Source: a virus. From it: a DNA stretch of 64,000 bases. Below are positions 1 through 64,000 of this stretch, in pieces. Each line of letters starts with the position of its first letter. The first letter of the stretch is position 1. The stretch covers positions 186,001-250,000 of IMG/VR virus record IMGVR_UViG_3300046660_000716. One strand, written 5' to 3'. The notes under the pieces are model-generated. The model ran no database searches and was not told the DNA's origin. It was given only the letters and a program-made list of their open reading frames with translations. The translations under genes and the position numbers were made by a program.

Positions 1-3000
1 GCGCCGCCTCGTCCTCGACCTGGATCAGGAACTGGATCAGCACGCCGTCCACGATCTCCCCGGCCACCTTGTCCCGCGTGATGCGGATCGGGGCGTTGGC
101 GCGCACGGGCTCGTCGGTCGGGGCTCCGGCGCCGGCCTTCTTGCGCTCGTCCGCCAGCCGCTCCTGCAGCCTGATGAACTTCTGCAGCGACGGCGACAGC
201 TGGTCGAGGTCCTTGTTGTAGTACGTGCGGATCTCGACCACCTTGCCGGCGTACTTCGCCACGGCCACGTTGCGTGTGAGCTCGGCGATCGCGTCGTCGA
301 ACTCCTTGCCGACCCGCGCCAGCAGCGCCGACACGTCGGCGTCGTCCGTCACGTTCTCGAACACGGCCAGCGAGTCGTTCGGCTGTACAACGGTCCCGAC
401 CTTGGCCACGCCCTGCAGGTTGGTCTTGGCGCCCAGGCTCACGGAGCGGGCCATCGTGACCAGGGCCACGGTGTCGCGCGTCAGCTTGGAGGTCACCATC
501 AGGCTGTCCTCGTACGTCTGGTCCAGCGCCACGATGGCGATGCGAGCCAGGATCCCGCTCTTGTAGCCGGTGGAGCCGTCGTCGCTCGCCGCGAAGTAGG
601 ACGGGTCGTGCGCCAGGATGTCGTCCTGGGCGAACCGCTTGCCCGGCTCCACGCCGGGGTTGAGCTTGAGCTGGGCTGTGATGTAGAAGCCGCCGCCCGA
701 GTTCTTGACCGAGCGGGGCGACATGTCCACGTAGGCCAGCTCTCCGTCGTCGTACTTGATCTTAGCCAGCTGCGCCTTCTCGTCCAGCGAGACGAACACC
801 CCTGCTTTGCGGGCCTTGTACGCGTACGTGTTGCCGATGGCGTAGGCCAGGGCCTTCTCGGCACCGGAGCCGACCAGCTGCGGCGTGTGCTTGGCGATCG
901 GCATGGTGTGTGTCGCCTGCTTGGACTGCATGCCGATCCGCGGAGGGTCGGCGTGCTGCGCCACGAACGGCGTGATCAGCTCCCCCAGGGCCAGGACCGA
1001 TGCGGCGTCCGTGGCGGCCAGGTCCAGGTCGAACCTGCCGCGCACGTCCTTCACCGCGGCCGAGTAGGCCAGGGTGCGCTTGACGCCGATCTCGGCCGAG
1101 TCGGGCGAGTAGTAGCCGAAGATGCCGCGCATCGACTTGTGGTACGCGCGCATGGCGCGATTCACGGTGCGTCCGTCGCTCAGGCCGCCGGCGGCGCCGG
1201 TCCACGTGGCCTTGCCGCGCAGCTCAGCCTCGAGCAGGGGGTTCAGCAGGGAGACCTCCTCGACGTTGGAGGCGGCCTGGACCTGGCGGATCACCTCGAC
1301 CGGGTTGACCATGAGCTTCTGCGGCGAGGCCGACTCGCGGGTGGCGCGCACGCGCTCCATCTCCTTGTGCAGCACCTTGTACAGCATCGAGTTGACCAGC
1401 TCCGGGCCGCGCAGGCGGTACGACGCCATGTCGTTCGACTCGGGGTGCTCGTTGCTCTCCAGCATGGCGCTGGCATACAGCAGGACGTGGGCCATGTCGG
1501 TTGGCAGGCCGTCCTCGGCCAGCAGGTCGCGGGTCATCGGGTCGATGAACGATGCCTGGTAGTTGACCAGCGCCTTGGCGTGGCCCGGGCCGCCGAGGCG
1601 GTCGGCGATGTGGTCCACCCAGCCCATGCCGGCCGGGCCGAAGTCCGACATCGGCCGGTCCTCGGTGTCCAGCTCCTTCAGGCCGTTGATCAGCAGCGAG
1701 TCGCGCAGGCGCGTCGGGGCGAACACCACCACGCCGTCCTCGAACCGGATGGCGTCGCTCTCTGCGTAGCGGCTCTTGCGGTAGGCGCCGGCGTCGACGA
1801 TGGAGAACTGCACCTGCGCCGCGCGCAGCATGTTCGTCAGGCCGATGTCGTAGCCCACGATGACGGCGGTCGGCAGGTACTGGCTCAGCATCTTGACGCG
1901 GCTGTACATGTACTTGCGCTGGAGGACGCTCGGCTCCGGGAGGTCGGCCGCCGGGGCGGCCTCGCGCACCATGTCGTAAATCAGGGCGCCGATGTCCTTG
2001 CCGCCCGTGGTCGACTCCGTGGTCTGGCGCACGACGCGGATGGAGCCGTCGGCCTTGCAGCCGACGATCGCGGCGCCTCCCTCCAGGTACCCGATCGGAT
2101 GGCCCCCTGCGCCGAGCGCGGCGGCGATCTTGTCGGGGGCGACCGTAGAAACCTTGGCGAGCTCCGCGTCCAGCGCCGGGCGGGAAAACACGAAGGCAGC
2201 CTTCGGACCGCGCACGGCACGGACGGTGCGCGCGATGTCGTTGTACTCGACGGTCGAGCGGTACTTCGAGTTGGCGGCCGTCGCCGAGGCCATGTCGACC
2301 TTGACGCCGGTCGGGCGCTCCTTGTCGATGCGCGCGGCCAGCAGCCGCACGTAGGAAGCTGCCGCGCTGGCGTTCTGACCGAAGCGCTCAACTGTCGCCT
2401 TGTTGTAGGCGGTGGTGATCAGCACCTCGCCGGGGCGCACCTTGATGATCGGCATCGCCAGGATCTGCTTGCTGACGTTGTACGTGTTGCCGTTCAGATA
2501 CATGTAGCCGTCGCGCGACTGGATCGGCATGTCCACGTGGATCGTGGAGCTGCGCCCCTTCGGGTCCCGGTACTGGATGGAGAGCGTCTCCTTGTGGTTC
2601 AGCGCGTCGCTGTTGGGGCGGCGCTCGATCTTCTGGACGAAGTGCGGCATCAGGGGGTCGTTCGCCAGGCTGGCGATGATCGACGCCATGTCGCGGTCGT
2701 ACGTGCCGCTGTCCAGGTAGCTCATCGTGATGCCGTCGAACTTCGGCGAGTCGATGCGCTTGTCCATGAAGCTGCCGACCGACTTGCGGCCGACGATGGG
2801 GGCTGCCTTGGTCGGCTGCGACAGGACGCCGAGGGTCAGCGGCGCGGCCTTGGCGTCGCGCTGCGGGAAGACCACCTTGTGCTGCTCCTCGCGGTACTGA
2901 GCGACCCGCTCCGACTGCTTCAGGTCGGCGGCGGTCGGAGCGGGGGCGCGCGTCGCGCTCGGCGCAGCAAGCAGGGCGGGGGCCTCCGGCGTGTCGATCG

Positions 3001-3763
3001 GCTCCTCTCCGCCGACGTCCGCGGTCTCCTCGGCGGTCAGCTCCAGGCCCTTGAAGAGCTTCTCCACGGTCGCGAGCACCGACAGCATGCGGACGCGGCC
3101 GAGGGTGCGGCGGTCCATGGGATCGAGGCGGACGACGCGGCGTCCGTCCGGGCTGATCAGTATCACGTTGTCCGGGTTGAACCCCACCACGCGCTCCGGC
3201 GTGCCCGAGACCAGCTCGAAGAGGAAGTGGTCGGTGGGAGTCTCCAGCCTGGAGATGGAGCCCAGGCGCACCTTGAGCGGCTGCACGCCCAGCGACGGGT
3301 CGAATTCCACGATCGTGATCTGCTCGCCGCCGTCGGGAGGCGAGGGGATCCAGGCGCGCAGCGTCTCGACGACCAGCTCGTGGCGCTGCGCCGCCGGCAC
3401 GCTCCACAGGGTCTCGCGCGCGAACATGGCCTGCGGAGTGATGTCGATGACCTCGCCGGACTCGGACGTGCGCTTGGCGTCGTAGGCGACGGCCTTGACA
3501 AGCCCGTCCTTGCGCGCCTGCATGGCCTCCGCGGTGCCGAAGCTCGGCATGCGGCGGGAGCGGGACGGAGTCTGGACGATGCGCGGCGCGACCGCGGTGC
3601 GGGCGTGGATCGGCTTCACCAGGTGGCCCTTGAGGGCGTGCGCGAGGAAGCCCGGCGCGTTGCCCAGCAGCACCAGGCTCACGCGCTCGTCGCCCGGGAT
3701 CGGCAGGGGCACGCTCAGCTTGACCGCGCGCCCGCTGGGGAGTTTCTGTTGTAGTGGTGTCAT
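1..3763 (-). CDS. Multi-subunit RNA polymerase beta subunit, phage-encoded (partial, 3' end outside window)
   Basis: The minus frame is open from an ATG at 3763 to the window edge, giving 1254 codons with no stop. It matches bacterial RpoB in order. Around residue 415 is 'DGYMYLNGNTYNVSKQIL', equivalent to the NGTERVIVSQ segment. Around residue 770 is the RLRGPELV region, around 959 'LVGSGAEKALA', and around 1080 'IAIVALDQTYEDS', equivalent to GYNYEDS. The last residues correspond to the stretch just before GDKxAGRHGNKG, so roughly 300 residues should lie to the left. Compared with E. coli beta, about 280 extra residues precede the first shared motif. Beta appears as one chain here, unlike the split beta of phiKZ-type phages. 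GGAACAGTC lies 25 bases upstream of the start. The long plus-strand frame antisense to it is a shadow. Confidence 0.85.
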   Translation of the reverse strand, partial: MTPLQQKLPSGRAVKLSVPLPIPGDERVSLVLLGNAPGFLAHALKGHLVKPIHARTAVAPRIVQTPSRSRRMPSFGTAEAMQARKDGLVKAVAYDAKRTSESGEVIDITPQAMFARETLWSVPAAQRHELVVETLRAWIPSPPDGGEQITIVEFDPSLGVQPLKVRLGSISRLETPTDHFLFELVSGTPERVVGFNPDNVILISPDGRRVVRLDPMDRRTLGRVRMLSVLATVEKLFKGLELTAEETADVGGEEPIDTPEAPALLAAPSATRAPAPTAADLKQSERVAQYREEQHKVVFPQRDAKAAPLTLGVLSQPTKAAPIVGRKSVGSFMDKRIDSPKFDGITMSYLDSGTYDRDMASIIASLANDPLMPHFVQKIERRPNSDALNHKETLSIQYRDPKGRSSTIHVDMPIQSRDGYMYLNGNTYNVSKQILAMPIIKVRPGEVLITTAYNKATVERFGQNASAAASYVRLLAARIDKERPTGVKVDMASATAANSKYRSTVEYNDIARTVRAVRGPKAAFVFSRPALDAELAKVSTVAPDKIAAALGAGGHPIGYLEGGAAIVGCKADGSIRVVRQTTESTTGGKDIGALIYDMVREAAPAADLPEPSVLQRKYMYSRVKMLSQYLPTAVIVGYDIGLTNMLRAAQVQFSIVDAGAYRKSRYAESDAIRFEDGVVVFAPTRLRDSLLINGLKELDTEDRPMSDFGPAGMGWVDHIADRLGGPGHAKALVNYQASFIDPMTRDLLAEDGLPTDMAHVLLYASAMLESNEHPESNDMASYRLRGPELVNSMLYKVLHKEMERVRATRESASPQKLMVNPVEVIRQVQAASNVEEVSLLNPLLEAELRGKATWTGAAGGLSDGRTVNRAMRAYHKSMRGIFGYYSPDSAEIGVKRTLAYSAAVKDVRGRFDLDLAATDAASVLALGELITPFVAQHADPPRIGMQSKQATHTMPIAKHTPQLVGSGAEKALAYAIGNTYAYKARKAGVFVSLDEKAQLAKIKYDDGELAYVDMSPRSVKNSGGGFYITAQLKLNPGVEPGKRFAQDDILAHDPSYFAASDDGSTGYKSGILARIAIVALDQTYEDSLMVTSKLTRDTVALVTMARSVSLGAKTNLQGVAKVGTVVQPNDSLAVFENVTDDADVSALLARVGKEFDDAIAELTRNVAVAKYAGKVVEIRTYYNKDLDQLSPSLQKFIRLQERLADERKKAGAGAPTDEPVRANAPIRITRDKVAGEIVDGVLIQFLIQVEDEAA

Positions 3764-3788
3764 GTTTGTGGCCCTATTGGATCTGATG

Positions 3789-3797
3789 GACTGTTCC
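3789..3797 (-). promoter_or_regulatory. Candidate upstream motif GGAACAGTC before the RNAP beta gene
   Basis: Read on the minus strand, GGAACAGTC sits 25 bases before the ATG of the RNAP beta gene. The same nine bases occur at nearly the same distance before the minus-strand operons starting at 28213 and 63845. A promoter or 5' leader element is inferred from this recurrence only. Confidence 0.4.
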
Positions 3798-3891
3798 CCA
3801 TGCCCTCCGATTTTGACCTGCGTATCGTCGGTTTCTTTGCGATTAAAAGATGGGATCCAACATTGCATCGAGGAGCTACGAAGTTCCCGAA

Positions 3892-3912
3892 TTCGAACCC
3901 AAAATTCGAATC
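3892..3912. repeat. Inverted repeat ATTCGAA-(7)-TTCGAAT in divergent intergenic region
   Basis: The space between the beta gene (leftward) and the next gene (rightward) holds a perfect 7-base inverted repeat with a 7-base spacer. It could be an operator or a small hairpin. The rest of this roughly 250-base gap shows no gene I can support; a 62-codon frame at 3800 has no ribosome binding site. Confidence 0.35.
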
Positions 3913-3983
3913 TATATCATCGTCTTGTGCAGCGCGAACTGTCGGCCGGCCGGTGGCTCGCTCAACAAACTGCGCAATCACTT

Positions 3984-3989
3984 TATAAT
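3984..3989 (+). promoter_or_regulatory. TATAAT, candidate -10 element
   Basis: A perfect TATAAT hexamer in an unusually AT-rich stretch, 22 bases before the start of the 4012 gene. No good TTGACA is seen 17 bases upstream, so the factor that would recognise it is unclear. A ribosome binding site AAGGAAG follows at about 3999-4005. Confidence 0.4.
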
Positions 3990-4011
3990 TTCAGCTGAAA
4001 GGAAGTACCCC

Positions 4012-4827
4012 ATGTCGATCAAACCAATCGGTGCAGCAGTCCGTCCAACAGTAGGCATCCGCCCAGCAATCGGCGCAGCCAAACCAGCGGCTGTCGCCGC
4101 TCCAGCAGTGAAGCCGGCCGCCGTCGCTGCCGCTCCTGCTGTAGCCGCCGAAGGTGTCGCAACCGCAGCCCCAGCTGCCGCAACCAAACCAGCCGCAGCT
4201 CCGAAAGCTGCCGCTCCGAAGGCCGCTGCCAAGCCAGCCGCCGCTGCCCCGAAGGCAGCCGCTCCAGCCAAAGCCAAGGCCGCCCCGAAGGCCGCCGCTA
4301 AAGGCGAGCTGGATGCATCCACCGAAAACGACCGCGTGCAGATCCAGCTGCCTGAAACCCTGGGCGGCCGCATCAACCAGTCCGACGTCCGCGAGCTGTT
4401 CTTCCAGTGGCTGCAGCGCAACGGCGAGCGCCTGGGCCTGCCGGTCAACAAGAAGGCCACCGCCATCAAGATCCTGGAAGCTCCGTTCCAGTTCCTGCTG
4501 GGCGAAGTGGGCGCCGACCGCGCCGAAGTCCCGTCGATCGAAGAGATCGTCACCAACGGCGGTCTGCTGAAGTACTACGAGACCAAGATCACCAACGGCG
4601 TGCACTTCAAGCAGGAATGGTTCGACGGCCGCTTCTTCAAGAACCCGCACCCTGCCGCCCCTGAAGGCTCGGCGAACATGGTCCACGGCCGCCTGTACAT
4701 CAAGCTGTCCTCGCAGCTGATCGACGGCAGCTCGATCCCTGGCGTCGGCACCAACAAGGACGACTTCCAGCCGTACGCTGAAGGCGAAGGCGGCGACGTG
4801 CCGCAAGCCGATGCCGCTGCTGAATAA
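4012..4827 (+). CDS. Ala/Pro/Lys-rich tailed protein, probably abundant; function unknown
   Basis: 271 residues. ATG 4012 is preceded by AAGGAAG at good spacing. Residues 1-100 are a low-complexity tail of Ala, Pro and Lys with repeated KAAAP-like units, resembling histone H1-type or linker sequences. Residues 105-270 look like a folded domain, with 'RELFFQWLQRNGERLGLP' near its start. Codon choice differs from most neighbours: many GCT, CCA, AAA and GAA codons, usually a sign of strong expression. It stands alone, with its own TATAAT-like box and a strong terminator. A nucleoid-like or virion protein would fit, but I do not recognise the family. Confidence 0.8.
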   Translation: MSIKPIGAAVRPTVGIRPAIGAAKPAAVAAPAVKPAAVAAAPAVAAEGVATAAPAAATKPAAAPKAAAPKAAAKPAAAAPKAAAPAKAKAAPKAAAKGELDASTENDRVQIQLPETLGGRINQSDVRELFFQWLQRNGERLGLPVNKKATAIKILEAPFQFLLGEVGADRAEVPSIEEIVTNGGLLKYYETKITNGVHFKQEWFDGRFFKNPHPAAPEGSANMVHGRLYIKLSSQLIDGSSIPGVGTNKDDFQPYAEGEGGDVPQADAAAE

Positions 4828-4851
4828 TCACCGCTTAGCTGCGTGATGTGC

Positions 4852-4881
4852 GCCCCGAACCCCTTCCAAGGGGTTCGGGGC
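4852..4881 (+). terminator. Rho-independent terminator
   Basis: Perfect stem GCCCCGAACCCC / GGGGTTCGGGGC with a 6-base loop, followed by a T-run at 4892-4897. It ends the transcript of the 4012 gene. The following 150 bases form the leader of the RNR gene; no cobalamin riboswitch was recognised there. Confidence 0.8.
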
Positions 4882-5034
4882 TCTACCTTCATTTTTTGGT
4901 TACGGGGAGCTTGCGGGCCGAGGCGGACACAACACATCATCGCCGCGCCTCCAGTCTAGGGAACCACCGTTGGGGCACAACGACTCTCCAGGGCTTTCAC
5001 GGCTCCGTCCAACACTAACACCAAAGATGACAAC

Positions 5035-6987
5035 ATGACCAAGAACGCGCCAGCAGTACCAGCCTCGACCCTGCCGATGGGCCCACAGAACCTCTTCGCC
5101 CAGCAGCTGCACGGCGAGAAGTACCGCGAGGAAGGCGAGACCTTCGTAGGATACGCCACCCGCTGGTCCACCGCGACCGCAGACGGCGCCGAGCACCAGT
5201 CCCGCGTATTCGACATGCTGGCGCACCAGCGCTTCCTGCCAGCCGGCCGCCAACAGCGCGCCGTGGGCACCTCCCACAAGATCACCGCGTTCAACTGCTT
5301 CGTGTCGTCGCCGATCCAGGACGACATGGACAACATCATGGAAACCCTGAAGCGCGGCGCGACCACCATGCGCGCGGGCGGCGGCAAGGGCTGGGACTTC
5401 TCCCCGCTGCGCCCGGCCGGCACGCCGGTGAAGGGGCTGGGCGCTGGCGCGTTCGCCTCCGGCCCGGTGTCCTTCATGGGCATGTGGGACGCGATGTGCA
5501 AGACGATCATGTCGGGCGGAGGCCGTCGCGGCGCGATGATGGCCGTGCTGCGCGTGGACCACCCGGACGTCCGCCAGTTCATCAACTCCAAGCGCACCCC
5601 GGCCGACGTCCAGCCGCTGTGGGACGTCGTCGAGCGGATGCCGGAGGGCGCCGACCGCACCGCCGCCGTCTGGGCGCTGCAGAAGACCCTGAAGCTGACC
5701 TCGTTCAACATCTCGCTGGGGATCACCGACGAGTTCATGCACGCCGTCAAGAACGATCTGCCGTTCGACCTGCGCTTCGGCGGCAAGGTCTACGAGACCG
5801 TCAGCGCCAAGGGCCTGTGGTTCGAGATCATGTCGTCGAACTGGGACTGGGCCGAGCCGGGCGTGCTGTTCATCGACCGCATCAACAAGATGAACCCGCT
5901 GTGGTACTGCGAGGTCATCGCCGCGACGAACCCTTGCGCCGAGCAGCCGCTGCCGCCGGATGGCGCCTGCCTGCTGGGCAGCTTCAACATGATCAAGTAC
6001 CTCGTCAAGCGCGAGTCGTTCGACATCGTGACGGGCGGCGACCAGCCGACCAACCGCAAGCAGTACTGGGCGATCGACTACGACCTGCTGCGCCAGGACG
6101 TGACCGACGGCGTGCGCGCCGTGGACAACGTCATCGACGTGACCATCTACCCCCTGCCCGAGCAGCAGACCGAGGCGTACAACAAGCGCCGCATGGGCCT
6201 GGGCTACACCGCGATGGCCAACCTGCTGGAGACGATGGGCTTCCCGTACGGCACGCCCGAGTACATCGCCGAGCTGGAGAAGGTCGCCAACTTCATGACC
6301 AACACGGCCTACCGCGCGTCGATCGCCCTGGCCGCCGAGAAGGGCTCGTTCCCGCTGTTCGACGCAGAGCTGTGGCTGCAGTCCGGCTTTGCCCAGTCCG
6401 GCGTGCTGGCGGACGACGTCATCGAGGGCATCCGCACCATCGGCCTGCGCAACGGCCTGCTGATGAGCATCGCCCCGACCGGCACGATCTCGCTGTGCGC
6501 CGACAACGTCAGCTCGGCAGGCGAGCCGGTGTTCCGCGCCGAGCAGAGCCGCCTGGTGACCATGCAGGACGGCCAGATCACGGTCGACCTGAACGACTAC
6601 GCCTACGACAAGTACGGCACCGTCCCGCGCACCGCCGACCAGGTGACGCCGCAGGAGCACATCGACACGCTGTGCGCCATGCAGCGCCACACCGACAGCG
6701 CCGTGTCCAAGACCTGCAACGTCACCGGCCAGGTGAACGGCCAGGGCTCCGGCATCACCTTCGAGGAGTTCGCGGAGCTGTACATGCGCGCCTACGACGG
6801 CGGCGCCAAGGGCTGCACGACGTTCAACGACTCCGGCAAGCGCATGGGCATCCTCTCCGCCAAGAAGACCAAGGTCGACGAGGCGACTGACGAGGAAGTC
6901 GAGACCGTGGTTGTGGCCGCTACCGGCACCAACGACGGCGCCGCGTGCGTCTTCGACCCGGCCACCGGCCTGCGCACCTGCGAGTAA
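5035..6987 (+). CDS. nrdJ: Class II (adenosylcobalamin-dependent) ribonucleoside-diphosphate/triphosphate reductase
   Basis: 650 residues, making deoxyribonucleotides for phage DNA synthesis. The chain aligns by eye with NrdJ-type reductases. It has an active-site Cys near 88 in 'AFNCFVSSP', a glycine-rich segment 'RAGGGKGWDFSPLRP', the radical cysteine in 'NPCAEQPLPPDGACLLGSFN' near 302, 'NKRRMGLGYTAMANLL', the phosphate-binding loop 'SIAPTGTISLCADNVSS', and two Cys near the C-terminus. No small NrdB-like radical subunit gene is adjacent, as expected for a class II enzyme, which needs B12 cofactor from the host instead and works with or without oxygen. Confidence 0.9.
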   Translation: MTKNAPAVPASTLPMGPQNLFAQQLHGEKYREEGETFVGYATRWSTATADGAEHQSRVFDMLAHQRFLPAGRQQRAVGTSHKITAFNCFVSSPIQDDMDNIMETLKRGATTMRAGGGKGWDFSPLRPAGTPVKGLGAGAFASGPVSFMGMWDAMCKTIMSGGGRRGAMMAVLRVDHPDVRQFINSKRTPADVQPLWDVVERMPEGADRTAAVWALQKTLKLTSFNISLGITDEFMHAVKNDLPFDLRFGGKVYETVSAKGLWFEIMSSNWDWAEPGVLFIDRINKMNPLWYCEVIAATNPCAEQPLPPDGACLLGSFNMIKYLVKRESFDIVTGGDQPTNRKQYWAIDYDLLRQDVTDGVRAVDNVIDVTIYPLPEQQTEAYNKRRMGLGYTAMANLLETMGFPYGTPEYIAELEKVANFMTNTAYRASIALAAEKGSFPLFDAELWLQSGFAQSGVLADDVIEGIRTIGLRNGLLMSIAPTGTISLCADNVSSAGEPVFRAEQSRLVTMQDGQITVDLNDYAYDKYGTVPRTADQVTPQEHIDTLCAMQRHTDSAVSKTCNVTGQVNGQGSGITFEEFAELYMRAYDGGAKGCTTFNDSGKRMGILSAKKTKVDEATDEEVETVVVAATGTNDGAACVFDPATGLRTCE

Positions 6988-7000
6988 GCAAGACTAGGAA

Positions 7001-7024
7001 CCCGATGCCTGCGAGGGCATCGGG
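7001..7024 (+). terminator. Hairpin after RNR gene
   Basis: CCCGATGCC / GGCATCGGG stem right after the RNR stop codon. There is no clear T-run, so it may be a weak terminator or an RNA-stability hairpin. Confidence 0.5.
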
Positions 7025-7085
7025 CTTCCATACTCGCCGTCGAAGCATTAACATTTAGCAGTGTGCAAGCCATAGAAGGAAAAAA

Positions 7086-7256
7086 ATGCGTCAACAGGGA
7101 ATTACCGCGCACTCAGGGCTGCGCGAGGCGGCGACCGTCGCAGGTGTACCAAGCAGCCCGCAGGACCAAGCAATCCATGAATACCACCGCATCCCCCCAG
7201 ACCGCCGAGTGCGCCACCGAACCGATGAACGGAGTCGCCGGCAGCATGGCGAATAA
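7086..7256 (+). CDS. Possible small ORF (56 aa) overlapping the Nudix gene start
   Basis: The ATG has an excellent ribosome binding site, AAGGA, five bases upstream. It encodes 56 residues beginning MRQQGITAHSGLREAA. Its second half is Arg/His-rich and overlaps the Nudix reading frame, which is what an out-of-frame shadow would look like. It stops just inside a possible Nudix start (ATG 7246), so it could be a translationally coupled leader. Unrecognised. Confidence 0.3.
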   Translation: MRQQGITAHSGLREAATVAGVPSSPQDQAIHEYHRIPPDRRVRHRTDERSRRQHGE

Positions 7257-7737
7257 GCGCTACGACGAGCAGCACCCCCACGGGCGCGCAGCCCTGGGCG
7301 CCGCCGTCATCCCCGTCCTCCCCGGCGCCAGCGACGACGAGCCCATGATCAAGGTGGCCGCGCTGGGCCTGGTCAACGCCTACGGCCAGGTTCTGGTCGG
7401 CTACAACAAGAAGCGCATGTGCTGGGACCTTCCGCAGGGCGTCGTGGAGCCTGGCGAGATGCCGTTCGAAGCGGCCATCCGCGAGACCGAGGAGGAAACC
7501 GGCCTCCAGGTGCAGGACGACGAGACCGAGCTGGTCGGCTGCTTCAAGCACAAGACCGTCGGCTTCATCTACCCGTGGGAGACGCACCTGTACATGGCGA
7601 ACTGCCCCAACGCCGCCGACGCCCGCAACATGGAGCCGACCAAGTGCGACGGCTACCATTGGATGCACCCGATCCAGATCCCCCAGCCGCGCGGCCTGAG
7701 CCTGCGCATGCTGATGACCCTGCTGGGTCACGTCTGA
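7177..7737 (+). CDS. Nudix hydrolase (RppH/MutT-like)
   Basis: 186 residues from ATG 7177; ATG 7246 or GTG 7063 are alternatives and none has a strong ribosome binding site. The Nudix box is clear: 'GVVEPGEMPFEAAIRETEEE' matches G-x5-E-x7-R-E-x3-E. Nearby segments 'AALGLVNAYGQVLVGYN' and 'CWDLPQGVVEPGE' resemble RppH and other dinucleotide or capped-RNA pyrophosphohydrolases. Its substrate cannot be read from sequence; nucleotide-pool cleaning or mRNA 5'-end processing are both plausible. It ends at a bidirectional terminator facing a second Nudix gene. Confidence 0.85.
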   Translation: MNTTASPQTAECATEPMNGVAGSMANKRYDEQHPHGRAALGAAVIPVLPGASDDEPMIKVAALGLVNAYGQVLVGYNKKRMCWDLPQGVVEPGEMPFEAAIRETEEETGLQVQDDETELVGCFKHKTVGFIYPWETHLYMANCPNAADARNMEPTKCDGYHWMHPIQIPQPRGLSLRMLMTLLGHV

Positions 7738-7743
7738 TAGAGA

Positions 7744-7768
7744 GCCCATGCCCGTGGAGGGCATGGGC
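7744..7768. terminator. Bidirectional terminator between convergent Nudix genes
   Basis: Stem GCCCATGCCC / GGGCATGGGC with a short loop, then a T-run near 7780-7786. It lies between the plus gene ending at 7737 and the minus gene ending at 7788. The same stem core recurs at 56294 and 56946. Confidence 0.8.
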
Positions 7769-7787
7769 GTTCCTCTGCTTCTTTTTT

Positions 7788-8462
7788 CTACAGGCCGGAC
7801 GGCTCGCCGCTAGGCAGGCGCGAGGGCTTGCTGTACTTCTCCTCGTCCGGGGGCACGCCGCCGTCCTGGCGCGACACCTCGCGGGCGTCGTCGCCGCCGT
7901 GGCCGTGCACCGTCTTGGCCTTCGCCGGGTCCAGGACCGCCTCGATGGCATCCAGCGCTCCCAGCTGGATGCGCCAGTTGCTGGAGTCCAGGTCCAGCAC
8001 GCGGTGGATCTCGGTCAGGGTCATCCAGTCCAGGGACAGGACCGAGTCCGGCTCCATGTTGCGCGGGACCGCGCCTCCGATGTCGACGCCGTAGAAGTTC
8101 AGCACGGCCTTGTCGATCGAGCCGTCCGGGGCCGCCGGGAATTCGTAGGCGCGGCTCTGGATGAACTTGCAGTTTGCCGGGGTCAGCTGGACGGTGACGC
8201 CCAGCTCCGTGTAGATCTCGCGGGCCAGCGCGGTCAGGTCGCCCTCCCCGTCGTTGCCGCCGCCCGGCAGCATGATGGTCAGGCAGCCGAACTCGGCGCG
8301 GTTGTTGACCTGCACCAGCACGCGCTTGCGCACGGCGTCGGCGATCACCGCGCGGACGCGGCGGTTCGTCGGGCGCGGGTCGCCCTGGATGGCGGGGCGG
8401 TTCTCGGGCGGCACTGCGCCCACTGCGCCGGCCAGGGTGGAGTTTTGGTTGATGTCGGTCAC
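7788..8462 (-). CDS. Nudix-family protein with modified Nudix box
   Basis: 224 residues, GTG start at 8462. The segment 'LPGGGNDGEGDLTALAREIY' followed by TELGV matches the Nudix box, except that the first Glu of the usual EE pair is Thr. The later metal-ligand Glu is kept, so catalysis is possible but not certain. The C-terminal 50 residues are hydrophilic and Pro/Asp/Lys-rich. It is the last gene of a three-gene minus operon and faces the other Nudix gene across a shared terminator. Confidence 0.7.
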   Translation of the reverse strand: MTDINQNSTLAGAVGAVPPENRPAIQGDPRPTNRRVRAVIADAVRKRVLVQVNNRAEFGCLTIMLPGGGNDGEGDLTALAREIYTELGVTVQLTPANCKFIQSRAYEFPAAPDGSIDKAVLNFYGVDIGGAVPRNMEPDSVLSLDWMTLTEIHRVLDLDSSNWRIQLGALDAIEAVLDPAKAKTVHGHGGDDAREVSRQDGGVPPDEEKYSKPSRLPSGEPSGL

Positions 8463-8472
8463 GGTGTGTCCT

Positions 8473-9237
8473 CTATGGGTTGGCGGGCAGGTCTCTGCAC
8501 CGCAGGTACGTCATCAGGTTGAGGGTCGACGGCCCGGTGGCTCCCGCCAGCAAATCGTCGAGCTCGAAGGTTGTCGTGCAGCGCCGCAGCGCTGTCAGCG
8601 TGAGGGGGCGGGCCGGCCCCGACAGCACGGAGGCCCACGCGGCCACGAGGGCCGTGGCCCTGGCCTGCAGGCCGTCGGCGATTGCAGCGAGGGCCTCGTG
8701 GTCCGGCACGATGACCCGCATCGCCTCGGAGGCCGTGGCCGAGAGGGCGAGGAAGCGCGCTCGGGAGGCGGATTCGACCAGCTCTGCGAGCGCCACGGGG
8801 CGACGCCAGCTCATGTTCACCGCGTCGTCGCACCAGCGGCGCGCGAGGGCGACCTTCTCGGCCGTCTCGGCGAAGACGAACGACCGGGTGACGGCGACGA
8901 GCAGCCGCTCCCAGGCCGCCGGGGTCTGGAGCCAGGCCGGCGACACCGCCCCCTTGTCCGGGATGCGGATGGCGAAGTCGGCGTCGCGCCAGTCCTCCAC
9001 CAGCTTGGGCGGCGCGTCCTCGAGCTCGTCGATCCCCTCGATCTGGCTCCTGCGCGCCAGCCAGTTCAGGGCGGGCATGCGGTGCCGGCGCGTGAAGATC
9101 CGCTCCAGCTCGCCCTTCACGTAGTTGGCGTCCCCCAGCTCCCACGCGGAGGCGTAGCGCGCCTGCGCCACCCTCCCGTCGATGCAACCGAGCTGATCGC
9201 CCCTCGTCAGCCATAGCTGCATATCAAAAGTGGTCAT
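8473..9237 (-). CDS. Unknown protein (254 aa)
   Basis: ATG 9237 overlaps the stop of the upstream gene (ATGA), indicating translational coupling. Mostly alpha-helical composition, with Trp/Arg-rich middle segments such as 'ARRWCDDAVNMSWRRP'. No signal peptide, membrane segment or catalytic motif seen. Placed next to the tape measure gene, on the opposite strand. Longer frames starting further upstream are shadows of the neighbour. Confidence 0.7.
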   Translation of the reverse strand: MTTFDMQLWLTRGDQLGCIDGRVAQARYASAWELGDANYVKGELERIFTRRHRMPALNWLARRSQIEGIDELEDAPPKLVEDWRDADFAIRIPDKGAVSPAWLQTPAAWERLLVAVTRSFVFAETAEKVALARRWCDDAVNMSWRRPVALAELVESASRARFLALSATASEAMRVIVPDHEALAAIADGLQARATALVAAWASVLSGPARPLTLTALRRCTTTFELDDLLAGATGPSTLNLMTYLRCRDLPANP

Positions 9238-10697
9238 GCACAACCTCCCAGGCCCAGAGCCGATGCAGCGCACAGCGCCGGGTAAATGCCCCCCTGCATG
9301 ACGCCCAGCAGCGCCTTCATGGCGGCCAGGAGCGCCGCGGTGGAGGCGAGTGAAGACGCCGCGTTGTACTGGGCGTTGGAGTAGGTGGACCGGCGGCACT
9401 CCAGCGCGGCCAGCAGCGCGTCGATCAGGGACCGCGCGATGTTGCCGTTGAGGATCTGGCCGATCGCGTTGAAGATCGCGGAGTTGAACGAGCACGCCTC
9501 GGCCAGGGCGCCGGAGACGCCGCGCGCCACGGCGGTGGAGGATCCGCCCCACGCCACGCTGCTGTCCGACGAGAGGAACGAGCCCGTGATAGGCGGCGAG
9601 GTGCCGAGCAGCGAGGCCAGGCGCACGGCGGCGTCCGAGCCGGAGCCGGAGCGGCCGGCGGTCGTCAGGCCCGGATCGCCCCTGAGCGGAGCGTACTGCG
9701 GATTCCCGCTCACGATGACAGTCGCGTCCTTCCAGCCGTCCCCGTCCAGCAGGCCGGTCCCCTGGAGGCGATCCGCCGTGTCCTCATCGGACTCGTCCTC
9801 GCCTTCGTCCGGGCCGATGGCTGCGTCGGGGTCGTCCTCGGCATCGAGCTGGTCGCCGACGGCCTCGCCGATCTTGGCGCTGACCGCGTCGGCCGTCTCC
9901 TCGGAGAGGTCGCCGATCGCGCCGTCGATGTCGCCGACGCCGGGCGGGAGCTCGGTGATCGGGAAGAGCGCCGAGATGTCGGCCATCTCCAGCGAGGGGG
10001 CAATGGGGGTGAAGACCCCGTAGTCCTCCAGCTCCTGCTTGAGGTTGAGGTCGTCGCCGGTCAGGTTCCCGGTGTCCAGGCCGGCCAGGCCGGAGAGGCG
10101 GTCGGTCTCCCCGGAGATGAACTCGCCTGGGTCCAGGTCGCCGCCCACGCTCAGCTCGCCGCGGGACGCCATCTGGAAGCCCTTGGAGAACTTGTCGGTG
10201 GTCCTGGCTCCGATCTCGACGAGCTGGGACGCGGCGCCGAGCATCTTCCTCGCGTCGGAGGGGCTGGCCGTGAGCGACCTCTCGATGAGGGAACCGATCG
10301 CGGAGGCCTGGCTGGCGATGCTGTGAGCGAGGCCGGCGGCGAGCGACTGCATCGTGGCGGAGACGGACAGGTCGCCGATGGTGGACCGCAGAGAGCCGGA
10401 GCCGGCCTGCATGACCCTGCCAAGCCCCGCCGTGTCGAAGGAGTAGTCGGATCTGCCGAAGCCCAGGGCGTCGGCGCCCAGGTTCCCGAGGCCGGACGAG
10501 CCCAGGCATCCAAGGGATGTGGAGGGCGAGGACGACAGCGAGGTGGCCCGGCCCATGGCGTCCCTCGACCACCGCGTGTCCAGCAGGTTCATCAGCTCCG
10601 TCTTCTGGACGGTGCCGGTGTTCGGCGGCGCGGAGTAGCCCGAGGTGGAGAACGCCCCGGTGGAGGGGAAGCCCGTGAGTGTCTGTAGAGAGAACAT
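9234..10697 (-). CDS. Unknown Gly/Ser/Ala-rich protein, possible virion component (487 aa)
   Basis: First gene of the minus operon, diverging from the tape measure gene. It is rich in small residues, with an acidic Asp/Glu stretch around residues 285-320 and a C-terminal hydrophobic, Ala/Leu-rich region of roughly 60 residues that could be helical or membrane-interacting. Composition and position beside tail genes suggest a structural protein, but no family is recognised. Confidence 0.7.
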   Translation of the reverse strand: MFSLQTLTGFPSTGAFSTSGYSAPPNTGTVQKTELMNLLDTRWSRDAMGRATSLSSSPSTSLGCLGSSGLGNLGADALGFGRSDYSFDTAGLGRVMQAGSGSLRSTIGDLSVSATMQSLAAGLAHSIASQASAIGSLIERSLTASPSDARKMLGAASQLVEIGARTTDKFSKGFQMASRGELSVGGDLDPGEFISGETDRLSGLAGLDTGNLTGDDLNLKQELEDYGVFTPIAPSLEMADISALFPITELPPGVGDIDGAIGDLSEETADAVSAKIGEAVGDQLDAEDDPDAAIGPDEGEDESDEDTADRLQGTGLLDGDGWKDATVIVSGNPQYAPLRGDPGLTTAGRSGSGSDAAVRLASLLGTSPPITGSFLSSDSSVAWGGSSTAVARGVSGALAEACSFNSAIFNAIGQILNGNIARSLIDALLAALECRRSTYSNAQYNAASSLASTAALLAAMKALLGVMQGGIYPALCAASALGLGGCA

Positions 10698-10779
10698 GGC
10701 TAGCTTCCATGGAAAAGATCATCGGTTTGTTATGCCCGCAACAGGAAATTGACAGAAACGACACTCTCAAGGACCAACC

Positions 10780-13700
10780 GTGGCATCCATCCTCCGATAC
10801 GCCGGGAACGTCGGCCGCAGCGCCGCCTACGCACTGCCCCAGATCATCAAGGGCCGCCTGCCCTCCGTGCACGCTCTCACGAGCCAGTTCACCGACAAGG
10901 GCCAGCGGGAGAACACCGTCGACGCCTTCCGCGAAATGAAGGGCATCCTCAAGGAGGACGTCCTCGGCCTGATGCGCAAGGGCCTCGACAACGCGAACAA
11001 GGAACTCAAGTCCGGCAAGTTCCACCAGACCGAGGCCGAGCAGAACGCATCGTTCGATTCGTCCATGGGCTTCGACGCAGGCGCGTTCGACAACTCGTTC
11101 CTGGAGGAGCACGGCTCCACCAACGCCGCCGATTCCGGCACCGCCCGCGTGGCGGCGGCCGCGGCGGCTGAGGGCGCGTCGGCGGGCGTGGCGGCGGCCG
11201 CGGCTCGCATGGGCGACAGCCCGGCGGCCCGCGTGGGCGCGCAGGCGTCAGTGGCGACGGCCAAGTTCAGCCGCGCGTCGCTGGGCGCGCAGATGGCGGT
11301 CGGCAACATGCTCAAGGGCGCCATCATGGCGAACGCCCAGGTGCTGTCGCAGATGCACAAGTTCCAGGTCACGACGCAGCACCAGTTCTACCGCCAGCAG
11401 CTCGAGCACAACATGGCCATGGCCGGCATGACGTCGGAGCTGATCTCCCAGATCCGCGACCTGCGCAGCTCGTCCAACGTCGCGGCCGCCGCGTCCGACC
11501 AGATCATGCAGGCGTTCACCGGGAAGCAGTCCGACTTCTCCCGCGTGTTCGACAGCAAGGGCGGCATGGACGTCGGCGCCTACCTCGGCGTGATCAACAG
11601 CCGCTTCAAGAAGTCCGTCGGCGACGGCTCGATGTTCAAGATGATGGGCAATTCCATCGCTGCGGCCCCTCTGGCCGCGGCCTTCAGCCGCACGCTGGAG
11701 GCCCTGATCCCGAAGAACTTCGGCAAGCAGCTGGAGCAGTTCAACGACTTCGCCAGCAAGCTCGGCACGGTGCTGAACCAGCGCGCCCGCCACGTCGCGG
11801 GCGGCCTGCGCGGCAGCAACAGCGCCGGAAAGCGCGGCCTGGGCAAGGTGCTGGAGTTCTTCAGCATCGACGCGCCGACCTCTGCGGCCGGCCCGGACCT
11901 GTCCCGCCAGGTGCGCGGCAAGGCCGTCGCGTTCGACGGCTACGCCCACCGCTCCATCGTCGAGGTGATCCCGAGCCACCTGGCCGACATCCACGCCGAG
12001 CTGGTGGCGCAGCGCCGGGCCAAGGGCATCGCGGACCCGACCGACCGCAAGCTGTACGACTTCAAGACCGGTCGCTTCTCCAGCGAGAAGGCCAGCCGGC
12101 AGGCGCACGAGAAGCGCGTGGACCGCGAGTCCATCGCCCACTTCGACCGCGTCCACCGCGCCATCGGCGACGGCGGCGATCGCCAGACCGCCGCCGACCT
12201 GAAAGAAGCGTTCAAGGTCCTGCGCAACGACCAGTTCTCGGTCAAGAAGGGCAGCTCCGCAGACCTCGGCGGCCAGATCGACTCGCTGGCGCAGCGCCTG
12301 CGCACCCAGGGCAAGGGCGCGGAGGCCGACAAGCTGCTGAAGGCGCGCGACAAGATCGTGAAGGCGCGCGAGAAGCACGGCGCCCGCTTCTCCTACGAGC
12401 TGCAGACCGCCGTGAACCGCTCCGACGCGTCGCGCTCGAAAGCGTACGACGGCATCGAGAACGAGGAGGGCGTCCACCGCATGATGTACAGCGGCGGCAT
12501 CTACGACGCAGAGTCGCAGCGCGACGGCGGGAGACTGGACATCGGGGGCGGTCGAGGCCGCGGAGGCCGGGGCGGCAATCGCCGTCGCCGCGGCGGCCCC
12601 GGTCCAGGCCCCGCGCCGTCCGGCAATCCGCTGGACAGCGTGCTGCCCACCGGCGACGCCCAGGGCTTCGAGAAGGGCGCGTCCGACCAGAAGCTCTTCC
12701 GCGACGCGACCGGCAAGATCACGCTGAAGAGCATCCTGCAGACCCCGATGGTCCTCGCCTCCAAGGCCATGAACACGCTCGAGACCAAGATCTCCGGCGT
12801 CCTGTTCGGCGACGGCACCGGCCAGCGCGCCGGCCTGTTCACCCGCATGAACCGCATGCTCATGGGCGACGTGGACCCGACCACCGGGCGCCGCACCGGA
12901 CCCCTTGGCCGCATGGTCGACTTCGTCAAGAAGGACATCTTCGGCCCGCTGAAGAAGGCGATGGTCGGCGACCCGTCCGACCCCGCCAGCCAGGCAACCT
13001 CGATCGTGGGCACGACCAAGCGCTGGTTCCGGGAGGCCGTCGACAGCGGCAAGAAGTTCCTGTTCGGCGACCGCACCGAGGCCGAGGACGGCACCGTCAC
13101 CCGCAAGGGCGGCCTGTTCGGCGGCGTGGTGAACTACTTCTCCGGCAAGAGCAAGCAGCTCAAGGACTACCTGCTCGGCAAGGGCGACGACGGCAAGAAC
13201 CCGGGCCTGCTCGTCAACCTGAAGGAGAAGTTCACCGGGATGGTGGACCGCATGAACAAGTCCCTCTTCGGGACGAAGGACGCGGACGGCCGCCGCAGCG
13301 GCGGCGTGTTCGGCGACGGCATCCAGAAGGGCAAGGACTTCATGGTCTCGCTCTGGGACAAGTTCCAGGAGAAGGCCGTGCAGCCCCTGGGCAAGCTCCT
13401 CTTCGGCGAGGTGGGCGCGGACGGCAAGCGCTCCGGCGGCGCGTTCGGCTCGGCCTGGCAGAAAGGCAAGGACTTCGTCTCCAACCTGGGCGCCCAGGTC
13501 TCGACCTCGATCATCAAGCCCATGCAGGTCGCCCTGTTCGGCAAGGGCACCACGGTCGACGACGGCTTCGGCAACGTCACCTACAAGGGCCGCGGCATCT
13601 TCCCGACCCTCGGCGACACCCTGAAGACCAGCGTCATCGCTCCAATGATGACCTCGCTGTTCGGCGAGAAGCAGTACAAGGGCATGGACGCATCCGGCAA

Positions 13701-16700
13701 GCCGATCTTCAAGCGCCAGGGCGGCGCCTTCGGCATGCTCGGCCAGTCCCTCAAGGACGCCTTCGCCCCGCTGAAGAACACCTTCGTCGGCCCGGACGGC
13801 ATCTGGACCAGCCTCAAGAAGGGCGTCAAGGACACCTTCGCCGACCTGAAGGTCGCGATCTTTGGCGAGGCCAAGGAGGGAGAAGGCTCGCTCGCCGATC
13901 GCATCGGCGCCAAGATTTCCGACGGCATCAAGCGCGTCGGCGACTGGATGCAGGACAAGCTGAAGCCCGTGACCGAGTGGATCCAGAAGGGCGGCGACTG
14001 GCTCAAGACCAAGGTGTTCGAGCCGTTCGGCAAGTGGCTGAACGATCCCAAGTCGGGCTTCATCGTGCGCATGCGCGAGGGGACCGCCTCGTTCTTCTAC
14101 GGCAAGAAGAACGCCGACAGCGGAATGCGCGAGGGCGGCCTGTTCGGCGCCGTGAAGAAGCAGATGGACCACTTCTTCTACGGCAATCCCGACAAGGGCA
14201 CCAAGGGCTTCGTCGAGCGCGTGGTCGAGCCAGCCAAGAAGTTCGTGCTGGAAGAGATCTGGAACCCGCTGAAGACCAAGGTCAGCGACATGTGGGACGG
14301 CACCAAGCAGTTCTTCAAGGACGAGATCCTCTCGCCGCTGAAGGGCGTGATGGAGCCGTTCGTCACCGAGGCCAAGGAGCAGTGGCGCCTCCTGAAGGAG
14401 TGGGTCAAGGGCCCCCTGTGGGAGACCGTGAAGGGCGTCGGCGCGCAGATCGACGGCGTGTTCAAGAACACCTTCGGCACCGGCCTGTCCGAGATGCTGC
14501 GCAAGAACGTCCTGGATCCGATCAAGGACGCGCTGAGCAGCGTGCAGAAGTTCCTGGGAACGGCGCTGAAGTCGGTCCTGAAGCTGCCGGTCAACATCCT
14601 GCGTGGCGCCGCCGACGAGCTGAAGGCATCGCAGATCCGCCGCGGGATCGCGGGAGGCATGTCGCAGGCCGAGCGCGAGCGCATCATCCGCGAGAAGGGC
14701 ATCGATCCGGCAACTATCCCCGCTGGCTCCGGTTCCAGCCTGCGCAATCGGGCGGCTCCGGGAGTCGCCGGTGCGAACCCTGCTTCCCCTGGAGGCCCTG
14801 CCGGCCCTGGCGGTTCGGCGGCTCCCGGCGTGCGCTCGGCGGGCGGCCCTCAGTCGGTCGCAGCCGGTTCCCCAGGTTACACGGCTCCGGGCGTAGCGGG
14901 CTCTGCTGCCGCTCCCGGCGGCGTGCGCCAGGCTGGCGCAGCGGGCGCTCCGTCGGTTTCCGGCGGCGGCCACGGCAGCGTGGGCTCCCCGTCGCACCCG
15001 GACTCCGGTTCGGCAACGATGGCCAAGCCGCACGATATCGACAAGGCGATCATCGCTACAGCTGACAACACCCACAACATCTACCAGTTTGTCAGCAAAC
15101 ACCTGTGGGGCGTGGGCAAGAACGTCGAGCGTATCGTCGACCACTTCAAGATCCAGGACATCGCCACCGGCGGCAACAGCTCCGACCGACGCCCTTCCGG
15201 CCTGCTCGGCAAGCTGCGCAAGCTGATCACGAACCCGCTGGGCTTCGTGCGCGACGTCGTGACCGGTGCCTTCGACTACATGCGCAAAGCCGTGTCGAAG
15301 GTGTTCGACGCAGCGAAGGGCCTGATCATGGTCCCTATCAAGGGCCTGATCAAGGGCTTCGAGCTGCTGAATAAGACGTTCGGCGTGATGCGCAAGATGT
15401 TCGGCGAGATGGCCGGCATGGCCAAGGATCTGATCGTCAACACGCTGGGCGGCGCCGCCAAGGTCGCGGGCACCATCCTGCGCGAGACGGCGAAGGCCAC
15501 CAGCACCGCGTTCGTGTCGATCACCAAGGCCATTCCGGCCGTGGTCTCGTCCATCACCAGCGCCTCCGTCAGCATCCTCAAGGCGGGCGGCCAGATCCTG
15601 GGCGCGGCCGCCAAGATCGTCGGCTCCATCGCGACCACCCTCGTCAAGATGGCCGGCGCGATGATCACGACCGCGGTCAAGGTGACCAAGGACATCGTGA
15701 CGGGCCTGGCCCGCATCACGTTCGACGCGATCGGCACGGTCGTCGGCACCATCACGGGCCGCGGCAAGAAGAACGCGCGCGGCAAGCTGACCCCGGTCTA
15801 CGTGGTCGGCGGCTACCTGGCCGGCACCACCGGCGGCGCCAAGTCGCTGGAGGAGGCCGAGGCTGGCGGCGGCATCCGCAAGGCTGTGAACCGCGTGACG
15901 GGCGCGATCGGCGACGCCGTTGACAAGGTGAAGAATGGCTTCCAGGCGGTCAAAGATCGCATGAGCGCCAAGGACACCGTGACCAACGACGGCAAGTGGA
16001 AAGCCCGCCTGCTGTCCGCGGGCGAGAAGTCGCGCGAGGCGCTGGCCGGGATCGGCAGCGGCATCAAGTCGTTCGGCTCCTTCCTGATGAGCGCGATCCC
16101 GATGGTCATCTCGGGAATCGGCGCGCTGGTGTCCTTCTTCACCCAGGGCAAATTCATCTCCATGCTCGGCAGCCTGCTCAAGGGCAACGTCGGCGGCATG
16201 CTGAAGGGCGGCGCCGGGATGGTGATGGACGCCGGCAAGGGGCTCGTCGGCAAGATGGGCGGCCTGAAGGGCGTGGGCCTCGCCGCGGGCGCCGGCCTGA
16301 TCGGCACGGGCGTCAACGCTCTGGCCGACAACTACATGGACGAGGGCGTAGGCAAGAAGATCGTCAAGACCGGAGGCACCGCGCTGCAGTACGGCGCGAT
16401 GGGCGCGACGATCGGCTCCGTCATCCCGGGCGTGGGCACCGCCGTTGGCGCAGGCGTGGGCGCGGCGATCGGCGCCGTGGTCGAGAACTGGGACGACATC
16501 GCCAAGGCCGCCAAGGCCCTGGGTGAGATGATGTGGTCGCTGCCCAAGAAGATCCTGGGCTTCTACGAGGACGCCGGTAAGTTCCTGCTGGACGGCATCA
16601 AGGCGATCCCTGGCATGCTGCTGGACGGCCTGAAGGCCATGGTGGGCCTGGGCTCGCAGGCTGCGGACGGCGTGAAGAGCGCCGCCTCCAGCGCGTGGGA

Positions 16701-18387
16701 CTGGATCTCGGGCGGTTCGTCGTCTGACGCTCCGGTCGAGAACCGGGCGGAGGGCGGTCCGCTGGGCTCCAAGGCCACCATGGTTGGCGAGCTCGGTCCG
16801 GAGGTCCTCAACCGCAGGGGTGAGGTCATCTCCGGCGGCCGTCAGGGTGGCAAGTTCAGCAATCCATCGCTGGTCAAGGCCGCCCAGGGCCGCGAGGACT
16901 CGGTCTCCGAGATTCTGCGTCGCATCTCCACCAACACGCTCTACAGCGCTCGCGCTCTGGAGGCGATCGTCAACGGGTCCGGCTTCGGCCCGCTCGAAGA
17001 CGACGACTCTGTGGAGTTCAAGCCGCTGAAGAACGTGCGCAGGCCGTCCAACTCGGGCGGCGGCGGGGGCTCCTCGTCCGGCGGCATCATGGACAACATC
17101 GGTGAGCTGGGCCGGACCATCGGCCAGGGCGCATCGAGCGTTGGCCACGCTGCCTTCGGTGCAGCCAAGAACGTCGGCTCGAAGATCATGTCGGGCGACT
17201 TCTCCGGGGCCGCGAGCAGCGCCTGGAGTGGTCTGAAGAGCGTTGGCTCGGCGATCGGCCAGGCCGGCTCGGCCATCGGCCAAACGTCCATCGGCTCGGC
17301 CATCACGGGCTCCGGCAGCGAGGGTCAGAAGGCCCTGATGGACGCCGCTGTGAAGGCTGGCATCACCTCTCCGACCGAGCAGGCGATGTTCCTCGCACAG
17401 ATGGACACCGAGTCGGGCGGCTTCCGCAAGCTGTCCGAGAGCTTCGCCTACAGCCCGGACAGGCTGGCGGCCGTGTTCCCCAAGTACTTCAAGTCCCCAG
17501 CCGATGCCGCGCAGGTGGTCCAGCAGGGTCCTGAAGCGATCGCCGAGAAGGTCTACGGCGGCCGGATGGGCAACAAGGACCAGGGCGACGGCTTCAAGTA
17601 CCGCGGCCGCGGCTACATCCAGCTGACCGGCAAGGCGAACTACGAAGCGGCGGGCAAGGCGCTGGGCATCGACCTCGTCGGCAGCCCGGACCTGGCGGCC
17701 GATCCGGCTACGGCGGCGGCGATCGCCACGTGGTTCTGGAAGAGCCACGGCATCTCCGGTCCGGCGTCGAAGGGCGACGTGGCAGGCACCACCAAGATCA
17801 TCAACGGTGGTGAGAACGGCCTGTCGGACCGCCAGGCGAAGTACACTGGCTATCTAGCCAAGCTGCAGCAGGCGCCGACTGGCGGGACCGCGGAAGCGAA
17901 CCCGCTGAAGACGGCCATGCTCGGCGGCTGGATGGGCGACTCGCCGACCCTGGTGGGCGAGCGCCAGCCGGAGGTGCTGTCGCCGGACGGCCAGATTCAC
18001 CCGTCCGTCGACGCGTACCTGAGCTCCTCCAGCGCCGACCCTTCCAGCCTCGCCGTCAACACGGCGGTCAAGGAGGCGGTTCGTCGCTCCGGCGCCGGTC
18101 CCGACAACGCAGGAGCCAACGACGCGATGAGCAAGATCGCGGCGGCGGCTGGCGGCGGAGGGATGGCTCCGGAAGCGATGGAGCTCTTCACGAAGATGCT
18201 GGAGGCGCTGAACGCCGTGGCAAACAACACCGCCGGGATCTCGAACCTGGTGGCCGCGGCGCCGCAGGCGAACAGCCCCGTAGGCATCGACGCATCGAAG
18301 CAGACCAAGAACGTCTTCACCCTCGGCAGTGCAGCGCCTCGCGGCGACGGCATGAGCCCGATGATGGAGCGGCTCGCGGTAGGCTAA
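10780..18387 (+). CDS. Tail tape measure protein with C-terminal GH19 lytic domain
   Basis: 2535 residues from GTG 10780 with AAGGA seven bases upstream. Very long, Ala/Gly/Lys-rich and largely helical, with hydrophobic segments around residues 1560-1650 and 1770-1900, typical of tape measure proteins that set tail length and pass through the inner membrane. Residues about 670-1150 hold imperfect tandem repeats built on 'LFG...GG-FG'. Residues about 2180-2365 match glycoside hydrolase family 19: a Glu in 'MDTESGGFRKLSE' near 2211, 'KYRGRGYIQLTGKANY', and a C-terminal NGG-DR segment. This domain would cut peptidoglycan during DNA injection. The 2166-codon antisense frame is a shadow. Confidence 0.93.
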   Translation: MASILRYAGNVGRSAAYALPQIIKGRLPSVHALTSQFTDKGQRENTVDAFREMKGILKEDVLGLMRKGLDNANKELKSGKFHQTEAEQNASFDSSMGFDAGAFDNSFLEEHGSTNAADSGTARVAAAAAAEGASAGVAAAAARMGDSPAARVGAQASVATAKFSRASLGAQMAVGNMLKGAIMANAQVLSQMHKFQVTTQHQFYRQQLEHNMAMAGMTSELISQIRDLRSSSNVAAAASDQIMQAFTGKQSDFSRVFDSKGGMDVGAYLGVINSRFKKSVGDGSMFKMMGNSIAAAPLAAAFSRTLEALIPKNFGKQLEQFNDFASKLGTVLNQRARHVAGGLRGSNSAGKRGLGKVLEFFSIDAPTSAAGPDLSRQVRGKAVAFDGYAHRSIVEVIPSHLADIHAELVAQRRAKGIADPTDRKLYDFKTGRFSSEKASRQAHEKRVDRESIAHFDRVHRAIGDGGDRQTAADLKEAFKVLRNDQFSVKKGSSADLGGQIDSLAQRLRTQGKGAEADKLLKARDKIVKAREKHGARFSYELQTAVNRSDASRSKAYDGIENEEGVHRMMYSGGIYDAESQRDGGRLDIGGGRGRGGRGGNRRRRGGPGPGPAPSGNPLDSVLPTGDAQGFEKGASDQKLFRDATGKITLKSILQTPMVLASKAMNTLETKISGVLFGDGTGQRAGLFTRMNRMLMGDVDPTTGRRTGPLGRMVDFVKKDIFGPLKKAMVGDPSDPASQATSIVGTTKRWFREAVDSGKKFLFGDRTEAEDGTVTRKGGLFGGVVNYFSGKSKQLKDYLLGKGDDGKNPGLLVNLKEKFTGMVDRMNKSLFGTKDADGRRSGGVFGDGIQKGKDFMVSLWDKFQEKAVQPLGKLLFGEVGADGKRSGGAFGSAWQKGKDFVSNLGAQVSTSIIKPMQVALFGKGTTVDDGFGNVTYKGRGIFPTLGDTLKTSVIAPMMTSLFGEKQYKGMDASGKPIFKRQGGAFGMLGQSLKDAFAPLKNTFVGPDGIWTSLKKGVKDTFADLKVAIFGEAKEGEGSLADRIGAKISDGIKRVGDWMQDKLKPVTEWIQKGGDWLKTKVFEPFGKWLNDPKSGFIVRMREGTASFFYGKKNADSGMREGGLFGAVKKQMDHFFYGNPDKGTKGFVERVVEPAKKFVLEEIWNPLKTKVSDMWDGTKQFFKDEILSPLKGVMEPFVTEAKEQWRLLKEWVKGPLWETVKGVGAQIDGVFKNTFGTGLSEMLRKNVLDPIKDALSSVQKFLGTALKSVLKLPVNILRGAADELKASQIRRGIAGGMSQAERERIIREKGIDPATIPAGSGSSLRNRAAPGVAGANPASPGGPAGPGGSAAPGVRSAGGPQSVAAGSPGYTAPGVAGSAAAPGGVRQAGAAGAPSVSGGGHGSVGSPSHPDSGSATMAKPHDIDKAIIATADNTHNIYQFVSKHLWGVGKNVERIVDHFKIQDIATGGNSSDRRPSGLLGKLRKLITNPLGFVRDVVTGAFDYMRKAVSKVFDAAKGLIMVPIKGLIKGFELLNKTFGVMRKMFGEMAGMAKDLIVNTLGGAAKVAGTILRETAKATSTAFVSITKAIPAVVSSITSASVSILKAGGQILGAAAKIVGSIATTLVKMAGAMITTAVKVTKDIVTGLARITFDAIGTVVGTITGRGKKNARGKLTPVYVVGGYLAGTTGGAKSLEEAEAGGGIRKAVNRVTGAIGDAVDKVKNGFQAVKDRMSAKDTVTNDGKWKARLLSAGEKSREALAGIGSGIKSFGSFLMSAIPMVISGIGALVSFFTQGKFISMLGSLLKGNVGGMLKGGAGMVMDAGKGLVGKMGGLKGVGLAAGAGLIGTGVNALADNYMDEGVGKKIVKTGGTALQYGAMGATIGSVIPGVGTAVGAGVGAAIGAVVENWDDIAKAAKALGEMMWSLPKKILGFYEDAGKFLLDGIKAIPGMLLDGLKAMVGLGSQAADGVKSAASSAWDWISGGSSSDAPVENRAEGGPLGSKATMVGELGPEVLNRRGEVISGGRQGGKFSNPSLVKAAQGREDSVSEILRRISTNTLYSARALEAIVNGSGFGPLEDDDSVEFKPLKNVRRPSNSGGGGGSSSGGIMDNIGELGRTIGQGASSVGHAAFGAAKNVGSKIMSGDFSGAASSAWSGLKSVGSAIGQAGSAIGQTSIGSAITGSGSEGQKALMDAAVKAGITSPTEQAMFLAQMDTESGGFRKLSESFAYSPDRLAAVFPKYFKSPADAAQVVQQGPEAIAEKVYGGRMGNKDQGDGFKYRGRGYIQLTGKANYEAAGKALGIDLVGSPDLAADPATAAAIATWFWKSHGISGPASKGDVAGTTKIINGGENGLSDRQAKYTGYLAKLQQAPTGGTAEANPLKTAMLGGWMGDSPTLVGERQPEVLSPDGQIHPSVDAYLSSSSADPSSLAVNTAVKEAVRRSGAGPDNAGANDAMSKIAAAAGGGGMAPEAMELFTKMLEALNAVANNTAGISNLVAAAPQANSPVGIDASKQTKNVFTLGSAAPRGDGMSPMMERLAVG
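12790..14230 (+). repeat. Imperfect tandem repeats within tape measure gene
   Basis: Encodes about ten degenerate units of roughly 45-60 residues, each with an 'LFG' or 'FFYG' motif, a basic Asp/Gly-rich loop, then 'GG(V/A/L)FG' and a helical segment. Examples: 'SLFGTKDADGRRSGGVFG', 'LLFGEVGADGKRSGGAFG', 'FFYGKKNADSGMREGGLFG'. Unit length was judged by eye. Confidence 0.7.
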
Positions 18388-18394
18388 GCAGCAC

Positions 18395-18416
18395 CGGGAG
18401 GGCCTCGGCCCTCCCG
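18395..18416 (+). terminator. Hairpin after tape measure gene
   Basis: Stem CGGGAGGGCC / GGCCCTCCCG directly after the tape measure stop. No T-run follows, so it may be a partial terminator that lowers downstream expression. Confidence 0.5.
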
Positions 18417-18439
18417 TCTCACCAACACAGAGAGAACAC

Positions 18440-19945
18440 ATGGACCTCTTCCCCACAGAACTCAAGACGCAGAGCAAGCAGGCGAACCAGCAAGGGTTCG
18501 GCAACGATCCGCGCAATCTGACGCCGGAGGGTCTGTTCGACAACCTCAACAACGTCATCGGAAGGCCCTACAGCTTCCTGGACAACACCGACCCGAAGGG
18601 CCGGACCTTCGCGCGGCACATGGTCCCGGCCTCCCCGCTGGTCATGATCCGCCCGGGCCGCATCAAGTTCTCCGAGTCGCCCAACCAGTTCATCAAGGAC
18701 GCGCTGACCAAGTTCGGCGTGGCCGTCGGCAGCGACGCGGACGTGGACAAGGTGCTCAAGGGCGGCAAGGACTCGGCCGGCAAGCCGGGCGGCGGCACCC
18801 TCTTCGGCGGCGAGTACGGCGTGACGGCGGCCGACAAGGCGGCCATCGAGGCGGCGATCGCCGAGAAGACCCGCGGCACGGTCGGCAGCTTCGACATCAG
18901 CAAGCACGACGGCTCCATCCGCTACTTCGACTTCAGCTCGACGCCGACCATCCAGCGCGAGTACCAGTCCGTCCTGTCCACCCTGTCGGGCCGCATCTAC
19001 TCGCGCATGAAGGGCGAGACGATCGCCTGGGCCGACATCGGCGGCAAGTGGGACCCGGGCAAGCTCTCCAACGGCGGCTTCTACACCTTCTGGGCGGACA
19101 ACGCCTCGTCGGTGTCCGAGTCCGCCTCTTCCAACGTCGGCGCCACCAAGCTGGCCGGCCTGGTCAAGGGCGTGTCCGAGATCAGCCGCGAGGCCCAGTT
19201 CTTCCTCGGCAGCAACCTGGCCGGCGGAGCGACGGAGGGTCAGCGCGCGGGCGCCGTGGACGGAGCCATCAAGGGCATCGCGGACTACATCGGGGCCGGC
19301 GACTCGGGCGGGCTGCGCGCCAGCCTGGGTGATGCCATCCTTGGCATGAACCCGATGTTCCCAGAGGTGTGGAAGGACTCGTCCTTCAGCCGCAGCTACA
19401 ACCTGAGCTTCAAGTTCTTCAGCCCGTACGGCGCGCCCGCTGCGATCTACCAGAACGTGCTGCAGCCCTTCATGATGCTCATGAGCCTGGTCTTCCCCGT
19501 GGAGGCCAACCCCGGCGTGTACACCGAGCCGTTCATCTTCCAGGTGGACTGCCCCGGCTACTTCGCCTGCGACCTCGGCATCTGCACGGACTTCTCGTTC
19601 GTCAAGGGCGGCGCGGACAACCTGTGGACCGTGGACGGTCTGCCGCGCCAGATCGACGTCACCATGTCGGTTCGCGACCTGTACCCGGTGCTCGTGGCCT
19701 CGAAGAACAACCAGTCCATGTACTTCAACGTGGGCATGGGTACCTTCCTGGACAATCTGGCGGGCATCAGCCTCTTCAAGGGCAACGCGGGGGAGGGCGA
19801 CCTCATCCAGCGGACGCGCGCCAACATCAACTCGACGCTGGGCCAGGCCAGGGCGATCCCCGGGCAGCTAGTGAGCGCCGGCCAGGTGTTCCTGGAGAAC
19901 AGCACGCCCATCCCGGGCATCTTCAGGTCGTTCAGGGACCGTTAA
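18440..19945 (+). CDS. Tail/baseplate structural protein, possibly tube-cap or hub-proximal
   Basis: 501 residues, ATG with AGAGA upstream, immediately after the tape measure gene. The C-terminal half contains 'SRSYNLSFKFFSPYGAP', hydrophobic 'LMSLVFPVEANPGVYTEPF', and 'DGLPRQIDVTMSVRDLYPV'. The last resembles the 'GIP..v.v.l...d' pattern of baseplate and tube-junction proteins in contractile tails. In T4 the two genes after the tape measure gene encode tube initiator and cap (gp48, gp54), so position supports a similar role. Inference only; no exact family match claimed. Confidence 0.6.
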   Translation: MDLFPTELKTQSKQANQQGFGNDPRNLTPEGLFDNLNNVIGRPYSFLDNTDPKGRTFARHMVPASPLVMIRPGRIKFSESPNQFIKDALTKFGVAVGSDADVDKVLKGGKDSAGKPGGGTLFGGEYGVTAADKAAIEAAIAEKTRGTVGSFDISKHDGSIRYFDFSSTPTIQREYQSVLSTLSGRIYSRMKGETIAWADIGGKWDPGKLSNGGFYTFWADNASSVSESASSNVGATKLAGLVKGVSEISREAQFFLGSNLAGGATEGQRAGAVDGAIKGIADYIGAGDSGGLRASLGDAILGMNPMFPEVWKDSSFSRSYNLSFKFFSPYGAPAAIYQNVLQPFMMLMSLVFPVEANPGVYTEPFIFQVDCPGYFACDLGICTDFSFVKGGADNLWTVDGLPRQIDVTMSVRDLYPVLVASKNNQSMYFNVGMGTFLDNLAGISLFKGNAGEGDLIQRTRANINSTLGQARAIPGQLVSAGQVFLENSTPIPGIFRSFRDR

Positions 19946-19990
19946 AGCGCGGGTGCAACATTCCGTTGGACAACCAACGAAAGACGCACC

Positions 19991-20617
19991 ATGACGGACA
20001 CCAAACTCGCCGAGCAGATCTCCGAGCTCGCCAACCGCTTCCACTCCGACGACGTCGAGTCGGTGAAGCAGAGCATCCTCGCCTCGGCGCAGCACCTCGG
20101 CCTGGGCTTCAAGGACGTGCAGCGCGCCGTCGCCTTCATGGACGACATGGTCGCGACGAACTCGATGTCGTCCGTGGAGTTCACCATCCTGGGCGACCCA
20201 CCGATCTCGAAGCGCCCCCGCTCCGCTCGCCTGAAGAACGCGGCCGGCGACGTGGTCGGCATGCGGGTGTACGCTGCGGACGGCGACGACCAGCTAAACA
20301 TCAAGGACAGCGTGGCCCTGCAGCTGCCGCGCGACCACGTTCCCTACGCGGGCGAGGTCGAGCTCGAGATCACGATCTACCGGCCGATGCTGGCCAGCTG
20401 GGCTCCGTACAAGCGCATGCTGTGCGAGCTGGGCGTCATCCGGCCGGAGTCGAAGCCGGACTACGACAACTTCTCAAAGATCATCACCGATGCCATGCGC
20501 GGCATCGTCTTCGTCGACGACGGCCAGGTGGTCGTCGGGAACGTGTCCCTGTACTACTCCGTGCGCCCGCGCATGGTCCTCAACGTGGCAGGTCGCCCGC
20601 GGAGGATGAACAAGTGA
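19991..20617 (+). CDS. rusA: RusA-like Holliday junction resolvase
   Basis: 208 residues. Residues about 55-200 carry the RusA pattern: 'FTILGDPPISKRPRSARL' at the start of the fold, then 'PESKPDYDNFSKIITDAMRG' with the catalytic Asp pair, and 'VFVDDGQVVVGNV' with a further Asp. RusA-type enzymes resolve four-way junctions during recombination and packaging. An extra N-terminal helical segment of about 50 residues is present. It sits among tail genes, an unusual neighbourhood for a nuclease. Confidence 0.75.
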   Translation: MTDTKLAEQISELANRFHSDDVESVKQSILASAQHLGLGFKDVQRAVAFMDDMVATNSMSSVEFTILGDPPISKRPRSARLKNAAGDVVGMRVYAADGDDQLNIKDSVALQLPRDHVPYAGEVELEITIYRPMLASWAPYKRMLCELGVIRPESKPDYDNFSKIITDAMRGIVFVDDGQVVVGNVSLYYSVRPRMVLNVAGRPRRMNK

Positions 20618-20625
20618 GGTAATCC

Positions 20626-21537
20626 ATGTCTGCATCCGGCCTCATGCTGAGAGGCGTTCCGCTCGAGGTCGCCCACCAGTTCCTGGCGTCCGAGGCCGCC
20701 AGCTCGGCGTACAACGAAGCGCAGGTCGCTTTCACCCTGGCGCGCGGCCCCGGCACCCCGCTGCTGCCGTCCGCTGCGGCGGGGGGTGACCGCGGGCCTG
20801 CGCCGTACCTGCGCCAGGTCATAACCGACATGCTGTCCCGCTACGCCGACGGGGGCGCGGCCGCCCCGGTGGGTGACAGCGAGCTGCGCATCGCGGCCGA
20901 AGCTCACCTGGCGCTGGTGCAGACCGTGGCCGGCCGCATCGTCAGCGCGGGCGTGCTGCCCCCCGACCCCCTTCTTCCGGCCGCAGCCGAAGGCTTCGCC
21001 TTCGGAATGGTCCAGGTCGACAGGCCGGACTGGCTGGGGGACGCGTACATCGCCAGCCTCCTACGCCGCGAGAGCGCCCCGCCGTCTTCCTCGGCCGACG
21101 TCCCGGACCACCTCGGCCAGGCCCACGAGCGACTGGCCGCCGAGTCGCAGTACTGGCGCGGCATACCCGCCCACGGCGGCAAGGACCGGGCCGCTGCGGA
21201 GGGGCGAGCCACCGCGCTCGGCCTTGTCAGCGCGTCGCCCGAGATCGATTTCCCGGACGCCGCGATCGACTACGAACCGAGCCCGATCGCAGGCCCCGAC
21301 GGGTGGGTGCCGGACGCCGCCGCCCAGCTCGGCGGACGCGCGGACGCGCTGGTGGCGCTCCCTCCGGCTCCGGGCAGAGACTCGCTGGAGGAGGCCATCA
21401 TGGCGCGGTTCGCCGCCGGGGCCGTCGCAACAACCGAGCCGCAGGGAACCCCCGGCGCATCCGTGTGGGAGGGCAGTGTGGCCTCCATCCTGACAACCCT
21501 GGACGTGATGAGGAACTATGTCTACCAACCCGTGTAA
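20626..21537 (+). CDS. Unknown tail-region protein (303 aa)
   Basis: Starts nine bases after the RusA-like gene, with GAGGTAA upstream, and overlaps the next gene by 20 bases. Ala/Pro/Gly-rich, no clear membrane segment or catalytic motif. Co-transcription with tail genes suggests a virion or assembly role. Confidence 0.65.
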   Translation: MSASGLMLRGVPLEVAHQFLASEAASSAYNEAQVAFTLARGPGTPLLPSAAAGGDRGPAPYLRQVITDMLSRYADGGAAAPVGDSELRIAAEAHLALVQTVAGRIVSAGVLPPDPLLPAAAEGFAFGMVQVDRPDWLGDAYIASLLRRESAPPSSSADVPDHLGQAHERLAAESQYWRGIPAHGGKDRAAAEGRATALGLVSASPEIDFPDAAIDYEPSPIAGPDGWVPDAAAQLGGRADALVALPPAPGRDSLEEAIMARFAAGAVATTEPQGTPGASVWEGSVASILTTLDVMRNYVYQPV

Positions 21538-21799
21538 CGCCGCGTCCCTCCTCGGGATCCTGTCGTCGCTCCAGGGCTCATCCCTCTCGGCGCAGCAGCA
21601 GGCGATCGCCTCGGCGAACCTCGCTAACCAGGCCAGGTCCGTGGCGGTCGCCTCCAACTCCAACAACGTGGCCTTCGGCTCGGCCGCGACAGGCGAGATC
21701 ATCAGGGGGCTGCGCAACCGCCTCTTCCTGAAGTACGCCGGGATCGACTACGAATTTTACAATCGTCAGGACTTGCAGTACAGGAGCGACGCGCCATGA
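21518..21799 (+). CDS. Unknown small protein (93 aa)
   Basis: ATG 21518 with a GAGGAAC site upstream, overlapping both neighbours, which points to translational coupling. Ser/Ala/Asn-rich N-terminal two thirds, then 'LRNRLFLKYAGIDYEFYN'. No recognised family. Probably part of the tail-gene operon. Confidence 0.65.
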   Translation: MSTNPCNAASLLGILSSLQGSSLSAQQQAIASANLANQARSVAVASNSNNVAFGSAATGEIIRGLRNRLFLKYAGIDYEFYNRQDLQYRSDAP

Positions 21800-22779
21800 A
21801 GAACTGCCAGGGAACCCCCCAGGCCAAGCAGGGCGCACTGAACGACCTTCTGGCCCTGCTCAAGGCCCTCATGAACAAGGGCAAGTTCGACGCCAGCCTC
21901 CTGGACGGCGTCTTCAGCTCGATGGTCGGCCTGCTGGGCGCCAAGTTCGCGCTCGGCCTGAGCGGCGCCGACATGCGCACGCTCGTGGCGAGGTACCTCG
22001 CACAGGCCGTTGCCCAGGCCAGCCTCGCGAAGAACGCGGGCCTCCAGGCCGGAGCGACCGCCTCCGCGGTCGGGAGGTTCGGCAGCACCGGCTCGTCGGT
22101 GATCAGCTCGCTCTTCCCCTCGCGCAACGCCAACGGCGGCTTCTCCGACCCGACGCGGACTGACCCGTCCGGCCCCTACGGCCGCCCCGGCGTCGTGCCC
22201 ACGCAGACCCCCTACTCCCCCACGACGGGAGGACCCACCGGCGTGGCGGTGGCCGGCACGGCCATCACCAGCGACGAGGTGGCCGACTACTTCAACGGAG
22301 TCGTGCGCGGCGACACCGACGCGTTCGCCATAGGGCTGTGGATCGGGCGCGGCAAGAACCCGATGCTGATGCTGGAGGCGCTGTCCTACGCCAAGACGCT
22401 GCACAACGACGTCATCCTGCCGGCGGCGTCCTACTACAAGACGCTGGTCTACGGCCGCCCGGACTACCCCATCCGCCTCGGGCAGGTGATCTACGGCATC
22501 GTGGAGCAGGACGTCGTGAGGGCCGAACTGCAGGGCGGCCCGCCGTCCCGACACCTCGTGGGACAGGCTGTGAACTTCAGGATTAACGGCATCGATCCGT
22601 ACAGGGTGGTGCAGGACCTTTCGAACGGTTCGATCCCGGCGGTCTACGGGACCCTGGCGCTCTCCGCCGGCATCCACGCCTCCCTACCCTTCTACGGCGC
22701 CAACGGCCAGATCGTCCAGCACCTGTACCTCTGGAGCGACAACGGCGTGCCGAACTTCGTCGGCTACCAATTCAACTGA
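21796..22779 (+). CDS. Peptidase M15-like protein, metal-site Asp replaced by Asn
   Basis: 327 residues. Residues 1-155 are helical and then Gly/Pro/Thr-rich, like a virion linker. Residues about 160-325 resemble the M15 family (D-Ala-D-Ala peptidase fold): 'GGPPSRHLVGQAVNFRING' matches S-x-H-x2-G-x-A-x-D but has Asn where the metal-binding Asp is expected (near residue 259). A distal His lies in 'IVQHLYLW' near 309. The protein may be an inactive binding domain or a variant cell-wall enzyme carried in the tail. Confidence 0.55.
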   Translation: MKNCQGTPQAKQGALNDLLALLKALMNKGKFDASLLDGVFSSMVGLLGAKFALGLSGADMRTLVARYLAQAVAQASLAKNAGLQAGATASAVGRFGSTGSSVISSLFPSRNANGGFSDPTRTDPSGPYGRPGVVPTQTPYSPTTGGPTGVAVAGTAITSDEVADYFNGVVRGDTDAFAIGLWIGRGKNPMLMLEALSYAKTLHNDVILPAASYYKTLVYGRPDYPIRLGQVIYGIVEQDVVRAELQGGPPSRHLVGQAVNFRINGIDPYRVVQDLSNGSIPAVYGTLALSAGIHASLPFYGANGQIVQHLYLWSDNGVPNFVGYQFN

Positions 22780-22802
22780 GCACCAAACGGAACCAAACTA
22801 CA

Positions 22803-23402
22803 ATGACACAGGAAACCAGCACCGACATCTTCGACGCCGCCCAGGTGATCGACGACCTTCTCAGCGACGACGACGGCGCCATGCTGGCCGCCATGGCCCG
22901 CTACCGATACGCCATCATCACCCTCTTCGGGCGCCAGGGCGTGGTCGAGATCCTCCGCAAGGCGGTTGACGAGGCCGAGAACGTCGACTACTTCTCCGCC
23001 CGCCGCTCCCGCAAGGAGATCGACCCGACCCGGCCGGAGGTCAACCTGCGCGTGGACTGGCGCGTCGCGCTGGCCAACGACCCCGAGCTGCGCAGCCGCT
23101 TCGCCGCCAAGGGCGATCCGGACAAGGACATCAAGCTGATGACCGAGGTCAAGGCCGCCGTGATCCACCAGCAGGTGTGCCGCCCGATGCTGACCCAGAT
23201 GTCCGACGCGCTGGCGCCGCACTGGAAGAAGGCCAAGGCCACTTACGCGGCCATGCGCGCCGCGCGGCCCGTCCAGCCGGACCCGGCCAAGAAGGAGCGC
23301 GACCTGACCATGCTGATCTGCGCCATGTTCAGCGTGCGCATCGGAACCGACGAGGGCAAGGCCCCGGACGAGCGCATCTGCGCCCTGAAGCTCTTCCTGT
23401 GA
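22803..23402 (+). CDS. Unknown protein (199 aa)
   Basis: Last gene of the tape-measure operon, ended by a strong hairpin. Helical, charged, no membrane segment. The middle contains 'DPTRPEVNLRVDWRVAL'. No recognised family; possibly an assembly factor because of its place downstream of tail genes. Confidence 0.65.
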   Translation: MTQETSTDIFDAAQVIDDLLSDDDGAMLAAMARYRYAIITLFGRQGVVEILRKAVDEAENVDYFSARRSRKEIDPTRPEVNLRVDWRVALANDPELRSRFAAKGDPDKDIKLMTEVKAAVIHQQVCRPMLTQMSDALAPHWKKAKATYAAMRAARPVQPDPAKKERDLTMLICAMFSVRIGTDEGKAPDERICALKLFL

Positions 23403-23413
23403 CGGAGAGGAAC

Positions 23414-23439
23414 GCCCATACCCCGCGCGGGGTATGGGC
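23414..23439. terminator. Bidirectional terminator
   Basis: Stem GCCCATACCCC / GGGGTATGGGC between the plus gene ending at 23402 and the minus gene ending at 23445. It serves converging transcripts. Confidence 0.7.
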
Positions 23440-23444
23440 CTCTC

Positions 23445-23843
23445 TTACGCGCTCAGGTGGTGGGCGGCGAAGTGCCCGCCCTGGTGGCCTGCGTGGGACG
23501 CGGCGTGCGCGGCACCGGCCTGGGAGCGGGCCAGGTTTGCCCGGTGCTTCTCCTCCTCCTCCCGCTGGGTCGCCTGGGCCGCGTCGCGCTTGCGGTGCAG
23601 GTCGGTCACGCGGGCCGAGTAGGTGCGCTCCAGGCTCATGAGTCCGGCGTCGTGGGGCTTGGCCCGCAGTTCCTTGCGGACCTTGTCGTGGTCGGCCGCG
23701 GCCGCGGCTATCAGGCGACTGTACTTGTCGCTGAGCTCGGCGCGCTGCATCACCAGGTGGTCGAGGCGGCCGTCCTCGTCGAAGCAAACGGCCTCGTTCA
23801 TGCCGGTAGCTCCCGACACGATGCAGAAGTCGGCGAGGTCCAT
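23445..23843 (-). CDS. Unknown coiled-coil-like protein (132 aa)
   Basis: N-terminal 30 residues are acidic and hydrophobic; the remainder is long charged helix with heptad-like spacing, ending in an Ala/His-rich tail. Separated by four bases from the upstream gene, so in one operon with it. No family recognised. Confidence 0.65.
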   Translation of the reverse strand: MDLADFCIVSGATGMNEAVCFDEDGRLDHLVMQRAELSDKYSRLIAAAAADHDKVRKELRAKPHDAGLMSLERTYSARVTDLHRKRDAAQATQREEEEKHRANLARSQAGAAHAASHAGHQGGHFAAHHLSA

Positions 23844-23847
23844 GGGA

Positions 23848-24699
23848 TCACGCCTCCTTGCGGGAGACGAGGCGCCGGGCCACGTTCTCCACGTCGAGCT
23901 TTTCCAGGGTGATCACGCCGATCGAGGACAGCGCCTCCAGCAGCGTGTACTGGCTGACGGCCTCGATCATCAGGACCGGGGCGGCGACCTCCTGGCCGGT
24001 GCCCTCCGACAGCATGCGGCGGTTCGCCACGAAGAGCGCCTCGATCAGGGTCGGGGGCGCGCTGCGCTGGGCGCGGCGGATGCGGGTCTGGTCGAGCTCG
24101 GCGTCGCCGGTGGCCAGGGCGGTGGCCTCGGCCAGGCGCTGCTCGGTCTCCATCGAGCGCTCGCGGGAGTCGGCCAGGGCTGCGATCACGCGGTTCTCGA
24201 CCTCTGCGCCGACGCGCTCGATCAGGGCGGACAGCTCGCCCGATGCCACGGACTCCGCCACGGCGGCCTGGACCTCCAGCAGGTCGTGGCTCTCGACCGA
24301 GTCGGCCGCGATGCCGGCGGCCTCCAGCAGGTCGGTGCCGGTCTTGGTCAGGTTCCAGTCGCCCAGCGACTTGACCATCTCGACGGTCTGCGACAGCACC
24401 GCTTCGCGGAACGGCGCCTTCTCGGCCTCGTCCAGCGGGAGGGCGCGGTAGACCAGCTCGCCCATGGCGTGCAGGGCGGCGCCCTTGCGGGCGGCGGCGG
24501 CCGCCTCGCGCATGGCGGCGCGCGACTTGGTTGCGGCGATGCGTGGGTCGGTCGGCATGGCCACCACGGGGGCTGCCTCGGCCGGCTTCGGCATCAGGGT
24601 CACGGCCATGGCGGCGGTCTGCTCGGACAGCACGAACGCCTTGCGATCGGTGATGGTGCGGTCGCGGTTCGGGGTGTCTGGGTTGCTGTGAATGCTCAT
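23848..24699 (-). CDS. Unknown helical protein (283 aa), possible virion or assembly protein
   Basis: Ala/Glu-rich, predicted mostly helical, with a disordered first 50 residues and a conserved-looking end 'LEALSSIGVITLEKLDVENV'. Downstream of the baseplate genes, after a hairpin at 24730. Not recognised; composition would suit a scaffold- or chaperone-like protein, which is inference. Confidence 0.65.
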   Translation of the reverse strand: MSIHSNPDTPNRDRTITDRKAFVLSEQTAAMAVTLMPKPAEAAPVVAMPTDPRIAATKSRAAMREAAAAARKGAALHAMGELVYRALPLDEAEKAPFREAVLSQTVEMVKSLGDWNLTKTGTDLLEAAGIAADSVESHDLLEVQAAVAESVASGELSALIERVGAEVENRVIAALADSRERSMETEQRLAEATALATGDAELDQTRIRRAQRSAPPTLIEALFVANRRMLSEGTGQEVAAPVLMIEAVSQYTLLEALSSIGVITLEKLDVENVARRLVSRKEA

Positions 24700-24729
24700 T
24701 GGATTCTCTCGCTGTTGGTCGTTCGTGTT

Positions 24730-24759
24730 GGCCCGGCCGGGGGTATCCCGGACCGGGCC
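24730..24759 (-). terminator. Hairpin after baseplate gene pair
   Basis: GC-rich stem GGCCCGG / CCGGGCC with inner CCGGG pairing, just after the stop of the 848-residue gene on the minus strand. No obvious T-run. Confidence 0.5.
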
Positions 24760-24784
24760 TTCCGGCTATGGTGATGTTGCCCCG

Positions 24785-27331
24785 TCAGATGAATTCGACG
24801 GCCACGTCCGGCACGTACGGGTCTTGGTTGAGGTTGCTCTGGAGGATGGTCGCCACGCTCAGATACTCCGGCACGCGCAGGTTGTCCTGCAGCAGGGCCG
24901 CCGGCGCGTAGATGATCTCGGCGTTCTGCGCGGCCACGCCGTTCATGCTGACGAAGCGCAGGTACGAGATGTCCGGCAGCGTCTTCTCCAGGTAGCTGAA
25001 GAGGTTCGAGATGCTGAACCGCGACTGATCGTTCTCGTTGCAGGTCTGGACGAACGCGGCGGCGGCGTTCCTGACCGCGACGCGCAGCTCCTCGGTGGCC
25101 TTGCCGCGCGGCTTGACCTGGAGGGACAGGCTGATGTTCGGCCGGTCCAGGTTGAACGACTTGCTCGGTCCGTACGTGTTGTAGAACTTCACGTCGACGC
25201 TCGTGTTGTTGTGCAGCAGATCAAAGACGTCCAGCACCGCGTTGTGGTACTTGCCGACCACGCCCATGGCCTCCTGGCCGATGCGCGGGTTAAGGAAGAA
25301 GCTGGCGCCGACCAGCGGCACGCCGTCCACGTGGAACGTGCCGGCCTCGGTGACGTACATGCCCGAGGACATGACGCGCTCCAGGCTCTGGTACAGGCTG
25401 ACCGGGTCGACCGTCTGGAAGACGTGGGTCAGCTGGAACACGCGGCCACCGCGCTGCACGTTGGCCACCGCCGTGTTGGTGTCGGCGCTGTCGTAGTACA
25501 ACTCCAGGCGCATGGTCACGTTCTCCGGCAGCGGGGCCGACGGCATCAGCGAGTCGTCGTCCTCGTTGCGAAGCGAGTCGGTGAACACCATCCGGCTCGA
25601 CTCGTCGAAGGCGTCGCCCGTGCTCACGATCGCGCGGAAGATGCTGGTGCCGTCGACGTGGGAGCACTCGGCGTAGCCCAGGCGCTCGCCGTTCGCGGCG
25701 CGGAAGAGGACGCGAACGATGACCTTGCTCCCCAGCGCGTCCGTGCCCAGGTTGCTGGACACGGTCAGGTCGATCTGGTAGGCCGAGTCGAACGTGCTGT
25801 TGCGCTTGACCGTGACGGAGTTGGCGATGAAGCTGTCCGCGGACGGGATCGCGCCCGGCAGCGAGGACAGGGGCGCGTCGATGTCCACCTGATTGCGGTA
25901 GTAGACCAGGCGCGGGAACGGGTGCGTCTGGAACTGCATCAGGAACGGCACGCAGTAGACGAACGAGTTCGGGTCCGACACCATCCTGTCCGGGTACTCG
26001 CCCTGCGCCAGCAGTCGGTAGATGCCGTTGCGGCGGTCGTAGACGATCAGGGTGCCGGGGCGCAGGCTCCAGCCGCGCTCCTCCAGGTCCGCAACCTCGA
26101 GGTCCAGGCTCACCGTGTTGGTCGGCACGATGTGGGCCGCCTGGTCGCGGATGACCAGGCAGGCGGCGAAGAGGCGGCGCTGGATATCGTCGCGGCGCTT
26201 GATGAACGTCAGCACGGACTGGTTGACCGACGTGCGGTCCACGGCGCCCGTGAGGTAGTTCTTCAGGTCCTCCTCGATGATGATGTTATTCCGCTCCAGG
26301 ACCTTGCGCAGGATGCCGCGCTTGACGGCCATGAGCGATTCGCCGTCGCTGCCGCCGGCGGGCTGCGTCACCATCTCGACCAGGGTCGTCAGGGTCTCGC
26401 CGGCCACGGTCAGCACCGGCACGCCGGTGAAGTCGAAGTTGCCGGCCATGCCGGTCGTCGTCAGGAACTCGACGCGCAGCTGGCTGTTGTAGGCCGGGCG
26501 GAAGAGGCCGGGCAGGGGCGAGAAGTAGATCTCGAGCTCGTTCGCCGCGGTGAAGGAGTAGAAGCAGTACTCGCTGCCGGTGGGCGAGGACGTGTCGTTG
26601 AAGATCGCCTCGATCTCGCGGAAGTTGGCGTCGGACGCCTTCTTGTACATCACGCGGAACTTCGCCATCTGCTCGCCGGCCGGGACGGTGACCTGGTAGT
26701 ACGAAGTCTCCAGGACGTCCGAGCTGAGTACCTGGAACGTGGTGGCGCGCGGCACGACCTGGTGGGCGCGGACCTCCATATACACGACCGTGCGCACGGT
26801 GCCGGCCGAGTCGACGACCTGCGCCGTGACGAACGTCCGGATGTACGAGTCCTGGTTAGTCTCGGCGAAGTCCATCTGCGCGAGGTCGTAGTTGGCCGCC
26901 ACGCGGCCCTGCGCTAGCAGCGTCAGGTTGACGGCGCCGGCCAGGGCGAACGCCGCGCCGCCCAGGTAGACGGCCTGCCCGCGCGGCAGCGACAGCGTGC
27001 CGACCGAGGAGCCCAGCGCCGCGACGACCTCGTCGAGGTACACGCCCAGCAGGATGCGGCACTGCGACGGCACCGCGAGGCCGATGGTATAGTTGTTGAT
27101 CTTGGCGTAGTTGTAGATCGAGCGCGGCATCGAGGCCGTGTTCAGGAAGTTCTCGCCGTACATGACGTTGCGGTGGAACACGCCCTCGGCCGAGACGCGG
27201 GCCATGGCGCCGGTCATGTAGCCGAAGAAGCCGCTCTTGAGCGTGGAGTACGAGCCGGGCTGGAGGTACGTGTCCGCCAGGTCCAGCATCGCCGACTCGG
27301 CGCCGTACACGGATGGGGAGATGTCTGCCAT
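24785..27331 (-). CDS. Baseplate wedge protein, gp6/J-like (putative)
   Basis: 848 residues. Size and layout suit a large baseplate wedge subunit: an N-terminal domain with 'SGFFGYMTGAMARVSAE', beta-rich middle, then 'SLMAVKRGILRKVLERN' followed by EDLKNYL. The latter is reminiscent of the segment in gp6/gpJ-family proteins before the 'R.VT..DY' motif. Wedges form the outer baseplate ring that triggers sheath contraction. It follows the 292-residue gene with only three bases between them. The family link is by pattern only. Confidence 0.5.
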   Translation of the reverse strand: MADISPSVYGAESAMLDLADTYLQPGSYSTLKSGFFGYMTGAMARVSAEGVFHRNVMYGENFLNTASMPRSIYNYAKINNYTIGLAVPSQCRILLGVYLDEVVAALGSSVGTLSLPRGQAVYLGGAAFALAGAVNLTLLAQGRVAANYDLAQMDFAETNQDSYIRTFVTAQVVDSAGTVRTVVYMEVRAHQVVPRATTFQVLSSDVLETSYYQVTVPAGEQMAKFRVMYKKASDANFREIEAIFNDTSSPTGSEYCFYSFTAANELEIYFSPLPGLFRPAYNSQLRVEFLTTTGMAGNFDFTGVPVLTVAGETLTTLVEMVTQPAGGSDGESLMAVKRGILRKVLERNNIIIEEDLKNYLTGAVDRTSVNQSVLTFIKRRDDIQRRLFAACLVIRDQAAHIVPTNTVSLDLEVADLEERGWSLRPGTLIVYDRRNGIYRLLAQGEYPDRMVSDPNSFVYCVPFLMQFQTHPFPRLVYYRNQVDIDAPLSSLPGAIPSADSFIANSVTVKRNSTFDSAYQIDLTVSSNLGTDALGSKVIVRVLFRAANGERLGYAECSHVDGTSIFRAIVSTGDAFDESSRMVFTDSLRNEDDDSLMPSAPLPENVTMRLELYYDSADTNTAVANVQRGGRVFQLTHVFQTVDPVSLYQSLERVMSSGMYVTEAGTFHVDGVPLVGASFFLNPRIGQEAMGVVGKYHNAVLDVFDLLHNNTSVDVKFYNTYGPSKSFNLDRPNISLSLQVKPRGKATEELRVAVRNAAAAFVQTCNENDQSRFSISNLFSYLEKTLPDISYLRFVSMNGVAAQNAEIIYAPAALLQDNLRVPEYLSVATILQSNLNQDPYVPDVAVEFI

Positions 27332-27334
27332 GTC

Positions 27335-28213
27335 TTATCCTGCGATGTATTTGTCGAGGGTGATGCCCTCGGTGAATTTGAGCTTGAAGACCTTGCGCTG
27401 CGACTGCGGCAGGGTCTCAACCGTGATGGCGACGCCCTGGTTGGCGGCCGAGGTGTTGAACTCGTAGAAGATCGCGCCGTCCATCGGCTCCGAGTAGGTG
27501 TAAGCGTACGGGACCTGGATCTTGATGGTCTCGCTGTTGCCGATCTTGCCGCCCCACACGGAGTACGGGACCCCGACCGGATAGCACCCGGTCCAGCGCG
27601 TTCCGAACTCGATGGTCTCGCCGTCGGGCTGCATCTGGAAGGCGTAGATCGACACCGCGTAGTCCAGCATGCGCTTGCTGATGTAGTTCGGGGCGTCGAA
27701 CTTGGGATTCAGCAGGCCCTTGGTGACAGCCTCGATGTAGTCGAACCAGATCTTGTGCAAGATGGTGTTGGGCGTACCGGTCAGCTCCATGTACTCGAGC
27801 TGCAGCGTGCCGTCCTGCCGGCTGTTCAGGCTGGACTTGGGCACGGACACCTTGGCGCCCTCCCAGTTCTCGCCCGTGGCGTGCACGTCCATGACGAGGT
27901 CCTGGACCGAGTAGCCGTCGCACAGGTTGGTCAGCATCTTGATGAAGCTGTTGGCCCCGCCGCCCGTGAGCATCGCGGCGATATTGTCCGGCGCGGTCGG
28001 CTGGCCGATCCCGAGGAACTTCTTGGCGCTGTCGGTGGAGAGGTTCAGGTCCGGCCTCGTCACGAAGACGTACCAGGGACCGGTGGACGCCGGGTCGGCG
28101 CCGTGGCCCTGCGCGGCGAGGCGGAGCGGGTTGAACTCCGTCAGCAGCTTGGCCGCTGTGGTGTTCCGCTTCTCGTAGAAGGACGTGAGGTCGGTGGGTG
28201 TCGTCAGTGCCAT
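27335..28213 (-). CDS. Probable tail/baseplate structural protein (292 aa)
   Basis: First gene of the leftward baseplate operon; ATG 28213 lies 25 bases from the GGAACAGTC motif. Beta-rich composition with aromatic-rich strands, for example 'RWTGCYPVGVPYSVWGGKIG', a pattern common in tail tube and baseplate proteins that use the tube fold. Tight coupling to the gp6-like gene supports a baseplate role. Confidence 0.55.
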   Translation of the reverse strand: MALTTPTDLTSFYEKRNTTAAKLLTEFNPLRLAAQGHGADPASTGPWYVFVTRPDLNLSTDSAKKFLGIGQPTAPDNIAAMLTGGGANSFIKMLTNLCDGYSVQDLVMDVHATGENWEGAKVSVPKSSLNSRQDGTLQLEYMELTGTPNTILHKIWFDYIEAVTKGLLNPKFDAPNYISKRMLDYAVSIYAFQMQPDGETIEFGTRWTGCYPVGVPYSVWGGKIGNSETIKIQVPYAYTYSEPMDGAIFYEFNTSAANQGVAITVETLPQSQRKVFKLKFTEGITLDKYIAG

Positions 28214-28238
28214 GTCTTCGGCTTCCTATAGGTTATCC

Positions 28239-28247
28239 GACTGTTCC
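28239..28247 (-). promoter_or_regulatory. Candidate upstream motif GGAACAGTC before baseplate operon
   Basis: Second copy of the nine-base motif, 25 bases from the ATG at 28213 on the minus strand, exactly as in front of the RNAP beta gene. Confidence 0.4.
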
Positions 28248-28256
28248 CGACGCTGC

Positions 28257-28265
28257 GATATCATT
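28257..28265 (+). promoter_or_regulatory. Candidate promoter motif GATATCATT
   Basis: Identical to the motif at 50455 and one base different from the one at 48852. Each precedes a plus-strand gene or operon. Here it begins 66 bases before a short leader frame (28323) and 137 bases before the 28394 gene. Because GATATC is palindromic, strand is assigned from the flanking ATT and gene direction. Confidence 0.4.
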
Positions 28266-28322
28266 CTCCCGCACAGGCAGCGGGATCCCCTCGCTGCGGA
28301 CAGCCCAAGGAGCAAGCACGGG

Positions 28323-28412
28323 ATGAGCATAGCAGTACCTCCCTACAACGACGCGGTAGCACGGCGCACGTCAGCGCACATCCGCACTCCCTCGTGGAGC
28401 TGCACTACCTAG
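28323..28412 (+). CDS. Possible leader peptide (29 aa)
   Basis: ATG 28323 follows AAGGAG at ten bases. The frame encodes 29 residues starting MSIAVPPYNDAVARR and overlaps the start of the 28394 gene, which has no ribosome binding site of its own. A translational-coupling leader is plausible. Confidence 0.35.
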   Translation: MSIAVPPYNDAVARRTSAHIRTPSWSCTT

Positions 28413-28747
28413 AAGAGCGAGACCGAAGAAAGTTAGGAAGTCCCGCCGCCAGCCCCAGCCATGAGGCCGCAGTGTTCTTCAACTGCACCACCCAGGCGAC
28501 GAGCATGTTCGTGCGCCAGTTTGTCAGTCTGATCGATCCATCCGTGTTGGGAACCATGGGTGACGATCCGATCCTAGACGCCAGTACCAGGAAGCGCCTA
28601 CACGAGCACGTCGCCGCATGCTGGGGCGACGAGTTCATGAGTACCTACGCACGCGAAGCGAACGCGATCCGGGAGATTGTGGACGGATTGATAGACGGCA
28701 GCTACGTGTCTCACTGCATCAGGCAGATGAGATCGGCACCGGTTTAG
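28394..28747 (+). CDS. Unknown protein (117 aa)
   Basis: GTG at 28394 is the first possible start; the frame is open upstream but has no other start codon. The sequence looks like a real small globular protein, with 'CTTQATSMFVRQFVSLIDP' and a helical acidic second half. Function unknown. Start uncertain; ATG 28504 is an alternative. Confidence 0.5.
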   Translation: MELHYLEERDRRKLGSPAASPSHEAAVFFNCTTQATSMFVRQFVSLIDPSVLGTMGDDPILDASTRKRLHEHVAACWGDEFMSTYAREANAIREIVDGLIDGSYVSHCIRQMRSAPV

Positions 28748-28827
28748 CGAAGCACCATCACAGCCGGAATGGCGCTCGGCTCCAGACACAGCCGAACCGA
28801 ATCCGGTCGAGAGAACGAATGCAGTAC

Positions 28828-28847
28828 GGGGCGGTCCAGGCCGCCCC
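28828..28847 (+). terminator. Hairpin before glycosylase gene
   Basis: Stem GGGGCGG / CCGCCCC, with six Ts beginning eleven bases downstream. Probably a weak terminator separating the 28394 gene from the glycosylase gene. Confidence 0.5.
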
Positions 28848-28874
28848 ACAAACGCCGCTTTTTTGGAGGCCAAC

Positions 28875-29294
28875 ATGGCAAGCATAGAATTCGACGACGA
28901 CCCATGCGCGGTGCAGCGCGCCACGGTCCAGCTCGGGGGCTGGCAGCTCATCGTGGGCTGCATGATGCTCAACAAGACGCACAGGAAGCAGGCCAGGCCG
29001 GCCCTGCAGCGCATCTTCGACCTCGCCCCGATACCGGAGGAGTTCGCGGACGTTCCGATGGAGGACCTGGTGGAGGCGATCAGGCCCTGCGGCCTGTACA
29101 ACCGGCGCGCGCTGATGCTCAAGCGCATGACGGAGGACTGGATGGCCGGCGTGGCCGTCGAGAAGCTCAGGGGCACCGGCCCCTACGCGTGGGACAGCTA
29201 CGACATTTTCGTCCGCGGCATAGACCTCGAGCCGCGCCCGGACATGGACGCCGAACTTGTCCGTTACTTGGAGCACAGGAGAACAGAGCGTTAG
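28875..29294 (+). CDS. HhH-GPD DNA glycosylase, MBD4-like
   Basis: 139 residues; ATG 28875 is five bases after GGAGG. The whole chain aligns with the glycosylase domain of MBD4, which removes T or U from G mismatches: 'GGWQLIVGCMMLNKTHRKQA', 'RPCGLYNRRALMLKRM', then the helix-hairpin-helix and active site 'GTGPYAWDSYDIF' with catalytic Asp near residue 107 (MBD4 has a DSY at this place). The iron-sulfur cluster Cys of EndoIII are absent, as in MBD4. It could repair deaminated bases or target altered host DNA; the substrate is not readable. Confidence 0.8.
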   Translation: MASIEFDDDPCAVQRATVQLGGWQLIVGCMMLNKTHRKQARPALQRIFDLAPIPEEFADVPMEDLVEAIRPCGLYNRRALMLKRMTEDWMAGVAVEKLRGTGPYAWDSYDIFVRGIDLEPRPDMDAELVRYLEHRRTER

Positions 29295-29325
29295 TCCGAT
29301 TCCACTCAACGAAAAGACCCACACC

Positions 29326-31140
29326 ATGACCATCATCAGCGATATCGCCGGAGTAATCGGCGACGTACAGAAAGCGCTCGGCTCCATGGCCCAAGCCAAG
29401 AATCGCCTCACCGACGGCGGCCAGCAGGCCGCGGACGAGAAGCGGTTCTTCGAGCGCCCGATGGCGTCCGTCGCCCGCTCGGCCAAGAAGAGCATCCTCT
29501 ACTTCCCGGTCGTCATCTCCGAGAGCCTGAGCGCCGAGACGGCGGCCACCGTGGCCAAGGCCGTCCAGGTGCGCGCCGCGGAGTACGTCCGCCTGTGGGT
29601 GTCCAACATGGACCCCATCTCCAGCGTCGGCCCGAATTCCGGCAAGAACGGCATCGTCGACGCGCTGCGCGGCGCCACCCTGAAGGACGCGTTCCTGAAG
29701 GACCCGGAGTCCGTGACCGAGCACACCGCCGCGGTGCACGCACTGCTGCGCACCAGGATGTCCGAGCTGGTGGAGCACTGCTTTCCGGAGGACGGTCTGC
29801 GCCAGCCTCTGTTCGAGGCAATCCCGGGCGGCCCTAAGGGCGGCAAGCCGGGTGTAGGCGTCCCAGGTAGCAATATCCCGGGCGTCGCACCGTTCGCCCA
29901 TCTTGGCAAGCCGGCCGGTCCTGCGTCCCAGTACCAGTCGGCCACCAGCCGCTCGAACACCGGCAAGACGCCGGCCGAGCAGCTCGACGCCGCCAAGAAA
30001 ATTTTTTCCAACGGCACCCTCACGGGCCGCGAGGAAGCGAAGAAGATGGTCGCGCAGATCATGCGCCAGGGCGACAAGGGCATTATCCAGGACATCAAGG
30101 ACGCCGGCCTGGGCTCGCTCGTCGACCAGCTCGAGACCGAGATGCACGACAAGCTGAAGCAGGACGCCGAGAACCACCCGTCGCTGGCGGACAAGAAGCG
30201 GCTTGACGCGGCCCTGCAGAGCGACATCCTCCGCTCGAAGGAGATGGTCGACACCGCCATCCGCCTCGCCACCAAGGCGACGCCCCAGTCCCGCGACGCC
30301 GCGATCCGCGCCGTCCAGGAGATCATGGCCGCCAACGACGAGACCGACCTCGCACGCCTGCGCGCCGACAAGAACACCCGCGACATCGTGGAGATGCTCG
30401 AGAAGCTCCCGCCCGGCGTGATCGAGGACGGCTCCTACGACATCACCCGCACCGGCAACACGGTGAACGTGGCAAGCAACGTCGACTTCAACAAGGTCAA
30501 CCAGTTCCTGCCCGTGCTGCTCGACCTGACGGTCCGCTACCAGACCGGCTCCGGCGGCATCTCGACCGTGACCGACCACCTGGTCATGGGCGTGAAGGGC
30601 GTCGCCCACCCGGTCCCGAGCATGGACCTGGTGACCGGCCTCGGCACCGCCCTGCAGCGCGACAACCTCGTGCTCCAGTTCTTCCGCATGACCTCCGGCG
30701 AGACCTCCTTCGTCAAGGACTTCGTGCTGAACCTGGGCGTGGCCAAGACCCGCGCGTCCGGCCGCACCGCGACCGGCACCAAGGTGCTGGAGACCCTGCG
30801 CCGCCAGGCCGAGTGGAACGACCGCCGCGGCAACTGGGTGATCGCCTCGATCTCCAAGCGCGGCTTCGTGCCTCCGACCACCACCATCTGCGTCACCGCG
30901 GACGAGGTGGACAAGATCCGCACGCTGTACGGCGTGGACTTCACCAAGCCGAGCGCCGTGCGCGCCCTGATGCAGAGCCACAACCTGATGGGCTTCATGA
31001 TCGTGGACGAGGCAATCGGCTTGGTGCGGGTGTTCGAGGACGGCGACGACGACTTCGACCGCCTGCCGATCGCGACCCTGAAGACCCAGGGCAAAGAGAC
31101 GTCCGTCAAGGACATCATGACCATCCTGGCAAGGAGCTAA
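29326..31140 (+). CDS. Large unknown protein heading the internal-protein cassette (604 aa)
   Basis: ATG 29326, short spacer to the tagged small genes that follow (the next starts three bases after the stop), so co-transcribed with them. N-terminal region has 'KKSILYFPVVISESLSAETA', then a helical charged middle, and a beta-rich C-terminal third with 'SISKRGFVPPTTTICVTADE' and 'MGFMIVDEAIGLVRVFEDG'. No targeting leader is seen. Probably a virion-associated protein; family not recognised. Confidence 0.7.
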   Translation: MTIISDIAGVIGDVQKALGSMAQAKNRLTDGGQQAADEKRFFERPMASVARSAKKSILYFPVVISESLSAETAATVAKAVQVRAAEYVRLWVSNMDPISSVGPNSGKNGIVDALRGATLKDAFLKDPESVTEHTAAVHALLRTRMSELVEHCFPEDGLRQPLFEAIPGGPKGGKPGVGVPGSNIPGVAPFAHLGKPAGPASQYQSATSRSNTGKTPAEQLDAAKKIFSNGTLTGREEAKKMVAQIMRQGDKGIIQDIKDAGLGSLVDQLETEMHDKLKQDAENHPSLADKKRLDAALQSDILRSKEMVDTAIRLATKATPQSRDAAIRAVQEIMAANDETDLARLRADKNTRDIVEMLEKLPPGVIEDGSYDITRTGNTVNVASNVDFNKVNQFLPVLLDLTVRYQTGSGGISTVTDHLVMGVKGVAHPVPSMDLVTGLGTALQRDNLVLQFFRMTSGETSFVKDFVLNLGVAKTRASGRTATGTKVLETLRRQAEWNDRRGNWVIASISKRGFVPPTTTICVTADEVDKIRTLYGVDFTKPSAVRALMQSHNLMGFMIVDEAIGLVRVFEDGDDDFDRLPIATLKTQGKETSVKDIMTILARS

Positions 31141-31142
31141 GC

Positions 31143-31439
31143 GTGGAACTCATCGACGAAGAATCGCAGTGCATCGAGATGGGCCTCGAGCCCCTCGAAG
31201 AGGCCGGCGGCCTGGTGTCGTGGCTGAAGCGCCTCGTGCGCGGACGCGACGACGCCCTGCCGGCCGAGCTGACGGCCGAGGTCGGCAAGATCAAGACCAA
31301 GGCCGAGAAGGACAAAGCGCTGGAGGAGGTCGACGGGTACATCTCGAAGACCGCCGACAGCAAGGACAGCGCCGTACGCATGTACGCCGTGAAACTCAAG
31401 GGGGTGCGCGCCAAGATCGCCGCGCTCTCCGTCAAGTAA
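31143..31439 (+). CDS. Paralog family member A, tagged small protein (98 aa)
   Basis: GTG 31143 preceded by AAGGAG. The leader contains 'CIEMGLEPLEEAGGLVSWLK', with a Leu-Glu-Glu/Ala-Gly-Gly junction near residue 20 that fits the T4-type prohead protease rule (L/I-x-E, cut after E). Then 'LPAELTAEVGKIKTK', a helical 'EEVDGYI' segment, and the C-terminal block 'YAVKLKGVRAKIAALSVK'. This is the shortest member, with no insert between the shared blocks. Paralogs are at 31449, 36656 and 39953. Inferred internal head protein. Confidence 0.75.
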   Translation: MELIDEESQCIEMGLEPLEEAGGLVSWLKRLVRGRDDALPAELTAEVGKIKTKAEKDKALEEVDGYISKTADSKDSAVRMYAVKLKGVRAKIAALSVK

Positions 31440-31448
31440 GGAGCTAGC

Positions 31449-31985
31449 ATGGACCACGCAGCAATCAACGAAGCCGCGGAATGCATCGGCCTGGGCATCG
31501 ATCCGGACAACGAAATGCTGGACGAGATCGACGCACTGGACGAGGCCGGCGGAATCGTATCCTGGCTGGCGCGCGCCTACACGGGCAAGGACAAGGACCT
31601 GCCCGCCGAGATCGAGAAGGAGCTGGAGAGCATCAAGACGAAGGAAGCCAAGGAGAAGATGCTGGCGGACATCGACGACTTCATCAAGGAGGCCGAGGCG
31701 TCCGCCGCCACGAACGCGATGGACAAGCGGGCTCCCAACGACCTCGGCAAGGGCTTCGCCATGCCCGGCAGCGAGAAGTACAAGGCTCGTATGGCCTGGA
31801 TGCGCAAGAACGCGCACACCAACGCGCTGGGCGTCGGGCACGGCCAGTACGGCCACCACCTCGCGGCGGGCGCGGTCGGCAACATCGTCAAGCGCATCAA
31901 TGCCCTCGACGGAACGATCGACAAGTACATCGCCGAGCTGAAGAAGGTCCGCGCCAAGGTGGCGGCCCACAAGGTGGAGGGCTAA
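31449..31985 (+). CDS. Paralog family member B with soluble insert (178 aa)
   Basis: GGAG before ATG. Leader longer than in the other members, with 'ECIGLGIDPD' and then 'DALDEAGGIVSWLAR' (possible cleavage after Glu of LDE). Shared blocks 'LPAEIEKELESIKTKEAKEK' and 'YIAELKKVRAKVAAHKVEG' flank a unique hydrophilic insert of about 75 residues rich in His, Lys and Gly. It lies nine bases from member A. Confidence 0.75.
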   Translation: MDHAAINEAAECIGLGIDPDNEMLDEIDALDEAGGIVSWLARAYTGKDKDLPAEIEKELESIKTKEAKEKMLADIDDFIKEAEASAATNAMDKRAPNDLGKGFAMPGSEKYKARMAWMRKNAHTNALGVGHGQYGHHLAAGAVGNIVKRINALDGTIDKYIAELKKVRAKVAAHKVEG

Positions 31986-31988
31986 CCC

Positions 31989-32873
31989 GTGAACATGACC
32001 GGCATCCCAGTAATCGGCGCTCTCATCGAGCGCCTCCGTCGCCGCTCTGACCACGAGAGCGTCAAAGCCGCAATGGCTTCGCGCGGCGACGTCACCCGCG
32101 TCGAGGGCTACGCCAAGATGTCCGAGTGCCTGGACCGCCTCAGCATGCTCGACGCCGGCTCCGGCTCGCTCGGCAAGCCGCTGACCGTCGCCAAGCGCGT
32201 GCGCGCCGTGCTGATCAAGCAGAAGCCGGCGTTCACCCAGGCGTTCAACCCGTCCGGCAGCGAGGCGACCCGCCTCATCTACGCCAACGCGGTGGCCGGC
32301 CTGTGGCACGTCACCTCGCTGCTGTGCGCCGAGGGCGTGACCTTCATGAAGGGCGGCGACGGCACCTACGGCCCGATCGTGAACCGCGGCGCGGTGGACG
32401 GCATGGCCGGCTCCGTGGTGGTCACCCGCCTGGAGAAGTTCGCAGACGCGGCCGAGAAGTACGGCTTCGACCAGGTCGTCACGGAGACGGCCCAGATGGT
32501 CGAGAACGAGACCATGCACGAGGCGATCCCGTTCATCGTCGGCGCGGGCCTGGCCGTGACCGGCCTCGCCGCGATGCTGCTGGTCGCGCGCGACCTGGCC
32601 GAGAAGTTCTACTCGCTCCGCGGCACGTTCTCGCGCTGGCTCGAGGTCCAGGCCCGCTTCCTGGACATGAACGCAGCGACGCTCAACCGCGACGCGTCCC
32701 GCAACAAGCAGAGCGAGTACGCCGAGAAGCTGCGCGCCCTGGCGGACCGCATCAAGGTGGACGATGCGGACACCGAGAAGGACGCGAATGCGGCCATTCG
32801 CCAGGACGACAAGGAACTCGCGGCGGCCCAGACCGGCGCCGCGCCGAGCTCCGCCGGATCCCGGCTGCTCTAA
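31989..32873 (+). CDS. Membrane-segment protein in internal-protein cassette (294 aa)
   Basis: GTG 31989 (ATG 31995 possible), just after GGAGG. Helical N-terminal region; one strong hydrophobic span 'IPFIVGAGLAVTGLAAMLLV' near residues 180-200; then a charged, coiled-coil-like C-terminus ending in a disordered Ala/Ser tail. No obvious targeting leader. Context suggests it is made and possibly packaged with its tagged neighbours. Function unknown. Confidence 0.7.
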   Translation: MNMTGIPVIGALIERLRRRSDHESVKAAMASRGDVTRVEGYAKMSECLDRLSMLDAGSGSLGKPLTVAKRVRAVLIKQKPAFTQAFNPSGSEATRLIYANAVAGLWHVTSLLCAEGVTFMKGGDGTYGPIVNRGAVDGMAGSVVVTRLEKFADAAEKYGFDQVVTETAQMVENETMHEAIPFIVGAGLAVTGLAAMLLVARDLAEKFYSLRGTFSRWLEVQARFLDMNAATLNRDASRNKQSEYAEKLRALADRIKVDDADTEKDANAAIRQDDKELAAAQTGAAPSSAGSRLL

Positions 32874-32875
32874 AC

Positions 32876-32925
32876 ATGCGCGGACCATGATTCCCTACTA
32901 ACAGGGGGATAGCGGGTCTGCGCAT
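32876..32925 (+). other. Long intergenic hairpin
   Basis: Eleven-base-pair outer stem (one G-T wobble) joining 32876-32886 to 32915-32925, with a smaller inner stem TCCCT / AGGGG around a six-base loop. No T-run follows directly. It could be a terminator, processing site or small structured RNA between 31989 and 33027 genes. Confidence 0.45.
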
Positions 32926-33026
32926 TCAACGGAGTCGGGCGCAGGTCGGCCCCGCGTCCGTCATCCGTCGCTAGCACACACAACTCCCATTTTTTTCACC
33001 TCCCAAGTTCGAACTAAGGAGCATCC

Positions 33027-34010
33027 ATGATTCTCGAAAATTACAACCCGGCCGCCATCGCCAGCGAAGAGCTGGTCGAGTCCGCAGACTTCGCGGGCGA
33101 CACCGGCGAGTTCGCAGAGCTGACCGTCGCCGGTCTGAGCGAAATGCACAACCTGACCATCGCTCTGGCTCGCTTCGAGCACAAAGCGCTGACCGAAGGC
33201 ACCGACGAATCGAAAACCTTGATCGAAGCCGCCGTCGGCGAGTTCTTCGCCAAGGCAGCCGAGACCGTCAAGAAGTGGTGGGCATCGTTCATCGCTTGGC
33301 TGGGCTCCATGTGGACCCGCATGAAGGACGCCTTCGTCAAGCGCGAAGAGTGGCTGGGCCGCAACAAGTCGGCAATCAGCGGCGCGACCGCCGAGCAGCT
33401 GAAGGACATCAAAGCCTCGATCGGCTCGGAAGTCCTGAACACCAACTTCGCCGATGTCGCCTCGAAGGCCATCAACGAAGCCAAGGCAGTCATCGCTGCA
33501 GCCGGCAAGACCACCGCCGCCGAAGGCAAGTCCTTCAAAGAGCGCGCCCAGGAAGCCATCACCAAGCACCTGGCCAAGCGCGATGCGAAGAACTCGATCG
33601 GCAAGAACGTCCACGACAGCCTGATCGGCGAGTCGAAGGAAGTCGAAGTCAACTCCGGCCTGGTCGGTAAGCTGATCTCGACCGCAGAAGCCACCTTCAA
33701 GGCAGTCGGCCAAATCGGCGGCGCCAAGATGGTTGCCGACGCAGCCGTGAAAGAAGCCGAAGGTCTGGCCCACGTCACCGGCGGCGACAAAGCTGACATC
33801 AACGCACGCATCAGCGCGCTGCGCGACGTCGGCCACCTGGTCCAGGCGACCATCTCGGCCCACGCTTCGGCCATCAGCACCGCCAACGGCCAGGTCATGC
33901 CTGTGCTGGTGCGCATCGCTGGCGCCGCTGGCAAGAAGGAAAAGGAGCCTAAAGCCGCTCCTGCAGCAGCGACCAACGAAAGCGGCTCGCTGCTGGACGC
34001 TTACCTGTAA
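33027..34010 (+). CDS. Probable abundant internal head protein with amphipathic Trp-rich helix (327 aa)
   Basis: Strong AAGGAG before ATG 33027. The N-terminus has several L-x-E sites suited to prohead-protease cleavage: 'SEELVESADFAG' (after residue 18), 'ALTEGTDES' (57) and 'TLIEAAVGEF' (67). Residues 75-110 form a Trp/Phe-rich amphipathic helix, 'KKWWASFIAWLGSMWTRMKD'. The rest is Ala/Lys-rich helix. Codons favour GAA, GCA and AAA more than neighbours, suggesting high expression. Similar layout to the 480- and 234-residue proteins at 37922 and 40548. Confidence 0.75.
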   Translation: MILENYNPAAIASEELVESADFAGDTGEFAELTVAGLSEMHNLTIALARFEHKALTEGTDESKTLIEAAVGEFFAKAAETVKKWWASFIAWLGSMWTRMKDAFVKREEWLGRNKSAISGATAEQLKDIKASIGSEVLNTNFADVASKAINEAKAVIAAAGKTTAAEGKSFKERAQEAITKHLAKRDAKNSIGKNVHDSLIGESKEVEVNSGLVGKLISTAEATFKAVGQIGGAKMVADAAVKEAEGLAHVTGGDKADINARISALRDVGHLVQATISAHASAISTANGQVMPVLVRIAGAAGKKEKEPKAAPAAATNESGSLLDAYL

Positions 34011-34038
34011 TACGCCCCCGGGCGTGAGCAGGCTGATT

Positions 34039-34064
34039 GCCCCTACCCCTCGCGGGGTAGGGGC
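34039..34064. terminator. Bidirectional terminator
   Basis: Stem GCCCCTACCCC / GGGGTAGGGGC between the convergent genes ending at 34010 and 34069; a short T-run follows on the plus strand. Confidence 0.75.
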
Positions 34065-34068
34065 TTTC

Positions 34069-35382
34069 TCACTGCGCCCGCGCCGCGGAGGGCACGAGGA
34101 TGCAGTTCACGTCGACGGCGCATGTCTCCTGCGCGCCCGGGGCCTTGGTCAGCACGGCCTCGAAGGCGGTGATCCTCCAGCGCCCCTCCATCTCGGCGCT
34201 GGTGGGCTTGTCCGTCACCAGGGTCCACTGCAGGACGGGCGTGAACGCGTCCAGGTCGCACGAGCTGAAGAACACAGAGGCCGGCGAGTACTGCTCCCGG
34301 GCCTCGATCCGCATCCGCTCCACGGTCAGCGGGTTGTCGTACGTCTGCCAGGCCACGCGCTCCTTCTTGACGTCGCTGACGCCGGACTGGTCGTCCTGCA
34401 CCAGGCTCTTGCAGTTGCTGCCCGATCGCTCGTCGGCCGTGGACCGCACCAGCTTCACCCGCTCGCCCTCCACCTCGCGGCGGGCGGGGCCGTCCACTGC
34501 AGCGGCGATCCGGCGGGACGTGCGGAGACGGAACGTGCGGGTGTCTGGGTCGTAGGCGGACCCGCTGCCGCTCGACGCCGGGCCGGCCTCCTCCGGCCCG
34601 AGGTACTCGATCGTCACAGCCGTCGCTTCGTCCTTGTCGACAACCGTGGACTTGGTTGAGCTGAGGATGTAGCCCTCGTTCACGTCCAGGAAGATCGACA
34701 GGCGCCCCGCGTACAGGCCGTAGACGCGGTCCACGTGCCGCACGGCCGCCACGTAGCTCAGCGGCGGCACGAACACCGTCTCGTAGACCTTCGGGTTGTC
34801 CGACGGGGCCATGAAGAAGCGGTACGGGATGTCGGTCGGCGCGTTGTCGGCGGTCAGGGACGCCACGATGCTGGTCATCGCCGCGTCGTGGTAGGCGCCG
34901 TTGTTGACCTTCTTGTTGATCTCCAGAGCGTTCACCGGGGCGAGCTCCATCTTGAACAGCACGCTCGGCGTGTTCATCGCCGAGTCGGAGGCCTGGCCGT
35001 CCGGCACGTGCGGAGGGGCGCCGTCGCAGACCATGATCTGGAACGGGGCGTCGCGCAGGTACGTCTCGCCGGTGTCGGTCTCCACCGTGCCGGACGTGTC
35101 GTCGGCGGAGGCCCCCGACGCCGTGAAGCGACCCAGCGTGATGTACACCTTGGCCGAGCGCCACGCCGCCTGGATCTTCAGGGCGTTCACCACCGAGACG
35201 GCGACCGTCAGCCGGTAGTACGGCATGACGTGCTCGTCGTACTTCTTCACGATCCTGAGCTCCGTCATGAAGTCCGACAGGTCGATGGTGTCTTCCTCCT
35301 CGCCGTCCTTCGGGATCAGCTTGACCACGGCGCCGTAGCGCGTATGCTCGAAGTCGCTGATGTCGGATGAAATGGTGGTCAT
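34069..35382 (-). CDS. Putative baseplate hub or tail structural protein (437 aa)
   Basis: N-terminal 'TIDLSDFMTELRIVKKYDEH' and 'YYRLTVAVSVVNALKIQ' resemble the opening of gp27/gpD-type hub domains, and 'HVDRVYGLYAGRLSIFLD' has the aromatic pattern seen in their second domain. Beta-rich overall. It is the last gene of the long minus-strand block. Family assignment is tentative. Confidence 0.45.
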   Translation of the reverse strand: MTTISSDISDFEHTRYGAVVKLIPKDGEEEDTIDLSDFMTELRIVKKYDEHVMPYYRLTVAVSVVNALKIQAAWRSAKVYITLGRFTASGASADDTSGTVETDTGETYLRDAPFQIMVCDGAPPHVPDGQASDSAMNTPSVLFKMELAPVNALEINKKVNNGAYHDAAMTSIVASLTADNAPTDIPYRFFMAPSDNPKVYETVFVPPLSYVAAVRHVDRVYGLYAGRLSIFLDVNEGYILSSTKSTVVDKDEATAVTIEYLGPEEAGPASSGSGSAYDPDTRTFRLRTSRRIAAAVDGPARREVEGERVKLVRSTADERSGSNCKSLVQDDQSGVSDVKKERVAWQTYDNPLTVERMRIEAREQYSPASVFFSSCDLDAFTPVLQWTLVTDKPTSAEMEGRWRITAFEAVLTKAPGAQETCAVDVNCILVPSAARAQ

Positions 35383-35415
35383 GTTGGTCCGATCGGAAAA
35401 AAATTTGGGAGGGAG

Positions 35416-35436
35416 GGGAGGGCGCGATGCCCTCCC
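35416..35436 (-). terminator. Rho-independent terminator (minus strand)
   Basis: Stem GGGAGGGC / GCCCTCCC with a five-base loop just after the 35443 stop; reading leftward a T-run appears at 35405-35399. It separates the 383-residue gene from the hub-like gene. Confidence 0.6.
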
Positions 35437-35442
35437 GTTCCG

Positions 35443-36588
35443 CTAGTAGCCTTCCCCGGCGTAGAGCAGCTCCAGGGAGAGCCGGCCCTCGAAGAAGGTT
35501 GCGTTGGTCTTCTCGATCTCAGCCAGCCCGCTGCGGTTGATCAGCTGGGTGTCGATCTCGGACATCGCGCTGGATGGGATGGTCGAGGCGTAGTCCTGGT
35601 GAACCAGGAGCTTCCAGGCCAGCGCGGCGGCCTCGTTCTTGCCCTCGTCCAGCCCGCCCTCCTCGGACAGTGCGGCGAGATTGGGCGACCCGCCTGGCAT
35701 CCGGCCGAGCCCGACCTGCTTGGCGATGTGCTTGGCCGCCTTGGACATCCCGAACTTCGGGATGCCGGGAACGCCGAGGTCGTCCTCCCCGGCCATCGCC
35801 AGGGTGTAGAGGTAGTGGCCGGGCTCCAGCTGCGCGGCGACCTCCTCGCCGGTCTTGGTCTCGCGGAGTGCCTCGCTCATGATGGTGTCCCGCGTTATCA
35901 GCCGCGAGTGGTCGCCGGACGCGCGCAGGACGGCCCACTGGTAGCCCTCGTTGCCGCTGTTGCCCGGTCCCAGGGCGTACTGCAGGTCGGCCGCCCACGA
36001 GCTCAGGACGATCGCGCTGCCGTTCAGCCGCCCCTCGGAGGCCAGCGCCCAGGGCCACGGCTCGGGGTCCACGGCCCCGGTGTCGACGAGGTGGAGGTGC
36101 GGGATGAACTGGGCGACCTTCTTGGCCGTCTCCAGGTTGAAGTTCACGTAGTTGCGTATTACGTCGAATTCGGGGCCGGCGCCGCCGATGCGCTTGGCGT
36201 ACATGTTGGACTTGAAGTCCGGGTTGAGCGCGAGCTTCTCCTCGCACTTCTCGGACGAGTAGTACATGATCACGGTCGTGCGGCGGCCGTAGTGCTTGAA
36301 CGCGAAGTTCCGGTAGTGCCCGCCCACGTTGAGGAGCTCGGCCGCCAGCTGGCGGGGGTGGCGGTTGAACTCGCCGCGCGTCAGCTTGGCCACCGCGTGC
36401 TCGCTGAAGAGCTGGCGGAGGATGGTGTTCAGGTTGACGAAGAAGTACAGCTCGTTTTCGGGATTCTGCGCGCTGATGAACTCACCGAGGACGTCGTGGA
36501 GGATCTCGTACCTCGGGCGGCGGAGTCCGATGAGCGGCCCGAGAGCAGAATCGCTCTCGGGCACACCGTAATTGCGGCTCGATGACAT
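35443..36588 (-). CDS. Unknown protein (381 aa) with RBS in a hairpin
   Basis: Start placed at ATG 36588 (second Met) because AGGGA lies six bases upstream; ATG 36594 is too close to it. Mixed alpha/beta composition with 'YGRRTTVIMYYSSEKCEEK' and 'AKKVAQFIPHLHLVDTG'. No membrane span or targeting leader. A strong inverted repeat overlaps its ribosome binding site. Function unknown. Confidence 0.65.
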   Translation of the reverse strand: MSSSRNYGVPESDSALGPLIGLRRPRYEILHDVLGEFISAQNPENELYFFVNLNTILRQLFSEHAVAKLTRGEFNRHPRQLAAELLNVGGHYRNFAFKHYGRRTTVIMYYSSEKCEEKLALNPDFKSNMYAKRIGGAGPEFDVIRNYVNFNLETAKKVAQFIPHLHLVDTGAVDPEPWPWALASEGRLNGSAIVLSSWAADLQYALGPGNSGNEGYQWAVLRASGDHSRLITRDTIMSEALRETKTGEEVAAQLEPGHYLYTLAMAGEDDLGVPGIPKFGMSKAAKHIAKQVGLGRMPGGSPNLAALSEEGGLDEGKNEAAALAWKLLVHQDYASTIPSSAMSEIDTQLINRSGLAEIEKTNATFFEGRLSLELLYAGEGY

Positions 36589-36591
36589 TTT

Positions 36592-36624
36592 CATTCCCTG
36601 TATCTCGTTGATGACAGGGGAATG
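36592..36624 (-). promoter_or_regulatory. Inverted repeat sequestering RBS/start of the 35443 gene
   Basis: CATTCCCCTG and CAGGGAATG pair around a 14-base loop in the mRNA. The downstream arm contains the ribosome binding site and the first ATG, so the hairpin could block translation or bind a regulator. Confidence 0.5.
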
Positions 36625-36655
36625 TTAATGGTGCACGATTAGCGTTTCACTTCGC

Positions 36656-37042
36656 TTACTTGTCTTCGATCTTGATCGCATTGACGCGCGCTTCGAGTTT
36701 GTCCATCGCTTTGATGTACTCTTCGGTCGTGCCGTTGTTCTTCTTGATCAGGCGCCCGACGATCCCCAGCACGACCCACATCGGTCCGATCAAGAAGGCG
36801 GCCAGCTGACCCCCCGTCAGGGTCTTCGCTTGCTTCCTGAACTTGGCGATGTCGGCCAAAATACGATCCTTGTCCTTCTCGGTGCGGATCTTCTTGATCT
36901 CTGCCTCGATGTCGTCCGGCAGGCTGGTGTCCGAGCCGCTCAACCAGCGCGTCAGCCAGGATACCAGGCCGCCGGCCTCTTCCAGGTTTTCCATGTCGAT
37001 CGCGTCGGCGCCCTCGGTGAAGACGATGTTAGTATCCAGCAT
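36656..37042 (-). CDS. Paralog family member C with membrane insert (128 aa)
   Basis: AGGAG before ATG 37042. Leader ends 'AIDMENLEEAGGLVSWLTRW' (possible cleavage after residue 22). Shared middle 'LPDDIEAEIKKIRTEKDKD' and C-terminal block 'YIKAMDKLEARVNAIKIEDK' flank an insert with one likely membrane segment, 'AAFLIGPMWVVLGIVGRLI'. Opposite strand from members A and B. Confidence 0.75.
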   Translation of the reverse strand: MLDTNIVFTEGADAIDMENLEEAGGLVSWLTRWLSGSDTSLPDDIEAEIKKIRTEKDKDRILADIAKFRKQAKTLTGGQLAAFLIGPMWVVLGIVGRLIKKNNGTTEEYIKAMDKLEARVNAIKIEDK

Positions 37043-37084
37043 TGCGTGCTCCTGATTGTCGTGTTACGTGGTTGTTGGAATGGG

Positions 37085-37918
37085 TCAGGTGAAGAACACG
37101 TCGTCGCCCACGACGACGGCCTCCCCCAGGGCGCCCTTTGGAAGGATGGCCTTCCAGAACACGCCGCCGAAGGCATTGTTGAGCACGTGGATCAGGATGG
37201 CGATCACGTAGGTCGCGCGACCGGCCTCGTCCTTGCTTTCGCCGGACAGCACGCCCTTCTGGTAGCCCCACTTCTGGAGCGCGCCAAGGAACTGGTGAAA
37301 CACCGCCAGCGTGCCGCGGATGGCGACCGCGACGCCCAGCTTGATCCCGGCCTTCAGCATCATGCTGACGTAAGAGGTGAACTCGTACGTGTTGATGAGC
37401 ATGGTCAAGGAAGCCAAACCCTCGCCCTGCTTCAGCGCCTGGCGGCGGGCGCTCTCCTCGACGATCGGGGCCACGAAGACCGAAGTGACCATCATGGCTG
37501 CCTGCGGACCGAGAAACACGGAGAACAGTGTCATGGCGAACGTGTTGACGATCAGGATCAGGAGGAACAGCATCAGGCCAGCGCTGAACTCGTTGCCGTC
37601 CGAGATGCCGTTGTACATGGTCACGAAGGTCTTCACAAAGCTCTCGTGCATGATGCCGGCCACCTGCCCGATGTCCGCCTTCGGATCTGAAAGCAGGGGC
37701 GCGACGGTCGTCGCCAGGCCGGAGGCAGCCGCGCGGCACTTGGTCAGCATCTCCTCCACGTGAAAGCCGGCCGCCTTGAGCGCAGCTTTGGCTTCCTCCA
37801 TGCAGGAGTTCATGCTAGCCTCGGCCGCCTCCACGCCGGCCTTCGAGCTCACCATCTCCATAAGGAGGCCCACGTTGACGCCCTCGATCAGGGCGGCCTG
37901 TTCAGCGGTGATGATCAT
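37085..37918 (-). CDS. CPBP/CAAX-type intramembrane protease homolog, possibly head-packaged (277 aa)
   Basis: Several membrane spans. Motifs of the CPBP (ABI, CAAX) family are in order: 'APIVEESARRQAL' gives EExxxR (Glu154, Glu155, Arg159); 'AVFHQFLGAL' gives a His (208) in a predicted membrane helix; 'AILIHVLNNAFGG' gives HxxxN (His244, Asn248). These residues form the metal site of such proteases. The first 12 residues end in 'AALIEGVNVG', a possible L-I-E/G prohead cleavage site. Sits between tagged cassette genes. Membrane cleavage of host proteins at infection is inference. Confidence 0.65.
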   Translation of the reverse strand: MIITAEQAALIEGVNVGLLMEMVSSKAGVEAAEASMNSCMEEAKAALKAAGFHVEEMLTKCRAAASGLATTVAPLLSDPKADIGQVAGIMHESFVKTFVTMYNGISDGNEFSAGLMLFLLILIVNTFAMTLFSVFLGPQAAMMVTSVFVAPIVEESARRQALKQGEGLASLTMLINTYEFTSYVSMMLKAGIKLGVAVAIRGTLAVFHQFLGALQKWGYQKGVLSGESKDEAGRATYVIAILIHVLNNAFGGVFWKAILPKGALGEAVVVGDDVFFT

Positions 37919-37921
37919 GGG

Positions 37922-39364
37922 CTAGTACTCCGCTTCCGAGGTGGCGGCCTTGTCGAGCAGGTCCCGGACCTTGGCCTTCAGCTGGTCGACGTTCTGGTTG
38001 TACTCGTCGTTGTCCCACTTCTTCGACAGCACCTTGTCGCGCAGGGCCGCCAGCTCGCGGATGGCCTCGCCGGTGCGCACGCTCATCTCCTTCGCGGCGT
38101 CGTCGCTGCCGGTGGCGCGCTGGAACCACGCCGCGCTGTCGTGGACGAACGCCTGGAACTTCGACGGACTGTGGCGGATCTGGACGAGACGCTCCAGCAA
38201 GCGCACGATCTTGGTGATGACCAGGCGCTGCTGCTCGGGGGTGGAGATGTCCTTGGCCTCGGCGGCCAGCTCCTTGATCTCCTTCTCCATGTTGCCGGTC
38301 GCCAGGTTCTTGACGAAGGAACCCAGACCCTCGTGCAGGTACTCCTTCGACTCGCTGTAGGCGATGCGGAGCGCGTCGGGGTTCACCTCGCGGGCCTCGA
38401 CATCGATGCCCTTGTCCGACACGGCCCGCAGGCAGGTCATCATGAACACGGACACGTCCTGGTAGCCTGCTACGGTGCCGCGCACAAGCGCGTTGTGGAA
38501 CTGCACCACGTCGTTGCCCGCACCGCGCAGCTTGTCGACGACGCTCTGCGGGTTGCTGAAGCGCTGGCGGTTGGACTTCAGGCGCGACTTGAGCTCCATG
38601 AACATGCCGGCGATCTTCTCGCCCGGCTGACCCTTCTGCAGCTCGTCCATGTCCTTGGTGATCATGGCGATCTTCAGCACGGCGGACTGGTAGGCTGCCG
38701 AGGTGATCTTCTGCTCGGCTGTCTGCCCCAGGTACCAGTACTCCTTGCCTTTCTCGTTCAGGGTGTCTGAGTCGTAGCCGCCCTTGTTCGCGGTGCGGTT
38801 CATGATCTCGCGCACGGTCTTCTGGAAACTGACGATGGGGTGGCCGAAGCTCATGAAGGCGGTCTCTGCCTTCCAGAGGGTCACGAACGCTTCCTCGTAG
38901 TCCTTGACCGCCGCACCCGCCATTGTGGCGCCGCACATGACGTGCACGTCAAACGCGCGGTGGTCGGTCGGATGCACGAAGCCGGGCTTGCGCAGCAGCT
39001 GGCCGCACGTCATGCCAGGCTCCTCGGAGCGGTCCACTGCGGCCGCGCCCAGTCCGTCGGCGGCGCGGTGGAACATCGAGCGGTCCACACCCTGGGCCTC
39101 GGCCGCCGGGATCTTGGAGTTGTACTTGCCGCGCAGCATGTCCCAGGCGCGGCGCAGGAAGGCCACGACCTTGCGGACGAACTCCTTCAGCCACTGGATG
39201 ATGTGGTCGATGAGCTCGCCGATGGCGAACTCGTTCAGCACGGTGTTCTCGGTCAGGCGGCTGAAGAGGTCGTCGTACTCGCGGCGGGCGGACTCGCAGA
39301 TGGCGTCGATGCCGGCCAGGATCTCGGAGTCGTTCTCGCTCAGCTGGGTGAGGGTCAGGATCAT
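37922..39364 (-). CDS. Helical protein with amphipathic helix and leader-like N-terminus (480 aa)
   Basis: Leader contains 'AGIDAICESARREYDD' (possible I-C-E/S cut after residue 24) and further L-S-E, L-T-E and I-G-E sites. Residues 47-80 form an amphipathic, Trp/Phe-rich basic helix, 'IIQWLKEFVRKVVAFLRRAW'. The rest is long charged helix. Three bases separate it from the protease-like gene downstream. Architecture resembles the 33027 and 40548 proteins. Inferred internal head protein. Confidence 0.7.
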   Translation of the reverse strand: MILTLTQLSENDSEILAGIDAICESARREYDDLFSRLTENTVLNEFAIGELIDHIIQWLKEFVRKVVAFLRRAWDMLRGKYNSKIPAAEAQGVDRSMFHRAADGLGAAAVDRSEEPGMTCGQLLRKPGFVHPTDHRAFDVHVMCGATMAGAAVKDYEEAFVTLWKAETAFMSFGHPIVSFQKTVREIMNRTANKGGYDSDTLNEKGKEYWYLGQTAEQKITSAAYQSAVLKIAMITKDMDELQKGQPGEKIAGMFMELKSRLKSNRQRFSNPQSVVDKLRGAGNDVVQFHNALVRGTVAGYQDVSVFMMTCLRAVSDKGIDVEAREVNPDALRIAYSESKEYLHEGLGSFVKNLATGNMEKEIKELAAEAKDISTPEQQRLVITKIVRLLERLVQIRHSPSKFQAFVHDSAAWFQRATGSDDAAKEMSVRTGEAIRELAALRDKVLSKKWDNDEYNQNVDQLKAKVRDLLDKAATSEAEY

Positions 39365-39388
39365 GTCGATCTTTCTTGTTGGTTTACG

Positions 39389-39949
39389 TTAGAGGCCGAG
39401 CGCGACCTCGTCGTCCGTGGCCTCCGCGATGGCGCGCTGCTTCACGCTGCCGATCTTGGTCACCAGGTAGTCATGCAGGCGGCCGGACGCCACGAGCTTG
39501 GCCCTGCGGCGCTTGCAGACGCCCTGCGGCGTGGCCATGGCCGGCACGGTGAACGCGCGGCGCAGACCGGCGATGACGCACGCCTGCTCGACGAATTCGG
39601 AGCAGAAGCGAGCCTCGTCGGACTGGATCGGCATGCCCAGGGCGATGCCGATGGTGCCGCGGTAGGAGAAGCGGAAGCCGGACTTGGACATCTCCGTCAC
39701 GAACTTGCGAGCCGAGGCGAGACCGGCCGGCTCGACTTCGACCTCATAGAGCTCGAACTCGGTCCAGGATGGCCACTCTTCCTTGGTCTCGCGGACGAAG
39801 CCGTCCTTGCCCATGTTGAACGAGTAGCACTCGGCCAGGCCGGGGTCGAACGAGATCGAGGCGTGGTTGAATCGCTCGCCGGTGATGGCGGTGATGATGT
39901 GCGAGACGGGCTTCTTCGTGTTGGTGGCGAGGAGGTAGATGCTCGCCAT
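39389..39949 (-). CDS. YiiX/NlpC-P60-like (permuted papain fold) hydrolase with C-terminal tag (186 aa)
   Basis: Residue pattern of circularly permuted NlpC/P60 enzymes: His29 in 'FNHASISFD', then aromatic strands 'ECYSF' and 'FELYEVEVEPAG', and Cys116 in 'ARFCSEFVEQACVIAG', where YiiX-type proteins have a catalytic 'CSExV'. Such enzymes cut amide or ester bonds in peptidoglycan peptides, lipids or proteins. The C-terminus 'AIAEATDDEVALGL' has an I-A-E/A cleavage-like site and the ELGL-type tag also seen at 41275 and 59515. Suggests packaging in the head via a C-terminal signal. Confidence 0.65.
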   Translation of the reverse strand: MASIYLLATNTKKPVSHIITAITGERFNHASISFDPGLAECYSFNMGKDGFVRETKEEWPSWTEFELYEVEVEPAGLASARKFVTEMSKSGFRFSYRGTIGIALGMPIQSDEARFCSEFVEQACVIAGLRRAFTVPAMATPQGVCKRRRAKLVASGRLHDYLVTKIGSVKQRAIAEATDDEVALGL

Positions 39950-39952
39950 GGC

Positions 39953-40537
39953 TCACTCCACCTTCATCGCTGCCACGTCGTCGCGCACAAGCTGCAGGGC
40001 GGCCACGTACTTGTCGAGCGAGCCCGAGTAGCGGTTGACCGTCTTCAGCGTGATGGCGATGATGCCCAGCGAGATGGCGCCGATCGTCAGGCCCTGGACG
40101 GTGCCGTTCACGATCGTGCCGAACTGGGACGCCTTGTTGGCGGCGTCGGCCAGCTTCTGCTTGGTCTTGCGGAAGAAGATGTCCTTGACGACGGGCGCAT
40201 GCATGCCGGAGGCGGACACCGCTCCGGCCGCCGCGCCGAGGATCGCTCCGGCCGCGCCGCCGACGGTGCCGATCCCCAGCGAGTTGAGCGCGTCGCCGAG
40301 CAGGCCGTTCTTCTCGGCCATGCGCGCCTCATCGAGGAAGTCGTCAATCTCGTCCAGCGCGCGGCGCTTGTCGTCCTTGGTCTTGATCCGCGCCATCTGC
40401 TCGCGGAGCTCGTTCACCAGCGCGTTGTCGACGTTGCTGAAGGCGCGCTTGATCCAGGAGATCACGCCGCCGGCCTCTTCGAGCGGCACCAGGCCCATCT
40501 CGATGCAGGCGTCCTCTTCCAGGATTTCGTTTGCCAT
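39953..40537 (-). CDS. Paralog family member D with glycine-zipper and membrane insert (194 aa)
   Basis: Leader 'CIEMGLVPLEEAGGVISWIK' is almost identical to member A. Shared middle 'LVNELREQMARIKTKDDKR' and end 'YVAALQLVRDDVAAMKVE'. The insert of about 110 residues has a Gly/Ala-rich zipper, 'GGAAGAILGAAAGAVSASG', and a membrane-like span, 'LTIGAISLGIIAITL'. Overlaps neither neighbour but is separated from both by ten bases or fewer. Confidence 0.75.
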   Translation of the reverse strand: MANEILEEDACIEMGLVPLEEAGGVISWIKRAFSNVDNALVNELREQMARIKTKDDKRRALDEIDDFLDEARMAEKNGLLGDALNSLGIGTVGGAAGAILGAAAGAVSASGMHAPVVKDIFFRKTKQKLADAANKASQFGTIVNGTVQGLTIGAISLGIIAITLKTVNRYSGSLDKYVAALQLVRDDVAAMKVE

Positions 40538-40547
40538 GTGCTGCTCC

Positions 40548-41252
40548 TTATTCGGTCGCGTTGGCGAGGTTGTCGTCCGCCTGCATGGCGGCGGCCAGGA
40601 TCCCGCGGTACGCCTGCATCGCGGTGCTGATGAGGCTAAGGTACGTGCGCTCCACGTCGCTGTAAACGCTCGGTACGGCAGCGCGCAGGTTGGACTTCTC
40701 GACGAAGCCGGTCGTCTGATCGACTATCGCCTCGATCTTCTCCCATCCGTCGTGCGCCTTGTCCAGCACGTTCCCCAGCCGATGCCTGTAGCTGGCGCGC
40801 CCCGTCGGCGTGACGATCGTGGTCGGGATCGGGCGCGCGAAGCGCTCGATCGACAGCGTGATCTCCGTGCGGGCGCGTGCGAGGCCCGCCACGTCGCGAT
40901 TCACCAGCTGCGAGGTGGCCTGGACGGCCCATTTCTGAATTGCCTCGAACACGCGCACCAGGTTGGTGACGTTGTCCGACATCACGACCGGATCCGGCAT
41001 GCGTGCTTCGCCGGGGGCGGTGGCATCCTTCTCGGCCGCGGCTGCCTCATCGGGCGCAGCGCGCTTGCGGCGCATGATCATGTCGACGATGCGCTTCATG
41101 AAGTTGACGATGCTCCGCCAGACGGCGTGGATCATGTCGCCGGCCGAGCTGGCTTGGGCTTCGACCAGCGCGACGTTGAAGTCGTCGAGCAGGGAGGACA
41201 GCGTGTCCTGCTCGTACAGGCCGAGCTCCATGTAGGTTTCTTGGATCAGCAT
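40548..41252 (-). CDS. Tagged helical protein with amphipathic segment (234 aa)
   Basis: N-terminus 'ETYMELGLYEQ' carries the ELGL-type tag and 'NVALVEAQASSAGD' a possible L-V-E/A cut after residue 31. Next comes an amphipathic basic helix, 'VWRSIVNFMKRIVDMIMRRK', then a disordered Ala/Glu linker and a helical domain. Fits the same plan as the 33027 and 37922 proteins. Inferred internal head protein. Confidence 0.7.
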   Translation of the reverse strand: MLIQETYMELGLYEQDTLSSLLDDFNVALVEAQASSAGDMIHAVWRSIVNFMKRIVDMIMRRKRAAPDEAAAAEKDATAPGEARMPDPVVMSDNVTNLVRVFEAIQKWAVQATSQLVNRDVAGLARARTEITLSIERFARPIPTTIVTPTGRASYRHRLGNVLDKAHDGWEKIEAIVDQTTGFVEKSNLRAAVPSVYSDVERTYLSLISTAMQAYRGILAAAMQADDNLANATE

Positions 41253-41274
41253 TTGGCGCTTTCTTGATTTGTGA

Positions 41275-41733
41275 TTAGAGCCCGAGCTCGATCTCCGCGG
41301 CCTCGTAGACCTGGATCTGGGCCGGGTAGACGGCGACGAGCTTGCCGCCCTTCTGCGACTCGGTCTTGGCCGGCGCGTCGCCGCGCGGCTTGGTCTCCGG
41401 GTCGGTGATGGATGTCTCAGGGCGGCGATCGATCTGCACGTCCATGTTGCCGCCGGAGAGGGTCTGCTGCGTGACCTGCGTGGCGCCGTCGCCGCCGGCG
41501 TCCGTCACGAGCAGGGTGATGTGGCTGGCCTCGTGCACGACCTTCGCCGTGGCGTCGGCATCGGCGTTCTTGGCGTGCTTGCCGAAGATGACCCACGCCT
41601 TCGCGTACAGGATGCGCGCCCAGTTCTGGCCGTAGCGCTTCTTGAACTCCGGCTTGTTCTTGAGGATCCATTCCTCAGCTCCCGGTGCGTCCGGCGCGGC
41701 CTCCAGCAACTGCTGGATGTTAGCGGCGATCAT
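41275..41733 (-). CDS. Doubly tagged small protein (152 aa)
   Basis: N-terminus 'NIQQLLEAAPDAPG' offers an L-L-E/A cut after residue 11; the C-terminus 'QVYEAAEIELGL' repeats the tag at the other end. The middle has a basic aromatic segment, 'WARILYAKAWVIFGKHAK', and a hydrophilic Thr/Asp/Pro-rich linker. ATG overlaps the upstream stop (ATGA). No family recognised. Confidence 0.7.
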   Translation of the reverse strand: MIAANIQQLLEAAPDAPGAEEWILKNKPEFKKRYGQNWARILYAKAWVIFGKHAKNADADATAKVVHEASHITLLVTDAGGDGATQVTQQTLSGGNMDVQIDRRPETSITDPETKPRGDAPAKTESQKGGKLVAVYPAQIQVYEAAEIELGL

Positions 41734-42014
41734 GACGTCGAGCTGATGAACTCGAGCTTCTCGGCCGGGATGGCCTCCGGCTCGGGGTAGAACTTCGTCG
41801 CGGCGCGGTGCGTGTAGGCGGCGTAGCCGACCTTCTCACCCTTCTTGTCCTCGAAGTACATGACGGTGCAGTCCAGTTTGGCCTGCGGCACCTTGAGGCG
41901 GCCGGACTCCTCGCGGGTCAGGCTGCGCCGCTTGTACTTGTCCCACCAGGCCGCTTCGGTGAGGGATTCCAGGTCGGCCTCGATGGCTGACTCGACCAGC
42001 AGTTCGTTGTCCAT
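41730..42014 (-). CDS. Small tagged protein (94 aa)
   Basis: Leader 'LLVESAIEADLESLTEAAWW' includes L-V-E/S and L-T-E/A sites, the latter after residue 20, like the paralog leaders. The mature part is a small basic/aromatic domain. Translationally coupled with the 41275 gene. Function unknown. Confidence 0.7.
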   Translation of the reverse strand: MDNELLVESAIEADLESLTEAAWWDKYKRRSLTREESGRLKVPQAKLDCTVMYFEDKKGEKVGYAAYTHRAATKFYPEPEAIPAEKLEFISSTS

Positions 42015-42015
42015 C

Positions 42016-42789
42016 TCAGTGCCTCCGTTTCGATTCGGTTATGTCCTGCTGTTCCAGTTGGAGCTTGATCTGGGCCAGCTTGTCCATGAGGTCGCCGTAG
42101 TCGCGGTCCTCGGTCTTGACGTACGCGTAGCCCGACGTCTCCAGCACGGCGTCCTTCGCGTGCTCGATTGCGATGTCCCGGCTCCTGTACCCTGGGTGGA
42201 GCTCGCCCTTGACCTCGATGATGAGGTTCAGGGATTCCAGGTAGCAGTCCGGGATGTAGAATCGCGTGCGGCCGTTGTCGTCCTGGTACTGGAAGTTCTG
42301 CGGGGCCGGGCAGTGGACGTCCTGGCCCGGCCATCCCAGCGCCTCGTCGAGGAACTTGAGCAGCGCGAGCTCCTCCTGGCCGGTGTAGGTTTTCTCCGTG
42401 CCGTCCGCGAACGAGTACTTGCCCGAGATCGAGCGGCTCGCCAGCATGATGCGCTGCTGGTCCGGGTCGTCGAGCAGGTGGTCCTTGCCGTGTACGCGGC
42501 GCATGCGGTCCAGGAACATCTGCCTGTACTGCTGGCGCTCCTGCTCGCTGGCGAAGCGCTCGTACCGCCCGGCTTTCTCGTTCCAGTCGGTGTCGCGGCC
42601 GCTCATGACGCTCTTGCCCTTCTTCGTGCCGAGCGGCAGTCTGTTCCTCGCATTGAACATGAGCTGGCGGGCGCTCACGCCGAACTTGTCCAGGTCCGCC
42701 GCGTTGTCCCGCTCGATGGCGGTCTCGCATGCCGACGCGCCCATGTACCGGGCGCCGGACAGAGGGTTCTTGTAAGCTCCTCCTGCCAT
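42016..42789 (-). CDS. PD-(D/E)XK-type nuclease-like protein (257 aa)
   Basis: ATG 42789 chosen because GGAGA lies seven bases upstream. The C-terminal domain has 'RFYIPDCYLESLNLIIEVKG', matching PD-x(n)-E-x-K of restriction-like nucleases (Asp, Glu and Lys all present), followed by a helix and a strand with 'SGYAYVKTEDRDYGDLM'. The N-terminal half is basic and helical. It heads the long minus-strand operon that holds most cassette genes. DNA target unknown. Confidence 0.65.
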   Translation of the reverse strand: MAGGAYKNPLSGARYMGASACETAIERDNAADLDKFGVSARQLMFNARNRLPLGTKKGKSVMSGRDTDWNEKAGRYERFASEQERQQYRQMFLDRMRRVHGKDHLLDDPDQQRIMLASRSISGKYSFADGTEKTYTGQEELALLKFLDEALGWPGQDVHCPAPQNFQYQDDNGRTRFYIPDCYLESLNLIIEVKGELHPGYRSRDIAIEHAKDAVLETSGYAYVKTEDRDYGDLMDKLAQIKLQLEQQDITESKRRH

Positions 42790-42903
42790 GTCGTTCTCCA
42801 TTCGGTGTTGTGTCAAGGTTTTGTTCCCTTCCATCCACTAGGCTGAGCGGTGCCTCGCGGCCAGAGCGCAGGGGTGAACAGCAGGGTGTGACATCGGAGA
42901 AGT

Positions 42904-42940
42904 AAAGGCCCCTCTACTCTAAAGAGTAGAGGGGACCTTT
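42904..42940. repeat. Long perfect palindrome in divergent intergenic region
   Basis: AAAGG...CCTTT outer pairs and a twelve-base CCCCTCTACTCT / AGAGTAGAGGGG stem, very tight loop. Lies between divergent starts at 42789 (minus) and 43040 (plus), so it is not placed as a terminator for either. Could be an operator or the end of an unseen transcript. Confidence 0.5.
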
Positions 42941-42974
42941 AAATTCATCTCGGAGTGTCGTCGAACACACCACT

Positions 42975-43021
42975 AGCTGGGCGGCAACCCGCCGTAGCGT
43001 CCCGTTGGGGGACGCCCGGCT
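42975..43021 (+). promoter_or_regulatory. Structured leader before gp25-like gene
   Basis: A nine-base-pair stem (one wobble) joins 42975-42983 to 43013-43021 and encloses smaller GC stems. It ends about nine bases before the ribosome binding site of the 43040 gene. An RNA-level control element is possible; the 250-base gap contains no gene I can support. Confidence 0.4.
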
Positions 43022-43039
43022 ATCACCAGGAGCAACACC

Positions 43040-43465
43040 ATGGCAAGCCAAGCTGGTAAGGACGAGTTCGTCCTACAGTTCTCTGACACGAACAGCATCG
43101 AGACCATGACTGGTCCAGAGGCTGACGCTCGACGCATCCGCAACGTCTTGTTCGGACACGGGCGCGCCGGAGACTTCAAACTGGGAATCGACATCCAGTC
43201 GAACCTGTTCGAGTTCGGGGACTCCAAGACCCTCGAGCGCATAGCGAGCGACGCCAGGGAGGCGATCGGCACGTACTGCAAGGACGTGGACGTCAAGGAG
43301 CTCACCACGGCCATGCTGCCGGCCGACCAGGACCCGACCGGGCGCAACAACGTCTCCCTGGTGATTGCGATCTCGATCGGCACTCCCTCCGGCGCCCCAT
43401 ACGACTTTGCGCTCGTGGCGACAAAGACCGCCAAGAAAACCGTGATCTCGACTTTGGTTCTCTAA
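43040..43465 (+). CDS. Baseplate wedge protein, gp25-like
   Basis: 141 residues, the usual size for the T4 gp25 / phage W family. The N-terminal part 'ARRIRNVLFGHGRAGDFKLG' followed by 'QSNLFEFGDSKTLERI' matches the family pattern (R.nil.T..GE..-lFe). A helix 'ASDAREAIGTYC' and strands 'NNVSLVIAISIGTP' and 'YDFALVATKT' follow. gp25-type proteins connect wedges to the sheath. The gp26-like gene follows, as expected for a T4-type order. CAGGAG precedes the ATG. Confidence 0.6.
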   Translation: MASQAGKDEFVLQFSDTNSIETMTGPEADARRIRNVLFGHGRAGDFKLGIDIQSNLFEFGDSKTLERIASDAREAIGTYCKDVDVKELTTAMLPADQDPTGRNNVSLVIAISIGTPSGAPYDFALVATKTAKKTVISTLVL

Positions 43466-43523
43466 ACGTTCTGGCTGAACGCTCCGTTAGTTTCCAACAT
43501 CAACGTCACGAGGCGTACGACCA

Positions 43524-44765
43524 ATGACCACTCCTGAGAACCAATCCGCCGTAATGGGCAAAGCAATGTCGGCGATGCCGCCTCCTCCGCGGAAAGCGGC
43601 AGCCGCCCCGGTAGCAGTTGAGCCGGCGGACGAACTGGACGTGGCGCTGGCGACTGCCACCGCGACCGCCGAGGCGCAGGCCGCTTCCGCTCCCGTGTCC
43701 GAAGTAGTCGTCGACGGCCCGCTGACCGGCTCCGGCGCCGTCACGGACATCAACGAAGCGCCGGCGGCACCGGCCGCCAAGGCCGCACCGAAGCCGGTAG
43801 CGGCCGAAGTCAGCGTCGCCGTCAACTCGGTCATCGACTCCGGCGGCTCGCTGGTCATGATGCAGGCGATCAATGCGGCTCTGGCGCGCGGCAAGGCCGA
43901 TAAGCCTCCGGTCTTCAAGGTCGGCGCGCTGCAGTCCGGCTACACCGCCGAGTTCCGCGCGCTGGAGTTCGCGGACATCAACCGCATCCTGGCGAGCTCG
44001 CTGGACAACTACGCGTACCGCATCAAGCTGCTGACGACCATGTACAACATGATCCAGCAGTTCTCCTGCGACCGCCTGTCGTTCGATGACTGGCTGAAGG
44101 TCTCGGCCCAGGGCGACTACGACACGCTGATGTACGGCCTGTACGGTGCCACCTACCCGGGCGTCAACGAGTTCGACATCGGCTGCCGCCACTGCGGTCA
44201 CTCGAACAAGGTTGCCTGCGACATCAACGACCTGGTCCGCGTCGAGAACGAGGACGTCTACGCCAAGATCCGCGAGCTGCTGGATCCGAAGACCGACTTC
44301 AAGGGCGCCATCGTCAACTCGCTGGTCGGCCACACGATCCAGCGCGAGCTGCCGGAGTCGAAGATGGTCGTCGAGATCCGCAACCCGAGTCTGCGCGACT
44401 ACCTGGACGGCACCCAGTGGTTCGTCCAGGTCCAGGACAAGAACACCGGCTACCTGCCTACGCAGATGGCCGGCGCCGAGGTCACCCGCACGCTGACCAT
44501 GTACGTGCAGCGCATCCTGGTCCCCGTGCCGGGCGGCAACACCTACATGGCGATCACCAATCAGGGCGACCGTGCCAGCCTGATCGGCCGCCTGTCCCCG
44601 GTGGACGGCGCCGCGCTGAACGAGGCCGTCGGCAACGAGACCAAGCGGCTCGAGGTGTCGTACATGCTGCCGGCCTACAACTGCGCCGGATGCGGCAAGC
44701 GCAACGAGGACCTCATGCTGGACTTCGAAGCCCTGCTTTTTATCAAGCTCCAGGAGAAACGCTAG
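43524..44765 (+). CDS. Zinc-ribbon protein, T4 gp26-like baseplate/tail assembly protein (putative)
   Basis: 413 residues. Residues 1-130 are a disordered Ala/Pro-rich tail. The rest has 'FRALEFADINRILASSLDNY', a Cys pair in 'DIGCRHCGHSNKVAC', and a second pair in 'AYNCAGCGKRNEDLMLDFEA' at the C-terminus. Together these make a split zinc ribbon like that seen in gp26-type hub assembly proteins of T4-like phages. Position right after a gp25-like gene supports this. A short frame in the -1 register follows and may be reached by frameshift. Confidence 0.5.
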   Translation: MTTPENQSAVMGKAMSAMPPPPRKAAAAPVAVEPADELDVALATATATAEAQAASAPVSEVVVDGPLTGSGAVTDINEAPAAPAAKAAPKPVAAEVSVAVNSVIDSGGSLVMMQAINAALARGKADKPPVFKVGALQSGYTAEFRALEFADINRILASSLDNYAYRIKLLTTMYNMIQQFSCDRLSFDDWLKVSAQGDYDTLMYGLYGATYPGVNEFDIGCRHCGHSNKVACDINDLVRVENEDVYAKIRELLDPKTDFKGAIVNSLVGHTIQRELPESKMVVEIRNPSLRDYLDGTQWFVQVQDKNTGYLPTQMAGAEVTRTLTMYVQRILVPVPGGNTYMAITNQGDRASLIGRLSPVDGAALNEAVGNETKRLEVSYMLPAYNCAGCGKRNEDLMLDFEALLFIKLQEKR

Positions 44766-44806
44766 CCTCCAAGCGCCGCCGTAGCGCCGACTTCGTCGTC
44801 AGCGTT

Positions 44807-44968
44807 ATGGACGTGCTAGGTATGAACTCGCCGGAGCAGGTCATGCACATGGAGCTGCCCCTCGCGATGGATCTGGTCAAGGCCAAGATCCGACTCGAGG
44901 AGAGCAAGTCCAAGGCCCAGAAGGCGGCGCAGGAGCTAGCGAAACTCAGCGGCGGCAAGGGCCACTGA
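44807..44968 (+). CDS. Small downstream frame, possible -1 frameshift extension or gp51-like partner (53 aa)
   Basis: ATG 44807 has no ribosome binding site. The frame is open upstream in the -1 register and already reads protein-like ('ASKRRRSADFVVSVMDVLG') before that ATG, right at the stop of the 43524 gene. A run of five T at 44737-44741 would let a Phe codon slip back one base. Either a frameshifted tail-chaperone fusion or a small coupled gene. Helical charged C-terminus. Confidence 0.45.
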   Translation: MDVLGMNSPEQVMHMELPLAMDLVKAKIRLEESKSKAQKAAQELAKLSGGKGH

Positions 44969-44993
44969 AAACACAACCCACTAGGAAGAACCG

Positions 44994-45353
44994 ATGAACA
45001 CGTTGTCCCCAACAACCAGCTGGGAATCCGCCCTGGAGCAGCTGACGGCTCTTCCGGTGGAACACCAGGACGCGTACGGCGCCATGAACTTCATGCGCGC
45101 CGGTCGCTACCGAAACAACGGCAGGCGCCTCTTCGACGAGATCAAGCGCGTGCTGACCGAGAACGACCTCGACATGGAGGTGGTGACCGGCTTCGTCGAC
45201 ACCTCGCTCGTCGAGACGCTCGGCATCGCCAACGACGAGACCACGGTCGCTTCGTGCCCGGACTTCGTGGCGGCGTCGTGCAAGTTCCTGGCTGCGCGGC
45301 TGCGGCACCAGGAGACCGGCGTGCAGTTCATCGTCTCGGTGCAGGACCAATAA
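44994..45353 (+). CDS. Unknown protein (119 aa)
   Basis: ATG 44994 preceded by AGGAAG. Globular mixed composition with no motif recognised. Ended by a strong terminator, so last gene of the gp25/gp26-like operon. Confidence 0.65.
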   Translation: MNTLSPTTSWESALEQLTALPVEHQDAYGAMNFMRAGRYRNNGRRLFDEIKRVLTENDLDMEVVTGFVDTSLVETLGIANDETTVASCPDFVAASCKFLAARLRHQETGVQFIVSVQDQ

Positions 45354-45367
45354 GGCATTCAAGGACT

Positions 45368-45389
45368 GGGAAGCGGGCGACCGCTTCCC
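45368..45389 (+). terminator. Rho-independent terminator
   Basis: GGGAAGCGG / CCGCTTCCC stem with GCGA tetraloop and a T-run at 45395-45399. Confidence 0.8.
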
Positions 45390-45460
45390 TCCCCTTTTTC
45401 GCAAAATGCCATGATCAACTATTTATCCGACCAGAATTCTGTCTCACATAGGGAACCCAC

Positions 45461-47275
45461 ATGAACGACAAGCTCAGCATTCGCCCGGCAGCGGGCAGCC
45501 ACCTCGAAGCCGCTACCACCCTGGTAGCGCAGCACAATGCAAACAAGGCTGCGGACGAGGTGGCAGCGGCGCCGCTGCCGAAGATCACCAAGCCTGCGTT
45601 CGAGGGTCCACGCAGCAACGTGGTGGCCGGCGACGCGCACGCGGTGGCGATCCGCTCGGCGCTGAACACGATCGCTCGCATCGTGGGTCGCACCCTCGGC
45701 CCGCATGGCTCGAACACCCTGGTCCGCTCCGAGAGCGGCTCGCACTTCGCGACCAAGGATGGCTACACCGTCTTGCAACGCACCACGTTCGTGCAGGAGA
45801 TCGCCACGATGGTCCTGGACCACGTGCGCTCGGTCAGCCGCACCATGGTGCGCAAGGTTGGCGACGGCTCCACCAGCGCGGTCGTCATGGCGGACTCCCT
45901 GTACGACACCATCATCGACACCTCGGTGCTGCGCGACTTTCCGCCCGGCGCCGTCCAGGCCGTGCTGTCGGCCATCGCCGACGTCCTGGTGGAGAAGATC
46001 CGCGAGCGCGGCACCAGCGCCATCTGCGCGGCCGATCTGCTGACCGTGGCGACCATCTCCGCCAACAACGATCCGGCCATCGGCGCCCTGATCGCCAACG
46101 CCTACGAGGCGGGCGGCGAGGAAGCCAATGTATTCGCCGAGATCGGCACGGGCGACCGCACCGTCGTGCGCAAGGAGCCGGGCTACCGCGTCATGCGCGG
46201 CATGGTCCACGAGGCGTTCGCCAACGAGGTCAGCGCCGAGGGCAGCCGCGCCACGCGCTGCCGCCTGCACGACGTCCGCGTCCTGATCTACGACGGCACC
46301 GTGGACCAGTCCACGTTCAACACGCAGATCGCCCCGGTCATGAACGGCTGCATCGAGCTCGGCGTCGCGTTCGCGCTGGTCGCGCGCGACTACGGCGACG
46401 ACGTGGTGAAGATCGTCGCCGAGTTCATGCGCAAGAGCCCCGGCATCAAGCTGGTCATGCTCGACCACGCCGGCGCCACCCGCCGCGGCATGGCTCGCAT
46501 GGGCGACCTCGCGGCCGTGCTGGGCACGACCGTCGTCATGCCGGGCACCAAGATCGACGAGGACCGCCTGGGCTTCGCGGCCGAGGTGCGCTCCGGCCCG
46601 AGCGACACGGTGTTCGTGCTGGCGGGCCAAGGCACGGACGTGGCCGAGCGCGTGGCTCAGCTGCGCGAGCAGGCCGACCGCATGGACATGAACAACCACG
46701 ACGAGACCCAGGCCGACGAGATCGCAGAGCTGCGCGCCCGCATCCGCGCCATGCTGGGAAGCGAGGTCACGATCTCGGTCGGCGGCGCCACCGAGCAGGA
46801 GAAGCAGGCCCTGCACTACCTGATCGAAGACTCGATCCTGGCCGTGCGCGCCGCGAACCGCTCCGGTGTGGTCGAGGGCCTGGGCATGACGGCGCAGCGC
46901 GTGCTGGCGGACAGCTCGTCCGACGTGGCCGTCGAGAGCCTGAAGATCGCCGCGACCCGCACCTCGCTGGGAATGGGCCGCCTATCGGGCCTGGTAGCAC
47001 ACATGATGGTGGCCGTCCAGGCAGCATACCTCGCGGCCTCCTCCAAGGTGCTGGAGAACGCGCACCTGGATGCCGGCGAAATCATCGGCACCTGCCTGCG
47101 CGACGGGAAGTGCTTCGACGTGATGACCGGCGAGTACACGGTCGGCGCCACCGTTCTCGCCCCCACGGACACCGACGTGGAGGTCCTGCGCGGCGCCATG
47201 TCCATCGTGAGCCTGCTCGTCAGCAGCAACCAGACCGTCCTGATCCGTCCATCGGCCGGCCTGGGACTCGACTAA
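45461..47275 (+). CDS. groEL: Phage-encoded GroEL-like chaperonin (group I)
   Basis: 604 residues, ATG after AGGGA. Core motifs of GroEL are present: 'RIVGRTLGPHGSNTLV', 'FATKDGYTVL' (Asp100, equivalent to E. coli Asp52), 'KVGDGSTSAVVMADS' (Asp135, equivalent to Asp87), 'LIEDSILAVRAANRSGVVEG' (Asp equivalent to 398) and a C-terminal equatorial segment. All three ATPase Asp residues are kept. It has about 47 extra N-terminal residues and lacks the GGM-rich tail. No GroES gene is nearby, as reported for chaperonins of some giant phages, which may work alone or with host GroES. Likely folds phage proteins. Confidence 0.88.
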   Translation: MNDKLSIRPAAGSHLEAATTLVAQHNANKAADEVAAAPLPKITKPAFEGPRSNVVAGDAHAVAIRSALNTIARIVGRTLGPHGSNTLVRSESGSHFATKDGYTVLQRTTFVQEIATMVLDHVRSVSRTMVRKVGDGSTSAVVMADSLYDTIIDTSVLRDFPPGAVQAVLSAIADVLVEKIRERGTSAICAADLLTVATISANNDPAIGALIANAYEAGGEEANVFAEIGTGDRTVVRKEPGYRVMRGMVHEAFANEVSAEGSRATRCRLHDVRVLIYDGTVDQSTFNTQIAPVMNGCIELGVAFALVARDYGDDVVKIVAEFMRKSPGIKLVMLDHAGATRRGMARMGDLAAVLGTTVVMPGTKIDEDRLGFAAEVRSGPSDTVFVLAGQGTDVAERVAQLREQADRMDMNNHDETQADEIAELRARIRAMLGSEVTISVGGATEQEKQALHYLIEDSILAVRAANRSGVVEGLGMTAQRVLADSSSDVAVESLKIAATRTSLGMGRLSGLVAHMMVAVQAAYLAASSKVLENAHLDAGEIIGTCLRDGKCFDVMTGEYTVGATVLAPTDTDVEVLRGAMSIVSLLVSSNQTVLIRPSAGLGLD

Positions 47276-47288
47276 CCAAGGAGAGAAG

Positions 47289-47585
47289 ATGGAACCGACA
47301 CCCGAACAGCTGGAGATGCTCCAGTTCGTTGAGAACTACGCCGACAAGTACGGCGTAGAGATCGTCACCCTGGACGACATGGACGCCGCGATCGTCGGCG
47401 TCGTCGAGTCCGGCATGGTGTCCCCGCGCCTGGCCTACGACTACAACAAGTGCGTCGAGATCATCCTGGAGCGCGACGGCGGCATCCGCGCCGACGCCGC
47501 CGAGTTCGTCGACCACAACATGGTCAACGGCGACGTGCGCGACGACTGGCCGGTCTTCCTCTTCCGTCCGGAGGCGAAAGCATGA
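47289..47585 (+). CDS. Unknown small acidic protein (98 aa)
   Basis: AAGGAG before ATG. Acidic, with an end 'EFVDHNMVNGDVRDDWPVFL' that resembles a recurrent phage protein pattern of unknown function. Stop overlaps the start of the HAD phosphatase gene, so coupled to it. Confidence 0.7.
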   Translation: MEPTPEQLEMLQFVENYADKYGVEIVTLDDMDAAIVGVVESGMVSPRLAYDYNKCVEIILERDGGIRADAAEFVDHNMVNGDVRDDWPVFLFRPEAKA

Positions 47586-48034
47586 GCGCCGAGACCGTGA
47601 AGGACATCGTCATCTTCGACCTGGACGGCACGCTGTCCAACCCCGAGAACCGCACGCACTTCCTGCTGGGCGCCAAAAAGGACTGGCGCGCGTTCTACAA
47701 GGCGTGCGGCGGCGACGCTCCGATCAGCAACACCGTGGCCATCTTCAAGGCGCTGAAGATCTCGAAGCTGTGCTGGGTCGTTACCGGCCGCGAGGACACG
47801 GTCAAGCCCGAGACCCTCCAGTGGTTCGCCGAGCACGGCATCGAGCCCGACAACATGCTCATGCGCCCCGAGGGCGACTACCGCACGGACACCGTCCTGA
47901 AGAAGGAGCTGGTGACTAGCGGTCAGATCCCATTCGATCGCATCCTCTGCGTGTTCGAGGACCGCAACTCGGTCGTCGACATGTGGCGCGAGATGGGCAT
48001 CACGTGCTACCACGTGGCGCCAGGAGACTTCTAG
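47582..48034 (+). CDS. HAD-family phosphatase, PNKP 3'-phosphatase-like (150 aa)
   Basis: Motif I 'VIFDLDGTLSN' (Asp nucleophile), motif II 'CWVVTGRED', a Lys/acid motif 'VLKKELVTSG' and 'CVFEDRNSVVDMWREMG' with the last Asp. The overall pattern, with 'MLMRPEGDYRTD', is that of the 3'-phosphatase domain of T4 polynucleotide kinase. It would remove 3' phosphates from nucleic acid ends for repair; the kinase domain is absent here. Alternative: a nucleotidase. Confidence 0.75.
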   Translation: MSAETVKDIVIFDLDGTLSNPENRTHFLLGAKKDWRAFYKACGGDAPISNTVAIFKALKISKLCWVVTGREDTVKPETLQWFAEHGIEPDNMLMRPEGDYRTDTVLKKELVTSGQIPFDRILCVFEDRNSVVDMWREMGITCYHVAPGDF

Positions 48035-48044
48035 GAGATAGACC

Positions 48045-48839
48045 ATGCAGCCGCAAGAACCCATGACCGTGCGCGACCTGATCACGAACCCGACGGGTCC
48101 GTACTCGAGGCAGGTCGCCGCCCGCTACACCATCCGCGACGCGCTCAAGGCCAAGTTTCTGGCCGCGATGAAGGACCCCGCCCGCCGGAAGAGGTTCCAG
48201 GCGTCGGTCACGGGCGTGGCGCCGGACTTCGTCGTCTGGCTCCGCGTTCCCTCCGAGGAGTACGACGTTGTGTACGACGTCGTCCTGCAGCTGCACTTCC
48301 CCGAGGGCGTCCGCGCCCTGTCGAGCGCCGAGATCAAGCTGTACTGCAACTCGCCCTCCTGGGTGTTCACCACGGGCTACGCCGCCCGCGAGGCCGGGAT
48401 CCTCTTCCCCGGCTGGGAGGGGGCGCTCGGCCGGGCCGCCAAGGAGAAGCCGAAGGTCACGAACCCGAACCTGGACGTGGGCTTCGACAAGGTGGTGCAG
48501 CAGGGCCTCCTGTGGGCGATGGGGCCGGGAGGGCTCCTGAGCATGGGGGACCTCCAGCGGGCGACCGTGGCCAAGTCCCTGGCTCCGGATCCGCGCGCGC
48601 CGGGCCTCTCGGCAGAGGCGAAGCTCTTCGAGTACAACCGGGCGAAGGACAAGCACGACGCCCAGAAGCGGACCGAGAAGGCTTCGGCCAAGGCGGCCAA
48701 GGAGCTGGACGAGAAGCGCCGGAAGGCCGACGCCGCCGGCAAGCGCAACGCAACGAAAGCGGCAAAGACCGCATCGGCGTCCAAGACGGTCAAGGCCCGC
48801 AAGAGCACGACCGCGCGCAGCAGCACGAAGGCCCGCTAG
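48045..48839 (+). CDS. Unknown protein with basic C-terminal tail (264 aa)
   Basis: Folded first 190 residues with 'VAPDFVVWLRVPSEEYDVVY' and a Trp-containing middle; the last 70 are Lys/Ala/Ser/Thr-rich, probably nucleic-acid-binding and disordered. Last gene of the chaperonin operon; the next gene has its own candidate promoter. Confidence 0.7.
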   Translation: MQPQEPMTVRDLITNPTGPYSRQVAARYTIRDALKAKFLAAMKDPARRKRFQASVTGVAPDFVVWLRVPSEEYDVVYDVVLQLHFPEGVRALSSAEIKLYCNSPSWVFTTGYAAREAGILFPGWEGALGRAAKEKPKVTNPNLDVGFDKVVQQGLLWAMGPGGLLSMGDLQRATVAKSLAPDPRAPGLSAEAKLFEYNRAKDKHDAQKRTEKASAKAAKELDEKRRKADAAGKRNATKAAKTASASKTVKARKSTTARSSTKAR

Positions 48840-48851
48840 GTTGCGTAACGT

Positions 48852-48860
48852 GATATAATT
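48852..48860 (+). promoter_or_regulatory. Candidate promoter motif GATATAATT
   Basis: One base from the GATATCATT boxes at 28257 and 50455, 61 bases before the ATG of the 48921 gene. Contains TATAAT. Confidence 0.45.
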
Positions 48861-48920
48861 CCTTCGCATCCGCAGTGCGCTGGGCCGCACAAAAAACTAG
48901 GAAAGCAGAGAAAGAGTCAT

Positions 48921-50438
48921 ATGACAGCATCGGAAGAGGGATCCGTCACGACGGGGCCAACCGTAAGCCTCGTTGAGGGTAACATCAGCATCGATTTCTC
49001 GGGGCACTACGGCAGGCCCATCGAAGACTACAACCATTTCAGCATGAGCCGGAAGCGCAACTTCTCGGCGATGGCCGAGCGCTGCGCGGGGGGACTCGCG
49101 GCGCTCCTGGAGAACCCGGACTTCGCGTGGGGCCTGCTGAGCCTGCGCTACGACATCTCGCTGCCGGAGGACGACCCGGACTTCGTGACCGAGGAAGCCC
49201 TGGCGCAGCGCGTCGCCGACCTGATCGACGAGCGCTCGGTCGCCACGATCGGCGCGATCGTGGACCACGCCTACGCGGCCGAGGACGTCGACATCGATAC
49301 CGACCACGGCGGTAAGGCGAACGAGGAGCTGCAGTTCACGAACGACCACGCCCTGATCATCCTGCGGTGGACCTTCGCGTGCATGTCCTGTGCTCCGGTC
49401 ATCACGGCGTTCATGGACGAGCGCGACATTCAGGCGCGAAACAGCATGAACGTGATCATGGGCGTCTTTACGGCCCTGCTGCGCCGGTTCGAGCCGGCCG
49501 ACGGGTCCACGGACATCCTGGCCAAGATCCGCAAGCTCGTCGAGTCGCGCGTCCTCCAGACCCGCTACTCGGACAAGGTGATCTGGAACTACCTGCGCAA
49601 CGTGGCCACGGACCCGCACATCTTCATCGACCAGCTCTTCCGCAAGTTCATCGCCGAGGGCATTCCGAAGCTGGAGCAGGGCACGAACGTGATCAAGTTC
49701 TTCCACACGTTTCTGCGCAACCAGATCAAGTTCCAGTTCACGGCCAAGTTCCCGATCTCCTACCGCCCCGTGCGGCAGGACGTCATGGACCCCGAGGGCG
49801 TGGGCGCCATGGAGCACCTGGAGAACGAGCTGGTCCGGCGCGACGAGTCGGCGGTGGTCATCGGGGAGCTGGTGTGCAGCCAGGCCCTGATGCAGACCTA
49901 CCGGGACGTCGAGTACGAGCCCTCCGAGGAGGAGATCCTCCACTGGAGCGACATGGTCCGCGAGCACGGCATCAACGAGTGGCAGCGCGGCATGGTCACG
50001 AAGTTCTTCCTGCCCCGCATCGGGCGCGTCGAGCACATCCTGACCAGGTCGCTCAGCGACTACGTCCGCATGTTCCTCGTCACCCGCCGCTGGCTGGTGC
50101 GCAACGACCTGCCGGCCCTGGCCGCGTACATGTCGGCGCGCGTCACCGACGGCCAGGACGCCCGCAAGCTGATGGCCCGCAAGAAGTTCATCCGCGAGTT
50201 CATCGACAGCGACGCCTACCGGGCGCTGCTTGGCGGCTGCTTCTCGACCACCAGCCAGAGCGTCATCGACAGCGGCGTCATCATCGAGATGATCAGCGCT
50301 GTCCACGTCGGCAACTTCGCCCTCCTCCCGGAGTACGGCGAGGCGGTCGAAGAGGGCCCTCGCCCGACCGTCACCCACCGCGTCGAGACGATCGCGCAGG
50401 AGGTCCTGCGCTTCATCGCCCACATCGCGCGGCCGTAA
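48921..50438 (+). CDS. Unknown large helical protein (505 aa)
   Basis: Monocistronic, between two candidate promoters. Almost all-helical. The segment 'NVIKFFHTFLRNQIKFQFTA' faintly recalls region 2 of sigma factors such as T4 gp55 (aromatic, 'ylRn.ik'). That would be interesting in a phage with its own polymerase, but the rest does not match and I do not claim it. ATG 48921 with AGAAAGAG upstream. Confidence 0.7.
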   Translation: MTASEEGSVTTGPTVSLVEGNISIDFSGHYGRPIEDYNHFSMSRKRNFSAMAERCAGGLAALLENPDFAWGLLSLRYDISLPEDDPDFVTEEALAQRVADLIDERSVATIGAIVDHAYAAEDVDIDTDHGGKANEELQFTNDHALIILRWTFACMSCAPVITAFMDERDIQARNSMNVIMGVFTALLRRFEPADGSTDILAKIRKLVESRVLQTRYSDKVIWNYLRNVATDPHIFIDQLFRKFIAEGIPKLEQGTNVIKFFHTFLRNQIKFQFTAKFPISYRPVRQDVMDPEGVGAMEHLENELVRRDESAVVIGELVCSQALMQTYRDVEYEPSEEEILHWSDMVREHGINEWQRGMVTKFFLPRIGRVEHILTRSLSDYVRMFLVTRRWLVRNDLPALAAYMSARVTDGQDARKLMARKKFIREFIDSDAYRALLGGCFSTTSQSVIDSGVIIEMISAVHVGNFALLPEYGEAVEEGPRPTVTHRVETIAQEVLRFIAHIARP

Positions 50439-50454
50439 AGCACCACCGCAGGAC

Positions 50455-50463
50455 GATATCATT
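50455..50463 (+). promoter_or_regulatory. Candidate promoter motif GATATCATT
   Basis: Identical to the box at 28257; 64 bases before the leader frame at 50519 and upstream of the primase operon. Confidence 0.45.
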
Positions 50464-50518
50464 TCGGGGATCGGGCTCGCGCTCGATCTCCGACTTTCAC
50501 TTGTGCAGAGGGAAACAC

Positions 50519-50575
50519 ATGAGCAACACCAGCAGCATCTGCCCAACAACCGAACAACCCGGAGCGCCCACATGA
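50519..50575 (+). CDS. Leader peptide overlapping next gene (18 aa)
   Basis: Strong GAGGGA site, ATG 50519, 18 codons (MSNTSSICPTTEQPGAPT) ending in TGA that overlaps the ATG of the next gene. Arrangement typical of a coupling leader. The next gene has no good site of its own. Confidence 0.45.
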   Translation: MSNTSSICPTTEQPGAPT

Positions 50576-50928
50576 GAATTGAACGCCTCAAGATGGGCGT
50601 CCGCGTGCGGGTAATACTCAACCGCACGGAGGCGAGGGAGGCCGGCCTGGCCGCGCTGGTCGCTTCCGGCGCGCTGGCAAAGGACCACACGCAGCGGCCC
50701 CGCGCCGCCAAAATCTACGTCGGCGGCATAGGCCGCGGCGAGGGCGACCTGCACGTCAGACCGTCCGACCTGGAGCGGGAGGCGGTCAAGGTCGCCGCCC
50801 GCCAGATCGCCGTCCCCGGAGAAGCCAACTTCCGGGTCGGTCTGGACGACAAGGGCGAGATCGCCGGCGCCACGTTCCAGTGGTTCGAGGGCGCCGACAA
50901 GGGCGCCGCCGAGCTGGTGGCCGACTAG
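50572..50928 (+). CDS. Unknown protein (118 aa)
   Basis: Starts at the ATGA overlap with the leader. Basic N-terminus, mixed alpha/beta. Stop lies a few bases before the primase ribosome binding site, so co-transcribed with it. Unrecognised; a replication accessory role would be guesswork. Confidence 0.65.
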   Translation: MRIERLKMGVRVRVILNRTEAREAGLAALVASGALAKDHTQRPRAAKIYVGGIGRGEGDLHVRPSDLEREAVKVAARQIAVPGEANFRVGLDDKGEIAGATFQWFEGADKGAAELVAD

Positions 50929-50942
50929 CGGAGGGGATGCGC

Positions 50943-52016
50943 ATGAGCGACGTCATCCAAACGGTCATCGATGCAATCGAGCGATCCGGACGCCCTCTGA
51001 GCATCCGGAACGGCGAGTGCAACACGCGCTGCGGGTTCTGCGGCGATTCCAGCAAGAACGCTTTCAGCAAGCACTTCTACATGAACCTGACCGCGCCCCA
51101 CCCGTGCTTCTGCCAGCGGTGCGGCTTCCGGTCGGGCCACCTCACGGTCGAGATCCTGGAGGCCCTCGGGGCGGCCGAGCGCGACGCCTCGGTGTACGCG
51201 CGCACCGTCGAGAAGAGCGAGCGGCGGTCGGGCAGGAGCAGGCGCAAGCCTCCTTCCCTGGCGGCCGGCAACTCCAGGCTCATCGTGCCGCAGCCGGACC
51301 GCTCCAACGCGGACGACGCGGCCGCGATCGGATACGTGGAGTCGAGGATTGGGGGACCGATCCTCACGCCGAGGGAGATCGAGCGCTACCGGATCGTCAC
51401 CTGCGGCCTGTACGGCTTCCTGGAGATGAACGGGGTGAACGAACTGACCATCCACGAACGCGAGGCCGACAGGCTGAACGAGACGTGCGTGGGCTTCCTC
51501 TCCGCCGACGAGAGCTACGTGATCTTCCGCACCATGGACGCGGGCCACGTGGCGCGCGGCGGCCGGCGCTACACCAACTACAGGATCTTTCCGGAGTGGG
51601 AGGGCAGCAAGTCGTTCGCGTGCAGGTCCGACGTGAACCTGCTGGCCCCCCGGCACGGGGTGGTGTGCTCGGAGGGCATCCTGGACCTGATCCAGATCGA
51701 GCGGCAGTTCTACCCGGACCGCCGCTGGGAACCGGACCATATCGGCGTCGCCACCTGCGGAGCCAGCCACGAGACGATCCTGCGGCAGCTCCTGAGCCTC
51801 GGGATCCTGTCCCAGGACGTCAGCCTGTACATCGACGACAGGGACGACTGCACGCCCGACCCGGCGATGATGAGCCGGGTGAGGAAGATTCCGGAGACCA
51901 GCCCGTTCTTCCAGACCCCGCACTTCAAGATGAGCGTGTACAGAAACGGGCACCCCGAGGAGAAAGACTTCGGCGTGCAACCAGACAGACTTAGCCGGGT
52001 GACCGCCCGGCTGTGA
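50943..52016 (+). CDS. DNA primase (zinc finger plus TOPRIM)
   Basis: ATG 50943 is six bases after GGAGGGG. Zinc-binding N-terminus: 'ECNTRCGFCGDSS' (Cys26, Cys30, Cys33) and 'PCFCQRCGFRSG' (Cys57, Cys60). TOPRIM core: 'HGVVCSEGILDLIQIE' with catalytic Glu near 243, 'GVATCGASHETILRQLL', and acidic 'LYIDDRDDCTPD' near 300. DnaG-like enzymes make RNA primers for lagging-strand synthesis. At 357 residues it is shorter than DnaG and has no helicase domain. Confidence 0.8.
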   Translation: MSDVIQTVIDAIERSGRPLSIRNGECNTRCGFCGDSSKNAFSKHFYMNLTAPHPCFCQRCGFRSGHLTVEILEALGAAERDASVYARTVEKSERRSGRSRRKPPSLAAGNSRLIVPQPDRSNADDAAAIGYVESRIGGPILTPREIERYRIVTCGLYGFLEMNGVNELTIHEREADRLNETCVGFLSADESYVIFRTMDAGHVARGGRRYTNYRIFPEWEGSKSFACRSDVNLLAPRHGVVCSEGILDLIQIERQFYPDRRWEPDHIGVATCGASHETILRQLLSLGILSQDVSLYIDDRDDCTPDPAMMSRVRKIPETSPFFQTPHFKMSVYRNGHPEEKDFGVQPDRLSRVTARL

Positions 52017-52026
52017 AGGAGCGCAA

Positions 52027-52548
52027 ATGGTTGACAGGCAACGGCTCGACGAGAAGCTGACCCGGCAGGGCCGGCTGGACTACGACTGGCTCAAGTCAAT
52101 GGGCTACACCATGGCGCGCAACGCCATGGCTGGTGTGTGGGAAGTCATCGAGGGCAACGACAAGGACAATGGGCTGGTCTTCGCCCAGCCCACGCTGCAG
52201 GAGGCCGTGACGCACGCGGCCGAAGAGCTCGAATGGCACGCCAGTACCGAGCGCCCAGCCGATCGGTTCGACGCCTTCGTGAAGCGGCTGGAGAACGTGC
52301 CGGACAATACGTGGTGGTGCATCATCGTTGTGCTGGTCGTGCTGGCTGTGTCAGGGGTGCTCGTTAAGCGCAGCGCCGCCGCGCATGAGGCCGCCGCGCG
52401 ACGGACCGCCGTCTACATGGAAATGCACAACTGCCGACGCACCGGCTTCGTGGGCACCCAGGGCCGCGTCCAGTCGACCAACGCGTGCGACAACGGACTG
52501 TGGCTGTACGACGAGCTCGAGAAGCTCGCAAAGAAGGAATCCGAGTAA
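52027..52548 (+). CDS. Single-pass membrane protein (173 aa)
   Basis: AAGGAG before ATG. Hydrophilic residues 1-95, one membrane span 'WWCIIVVLVVLAVSGVLV', then about 55 residues with two Cys. No signal-peptide cleavage site. In the primase operon. Could act at the inner membrane during infection; role unknown. Confidence 0.7.
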   Translation: MVDRQRLDEKLTRQGRLDYDWLKSMGYTMARNAMAGVWEVIEGNDKDNGLVFAQPTLQEAVTHAAEELEWHASTERPADRFDAFVKRLENVPDNTWWCIIVVLVVLAVSGVLVKRSAAAHEAAARRTAVYMEMHNCRRTGFVGTQGRVQSTNACDNGLWLYDELEKLAKKESE

Positions 52549-52667
52549 GAATGCAGGAAATGAACATGATACGGCTGATGATGGCCGGCGGCAGAGCCGT
52601 CAGCCTGTCGTCAGTCCTGCTCGCGCTGGACGGCGAGCGAACGAAGACAATGCCAAGGAGAGCAGAG

Positions 52668-53141
52668 ATGATGGAAGTCAAACCGACGGTGAGCGTGCGG
52701 CGCCTGCAGGACCGCCTGCGCGCCACGCTGTCCCAGATGGGCGTTGCCGAGGGTAGCAAGGCCGCGCTGAAGCACGAGGTGGCGTTCCTCCAGGGGGCCG
52801 CGGAAGCGCTCAGCGAGAACGTGCCGCCCGCCGTCCTGATGTGCGCCCTCGCGGGTCGCTCGATCCTGGGGCTGGAGTCCAAGGACGAGCCGGCTCCAGC
52901 CAAGGACGAAGTGGTCCACCTGGTGGTGGACACCGTGCAGGGGTTCTCCCACCGCCTGGTGGTCAACGGCGAGGCCGGTGCGGAAGCCGGCTACGCGGAC
53001 GTCGCGGAGAACGGCGTCTACCGGGCGGGCATCCCGGACTACTGGGGCGCGGACGCTCCCCGCGTGTGGAAGGTCGTCCCGGTCGAGTACGCCGTGGACG
53101 ACTCGCAGACCGGCGCCGCCGCGCCTGCAAAAACGAATTGA
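52668..53141 (+). CDS. Unknown protein (157 aa)
   Basis: Start set at ATG 52668, seven bases after AAGGAG; the frame extends to earlier ATGs (for example 52551) without a good site. Helical N-terminus, then a beta-rich half with 'EVVHLVVDTVQGFSHRLVVN'. No family recognised. Confidence 0.6.
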   Translation: MMEVKPTVSVRRLQDRLRATLSQMGVAEGSKAALKHEVAFLQGAAEALSENVPPAVLMCALAGRSILGLESKDEPAPAKDEVVHLVVDTVQGFSHRLVVNGEAGAEAGYADVAENGVYRAGIPDYWGADAPRVWKVVPVEYAVDDSQTGAAAPAKTN

Positions 53142-53181
53142 TAAACACAGAACTATACAGTTCAAATAAAGAGGAACCCGA

Positions 53182-53817
53182 ATGTTCATCCCCGACTTCC
53201 AGATCGAGGCCCTCTGCGGCGACGGCTATCCGCGCACCTGGTCCCCGTCCGGCGGCCCCCACGTGGGCCAGGAGTTCCCCATCGAGAACGCCGGTCCCCT
53301 GATCTCGCCGTTCGCGGCCGAGTTCCTGGGCGCGGCGTCGTACGACATCCAGATCGGCAACAAGTTCGCGAGCCCCCTGGAGATGGAGGCGTATGTCATG
53401 CGCAGCGGCCAGGTCGTCCGCAAGCTGCCTCCGAGCAAGGAGATCGACGGTCTGCTCCTGAAGCTGCACGCGGACGAGCGCATCGATATCATTCTGCAGC
53501 CCAAGCAGCCGGTGCTGTGCCACTCGACCGAGTACGTGCGCATCCCGCCGCACCTGGTCGGCCTGCTGACCGTGCGCAGCAGCTTCGCCCGCGACTGGAT
53601 CGACCACTCGTCGGCCACCTCCGTGTGGCCCGGCTTCCAGGGCAACATCACGTTCGAGCTGACCAACAGCAGCCCGTCCACGTACCGCCTGCGCTCGGGC
53701 GCGCGCGCCCTGCAGCTCGCCTTCGCCAAGATGGCGGCGGTCCCGGCCAAGCCGTACAACGGCGTGTACCAGAAGCAGGAAGGTCAGCTGCACAGCCGCA
53801 TGGTGCACGAGAAGTAA
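53182..53817 (+). CDS. dcd: dCTP deaminase / dUTPase superfamily protein
   Basis: 211 residues. Trimeric dUTPase-fold signatures: 'GLLTVRSSFARDW' (RSSxAR), 'WPGFQGNITFELTN' with the Glu used by dCTP deaminase, and 'SGARALQLAFAKM'. It would convert dCTP to dUTP or dUMP, feeding thymidylate synthesis and complementing the class II RNR. A bifunctional deaminase-diphosphatase cannot be excluded. GAGGAA before the ATG. Confidence 0.8.
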   Translation: MFIPDFQIEALCGDGYPRTWSPSGGPHVGQEFPIENAGPLISPFAAEFLGAASYDIQIGNKFASPLEMEAYVMRSGQVVRKLPPSKEIDGLLLKLHADERIDIILQPKQPVLCHSTEYVRIPPHLVGLLTVRSSFARDWIDHSSATSVWPGFQGNITFELTNSSPSTYRLRSGARALQLAFAKMAAVPAKPYNGVYQKQEGQLHSRMVHEK

Positions 53818-53823
53818 CACGCA

Positions 53824-53850
53824 GGCCCATGGTCAATCCGGCCATGGGCC
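53824..53850 (+). terminator. Hairpin after dCTP deaminase gene
   Basis: GGCCCATGG / CCATGGGCC stem with a nine-base loop, no T-run. Confidence 0.5.
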
Positions 53851-53872
53851 TCACATATCGAAGGAGAATGCA

Positions 53873-54247
53873 ATGAGCACACGAGCACGCATGGAGAAGC
53901 TCCAGGTACTGCTGGACGCCGCGCAGGACATGAAGGAAAACGGCTGGGCCGGCACCCCGACCGACATCGCGCTCTCGAAGGCGGCCAACGATGTCAAAGA
54001 AGAATTCGCGGCCGAGCTGGCTGGCGATGCTATCCTGATCAGCTGGGGTACCGAAGACCTGACCGACGAAATCGCGCCGGGCGTCGAGTCCCTGTCCGAG
54101 GTCGAGAAGCGCGCGATCCTGGCGACGGCCGAGCGCCGCCACGACGCGAACGTCGGCATCAACCACGAGGTGCTGGGGGAGCACGCCTCCGAGCACCTGC
54201 ACGACCTGAACACGGCGGCCGTCGAGGCCGGCGAGATCCCGGAGTAG
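53873..54247 (+). CDS. Unknown acidic helical protein (124 aa)
   Basis: AAGGAG before ATG. Acidic, helical, ends five bases before the next gene. No motif recognised. Confidence 0.65.
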   Translation: MSTRARMEKLQVLLDAAQDMKENGWAGTPTDIALSKAANDVKEEFAAELAGDAILISWGTEDLTDEIAPGVESLSEVEKRAILATAERRHDANVGINHEVLGEHASEHLHDLNTAAVEAGEIPE

Positions 54248-54251
54248 CGCC

Positions 54252-54824
54252 GTGACCGTACACATAATTGCGGTCGGCATTGATCCGGACGACTCGAACT
54301 GGGACGACTACGAGGTGGTGGACAAGTTCCTCTCCGACAACGTGGAGCCCGACACCCTGGCCCGCCAGGTCGACAGCAGCGAGTTCAACAGCCGCGTCTT
54401 CCTGCGGGCGTCGCGCATGAAGCTCGCCGTAAAGTCGCTGTACGAGCTCATGAGCAGCATCGCAGGGGACGGCAACTGCTTCGCAATCAGCGAGGATCAG
54501 GCCGACAAGTTCGACACGTTCAAGGAGGAATTCGTGGACGTGATGGAGGGCATAGTCAACGGCAGCGCCGCCCTGCACCGCCACGCCCTCGCGAGCAAGC
54601 TGGTCCTGGAGCGCTTCTTCGAAGACTGCGAGATGAGCTTCGATTCGCTCCTGGCCGACTTGGACCACTACGGCGAGATCCCGAACGGGCTGACGCTCCA
54701 CGAGCCGTACGCCCGCCACTTCGATGAAAACGCGTACGACCTGGCGGCGGCTCTCGTCGCGGCCCACAAGTCGGCAATGGACATGATGCTGGCATACAAC
54801 GACGCAACCAAGGACTTCGCATGA
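54252..54824 (+). CDS. Unknown protein (190 aa)
   Basis: GTG 54252 with GGAG upstream. Opens with a beta strand, 'VHIIAVGIDPDDSNWDDY', then helical. Stop overlaps the RNase H start (ATGA). Confidence 0.65.
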   Translation: MTVHIIAVGIDPDDSNWDDYEVVDKFLSDNVEPDTLARQVDSSEFNSRVFLRASRMKLAVKSLYELMSSIAGDGNCFAISEDQADKFDTFKEEFVDVMEGIVNGSAALHRHALASKLVLERFFEDCEMSFDSLLADLDHYGEIPNGLTLHEPYARHFDENAYDLAAALVAAHKSAMDMMLAYNDATKDFA

Positions 54825-55471
54825 GAGAGATTCACCTGTACACCGACGGCGGACTCCGCCCCGTCCAGGGCTGGGCCGCCGGCACCGGCATGGGCGGCGC
54901 AGGCTTCATCGCGGTGGAAGCCGAGAACGGCGTGGCGTCCGACCGCCTGATCGTCAAGGCGGCGCTGCACTACGACGACGTCACCACCAACCAGCGCATG
55001 GAGCTGCTGGCGGCAATCGAGGGCATCGCAGCGGTGCGCGGAGCGCTGCACGGCGACCTCCAGACCACGAAGGTCGTGCTGCACTCCGACTCGGCCTACA
55101 TGATCAACTGCATCAAGGACGCGTGGTGGTACAACTGGATGGTGAAGCAGAACGGCGGCTGGAAGAACAGCAGCAAGCAGCCGGTCGAGAACTCCGACCT
55201 GTGGCGCGCTCTGCTCTCCCGCACGCTCGACGCCTACCACACGCTGTCGGGCACCTACGGCCCGCGCACCCCGTGGCTCAAGCTGGCGAACGCGGACGAC
55301 CGGGAGGCCGTCCGCCTGTCGTCCGAGCGCGGCATGTTCGTCCAGTTCGTGAAGGTCAAGGGTCACCGCGGCGTGCCCCTCAACGAAGTCGCAGACCAGC
55401 TGGCCACGGCCGGCAAGAATAACCAACCGCTCTGGGAAGTAGGCCAGGGTTACAAGGATACCAAAGCATGA
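54821..55471 (+). CDS. rnhA: Ribonuclease HI
   Basis: 216 residues. All catalytic acids of RNase HI are visible: Asp9 in 'HLYTDGGLRP', Glu61 in 'NQRMELLAAIEG', Asp90 in 'VVLHSDSAYMINC', and the late Asp near 194 in 'VPLNEVADQLA', with 'VKVKGHRGV' carrying the conserved His. It removes RNA primers from RNA-DNA hybrids, fitting its place downstream of the primase. An insert of about 30 residues lengthens it compared with E. coli RNase HI. Confidence 0.88.
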   Translation: MREIHLYTDGGLRPVQGWAAGTGMGGAGFIAVEAENGVASDRLIVKAALHYDDVTTNQRMELLAAIEGIAAVRGALHGDLQTTKVVLHSDSAYMINCIKDAWWYNWMVKQNGGWKNSSKQPVENSDLWRALLSRTLDAYHTLSGTYGPRTPWLKLANADDREAVRLSSERGMFVQFVKVKGHRGVPLNEVADQLATAGKNNQPLWEVGQGYKDTKA

Positions 55472-55971
55472 TGCAGATCGAAACTCCCCCGACCCCTCCA
55501 GTCAACATGATCGAGCGCCTGCTCGTCACCGCCGACGGTCACATGCGCGTGGAAGAAGGCGCTGGCCTGGGCGCACTGACGGTGCTGAACGACCCGTCGC
55601 AGCACGCCTACACCGTGACCGGCTGGTTCCTGATGCCGCGCGAGATGTGGGTGAAGGGCCGCGACATCTCGCGCGCCCTGGGCCTCATGCGCAAGGGCAA
55701 GGGCGCCCCGATCGTGTCCACCTTCAAGTGGGACATGAGCTTCGGCGTGACCTGGGTCTTCTTGACCTTCGGCCTGGACGAGGAGTCGGGCAAAAGCTTC
55801 AAGCCGATGGGCCACCGCGGCGCCGTCCGCATGGCGATCGCCAAGGGCACCGTGGGTGCAGAGCCGGGCAAGGTCCCGCCGGTCCCGACCATGGGTCGCC
55901 GCCTGCGCATCATCTCGCCGCTGGTCGGCCAGCTGATCAACCGCGCGGTCTCGGAGGGCGAGAATGTTTAA
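55468..55971 (+). CDS. Unknown protein (167 aa)
   Basis: Start overlaps the RNase H stop. Mixed beta composition with 'TVTGWFLMPREMWVKGRD'. No family recognised. Part of the replication and nucleotide operon by position. Confidence 0.65.
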   Translation: MMQIETPPTPPVNMIERLLVTADGHMRVEEGAGLGALTVLNDPSQHAYTVTGWFLMPREMWVKGRDISRALGLMRKGKGAPIVSTFKWDMSFGVTWVFLTFGLDEESGKSFKPMGHRGAVRMAIAKGTVGAEPGKVPPVPTMGRRLRIISPLVGQLINRAVSEGENV

Positions 55972-56281
55972 GGGCATCCGCTACATCGTTCCGCGCATCC
56001 CGCAGGTCATGCTGAGCCGCCCGCTGCTCATCCAGCTGACGTCCCGGCCTAAGACGTCCGAGGTCCTGGCCATGCAGATCAACCACGCCTCCAAGGGCAA
56101 CGCCCACTACATCGGCGACGACCTGCTGGGCTTCTGGGAGGTCGACGGCGCCGAGCTGGACGCAGTGCTGAGGTCCCTGCCGATGGACTGGCACCTCGTG
56201 GCCGACCGCCTCGACAGCGTGTGCACGAAGAAGTGGGCGTTCAAGTCGCTGGCCGAGGGCGGCGGGGCCGTCCTGGCCTAA
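55964..56281 (+). CDS. Unknown small protein (105 aa)
   Basis: Overlaps the previous gene by eight bases. Contains 'NAHYIGDDLLGFWEVDGAEL'. Followed by a hairpin. Unrecognised. Confidence 0.6.
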   Translation: MFKGIRYIVPRIPQVMLSRPLLIQLTSRPKTSEVLAMQINHASKGNAHYIGDDLLGFWEVDGAELDAVLRSLPMDWHLVADRLDSVCTKKWAFKSLAEGGGAVLA

Positions 56282-56293
56282 TCTGAAACGAAG

Positions 56294-56316
56294 ACCATGC
56301 CCTCCGCGGGCATGGT
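56294..56316 (+). terminator. Hairpin between small genes
   Basis: ACCATGCCC / GGGCATGGT stem, same GCCC-ATG core as the terminators at 7744 and 56946; no T-run. Confidence 0.5.
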
Positions 56317-56335
56317 CGCAACCAAGGAGCCGACA

Positions 56336-56935
56336 ATGGCAGAAGAGCAGAAAATTCTGGCGACTTTCACCGTCGTCCAGCATCTCTACGAGGCGGCGAA
56401 GGCCCTCCAGGCGGCCGCCGAGCAGTACCCGGCCCTGGCGGCGCTGCTGGAGACCACCGGTCTGAACGAGGCCGTGCAGAACGCCGACGATGCCATCGAG
56501 GAGCGCGAGCAGGTGGCAGAGCACGTGGCCTCCGCCCGCTCTCTCTACGCCATTCCGAGTGACGATGATGTCGAGATCGACGATGTGCCGATGGTTGCGC
56601 CCGATGACGATGGCGTGTGGGTCGCCGGCTGGCTGTGGGTCGGTAACGAGGGCACGTCGCGCCAGACCGAGCAGGTCCTGAAGAACACCAACCTGCTGTA
56701 CTACGATGTGGATGCCGCGTACATCCAGTTCGACGACATCGCGCCCGAGGGCTACGGCGAGGACGAGGCGCTGGCGCTGGTCATCAAGCTGTCCGAGGGC
56801 CGGTTCAAGGTCGGCCAGGTGACGAGCGAGAACGGCCTCATCTGCCAGGTCTCGATCATGCCTCTGAACGGTCGCCAGTTCAGCATCGAGTCGCTGGAGG
56901 AGCTGGATCTGGGCCCCGTCACCGACGAGAGCTAG
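56336..56935 (+). CDS. Unknown acidic protein (199 aa)
   Basis: AAGGAG seven bases before ATG 56336. Helical N-terminal 65 residues, then an acidic beta-rich part with 'DGVWVAGWLWVGNEGTSRQ'. Last gene of the long plus-strand block. Function unknown. Confidence 0.65.
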   Translation: MAEEQKILATFTVVQHLYEAAKALQAAAEQYPALAALLETTGLNEAVQNADDAIEEREQVAEHVASARSLYAIPSDDDVEIDDVPMVAPDDDGVWVAGWLWVGNEGTSRQTEQVLKNTNLLYYDVDAAYIQFDDIAPEGYGEDEALALVIKLSEGRFKVGQVTSENGLICQVSIMPLNGRQFSIESLEELDLGPVTDES

Positions 56936-56945
56936 CAGTAAAGAC

Positions 56946-56990
56946 GCCCATGCCCGCGGAGGGCATGGGCACTTCGTCTTTTTTTTTTAC
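56946..56990. terminator. Strong bidirectional terminator
   Basis: GCCCATGCCC / GGGCATGGGC core, extended by an outer AAGACG / CGTCTT pairing, with a ten-T run at 56979-56988. Lies between convergent genes ending at 56935 and 56987. Confidence 0.85.
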
Positions 56991-58255
56991 AGCTCGCGGC
57001 AGTACTTCGACATGTCGATGCGCGTGCGCTTCAGGCTGGAGTCGTGGAACGCCTTCAGGCTCGCGTTCATCAGGGTTGTCCCGATGCGGCCGGCGATCAG
57101 GCCGATGTTGGTCACCCCCATGCGGTGGTGCAGGGTGCCCGCGCAGCGGCTGCAGATGCCCCCGCTCGTGTCCCCGCAGTACATCGGGGAGCGGAACTGG
57201 AGCGTCTTGCCCTTCAGCCCGGCAAGATCGTCAGGCATGATCTCGCGCAGCTTCCCGCCCTCCAGGTAGAACCGGAAGAGGTACTCGCGGGGGGAGTCCA
57301 CCGTCACGCGCAGGTAGCGCGCGCTGCGGCAGTCGCTCTTCGCGTCCTCGTTGAGGCGCAGGCCCTGGAACGCGGCGTTCAGCTGCTTGGCGATGTAGCC
57401 GCCCTGGGCGGTCATCATCGAGCGACCGTAGGACGCCTGCACGATCAGGTCGGCGTAGGCCGGCATCTCGTCGACCGGAATGCCGTCTTCGAGCGACGCT
57501 GTGGAGACGGTGATCTGCGACGGATCGTCCGACTTGCGCATCGCGCCGCGCATGAGCGCCGTGTTCTTGTAGTTGTTGCCCACGGAGCCGCGCGCGCCGG
57601 ACGCGAAGATGTCGAAGCCGGGGTCCTTGCCGTCGAGCTGGCCCTTGGCCGATGCCACGAGCTCCTTCTCCACGGCCCCCAGCTCGCCCAGGTCGCCCTC
57701 GCGGAGCCTCTTGCCGCGCTCGCTCGCCAGGATCTCCTTCTTCAGGCGCTTCGTCACCGGGTCGATGCGGATGGTGTCGATCGTCATGGACGGAGCAATG
57801 AAGCTGGTCGGGGCGTAGCCGAGCCACTGCATGTAGTCGATCAGGTACGCCTGGTCCTCGAACGTGATCTTGCCGGCGAGCCGCATGTCGATGGCGCGCT
57901 GCTGGATCTCGCCGACCGTCTTGTCGTCCCACGGCCTGTCGTAGTAGGGGAACGCCTCGCGCAGCGCCCTGGAGCGCGAGAAGACGAGGTTGTTGGCCAC
58001 GTAGCGGCCCACGGTCGTGCTGCGGATCGAACCCCAGTTCGGTGCCCAGCGCACGTCCCACTCGCCCTCGGCGCGCTCGCCCGGCGGCGGCCGGCGGAAC
58101 TCGTCCGGCACGTCCACGGTGGACTCGTGCGGGTACCGCGGGGTGGTCTTCTTGGTCGTCGCCAGCCAGTCGCGGAGCAGGTCCAGCGAGTAGGCCGAGG
58201 GCGGCGTGCGCAGCAGCTCCATGGTGGCGATGCCGGGAATCGTCTGTCGGTCCAT
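56987..58255 (-). CDS. RNA polymerase beta' subunit, C-terminal part (split subunit)
   Basis: 422 residues, ATG 58255 overlapping the upstream stop. It matches RpoC from before the bridge helix: 'STTVGRYVANNLVFS', 'FASGARGSVGNNYKNTALMR', the bridge/trigger region 'SYGRSMMTAQGGYIAKQLNA', a zinc site with Cys in 'SDCRSAR' and 'YCGDTSGGICSRCAGT', then 'TNIGLIAGRIGTTLMNASLK' with AFHDS, equivalent to IAAQSIGEPGTQLTMRTFH. The NADFDGD catalytic loop is not in this chain and must be on another ORF. It ends soon after the TFH-like motif, lacking roughly the last 450 residues of bacterial beta'. Confidence 0.85.
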   Translation of the reverse strand: MDRQTIPGIATMELLRTPPSAYSLDLLRDWLATTKKTTPRYPHESTVDVPDEFRRPPPGERAEGEWDVRWAPNWGSIRSTTVGRYVANNLVFSRSRALREAFPYYDRPWDDKTVGEIQQRAIDMRLAGKITFEDQAYLIDYMQWLGYAPTSFIAPSMTIDTIRIDPVTKRLKKEILASERGKRLREGDLGELGAVEKELVASAKGQLDGKDPGFDIFASGARGSVGNNYKNTALMRGAMRKSDDPSQITVSTASLEDGIPVDEMPAYADLIVQASYGRSMMTAQGGYIAKQLNAAFQGLRLNEDAKSDCRSARYLRVTVDSPREYLFRFYLEGGKLREIMPDDLAGLKGKTLQFRSPMYCGDTSGGICSRCAGTLHHRMGVTNIGLIAGRIGTTLMNASLKAFHDSSLKRTRIDMSKYCREL

Positions 58256-59457
58256 CACGCGCTCCCTTCGATGTCGAAGCCAGCGGTGCGCATGGCGTTC
58301 ATGAGTTCCTCCTGGCCGCTGGCGGCGGATCCGTCGCTGAGGTAGCGCAGCGTGGCCGTCAGCCATCCGGCGGAGCCCACGTGGCGGCACGTCAGGCTGC
58401 CGAAGGTCACGGCCTCGTCCGGGAGGTCGCTGTCGAACAGCGCGCCCTTGGCGAGCTCCGGGTTGGCCTGGCCCTCGCCGCCCTCGGGGCGGACCTCGGC
58501 CTTGACCCACGCCTCGGCGATCGCGTCGCGCAGCGACCACTCGCGGCCGTTCACTCCGTCGTGGTCGCCCTGGGTGATGCGGACGGTCAACGGCGCGCCG
58601 TCCTTCCAGCCCCCGGCGCGCAGTGCGTCCATCAGGTGCCGGAGCATAGGAATCAGCTGGTCCTGGCCGCAGATGCGCGTCTTCCCGGCCAGAGCGCGGT
58701 CGCCCACGCCGACGTCCGCCTTTCCGTTCCCGTGGCCGTGCGAGCCCTTCTCCTGAATTGCGAAGAAGATCTCGGGATCATCGGCGTGCTCCATCATGGT
58801 ATTCTCTCCCATTGCGAATCCCGATGCGGCGCCGATTGCGCCCATCGTGGTACCCATCACCGCGCCCATCGCAGCGGCGCCGACCAGGCCGCCGCCGAAG
58901 GCGCCGACGCCCGCACCGGCTATTCCGTAACCCACGCCGAACGCCAGGCCCTTGGTCTTGGCGGCCTTGATGCGCTGCGCCATCGGGATCTTCTTGCGCG
59001 GGACTGAGAGCACCACCGGCTTGGGCCTCTGGATCTCGTAGGGGCTCACGTAATCCTTCAGGTGGTCCTCTTTGAAGCTCTCGAGAAAAGCCTGGTAGGA
59101 ATCCTTGCAGCTGAGCCACGTGAAGCGAGCCGGCCCGAAGTAACCGTAGTTCGGCTCGCCGGGCTGCGGGTCGTCGTGGATGAATTCCCACACCTGGCCC
59201 GTTTTCTCCGACAGGAACCAGTCGTTGCCGCCGCCATCGCTGTAGATCATGTGCAGGCGCTGTTCGCGCTCGGTGACGAGCCACTCCGGCTTCAGCCAGT
59301 CGCCGAGGCCCCCGGACGCCTCCAATCCGCCGAGGTGCGGGTTCCGCTTCAGGTACGCGATCGCCTTGTCGGCTGTGGGATACTTCTCCACAAGCGCCCT
59401 CGCGCGAGCCTCATCGTTGTGGTAGTACCCGTCTCCGAAGAGCAGTTCCTTGGACAT
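58255..59457 (-). CDS. SMI1/KNR4-like plus glycine-zipper protein (400 aa)
   Basis: ATG 59457 (second Met) chosen for AAGGA seven bases upstream. Residues 60-140, with 'DGGGNDWFLSEKTGQVWEFI' and 'SYQAFLESFKED', resemble SMI1/KNR4 (SUKH) domains, often immunity proteins. Residues 169-217 are a Gly/Ala zipper, 'AFGVGYGIAGAGVGAFGGG' onward, able to form a membrane hairpin or pore. The C-terminal part is globular with repeated acidic loops. Function unknown; both domain links are weak. Confidence 0.6.
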   Translation of the reverse strand: MSKELLFGDGYYHNDEARARALVEKYPTADKAIAYLKRNPHLGGLEASGGLGDWLKPEWLVTEREQRLHMIYSDGGGNDWFLSEKTGQVWEFIHDDPQPGEPNYGYFGPARFTWLSCKDSYQAFLESFKEDHLKDYVSPYEIQRPKPVVLSVPRKKIPMAQRIKAAKTKGLAFGVGYGIAGAGVGAFGGGLVGAAAMGAVMGTTMGAIGAASGFAMGENTMMEHADDPEIFFAIQEKGSHGHGNGKADVGVGDRALAGKTRICGQDQLIPMLRHLMDALRAGGWKDGAPLTVRITQGDHDGVNGREWSLRDAIAEAWVKAEVRPEGGEGQANPELAKGALFDSDLPDEAVTFGSLTCRHVGSAGWLTATLRYLSDGSAASGQEELMNAMRTAGFDIEGSA

Positions 59458-59484
59458 TCTGAATCCTTTCAATTACACGGAAGC

Positions 59485-59508
59485 GGGGAAGGGCTCACGC
59501 CCTTCCCC
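59485..59508 (-). terminator. Hairpin after tagged zinc-finger-like gene
   Basis: GGGGAAGGGC / GCCCTTCCCC stem with TCAC loop, just after the 59515 stop on the minus strand; no T-run. Confidence 0.5.
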
Positions 59509-59514
59509 TCTCCT

Positions 59515-59874
59515 TCACAGACCGAGATCGATCTCGGCCTCGGTCTGGTCGTCTTCCTCGCTGAGCTTGCGCTTCTTGAGGCTAGCATCGGTCGGCTTCT
59601 CACTGCCGCCGAAGGCGGTCGACGGAAACGGCGCGCTCAGCACCTGCGGCTTGGCGCCACCCTGCACGCCGGCCGCCACTGGAGCGATGCCGGAAATGCT
59701 GGCGTTCTCGGCCATGGCTTTCATCTGGCGGTCCTCTTCCCTACAGACCGGGCACCCGAGGACTCCCAGGGCGCCGCACTTGGCCCGCGCGCCGTCCGGC
59801 CGGGGCCGGAGGTGGCCGTGCCAGTCCGCCGGATTGTCAAAGTCGAGGCCAAGGTTGAGACTCTGCGGACCCAT
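59515..59874 (-). CDS. Tagged small Cys/His protein (119 aa)
   Basis: Residues 15-50 hold 'PADWHGHLRP' and 'KCGALGVLGCPVCREED', a plausible His/Cys metal site. The remainder is disordered and ends 'DDQTEAEIDLGL', the same C-terminal tag as 39389 and 41275. Start uncertain: ATG 59874 has a weak site; ATG near 59731 follows GAGG. Located in the baseplate operon, far from the other tagged genes. Confidence 0.6.
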   Translation of the reverse strand: MGPQSLNLGLDFDNPADWHGHLRPRPDGARAKCGALGVLGCPVCREEDRQMKAMAENASISGIAPVAAGVQGGAKPQVLSAPFPSTAFGGSEKPTDASLKKRKLSEEDDQTEAEIDLGL

Positions 59875-59883
59875 GGCGGCGCT

Positions 59884-60681
59884 CTACGCGTAGACGTTGT
59901 ACTGGACTTCCAGCGCCTTGTTCGCCGACAGGTACTCGGTCGGGAACGTGATGCGGCTGAACATCTCCGGGTTGGCGAACGACACGCCGCCGCGGGCGTC
60001 CACGCCGGCCACGCGGCTGAAGTACAGGCAGAGCTCGTTGATCCAGTTCGACGTGCTGGTGCGGCAGTCGTTCGGGGTCACGCTCATCGTGATCTGCTTG
60101 TAGACCTGGTTCTTGGCCTCGTCGAAGAACCAGACGGGATCGCGGCTGTCGAAGTGCTTCATGTAGTAGTAGAACTGGGTCGGCTGGCCGACGATGTTCT
60201 CCGCGCCGCCGTAGTTGCCGATCTCGCCGCCCGGCACGTACAGCAGGGGGTCGCCGCTGGCGCTCTTGCTGGTGTCGTGCAGGCGGAACGGCACGCGGTT
60301 GGCCAGGGCCACGCCGTTGGCGCCGGTCGGCGGAGGGGCGTAGGGGGCGAACGGATCGGACGCCGGAGCGCCGCCCTTGCCCACGCCGAACGAGATGATC
60401 TGACGGTTCAGGTCGGTGATGTACGGCTGCAGACCGCCGTTGACGCCGAACGTGTCGATGCCGTCGTTGAACAGCTTCTCCAGCGCGAACACGCGGCCGC
60501 GCAGCACGATCAGGTTCTTGCGCTCGCTGAAGACGACGCGGCCGGTCTCGTCGGTCATCGTGACGATGCCGGCCATGCCGCCGAGGCCGGCCATCTCCTC
60601 GCGGTACTCGCGGTTGATGTGCTCGTCGCGCGCCATGTCCATCGCGTCCGCGAAGTTGATGCGCTTGATGTGGTCGTTCAT
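59884..60681 (-). CDS. Probable baseplate or tail structural protein (265 aa)
   Basis: N-terminal helix 'INFADAMDMARDEHINREYR', then a beta-rich body with 'NKALEVQYNVYA' at the end. Located directly after the gp7-like gene with an eight-base gap. Resembles small wedge or fiber-attachment proteins by position only. Confidence 0.55.
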   Translation of the reverse strand: MNDHIKRINFADAMDMARDEHINREYREEMAGLGGMAGIVTMTDETGRVVFSERKNLIVLRGRVFALEKLFNDGIDTFGVNGGLQPYITDLNRQIISFGVGKGGAPASDPFAPYAPPPTGANGVALANRVPFRLHDTSKSASGDPLLYVPGGEIGNYGGAENIVGQPTQFYYYMKHFDSRDPVWFFDEAKNQVYKQITMSVTPNDCRTSTSNWINELCLYFSRVAGVDARGGVSFANPEMFSRITFPTEYLSANKALEVQYNVYA

Positions 60682-60689
60682 GGGTATCC

Positions 60690-63600
60690 TTAGTCGATGG
60701 TGATTCGGACTCCCTCGCCGAGGCCCTGGGTGCGGGGCTTCTCGAGGGGTTCCTGGCGGGTGTATGGCGTGACGACGACGGACTCCAGGCCGCTGCTGTC
60801 CTCGTCCGAGATCTCTCCGGGGGTGAGGTCCGGGTTCGTCTCGGGGCTGATGAACGGCAGGAACAGCCCGTCCTCGTCCGGCTCGGTGCCCGTCACCACC
60901 ACGTCGCCCGCGCGCTGGGCGCGGGTGTGGACTGTGACGGCGTCGCGCCTCGCGAAGGACGTGGTGATCGCGAACGCGTCGCGCATCACCGCCGCCGGGT
61001 CGTTGACCTCATCCCGAGCCCGGAGCTTGGCGAGGTCCAGAATCTCGGCAATGTCCTGTTGCTGCAGCCGCGCGAAGATGGCCAGGGCGTCGGACAGCAG
61101 GGACTCCGGCGAGCCCTCGTCGTACGACCACCTGGCGATCATGGAGTACAGGTCCTTCATCTGGTCCAGCGCGTCGTCCCTGGACCACGTGGCCTTCATG
61201 CCCGCCAGCAGGTTCATCAGGCGCACGGTCTCGGTGGCCGGGCGGTCGATCAGCATGAAGGTGCTGAAGCTGCGCAGGTCGGTCGTGTACGCCTTGAAGA
61301 AGAGGATAAGGCGCTGGGCGTACATCATCACGATGTCGGTCATGCCCATCGCGGCGGGCAGGTTGAGCGTGGCGCTCTCGATCGAGTCCTCGATCAGCAG
61401 GATCAGGGACAGGATGCCGTTGACGTAGTCCTCGTCGGCGTCGATCTGCTTGATCCACGCCGCCAGCTCCGGGTTGAACTCGCCGAGCCACTCGGAGTAC
61501 GTGTCCAGCTGGCCGAACGCGTCCGTCTGGTAGTCGCTGACGAACTTGTAGTCCCACATGCGGCGCAGGGCCTCGTTGCGCGGGACGGTGCGGATCTCCT
61601 CGCCGCCGCGCAGCGGGTCGTAGTCGCCCACCGCGTCGGCGAAGTGGCCCGTGCGGTCGATGGACACGTCGATGCGCTGCGCCGTGGCGACGTTGTTGTC
61701 GCTGGCGGTCGCCACAGACTGCGGGGTCAGCGGCTCGGGCAGGGTCGCCACCCGCTCCAGCACCGTGGAGTACGGCAGGAGCGAGGCCTCGTTGGGGAAC
61801 GCGGAGCCGTCGGTGCGCGCCGCGATGATGCGGGACACGCCGGCCTCGCCGTGCGGGATGATGTCGTCCACACCGAAGCGCCACAGGGTCAGCGTCATGG
61901 TCGCCACGAACGCCTCGAAGAGGTTCATGGAGATCACGCCGCTCAGCGAGCTGGCGCCCTGGATCAGCATCGGGCCGGCGCGGCCCCGGATCTGGGCGTC
62001 CTTGAGCATGCCCCACAGCACGCCCAGCGACAGGCCGTTGTACACGGTGTCGACCGCGCTGCTCATCGAGAAGTACTTGGTCTGGAGGACCGAGAACGCC
62101 AGCTTGCGCGCGTCCGGCCGGGTGGTCTCCCAGGTCGGGTCGGCGCTCACGAACTCGTCGTAGTCCGCCAGGAACGAGGTGTCCAGATTGGCCACAGTGG
62201 TCTCCGCGGCCGGGTCGTCGATGTCCACCTTCTGGAAGCCGACCTCCGGCAGGCCGTAGTCGGTGCCGCCGGTGGAGATGTCGCCCTCCTCTACGACCGC
62301 GCCGCCCTCGGTCTCCACGATGGAGACCGCCGACACGCCGCCGGCCCCGCCCTGAGCCCGGTTGAGGATCAGGGTGAGCCCGTCGCTCGAAGCCGTGAAC
62401 GAGCGGTACGGACCGGCCAGCGCCACCAGCTGCGCGCCCAGCAGCTCCACCGTGGCGGCGGCCAGCGAGGTCTGGTCCTGCATGTCGACGTGCAGCTCCT
62501 CGCCCTCTCCCGCCTGACGCGGGAAGGTCAGGATCTGGGAGGTGTCGGGGAAGTAGCGCACGAGGTAGTGCTTCCAGATCTTCAGGTCGCGGTCCAGGTT
62601 GAACAGGCCCAGGATGTCGCGGAACACCTGGGTTGTGCCCTTGACGGAGATGATCTTCTGGATGCTCTTGGCCAGGCGGCGGCGGTATACGATCGGGAGG
62701 TCGTCGAACTGGTAGATGCCGAAGGAGTACAGGTGGTTGGTCAGGTCGTACGGGCTCATGCGATCCACGTCGCCGATGCCGTCCATGCGCTCGTCGCTGA
62801 TGCGGTTGATCGTCATCCACGCGATGAACATGCGGCAGTAGTCGAAGTAGAGCGGGTCGCCCTCCATGGCCTCGTTGTAGAACGCCGCCTTATAGACGCG
62901 CACGCTCTCGGTGTGGGCCGCCACGAACCGGCGGGAGTCGTCGTAGGTCATGCCGGGCACAGCCTTCCACGCGATGACCTCGAACTGGTTGGCGTTGCGC
63001 GAGACGTACGGGCTGATGCCGCTGTCGCGGACGATCGTCCGGTAGTAGTCGTTGAGCTCCCCGCGGAAGGCCACCTGCACGACGCGCAGGGGGTTCACTG
63101 CGGGAACGCCGTTGTCGTCCAGGATGGGGTTCCCGCGGCCGTCGGAGGCGAAGTACGGCTGGCGCACGTCCTCCCACGGGCCGGGCTCCTCGAAGCTGGC
63201 GATGGCGGCGTCCAGCGCGGCCTCCTGCTGCGCGGTCATCCCGCCGAGCGCCTTCTGCACCAGGGCCGTGACGTACTCCTGCGGCGCGGCGATGATGTCG
63301 CTCAGGCCGTCCGGGTGGGCGAGGCCGTTGGAGGTCTCGCCGACAAAGTCGCCGGAGCCCGGGCCGAGCGCCGAGGTCGTGCCGGTGGTGCGGTCCAGCC
63401 ACACCAGGACGGGCAGCAGCGATCGGGCGCCCACGGGGTCGACCCAGCAGTCTCCCGCCGGCGCCGAGAAGAGGCGCCACGTCGGGTCGGTCGCGGTGCG
63501 GGTCTGGCCGGACGCGTTGTTCAGCCAGTTGCCGAGGACGGACTTCTCCCACAGCGACACGGACGTGTCGACTGCCATCTGCGCCGCCGGGCTCCCGGTG

Positions 63601-63845
63601 GGGCGGTGGACCCACGTCGCGCCCCGCAGGGTCTCGACGGTCGTGCTGCCGACCGGGACGTAGCCCACGACCTGAGCCCAGTCGCGGGTGGGGCGGTCGA
63701 CGGCGATGAAGCCCTGGCCGGCCTTCTGCAGGGCGACCGTCTCGGCGGCGTCGGCCACCTCCTGCTTCTTCACGGTCAGCGCTCGCGCGAAGTCGACGAG
63801 CGAGCGGAGCTCCTCCGAGGAGGTCTGGTCAAGGGTCTTGAGCAT
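60690..63845 (-). CDS. Baseplate wedge protein, gp7-like (putative)
   Basis: 1051 residues from ATG 63845, close to the 1032 of T4 gp7. The segment 'YRRRLAKSIQKIISVKGTTQ' with VFRDILGLFNL matches the 'l.k..p.iyk.KGT...i..il..fg' pattern of gp7/gpI-type wedge proteins. Large beta-rich middle and Glu/Asp-rich disordered C-terminus. It heads the leftward operon that includes RNAP beta' C-part. A frame extending upstream lacks a ribosome binding site. Confidence 0.55.
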   Translation of the reverse strand: MLKTLDQTSSEELRSLVDFARALTVKKQEVADAAETVALQKAGQGFIAVDRPTRDWAQVVGYVPVGSTTVETLRGATWVHRPTGSPAAQMAVDTSVSLWEKSVLGNWLNNASGQTRTATDPTWRLFSAPAGDCWVDPVGARSLLPVLVWLDRTTGTTSALGPGSGDFVGETSNGLAHPDGLSDIIAAPQEYVTALVQKALGGMTAQQEAALDAAIASFEEPGPWEDVRQPYFASDGRGNPILDDNGVPAVNPLRVVQVAFRGELNDYYRTIVRDSGISPYVSRNANQFEVIAWKAVPGMTYDDSRRFVAAHTESVRVYKAAFYNEAMEGDPLYFDYCRMFIAWMTINRISDERMDGIGDVDRMSPYDLTNHLYSFGIYQFDDLPIVYRRRLAKSIQKIISVKGTTQVFRDILGLFNLDRDLKIWKHYLVRYFPDTSQILTFPRQAGEGEELHVDMQDQTSLAAATVELLGAQLVALAGPYRSFTASSDGLTLILNRAQGGAGGVSAVSIVETEGGAVVEEGDISTGGTDYGLPEVGFQKVDIDDPAAETTVANLDTSFLADYDEFVSADPTWETTRPDARKLAFSVLQTKYFSMSSAVDTVYNGLSLGVLWGMLKDAQIRGRAGPMLIQGASSLSGVISMNLFEAFVATMTLTLWRFGVDDIIPHGEAGVSRIIAARTDGSAFPNEASLLPYSTVLERVATLPEPLTPQSVATASDNNVATAQRIDVSIDRTGHFADAVGDYDPLRGGEEIRTVPRNEALRRMWDYKFVSDYQTDAFGQLDTYSEWLGEFNPELAAWIKQIDADEDYVNGILSLILLIEDSIESATLNLPAAMGMTDIVMMYAQRLILFFKAYTTDLRSFSTFMLIDRPATETVRLMNLLAGMKATWSRDDALDQMKDLYSMIARWSYDEGSPESLLSDALAIFARLQQQDIAEILDLAKLRARDEVNDPAAVMRDAFAITTSFARRDAVTVHTRAQRAGDVVVTGTEPDEDGLFLPFISPETNPDLTPGEISDEDSSGLESVVVTPYTRQEPLEKPRTQGLGEGVRITID

Positions 63846-63874
63846 TTTGTGTGCATTTCTAGGGTGGACTAGCT

Positions 63875-63883
63875 GACTGTTCC
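63875..63883 (-). promoter_or_regulatory. Candidate upstream motif GGAACAGTC before gp7-like operon
   Basis: Third copy of the motif, 29 bases from ATG 63845 on the minus strand. Confidence 0.4.
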
Positions 63884-63941
63884 GATCGCAAAAACCCGCG
63901 GGCGAACAGCGCCTTATTCCATCAACTACCGGCATCCGACA

Positions 63942-64000
63942 ATGGCCACCCGCAACAAGCCCCCGAAAAAATCCGCCGCACCCGACGCCGGCACCCAGGT
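63942..64000 (+). CDS. Start of an unknown gene (partial, cut by right edge)
   Basis: ATG 63942 opens a frame encoding MATRNKPPKKSAAPDAGTQ, a basic Pro/Lys/Ala-rich N-terminus like those of other tailed proteins here. No clear ribosome binding site. Only 19 codons are visible. Confidence 0.45.
   Translation, partial: MATRNKPPKKSAAPDAGTQ

Follow-up and report, generated by a model that had tools for sequence, protein, structure and literature searches.

The window, a stretch of 64,000 nucleotides, is part of an uncultivated 259-kb phage that is a distant relative of AR9, PBS1 and phiR1-37. It carries a cassette of eleven genes whose products are very probably accessory inner-head (ejection) proteins with removable capsid-targeting tags, in an AR9/phiR1-37-related jumbo phage. 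As judged from sequence, this is a T4-like capsid-targeting system, though lineage-specific and end-independent, and there are strong grounds for concluding that the tagged proteins are packaged and cleaved. The initial annotation had read the genes as encoding proteins that are packaged in the head and matured by its protease, and the checks run support that reading.

From the tags, sites and protease, together with the insertions, repetition and either-end placement found in the genomes, we infer how the proteins would be docked, cut, ejected and put to use. The tag, in most cases an acidic leader at the N-terminus and in some a tail at the C-terminus (the core here being approximately x-E-[ML]-G-L), would dock the protein in the prohead core. 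A gp21-type protease would then cut after L/I-x-E, on the body side of the tag, so that leader or tail is removed, and the matured protein would remain in the head and be delivered with the DNA. The pool may turn over by exchanging bodies beneath a shared tag, like the T-even internal proteins.

Table 1. Tagged proteins in the window (a slash within a motif marks the predicted cleavage point; bracketed numbers are residues)
Position	Strand	Length (aa)	Leader, tail and sites	Description
31143..31439	+	98	Leader 1-20 (...IEMGLEPLEE/AGGLVSWLK)	Paralogue 1, AGG-SW family
31449..31985	+	178	Leader 1-32 with 10-residue insertion; INE/A (after 8), ALDE/A (after 32)	Paralogue 2
33027..34010	+	327	LVE/S (18), LTE/G (57), LIE/A (67)	AR9 gp215-like inner-head protein
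36656..37042	-	128	FTE/G (10), NLEE/A (22)	Paralogue 3, one membrane segment
37085..37918	-	277	LIE/G (12)	Polytopic membrane protein, PrsW/CPBP-like intramembrane protease candidate
37922..39364	-	480	ICE/S (24)	Inner-head-like protein, strong amphipathic helix at about 47-75 after the site
39389..39949	-	186	C-terminal tag IAE176/ATDDEVALGL-end	YiiX-like permuted papain-fold enzyme candidate
39953..40537	-	194	Leader 1-21 (CIEMGLVPLEE/AGGVISWIK)	Paralogue 4
40548..41252	-	234	YMELGL-core leader, LVE/A (31)	Strong amphipathic helix (moment 0.83) after the site
41275..41733	-	152	N-terminal LLE/A (11), C-terminal VYE144/AAEIELGL-end	One site at each end
41730..42014	-	94	LVE/S (8), LTE/A (20)	Predicted mature start AAWWDKYKRR; phrog_3666 5e-6
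59515..59724	-	69	Ends QTE/AEIDLGL	Weaker member, P3 = Gln

Leaders and cleavage sites

The ten ORFs first proposed for the cassette are all present at the positions in Table 1, and each encodes an acidic leader free of Lys and Arg with an [LI]-x-E/[AGS] site; such a site is found in 28 of the 295 other predicted proteins of the phage. Measured leader lengths (about 11-67 residues) agree with the 10-67 claimed. Absent from that list of ten is 39389-39949, a gene whose product has no leader but is tagged at the C-terminus; for 41275 the list gave the N-terminal site correctly and overlooked the C-terminal one. Three C-terminal tags were seen in the genome (39389, 41275 and 59515) against 0.12 expected. 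The QTE/A site at 59515 deviates from the cleavage rule. Two genes between 33027 and 36656 (34069-35382 and 35443-36594) are orthologues of AR9 gp217 and gp219 without such leaders, and lie outside the set.

The motif was scored as [LI].E[AGS] inside the first 35 residues. It is short, and about 10% of other N-termini have one. Its enrichment in the ten proteins gave a Fisher p of 3e-10, and the control motifs [AVG].E[AGS], [LI].D[AGS] and [LI].[QKR][AGS] were not enriched in them. Lys and Arg are absent from the first 18 residues in 10/10, and in 56/295 of the others. Since the ten had been chosen by the motif, unselected sets were also tested: the eight consecutive genes at 36656-42014 have it in 7/8 cases against 31/298 (p=2e-6), and the ten inserted genes in 9/10 (p=3e-8). 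With one representative per paralogue family, the motif is found in 6/7 (p=1e-5).

A short motif, a high content of Glu, Leu and Ala, or start codons called at the wrong place, the genome being GC-rich, might produce such a pattern by chance, and the background of matching proteins mentioned above is in favor of this. It is nevertheless highly improbable, because composition-preserving shuffles of the N-termini gave on average 2.4 matches where 10 were observed, the control motifs were flat, the unselected and non-redundant tests stand at 1e-5 or better, and the paralogue leaders are conserved from their start codons. Leader-like sites on two RNAP subunits that are not virion proteins (record positions 3006 and 176568; MDQMME/A and NPLDE/G) were judged to be coincidental.

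The description of the cassette proteins as unrelated holds only in part, as 31143, 31449, 36656 and 39953 form one paralogous family (phmmer 1e-11 to 1e-20; 5e-14 to 1e-19 for 31143 against the other three). Their alignment has an invariant L-x-E-A-G-G..S-W, and L-x-E/AGG is fixed while leader length and the GL core differ. Beyond these four, the phage shares just a loose leader core among different bodies: [DE]x(0-2)[LM]G[LI] is enriched (5/11 in the cassette vs 5/295 in the others), and is unrecognisable in 37085, 37922 and the N-terminus of 41275. A search for one strict consensus that would fit the leaders of all proteins of this phage found none, unlike in two relatives described below (G004 and G010). 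Membrane or amphipathic segments had also been claimed for several members; 36656, 37085 and 39953 clearly contain membrane segments, the last with a Gly/Ala-rich middle as well, and strong amphipathic helices occur in 33027, 37922, 39953 and 40548. The difference from other proteins in this respect is weak (p=0.035).

Prohead protease and capsid protein

The genome encodes a prohead protease of the gp21 type (S77), for which the initial annotation had proposed a search (Pfam PF03420 6.8e-8, above the cut-off; PHROG head maturation protease 8e-20; tblastn to KVP40 gp21 2e-7). Both this protease and the MCP have orthologues in AR9/PBS1 and phiR1-37. The phiR1-37 MCP record places the mature N-terminus at Ser87, directly after L-Q-E, and the MCP of the present phage aligns there as F-R-E/S81; the cleavage rule fits because of this mapped start and its aligned counterpart. 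In this column, hydrophobic-x-E/[SA] is retained in nearly all relatives. Scaffold proteins had also been proposed as a place to look for the leader, and a candidate core protein adjoining the MCP begins MILTGYVPLNE/A.

Candidate sites were found on the AR9 virion proteins gp152, gp215 and gp114. For gp152 the site is kept, FQE/ANVVR being aligned with LAE/AANIVR in the orthologue here. The AR9 gp77 record describes a proteolysed protein of which just the RNAP domain is in virions, and ISE/S, IKE/S and LLE/A lie directly before that domain. The AR9 relatives of 33027 and of the protein at record positions 159304-159744 are virion proteins, the latter belonging to a head-and-packaging PHROG.

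Insertions in a conserved block

Ten of the eleven cassette genes are insertions in a block of virion genes that is contiguous in related phages. The pair 31143 and 31449 is inserted between the orthologues of AR9 gp213 and gp214, and in relatives without the insertions the flanking genes are adjacent. AR9 has neither the eight-gene insertion nor the four-paralogue family. Baseplate and other structural genes neighbor the insertions in the same block.

This location, together with the membrane segments of several members, would agree with leaders that direct proteins elsewhere (to the tail or baseplate, a membrane or the replication compartment), L-x-E being coincidental or a docking residue. 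Such steering seems improbable, since the site next to the tag corresponds to the mapped MCP site and tracks MCP specificity between phages, and the AR9 relatives mentioned above are virion proteins.

Searches with the cassette returned little. A nucleotide search of the region against the phage collection gave no match, tblastn of 33027, 37922 and 39389 against phages gave none, Pfam and PHROGs gave mostly nothing significant and PADLOC nothing. Single-query searches of IMG/VR with paralogue 39953, the MCP and the GroEL-like protein found no relatives; the endonuclease queried as a three-sequence alignment gave 56 loci.

Candidate identities of the tagged proteins

The protein at 33027 appears to be the counterpart of AR9 virion protein gp215, by synteny with AR9 gp213-214-215 and phmmer (0.008), and it has an orthologue in L050 (6e-17). 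An amphipathic Trp-rich helix follows its sites. Pfam PF12699 (phiKZ_IP) does not match 33027 itself; three members of its family match at 5e-4 to 4e-3, all below the cut-off, and an hhalign comparison of the family with phiKZ gp93-95 gives E 8e-4 and a probability of 25%, across a helical stretch of 76 columns. The protein at 37922 (helix moment 0.75) may be related to the 33027 family (hhalign E 5e-4, probability 32%), and direct comparison did not support it as a phiKZ internal-protein homologue. Kinship with the inner-head family was likewise unsupported for the four paralogues and for 40548 (hhalign E about 0.04), and PF12699 has no match in the four-paralogue family.

For 37085, matches to PF13367 (5e-4 for the protein, 2.4e-3 for its L041 homologue) are both under the cut-off. 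E154, E155, H208 and N248 are invariant in three homologues, and the L041 and L044 homologues are encoded at the same locus and likewise begin with leaders; the structure model was unusable (pLDDT 47). For 39389 (model pLDDT 68), the top five Foldseek hits are all cysteine peptidase 3kw0 or YiiX 2if6 (E 6e-3 to 1.7e-2, prob 0.98-1.00). It has a conserved His and Cys (HA and FCS motifs) and matches phrog_1128 (8.5e-9). Outside the window, at record positions 90532-91086, the phage encodes an Acb1 anti-CBASS protein (PF23474 2.6e-18, 66.6 bits vs a cut-off of 27; 9e-11 to the solved Acb1 9q2g) with two H-x-[ST] motifs (HVT and HLS) and a leader of the cassette type.

It is possible, though rather unlikely, that the capsid-targeting tags are real and the proteins act inside the head, as core scaffold, in DNA condensation or in an inner body, and are not effectors delivered to the host. 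The resemblance of 33027 and 37922 to AR9 gp215 and phiKZ inner-body proteins points this way, as does the core-like protein next to the MCP with its leader of the same type. However, several tagged enzyme-like proteins have no obvious head task (Acb1, the YiiX-like protein and, among the relatives, the P-loop protein of G003 and the papain/transglutaminase-like one of G004), and the insertions are lineage-specific, relatives doing without them.

Private tags in related phages

Each of three relatives has a short tag of its own, repeated on 5-14 proteins, many of which differ in body. In G004, ESFI.YCD.M.I..E/ is found on 13 proteins from 11 body families, and once more at a C-terminus. Five proteins of G003 have M.LNE.Q..M....FL in common, and in G010 YLEGYYDALLE occurs on 14, at the N-terminus, the C-terminus, both, or internally. 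Its C-terminal and internal copies are often preceded by LTE/D, LEE/S, VNE/S or LNE/S. The tag sits beside the site, which comes after N-terminal tags and before C-terminal ones. The leader site also tracks the MCP site (I-[AV]-x-E in G004 vs MCP IVKE/S; LxE in G003 vs LQE/A). Unsupervised clustering of N-termini revealed no clear shared leader in G008 and G009, and was noisy in the AT-rich G003 and G010, which required follow-up of the patterns.

We give about an even chance to a broader reading, a jumbo-phage clade with general end-independent head-packaging tags (N, C or both, on 5-14 proteins), each lineage having its own tag, freed by a cut on the tag's body side, that pre-load anti-defence enzymes including an Acb1 which would remove CBASS signals upon DNA entry, one relative having a possible virion polyprotein of several enzymes. 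That anti-defence proteins can be injected by a phage along with its DNA is known from the internal proteins of T4. With a leader on Acb1, the prediction is that CBASS signals could be destroyed ahead of the expression of any phage gene. A short peptide on different bodies, beside an MCP-like site, may also serve as a sequence handle for injected proteins in uncultivated genomes, and thus as a source of candidate anti-defence proteins.

Comparison with known systems

Matching candidate cleavage sites are present on head proteins of AR9/PBS1 and phiR1-37 (gp95, gp114, gp152, gp165, gp215 and the vRNAP precursor gp77). The inner-body or ejection proteins of phiKZ and SPN3US (PF12699, paralogue family A) are also paralogous, bear propeptides and are processed by the prohead protease. 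However, most SPN3US propeptides are 111-254 residues long, and A-x-E is the preferred site of the SPN3US protease (PMC10052503), while the leaders here have about 11-67 residues and follow the rule [LI]-x-E. In phage P1, a short N-terminal signal sends the antirestriction protein DarB into the head, and 30 residues suffice for a reporter (PMC9024508); that signal is neither repeated as a tag nor placed next to a cut site.

The T4 internal proteins IPI-III and Alt carry a capsid-targeting sequence cut by gp21 (PMC3012670, PMC5694885). The likeness includes a short N-terminal leader, a hydrophobic-x-E cut, a homologous S77 protease and, clearly so in the relatives G004 and G003, one leader on proteins with diverse bodies. 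T4 Alt is likewise cut at both ends (ITE-6 and LTE-619; PMC5694885), and the literature consulted contained no case of many proteins with the same tag at their two ends. The present phages differ from T4 in belonging to another lineage, in leaders that vary between related phages, and in tags that are also C-terminal or at both ends. This suggests that the same logic as in T4 is widespread in AR9-related jumbo phages, with the twist of a lineage-private tag that can be placed at either end.

Genome and relatives

The virus record, of which the window covers bases 186001-250000, comprises 259,338 bp with a GC content of 66%, and a codon-usage script predicted a set of 306 genes across it, start codons included. 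Fifty-five of the proteins match phage AR9 by tblastn (E<=1e-3), among them the capsid protein and prohead protease (see table), tail sheath, terminase, DNA polymerase and both multisubunit RNA polymerase gene sets. The named relatives by major capsid protein (MCP) are AR9/PBS1, BpSp, Listeria LPJP1, phiR1-37 and the Staphylococcus S6 group, every one below 40% identity. The phage is a deep, GC-rich member of the AR9/PBS1/phiR1-37 clade.

Features of the phage and its relatives; a slash marks a predicted prohead protease cut
Feature	Position	Observation
Capsid protein	record 147420-149036	37% to AR9 (tblastn)
Prohead protease	record 156868-157686	37% to AR9 (tblastn)
Virion RNAP beta-prime C-terminal subunit	window 56987-58255	AR9 gp263, 42%
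GroEL-like protein	window 45461-47275	AR9 gp227
First insertion	window 31143-31985	between 29326 and 31995
Second insertion	window 36656-42014	between 35443 and 42016
Acb1 anti-CBASS protein	record 90532-91086 (L010:10532-11086), outside the window	PF23474, 2.6e-18; acidic leader MIIEDMGLME/A; adjoins virion RNAP subunit gene
115-aa protein	record 91090-91437 (L010:11090-11437)	leader MDLLEPVELME/A; ParB-like DGLHR motif (by eye); phrog_17560 match begins at residue 11, the predicted cut
AR9 gp77, first exon	L018:12476-13747	ISE/S (252), IKE/S (265), LLE/A (273); RNAP homology from residue 281
1647-aa ORF of G004	L071:14563-19506 (G004:103522-108465)	two YiiX-like domains, NUDIX, GNAT, SNF2 helicase; hydrophobic-x-E-[AGS] sites in gaps between domains
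Amidase-like genes	L030:8609-9304, L034:8350-9309	adjoin leader-bearing genes at relatives' endonuclease locus (by eye)
Tandem arrays of G003	~130552-134900 (L113), 181285-188250 (L116)	long; small, apparently paralogous genes (MTNEEIRKRFEFD..., M..QKWTLKQVLFE...)

Insertions and leader motif

Genes of our phage are named here by their lowest window coordinate. Orthologues of 29326 and 31995 adjoin in AR9 and in two relatives (L029, L050), as do those of 42016 and 35443 in L029 and L045, and L022 and L028 have a similar compact block without insertions. Our phage carries insertions at both points. Beside the 42016 endonuclease, several relatives hold other leader-bearing genes, among them homologues of 37085 (L041, L044); homologues of 39389 lie there in L071.

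The acidic leader with the motif [LI]-x-E/[AGS], described initially for ten proteins (31143, 31449, 33027, 36656, 37085, 37922, 39953, 40548, 41275 and 41730), is present in all of them: 10/10 have the motif somewhere in their first 35 residues, versus 28/295 elsewhere. Control motifs were not enriched in the ten relative to other proteins of the genome, and the first 18 residues of all ten are free of Lys and Arg. Because the ten had been picked by motif, enrichment was retested on gene sets defined by position. The motif occurs in nine of all ten inserted genes and, with proteins treated as independent, in 7/8 consecutive genes at 36656-42014 (p=2e-6) and 6/7 after collapsing paralogues (p=1e-5). 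The exception in this block, 39389, ends in IAE/ATDDEVALGL; 41275 has a site at each end, and 59515 ends in QTE/AEIDLGL. Three such C-termini were observed against 0.12 expected. The loose GL core of our phage's leaders, [DE]x(0-2)[LM]G[LI], was spotted first and tested afterwards.

The initial annotation called these proteins unrelated, which fails for 31143, 31449, 36656 and 39953: they are paralogues with common ends and different middles. Since L-x-E/A-G-G..S-W is invariant in them despite leaders of varying length (31449 has a 10-residue insertion, 36656 lacks the GL core), the predicted cut can be placed in all four with some confidence. The protein 33027 lies where AR9 has gp215, a virion structural protein by annotation. 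The match between these two is weak (phmmer 0.008), whereas 33027 has a clear orthologue in L050 (6e-17). Three members of the 33027 family score below cut-off against PF12699 (phiKZ internal head proteins); 37922 can be aligned to the 33027 family (E 5e-4, probability 32%). Both 33027 and 37922 are taken as probable inner-head proteins, not counted as PF12699 members.

Prohead protease and cleavage rule

The gp21-like prohead protease sought in the flanking genome was found: it scores above cut-off against Peptidase_S77 (6.8e-8), and matches KVP40 gp21 (tblastn) as well as two PHROG families of head maturation proteases (about 1e-19). The phiR1-37 MCP record gives the mature N-terminus at Ser87, directly after L-Q-E. 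In the MCP alignment, this column reads FRE/S in our phage, LQE/S in AR9, LQE/A in BpSp and LME/S in S6, and almost every further relative has hydrophobic-x-E/[SA] there. AR9 gp77 is recorded as proteolysed, the RNAP domain alone being found in virions, and the three predicted sites just upstream of that domain fit this record. Further AR9 virion proteins have candidate sites, that of gp152 aligning with our phage's.

Repeated tags in relatives

Five relatives were read whole (G003, G004, G008, G009 and G010). In G004, 13 proteins of 11 body families have a near-identical leader, ESFI.YCD.M.I..E/, which is about 20 residues long and in most cases precedes a Gly. One papain/transglutaminase-like protein bears the same motif at its very C-terminus; this copy lay outside the profile's training set and was its best new match (E 0.0014). 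G003 carries M.LNE[NK]Q..M....FL on five proteins whose bodies are almost unrelated, a P-loop being present in one, and four of the five leaders end in FL[NT]E/[SG]. Its tandem arrays are a separate expansion. In G010 (L122-L135), YLEGYYDALLE occurs in 14 proteins, sometimes in tandem and some with related bodies: nine have it close to the N-terminus, 61984, 62535 and 258195 at the very C-terminus, 139136 and 263761 at both ends, and some have it inside. LxE follows the N-terminal copies, and LTE/D, LEE/S, VNE/S or LNE/S often precedes C-terminal and internal ones. The G004 and G010 tags were not found in the other genomes examined, bar one loose pattern match in G009; no clear shared tag was found in G008 and G009. 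The leader site tracks the MCP site (I-[AV]-x-E with IVKE/S in G004, LxE with LQE/A in G003). A repeated, removable tag independent of the end is difficult to account for except as a targeting signal; given the protease, the head would be its natural target.

Predicted cargo

The protein 37085 is a candidate intramembrane protease: it matches PrsW below cut-off (5e-4), and E154, E155, H208 and N248 are invariant in three homologues. The modelled fold of 39389 (pLDDT 68) is most like YiiX/3kw0, which supplies its top five Foldseek matches (E about 0.006-0.017). Acb1 is possibly a head-packaged anti-CBASS enzyme, kept as a lead because chance alone gives the motif to ~10% of N-termini. The 1647-aa ORF of G004 may encode a virion polyprotein.

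Comparison with T4

The proposal of head-packaged, protease-matured proteins is supported by sequence, and the repeated end-independent tags of the relatives carry it further than first put forward. The literature drawn on was PMC5694885, PMC10052503, PMC9024508, PMC3012670 and PMC7598289. In mechanism, the system would resemble the T4 internal proteins. The T4 protease is homologous by ancestry to that of our phage, while the likeness of cargo and tags would be one of mechanism.

Follow-up and report, generated by a model that had tools for sequence, protein, structure and literature searches.

A probable divergent PrsW-type intramembrane protease encoded in a gene cassette of a jumbo phage distantly related to AR9 and phiR1-37

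The gene at positions 37085-37918 of the window, by which we mean the whole 64,000-nucleotide stretch of viral DNA analysed here, probably encodes a divergent PrsW-type intramembrane protease belonging to the superfamily of type II CAAX proteases, PrsW and APH-1, and we put the probability of this reading at roughly two in three. Enzymes of this superfamily cleave a membrane protein with water that is activated within the membrane by two glutamates together with histidine and asparagine residues on adjacent helices; PrsW of Bacillus subtilis, for example, is the site-1 protease of the anti-sigma factor RsiW. PrsW in phages is not without precedent, since we found proteins of the canonical type in two uncultured huge phages. 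What is new is a divergent PrsW-like branch that has an additional N-terminal region and occurs in a phage of the AR9/phiR1-37 type, as well as the location of its cassette near virion-protein genes and, in one relative, its joining to a papain-like protein. In the literature we found no jumbo phage reported to encode a PrsW or CPBP protease, and two broad accounts of such phages make no mention of PrsW, CAAX or intramembrane proteases.

The open reading frame is a real gene. It starts with an ATG 3 bp beyond the stop codon of the upstream gene, and its GC content by codon position (0.59/0.40/0.89) is of the coding type. The protein is predicted to consist of a helical N-terminal region of ~105 residues followed by a five-helix membrane core. 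The IMG/VR record that contains the window has 259,338 bases and a GC content of ~66%, and the host is probably a high-GC organism. Conserved neighbouring genes are ~21-29% identical to those of Yersinia phage phiR1-37, Bacillus phages AR9 and PBS1 and Staphylococcus phage S6, which identifies the source as a jumbo phage distantly related to these. The features discussed below are as follows.

36656-42014, minus strand: eight-gene cassette holding the PrsW-like gene, delimited by flanking genes that abut in the relative contig L012
37085-37918, minus strand: PrsW-like gene, 277 aa (open reading frame, codon GC pattern, PF13367 match with an ordered second match, homologue)
37133-37597, minus strand: membrane core, residues 108-262, five predicted helices (AlphaFold2 model, APH-1B match)
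37442-37459, minus strand: E154-E155-S-A-R158-R159, an EExx(R/K) motif in the second core helix, identical in the homologue and aligned with EExxK of PrsW
37370-37384, minus strand: E179-F180-x-x-Y183, probable counterpart of ENxxY of PrsW (hhalign and alignment A9)
37295-37318, minus strand: R201-x6-H208, counterpart of R-x7-H of PrsW, in the helix before the last, invariant in the 36-sequence alignment A7
37175-37189, minus strand: H244-x3-N248, an HxxxN/D motif on the final helix of the core; the homologue has the same residues, and H244 does not vary among 36 sequences
37922-39364, minus strand: next gene upstream, 3 bp away, for a helical protein of 480 aa whose N-terminal part includes an amphipathic stretch
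39389-39949, minus strand: small papain-like protein, the probable partner gene (phrog_1128, joined frame in contig G006)

The motifs named in an earlier sequence-only reading of this gene are all present (E154-E155-S-A-R158-R159, H208 in a hydrophobic segment and H244-V-L-N-N248), and all are identical in the sole homologue, which lies on contig G006 and shares 39% identity. That protein keeps E154, E155, R158, R159, E179, Y183, R201, H208, H244 and N248, whereas the non-motif residues H53, H91 and N247 differ. Within the core, residues 146-219 are 58% identical between the two proteins, compared with 26-35% elsewhere, and E154, E155, R201, H208, G218 and H244 are invariant in alignment A7. 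That the motif residues are kept at 39% identity while other histidines drift suggests selection on the motifs, and the pattern of conservation in the G006 protein is the strongest single piece of evidence for it. Two of the correspondences with PrsW are looser. The E179-F-x-x-Y183 stretch, in which no Asn follows the Glu, is kept in the homologue, and alignment A7 places this stretch otherwise; the spacing of R201 and H208 is one residue off that of PrsW, an offset that also appears in an 87-sequence PrsW profile and in alignment A9.

Relatives of the gene are rare. Single-sequence searches of phage, plasmid, viral-contig and genome-contig collections returned no homologue; G006, a 64-kb contig, was reached only via a conserved baseplate-like gene, and scans with a profile of the phage pair and with the papain-like partner returned G006 alone. 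A protein search among related IMG/VR contigs also found the gene in G006 only. PF13367, the Pfam model of PrsW, had no match in AR9, BpSp, S6, LPJP1 or phiR1-37, which places the gene outside the set conserved in phages of the AR9/phiR1-37 type. Candidates obtained with the pair profile in 398 genomes of one bacterial phylum were weak partial matches and were taken as chance.

A Pfam scan of 24,736 families matched PF13367 to residues 114-158 (E=5e-4, 20.1 bits against a curated cut-off of 23.5), and a PF13367 search of the phage record added a weak second match in the right order at about residues 190-253. Because the cut-off was not reached, we file the protein as a PrsW-like divergent relative and not as a curated member of the family. 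The G006 homologue had no Pfam match at all, and NCBIfam gave no match at E<=10 for the PrsW-like protein. The sequence-only reading had taken the protein for a CPBP (CAAX-type) homologue and had proposed an HMM search against that family. Its placement in the superfamily of type II CAAX/CPBP, PrsW and APH-1 proteins is supported by sequence, conservation and a partly circular structure, but PrsW describes the specific family better than CPBP: no CPBP model was among the Pfam matches listed at E<=1, PF13367 was the sole meaningful match, the motif spacing is near that of PrsW, and the histidine before HxxxN is PrsW-like. PrsW-like is thus the better label, although the CPBP spellings EExxxR (E154 E155 ... 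R159) and HxxxN (H244 ... N248) are both present.

The spacing from E154 to H208 and on to H244 is 54 and 36 residues, compared with about 63 and 37 in 39 PrsW proteins, and the stretch between E155 and E179 is ~14 residues shorter than its PrsW counterpart. In the published anatomy of PrsW, EExxK lies in TM3, an extra His absent from CAAX proteases in TM5 and HxxxD in TM6 (PMC4602095); E154/E155, H208 and H244/N248 sit on predicted core helices 2, 4 and 5, in agreement with this arrangement. Our PrsW reference set comprised 87 sequences. A Bacillus PrsW sequence served as a search probe only, and the hits used from it were annotated PrsW or matched PF13367. The profile built from this set matched two ordered stretches of the phage protein, with R201 against R. 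In an hhalign comparison of the phage pair with PrsW, the EE pair, E179, R201, the GY stretch and H244/N248 were in register, at a low probability of 2.8% and a score reached by 1-7 of 150 shuffles. When 907 open reading frames were scored with a four-block PrsW profile, the phage protein and its homologue ranked directly below the true PrsW proteins (29.3 and 28.2, with the best unrelated frame near, at 27.9), and 4-5 of 1500 shuffles reached this score.

From the single sequence, AlphaFold2 gave a model with a pLDDT of 50 and no useful fold match. Residues 108-262, modelled from 12 alignment rows including the homologue and 10 bacterial PrsW proteins, reached a pLDDT of 90.5 and a pTM of 0.82; the 10 PrsW rows bias this core model towards the PrsW fold, and it is therefore partly circular. 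Its best solved match, in a second-look alignment, was the gamma-secretase subunit APH-1B (140 residues, 3.3 A) with a Z of 9.8, which is within the range of helical bundles without a clear match, where Z values below about 13 are not decisive. APH-1 is a eukaryotic scaffold subunit of gamma-secretase and not its catalytic subunit. It is also a relative of PrsW and the CAAX proteases (PMC4602095). The best match among viral structures was a CAAX protease family protein. Foldseek returned no significant E-value for the core model (best about 0.9), and a PDB sequence search with the PrsW-like protein gave nothing convincing. Rce1, the solved CAAX protease, was absent among the fold matches listed, which does not exclude a likeness to it.

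Set beside the PrsW family, the phage protein has EExx(K/R), a probable counterpart of E..xY, R..H and HxxxN/D in the same order and a matching order of helices, and its core folds confidently with PrsW rows. It differs in its PF13367 score below the cut-off, in the shorter stretch between EE and E179, in having, at the place of the first membrane helices of PrsW, an extra helical N-terminal region of ~105 aa, and in its setting, a phage cassette with, in one relative, a papain-like domain in frame. The canonical phage proteins are encoded by the uncultured huge phages LR745206 (635 kb, L037:2755-3480) and LR756502 (642 kb, L038:2689-3423), with PF13367 matches at E=7e-18 and 2e-17, respectively. 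They are likewise phage-encoded and of the same family, but they lack the N-terminal region, and their genes lie beside glycoside hydrolase genes, with a peptidoglycan-binding GH19 gene and a GH16 gene coming right after them.

The cassette is flanked by a DUF7487 endonuclease gene (42016-42834) and by a gene at 35443-36594 that is conserved in AR9-type phages. In L012 nothing lies between these two genes, so the cassette differs between lineages. The product of 39389-39949 matches phrog_1128 (E=8.5e-9) and has N28-H29-A-S and F115-C116-S-E-F stretches like those of a permuted papain-like (NlpC/P60-type) enzyme. It is 54% identical to its counterpart in G006 (L031:7455-7970), which shares the NHAS and FCSEFV motifs and keeps H29 and C116. 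It had no Pfam or PDB match, and we describe it as resembling the papain-like family. In G006, the PrsW part follows the homologue of this gene in frame within one open reading frame of 465 aa, the two being separate genes in the window; an SD-like AGAGAG precedes the internal ATG of the joined frame, so separate translation is also possible. A partial homologue of the 480-aa helical protein is encoded upstream of the joined frame. The equivalent cassette of G006 also encodes a Ferritin/Dps-like protein (L030:13468-13971, PF00210, E=8e-12).

What is established is the gene itself, the conservation of its motifs, its sequence relation to PrsW and its compatibility with the fold, whereas catalysis, membrane location, substrate and partnership are inferences. 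As we picture its action, the membrane core would consist of the last five helices, and E154/E155, H208 and H244/N248, lying on adjacent helices, would make up the active site. Water activated there would then cleave another protein within a membrane-spanning or membrane-proximal peptide, while the helical region at the N-terminus, up to about residue 107, may bind a partner or substrate. The site of action would most likely be the host inner membrane. The target could be a host membrane protein, either a stress or defence sensor or an obstacle to entry, or else a membrane protein of the phage; a host inner-membrane protein is our most natural guess. The papain-like protein of the cassette probably acts together with the PrsW-like protein. 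A search of the literature found no published account of the activity of a phage PrsW.

The PrsW-type reading draws on the double PF13367 match, the profile of 87 sequences, the hhalign register, motif conservation, the block test and the core model, together with the APH-1B and viral CAAX fold matches, the papain-like join in G006 and the helix order of PMC4602095. Against it stand the PF13367 score under the cut-off, the homologue without a Pfam match, the hhalign probability of 2.8%, the circularity of the model, the weak Foldseek and Z values and the E155-E179 stretch ~14 residues short of PrsW. An alternative is a catalytically inactive PrsW/APH-1-like membrane scaffold that retains the fold and serves as a channel or docking platform for the entry of DNA, polymerase or protein. 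The best structural match is to a non-catalytic gamma-secretase subunit, PrsW domains have been proposed as membrane conduits (PMC3482391), and the cassette lies near phage structural-protein genes. However, the catalytic-type residues, including both Glu, are kept at 39% identity while other His drift, which suggests selection, and we consider this alternative unlikely. A strict CPBP protease of the Rce1/Abi type, serving as an immunity or superinfection-exclusion factor, would share the superfamily, account for the EExxxR and HxxxN spellings and agree with the name of the best viral structure match. The absence of CPBP models among the Pfam matches listed at E<=1, compared with 5e-4 for PrsW, the PrsW-like spacing and the His placed, as in PrsW, in the helix before HxxxN make it very unlikely. 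The least probable case is that a holin-like or structural multipass membrane protein, unrelated to PrsW, resembles it by chance: every statistical link is modest taken singly, but the ordered double PF13367 match, the motif conservation in the homologue, the block test and the structure agree, and the scores are seldom reached by shuffled controls.

A more elaborate version, the full model of the sequence-only reading, adds packaging to the divergent PrsW-type protease and is compatible with it: the prohead protease would process the enzyme at residue 12, and the head would then carry it until ejection, when it would enter the host membrane at once. The region does hold homologues of AR9 virion proteins g213-g215 (genes 27335, 29257 and 31989) and, in gene 42016, of phiR1-37 g237, which is annotated as an endonuclease and phage structural protein, and an L-x-E-G-V string near the N-terminus is common to the PrsW-like protein and its G006 homologue. 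The string proposed as a cleavage site at residue 12, A-L-I-E|G, has L-I-E and does not fit the prohead-protease motif A-X-E measured in phage SPN3US (PMC10052503). The cassette proteins resemble the virion proteins of AR9 and phiR1-37 in having helical, amphipathic stretches at the N-terminus, with weak statistics: the best one-to-one comparison reached E=0.004 (gene 33027), and profile comparison of the PrsW-like protein itself with the AR9 and phiR1-37 virion proteins found no resemblance. Moreover, virion proteomes are not known to include any homologue of the PrsW-like protein, and a multipass membrane protein inside a DNA-filled head would presumably need shielding. The protein may be packaged in the virion and enter the host along with the DNA, while the full model strikes us as rather unlikely. 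Quite doubtful, too, is the scheme in which an active PrsW-type protease and its papain-like partner are packaged together and delivered to the inner membrane at infection, opening a path or disabling a membrane-anchored sensor.

If the PrsW-type reading is true, the phage would have a little-studied means of attacking or remodelling the host membrane, and could inactivate or redirect membrane proteins of the host, for example anti-sigma factors or membrane-anchored defence sensors; an alternative use would be the processing of the phage's own entry machinery. The in-frame papain-like join in G006 gives a hint of a module of two enzymes directed at the envelope.

Several other genes of the window deserve mention. 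Three paralogous small proteins (31449-31985, 36656-37042 and 39953-40537) share an EAGG[VL][IV]SW stretch, with E down to 2e-20, and flank conserved genes on both sides as an expanded family. The gene at 10780-18387 is a 2535-aa open frame with no PHROG match in its first 740 residues, and that at 45461-47275 encodes a chaperonin GroEL-like phage protein with 28% identity to its AR9 counterpart.
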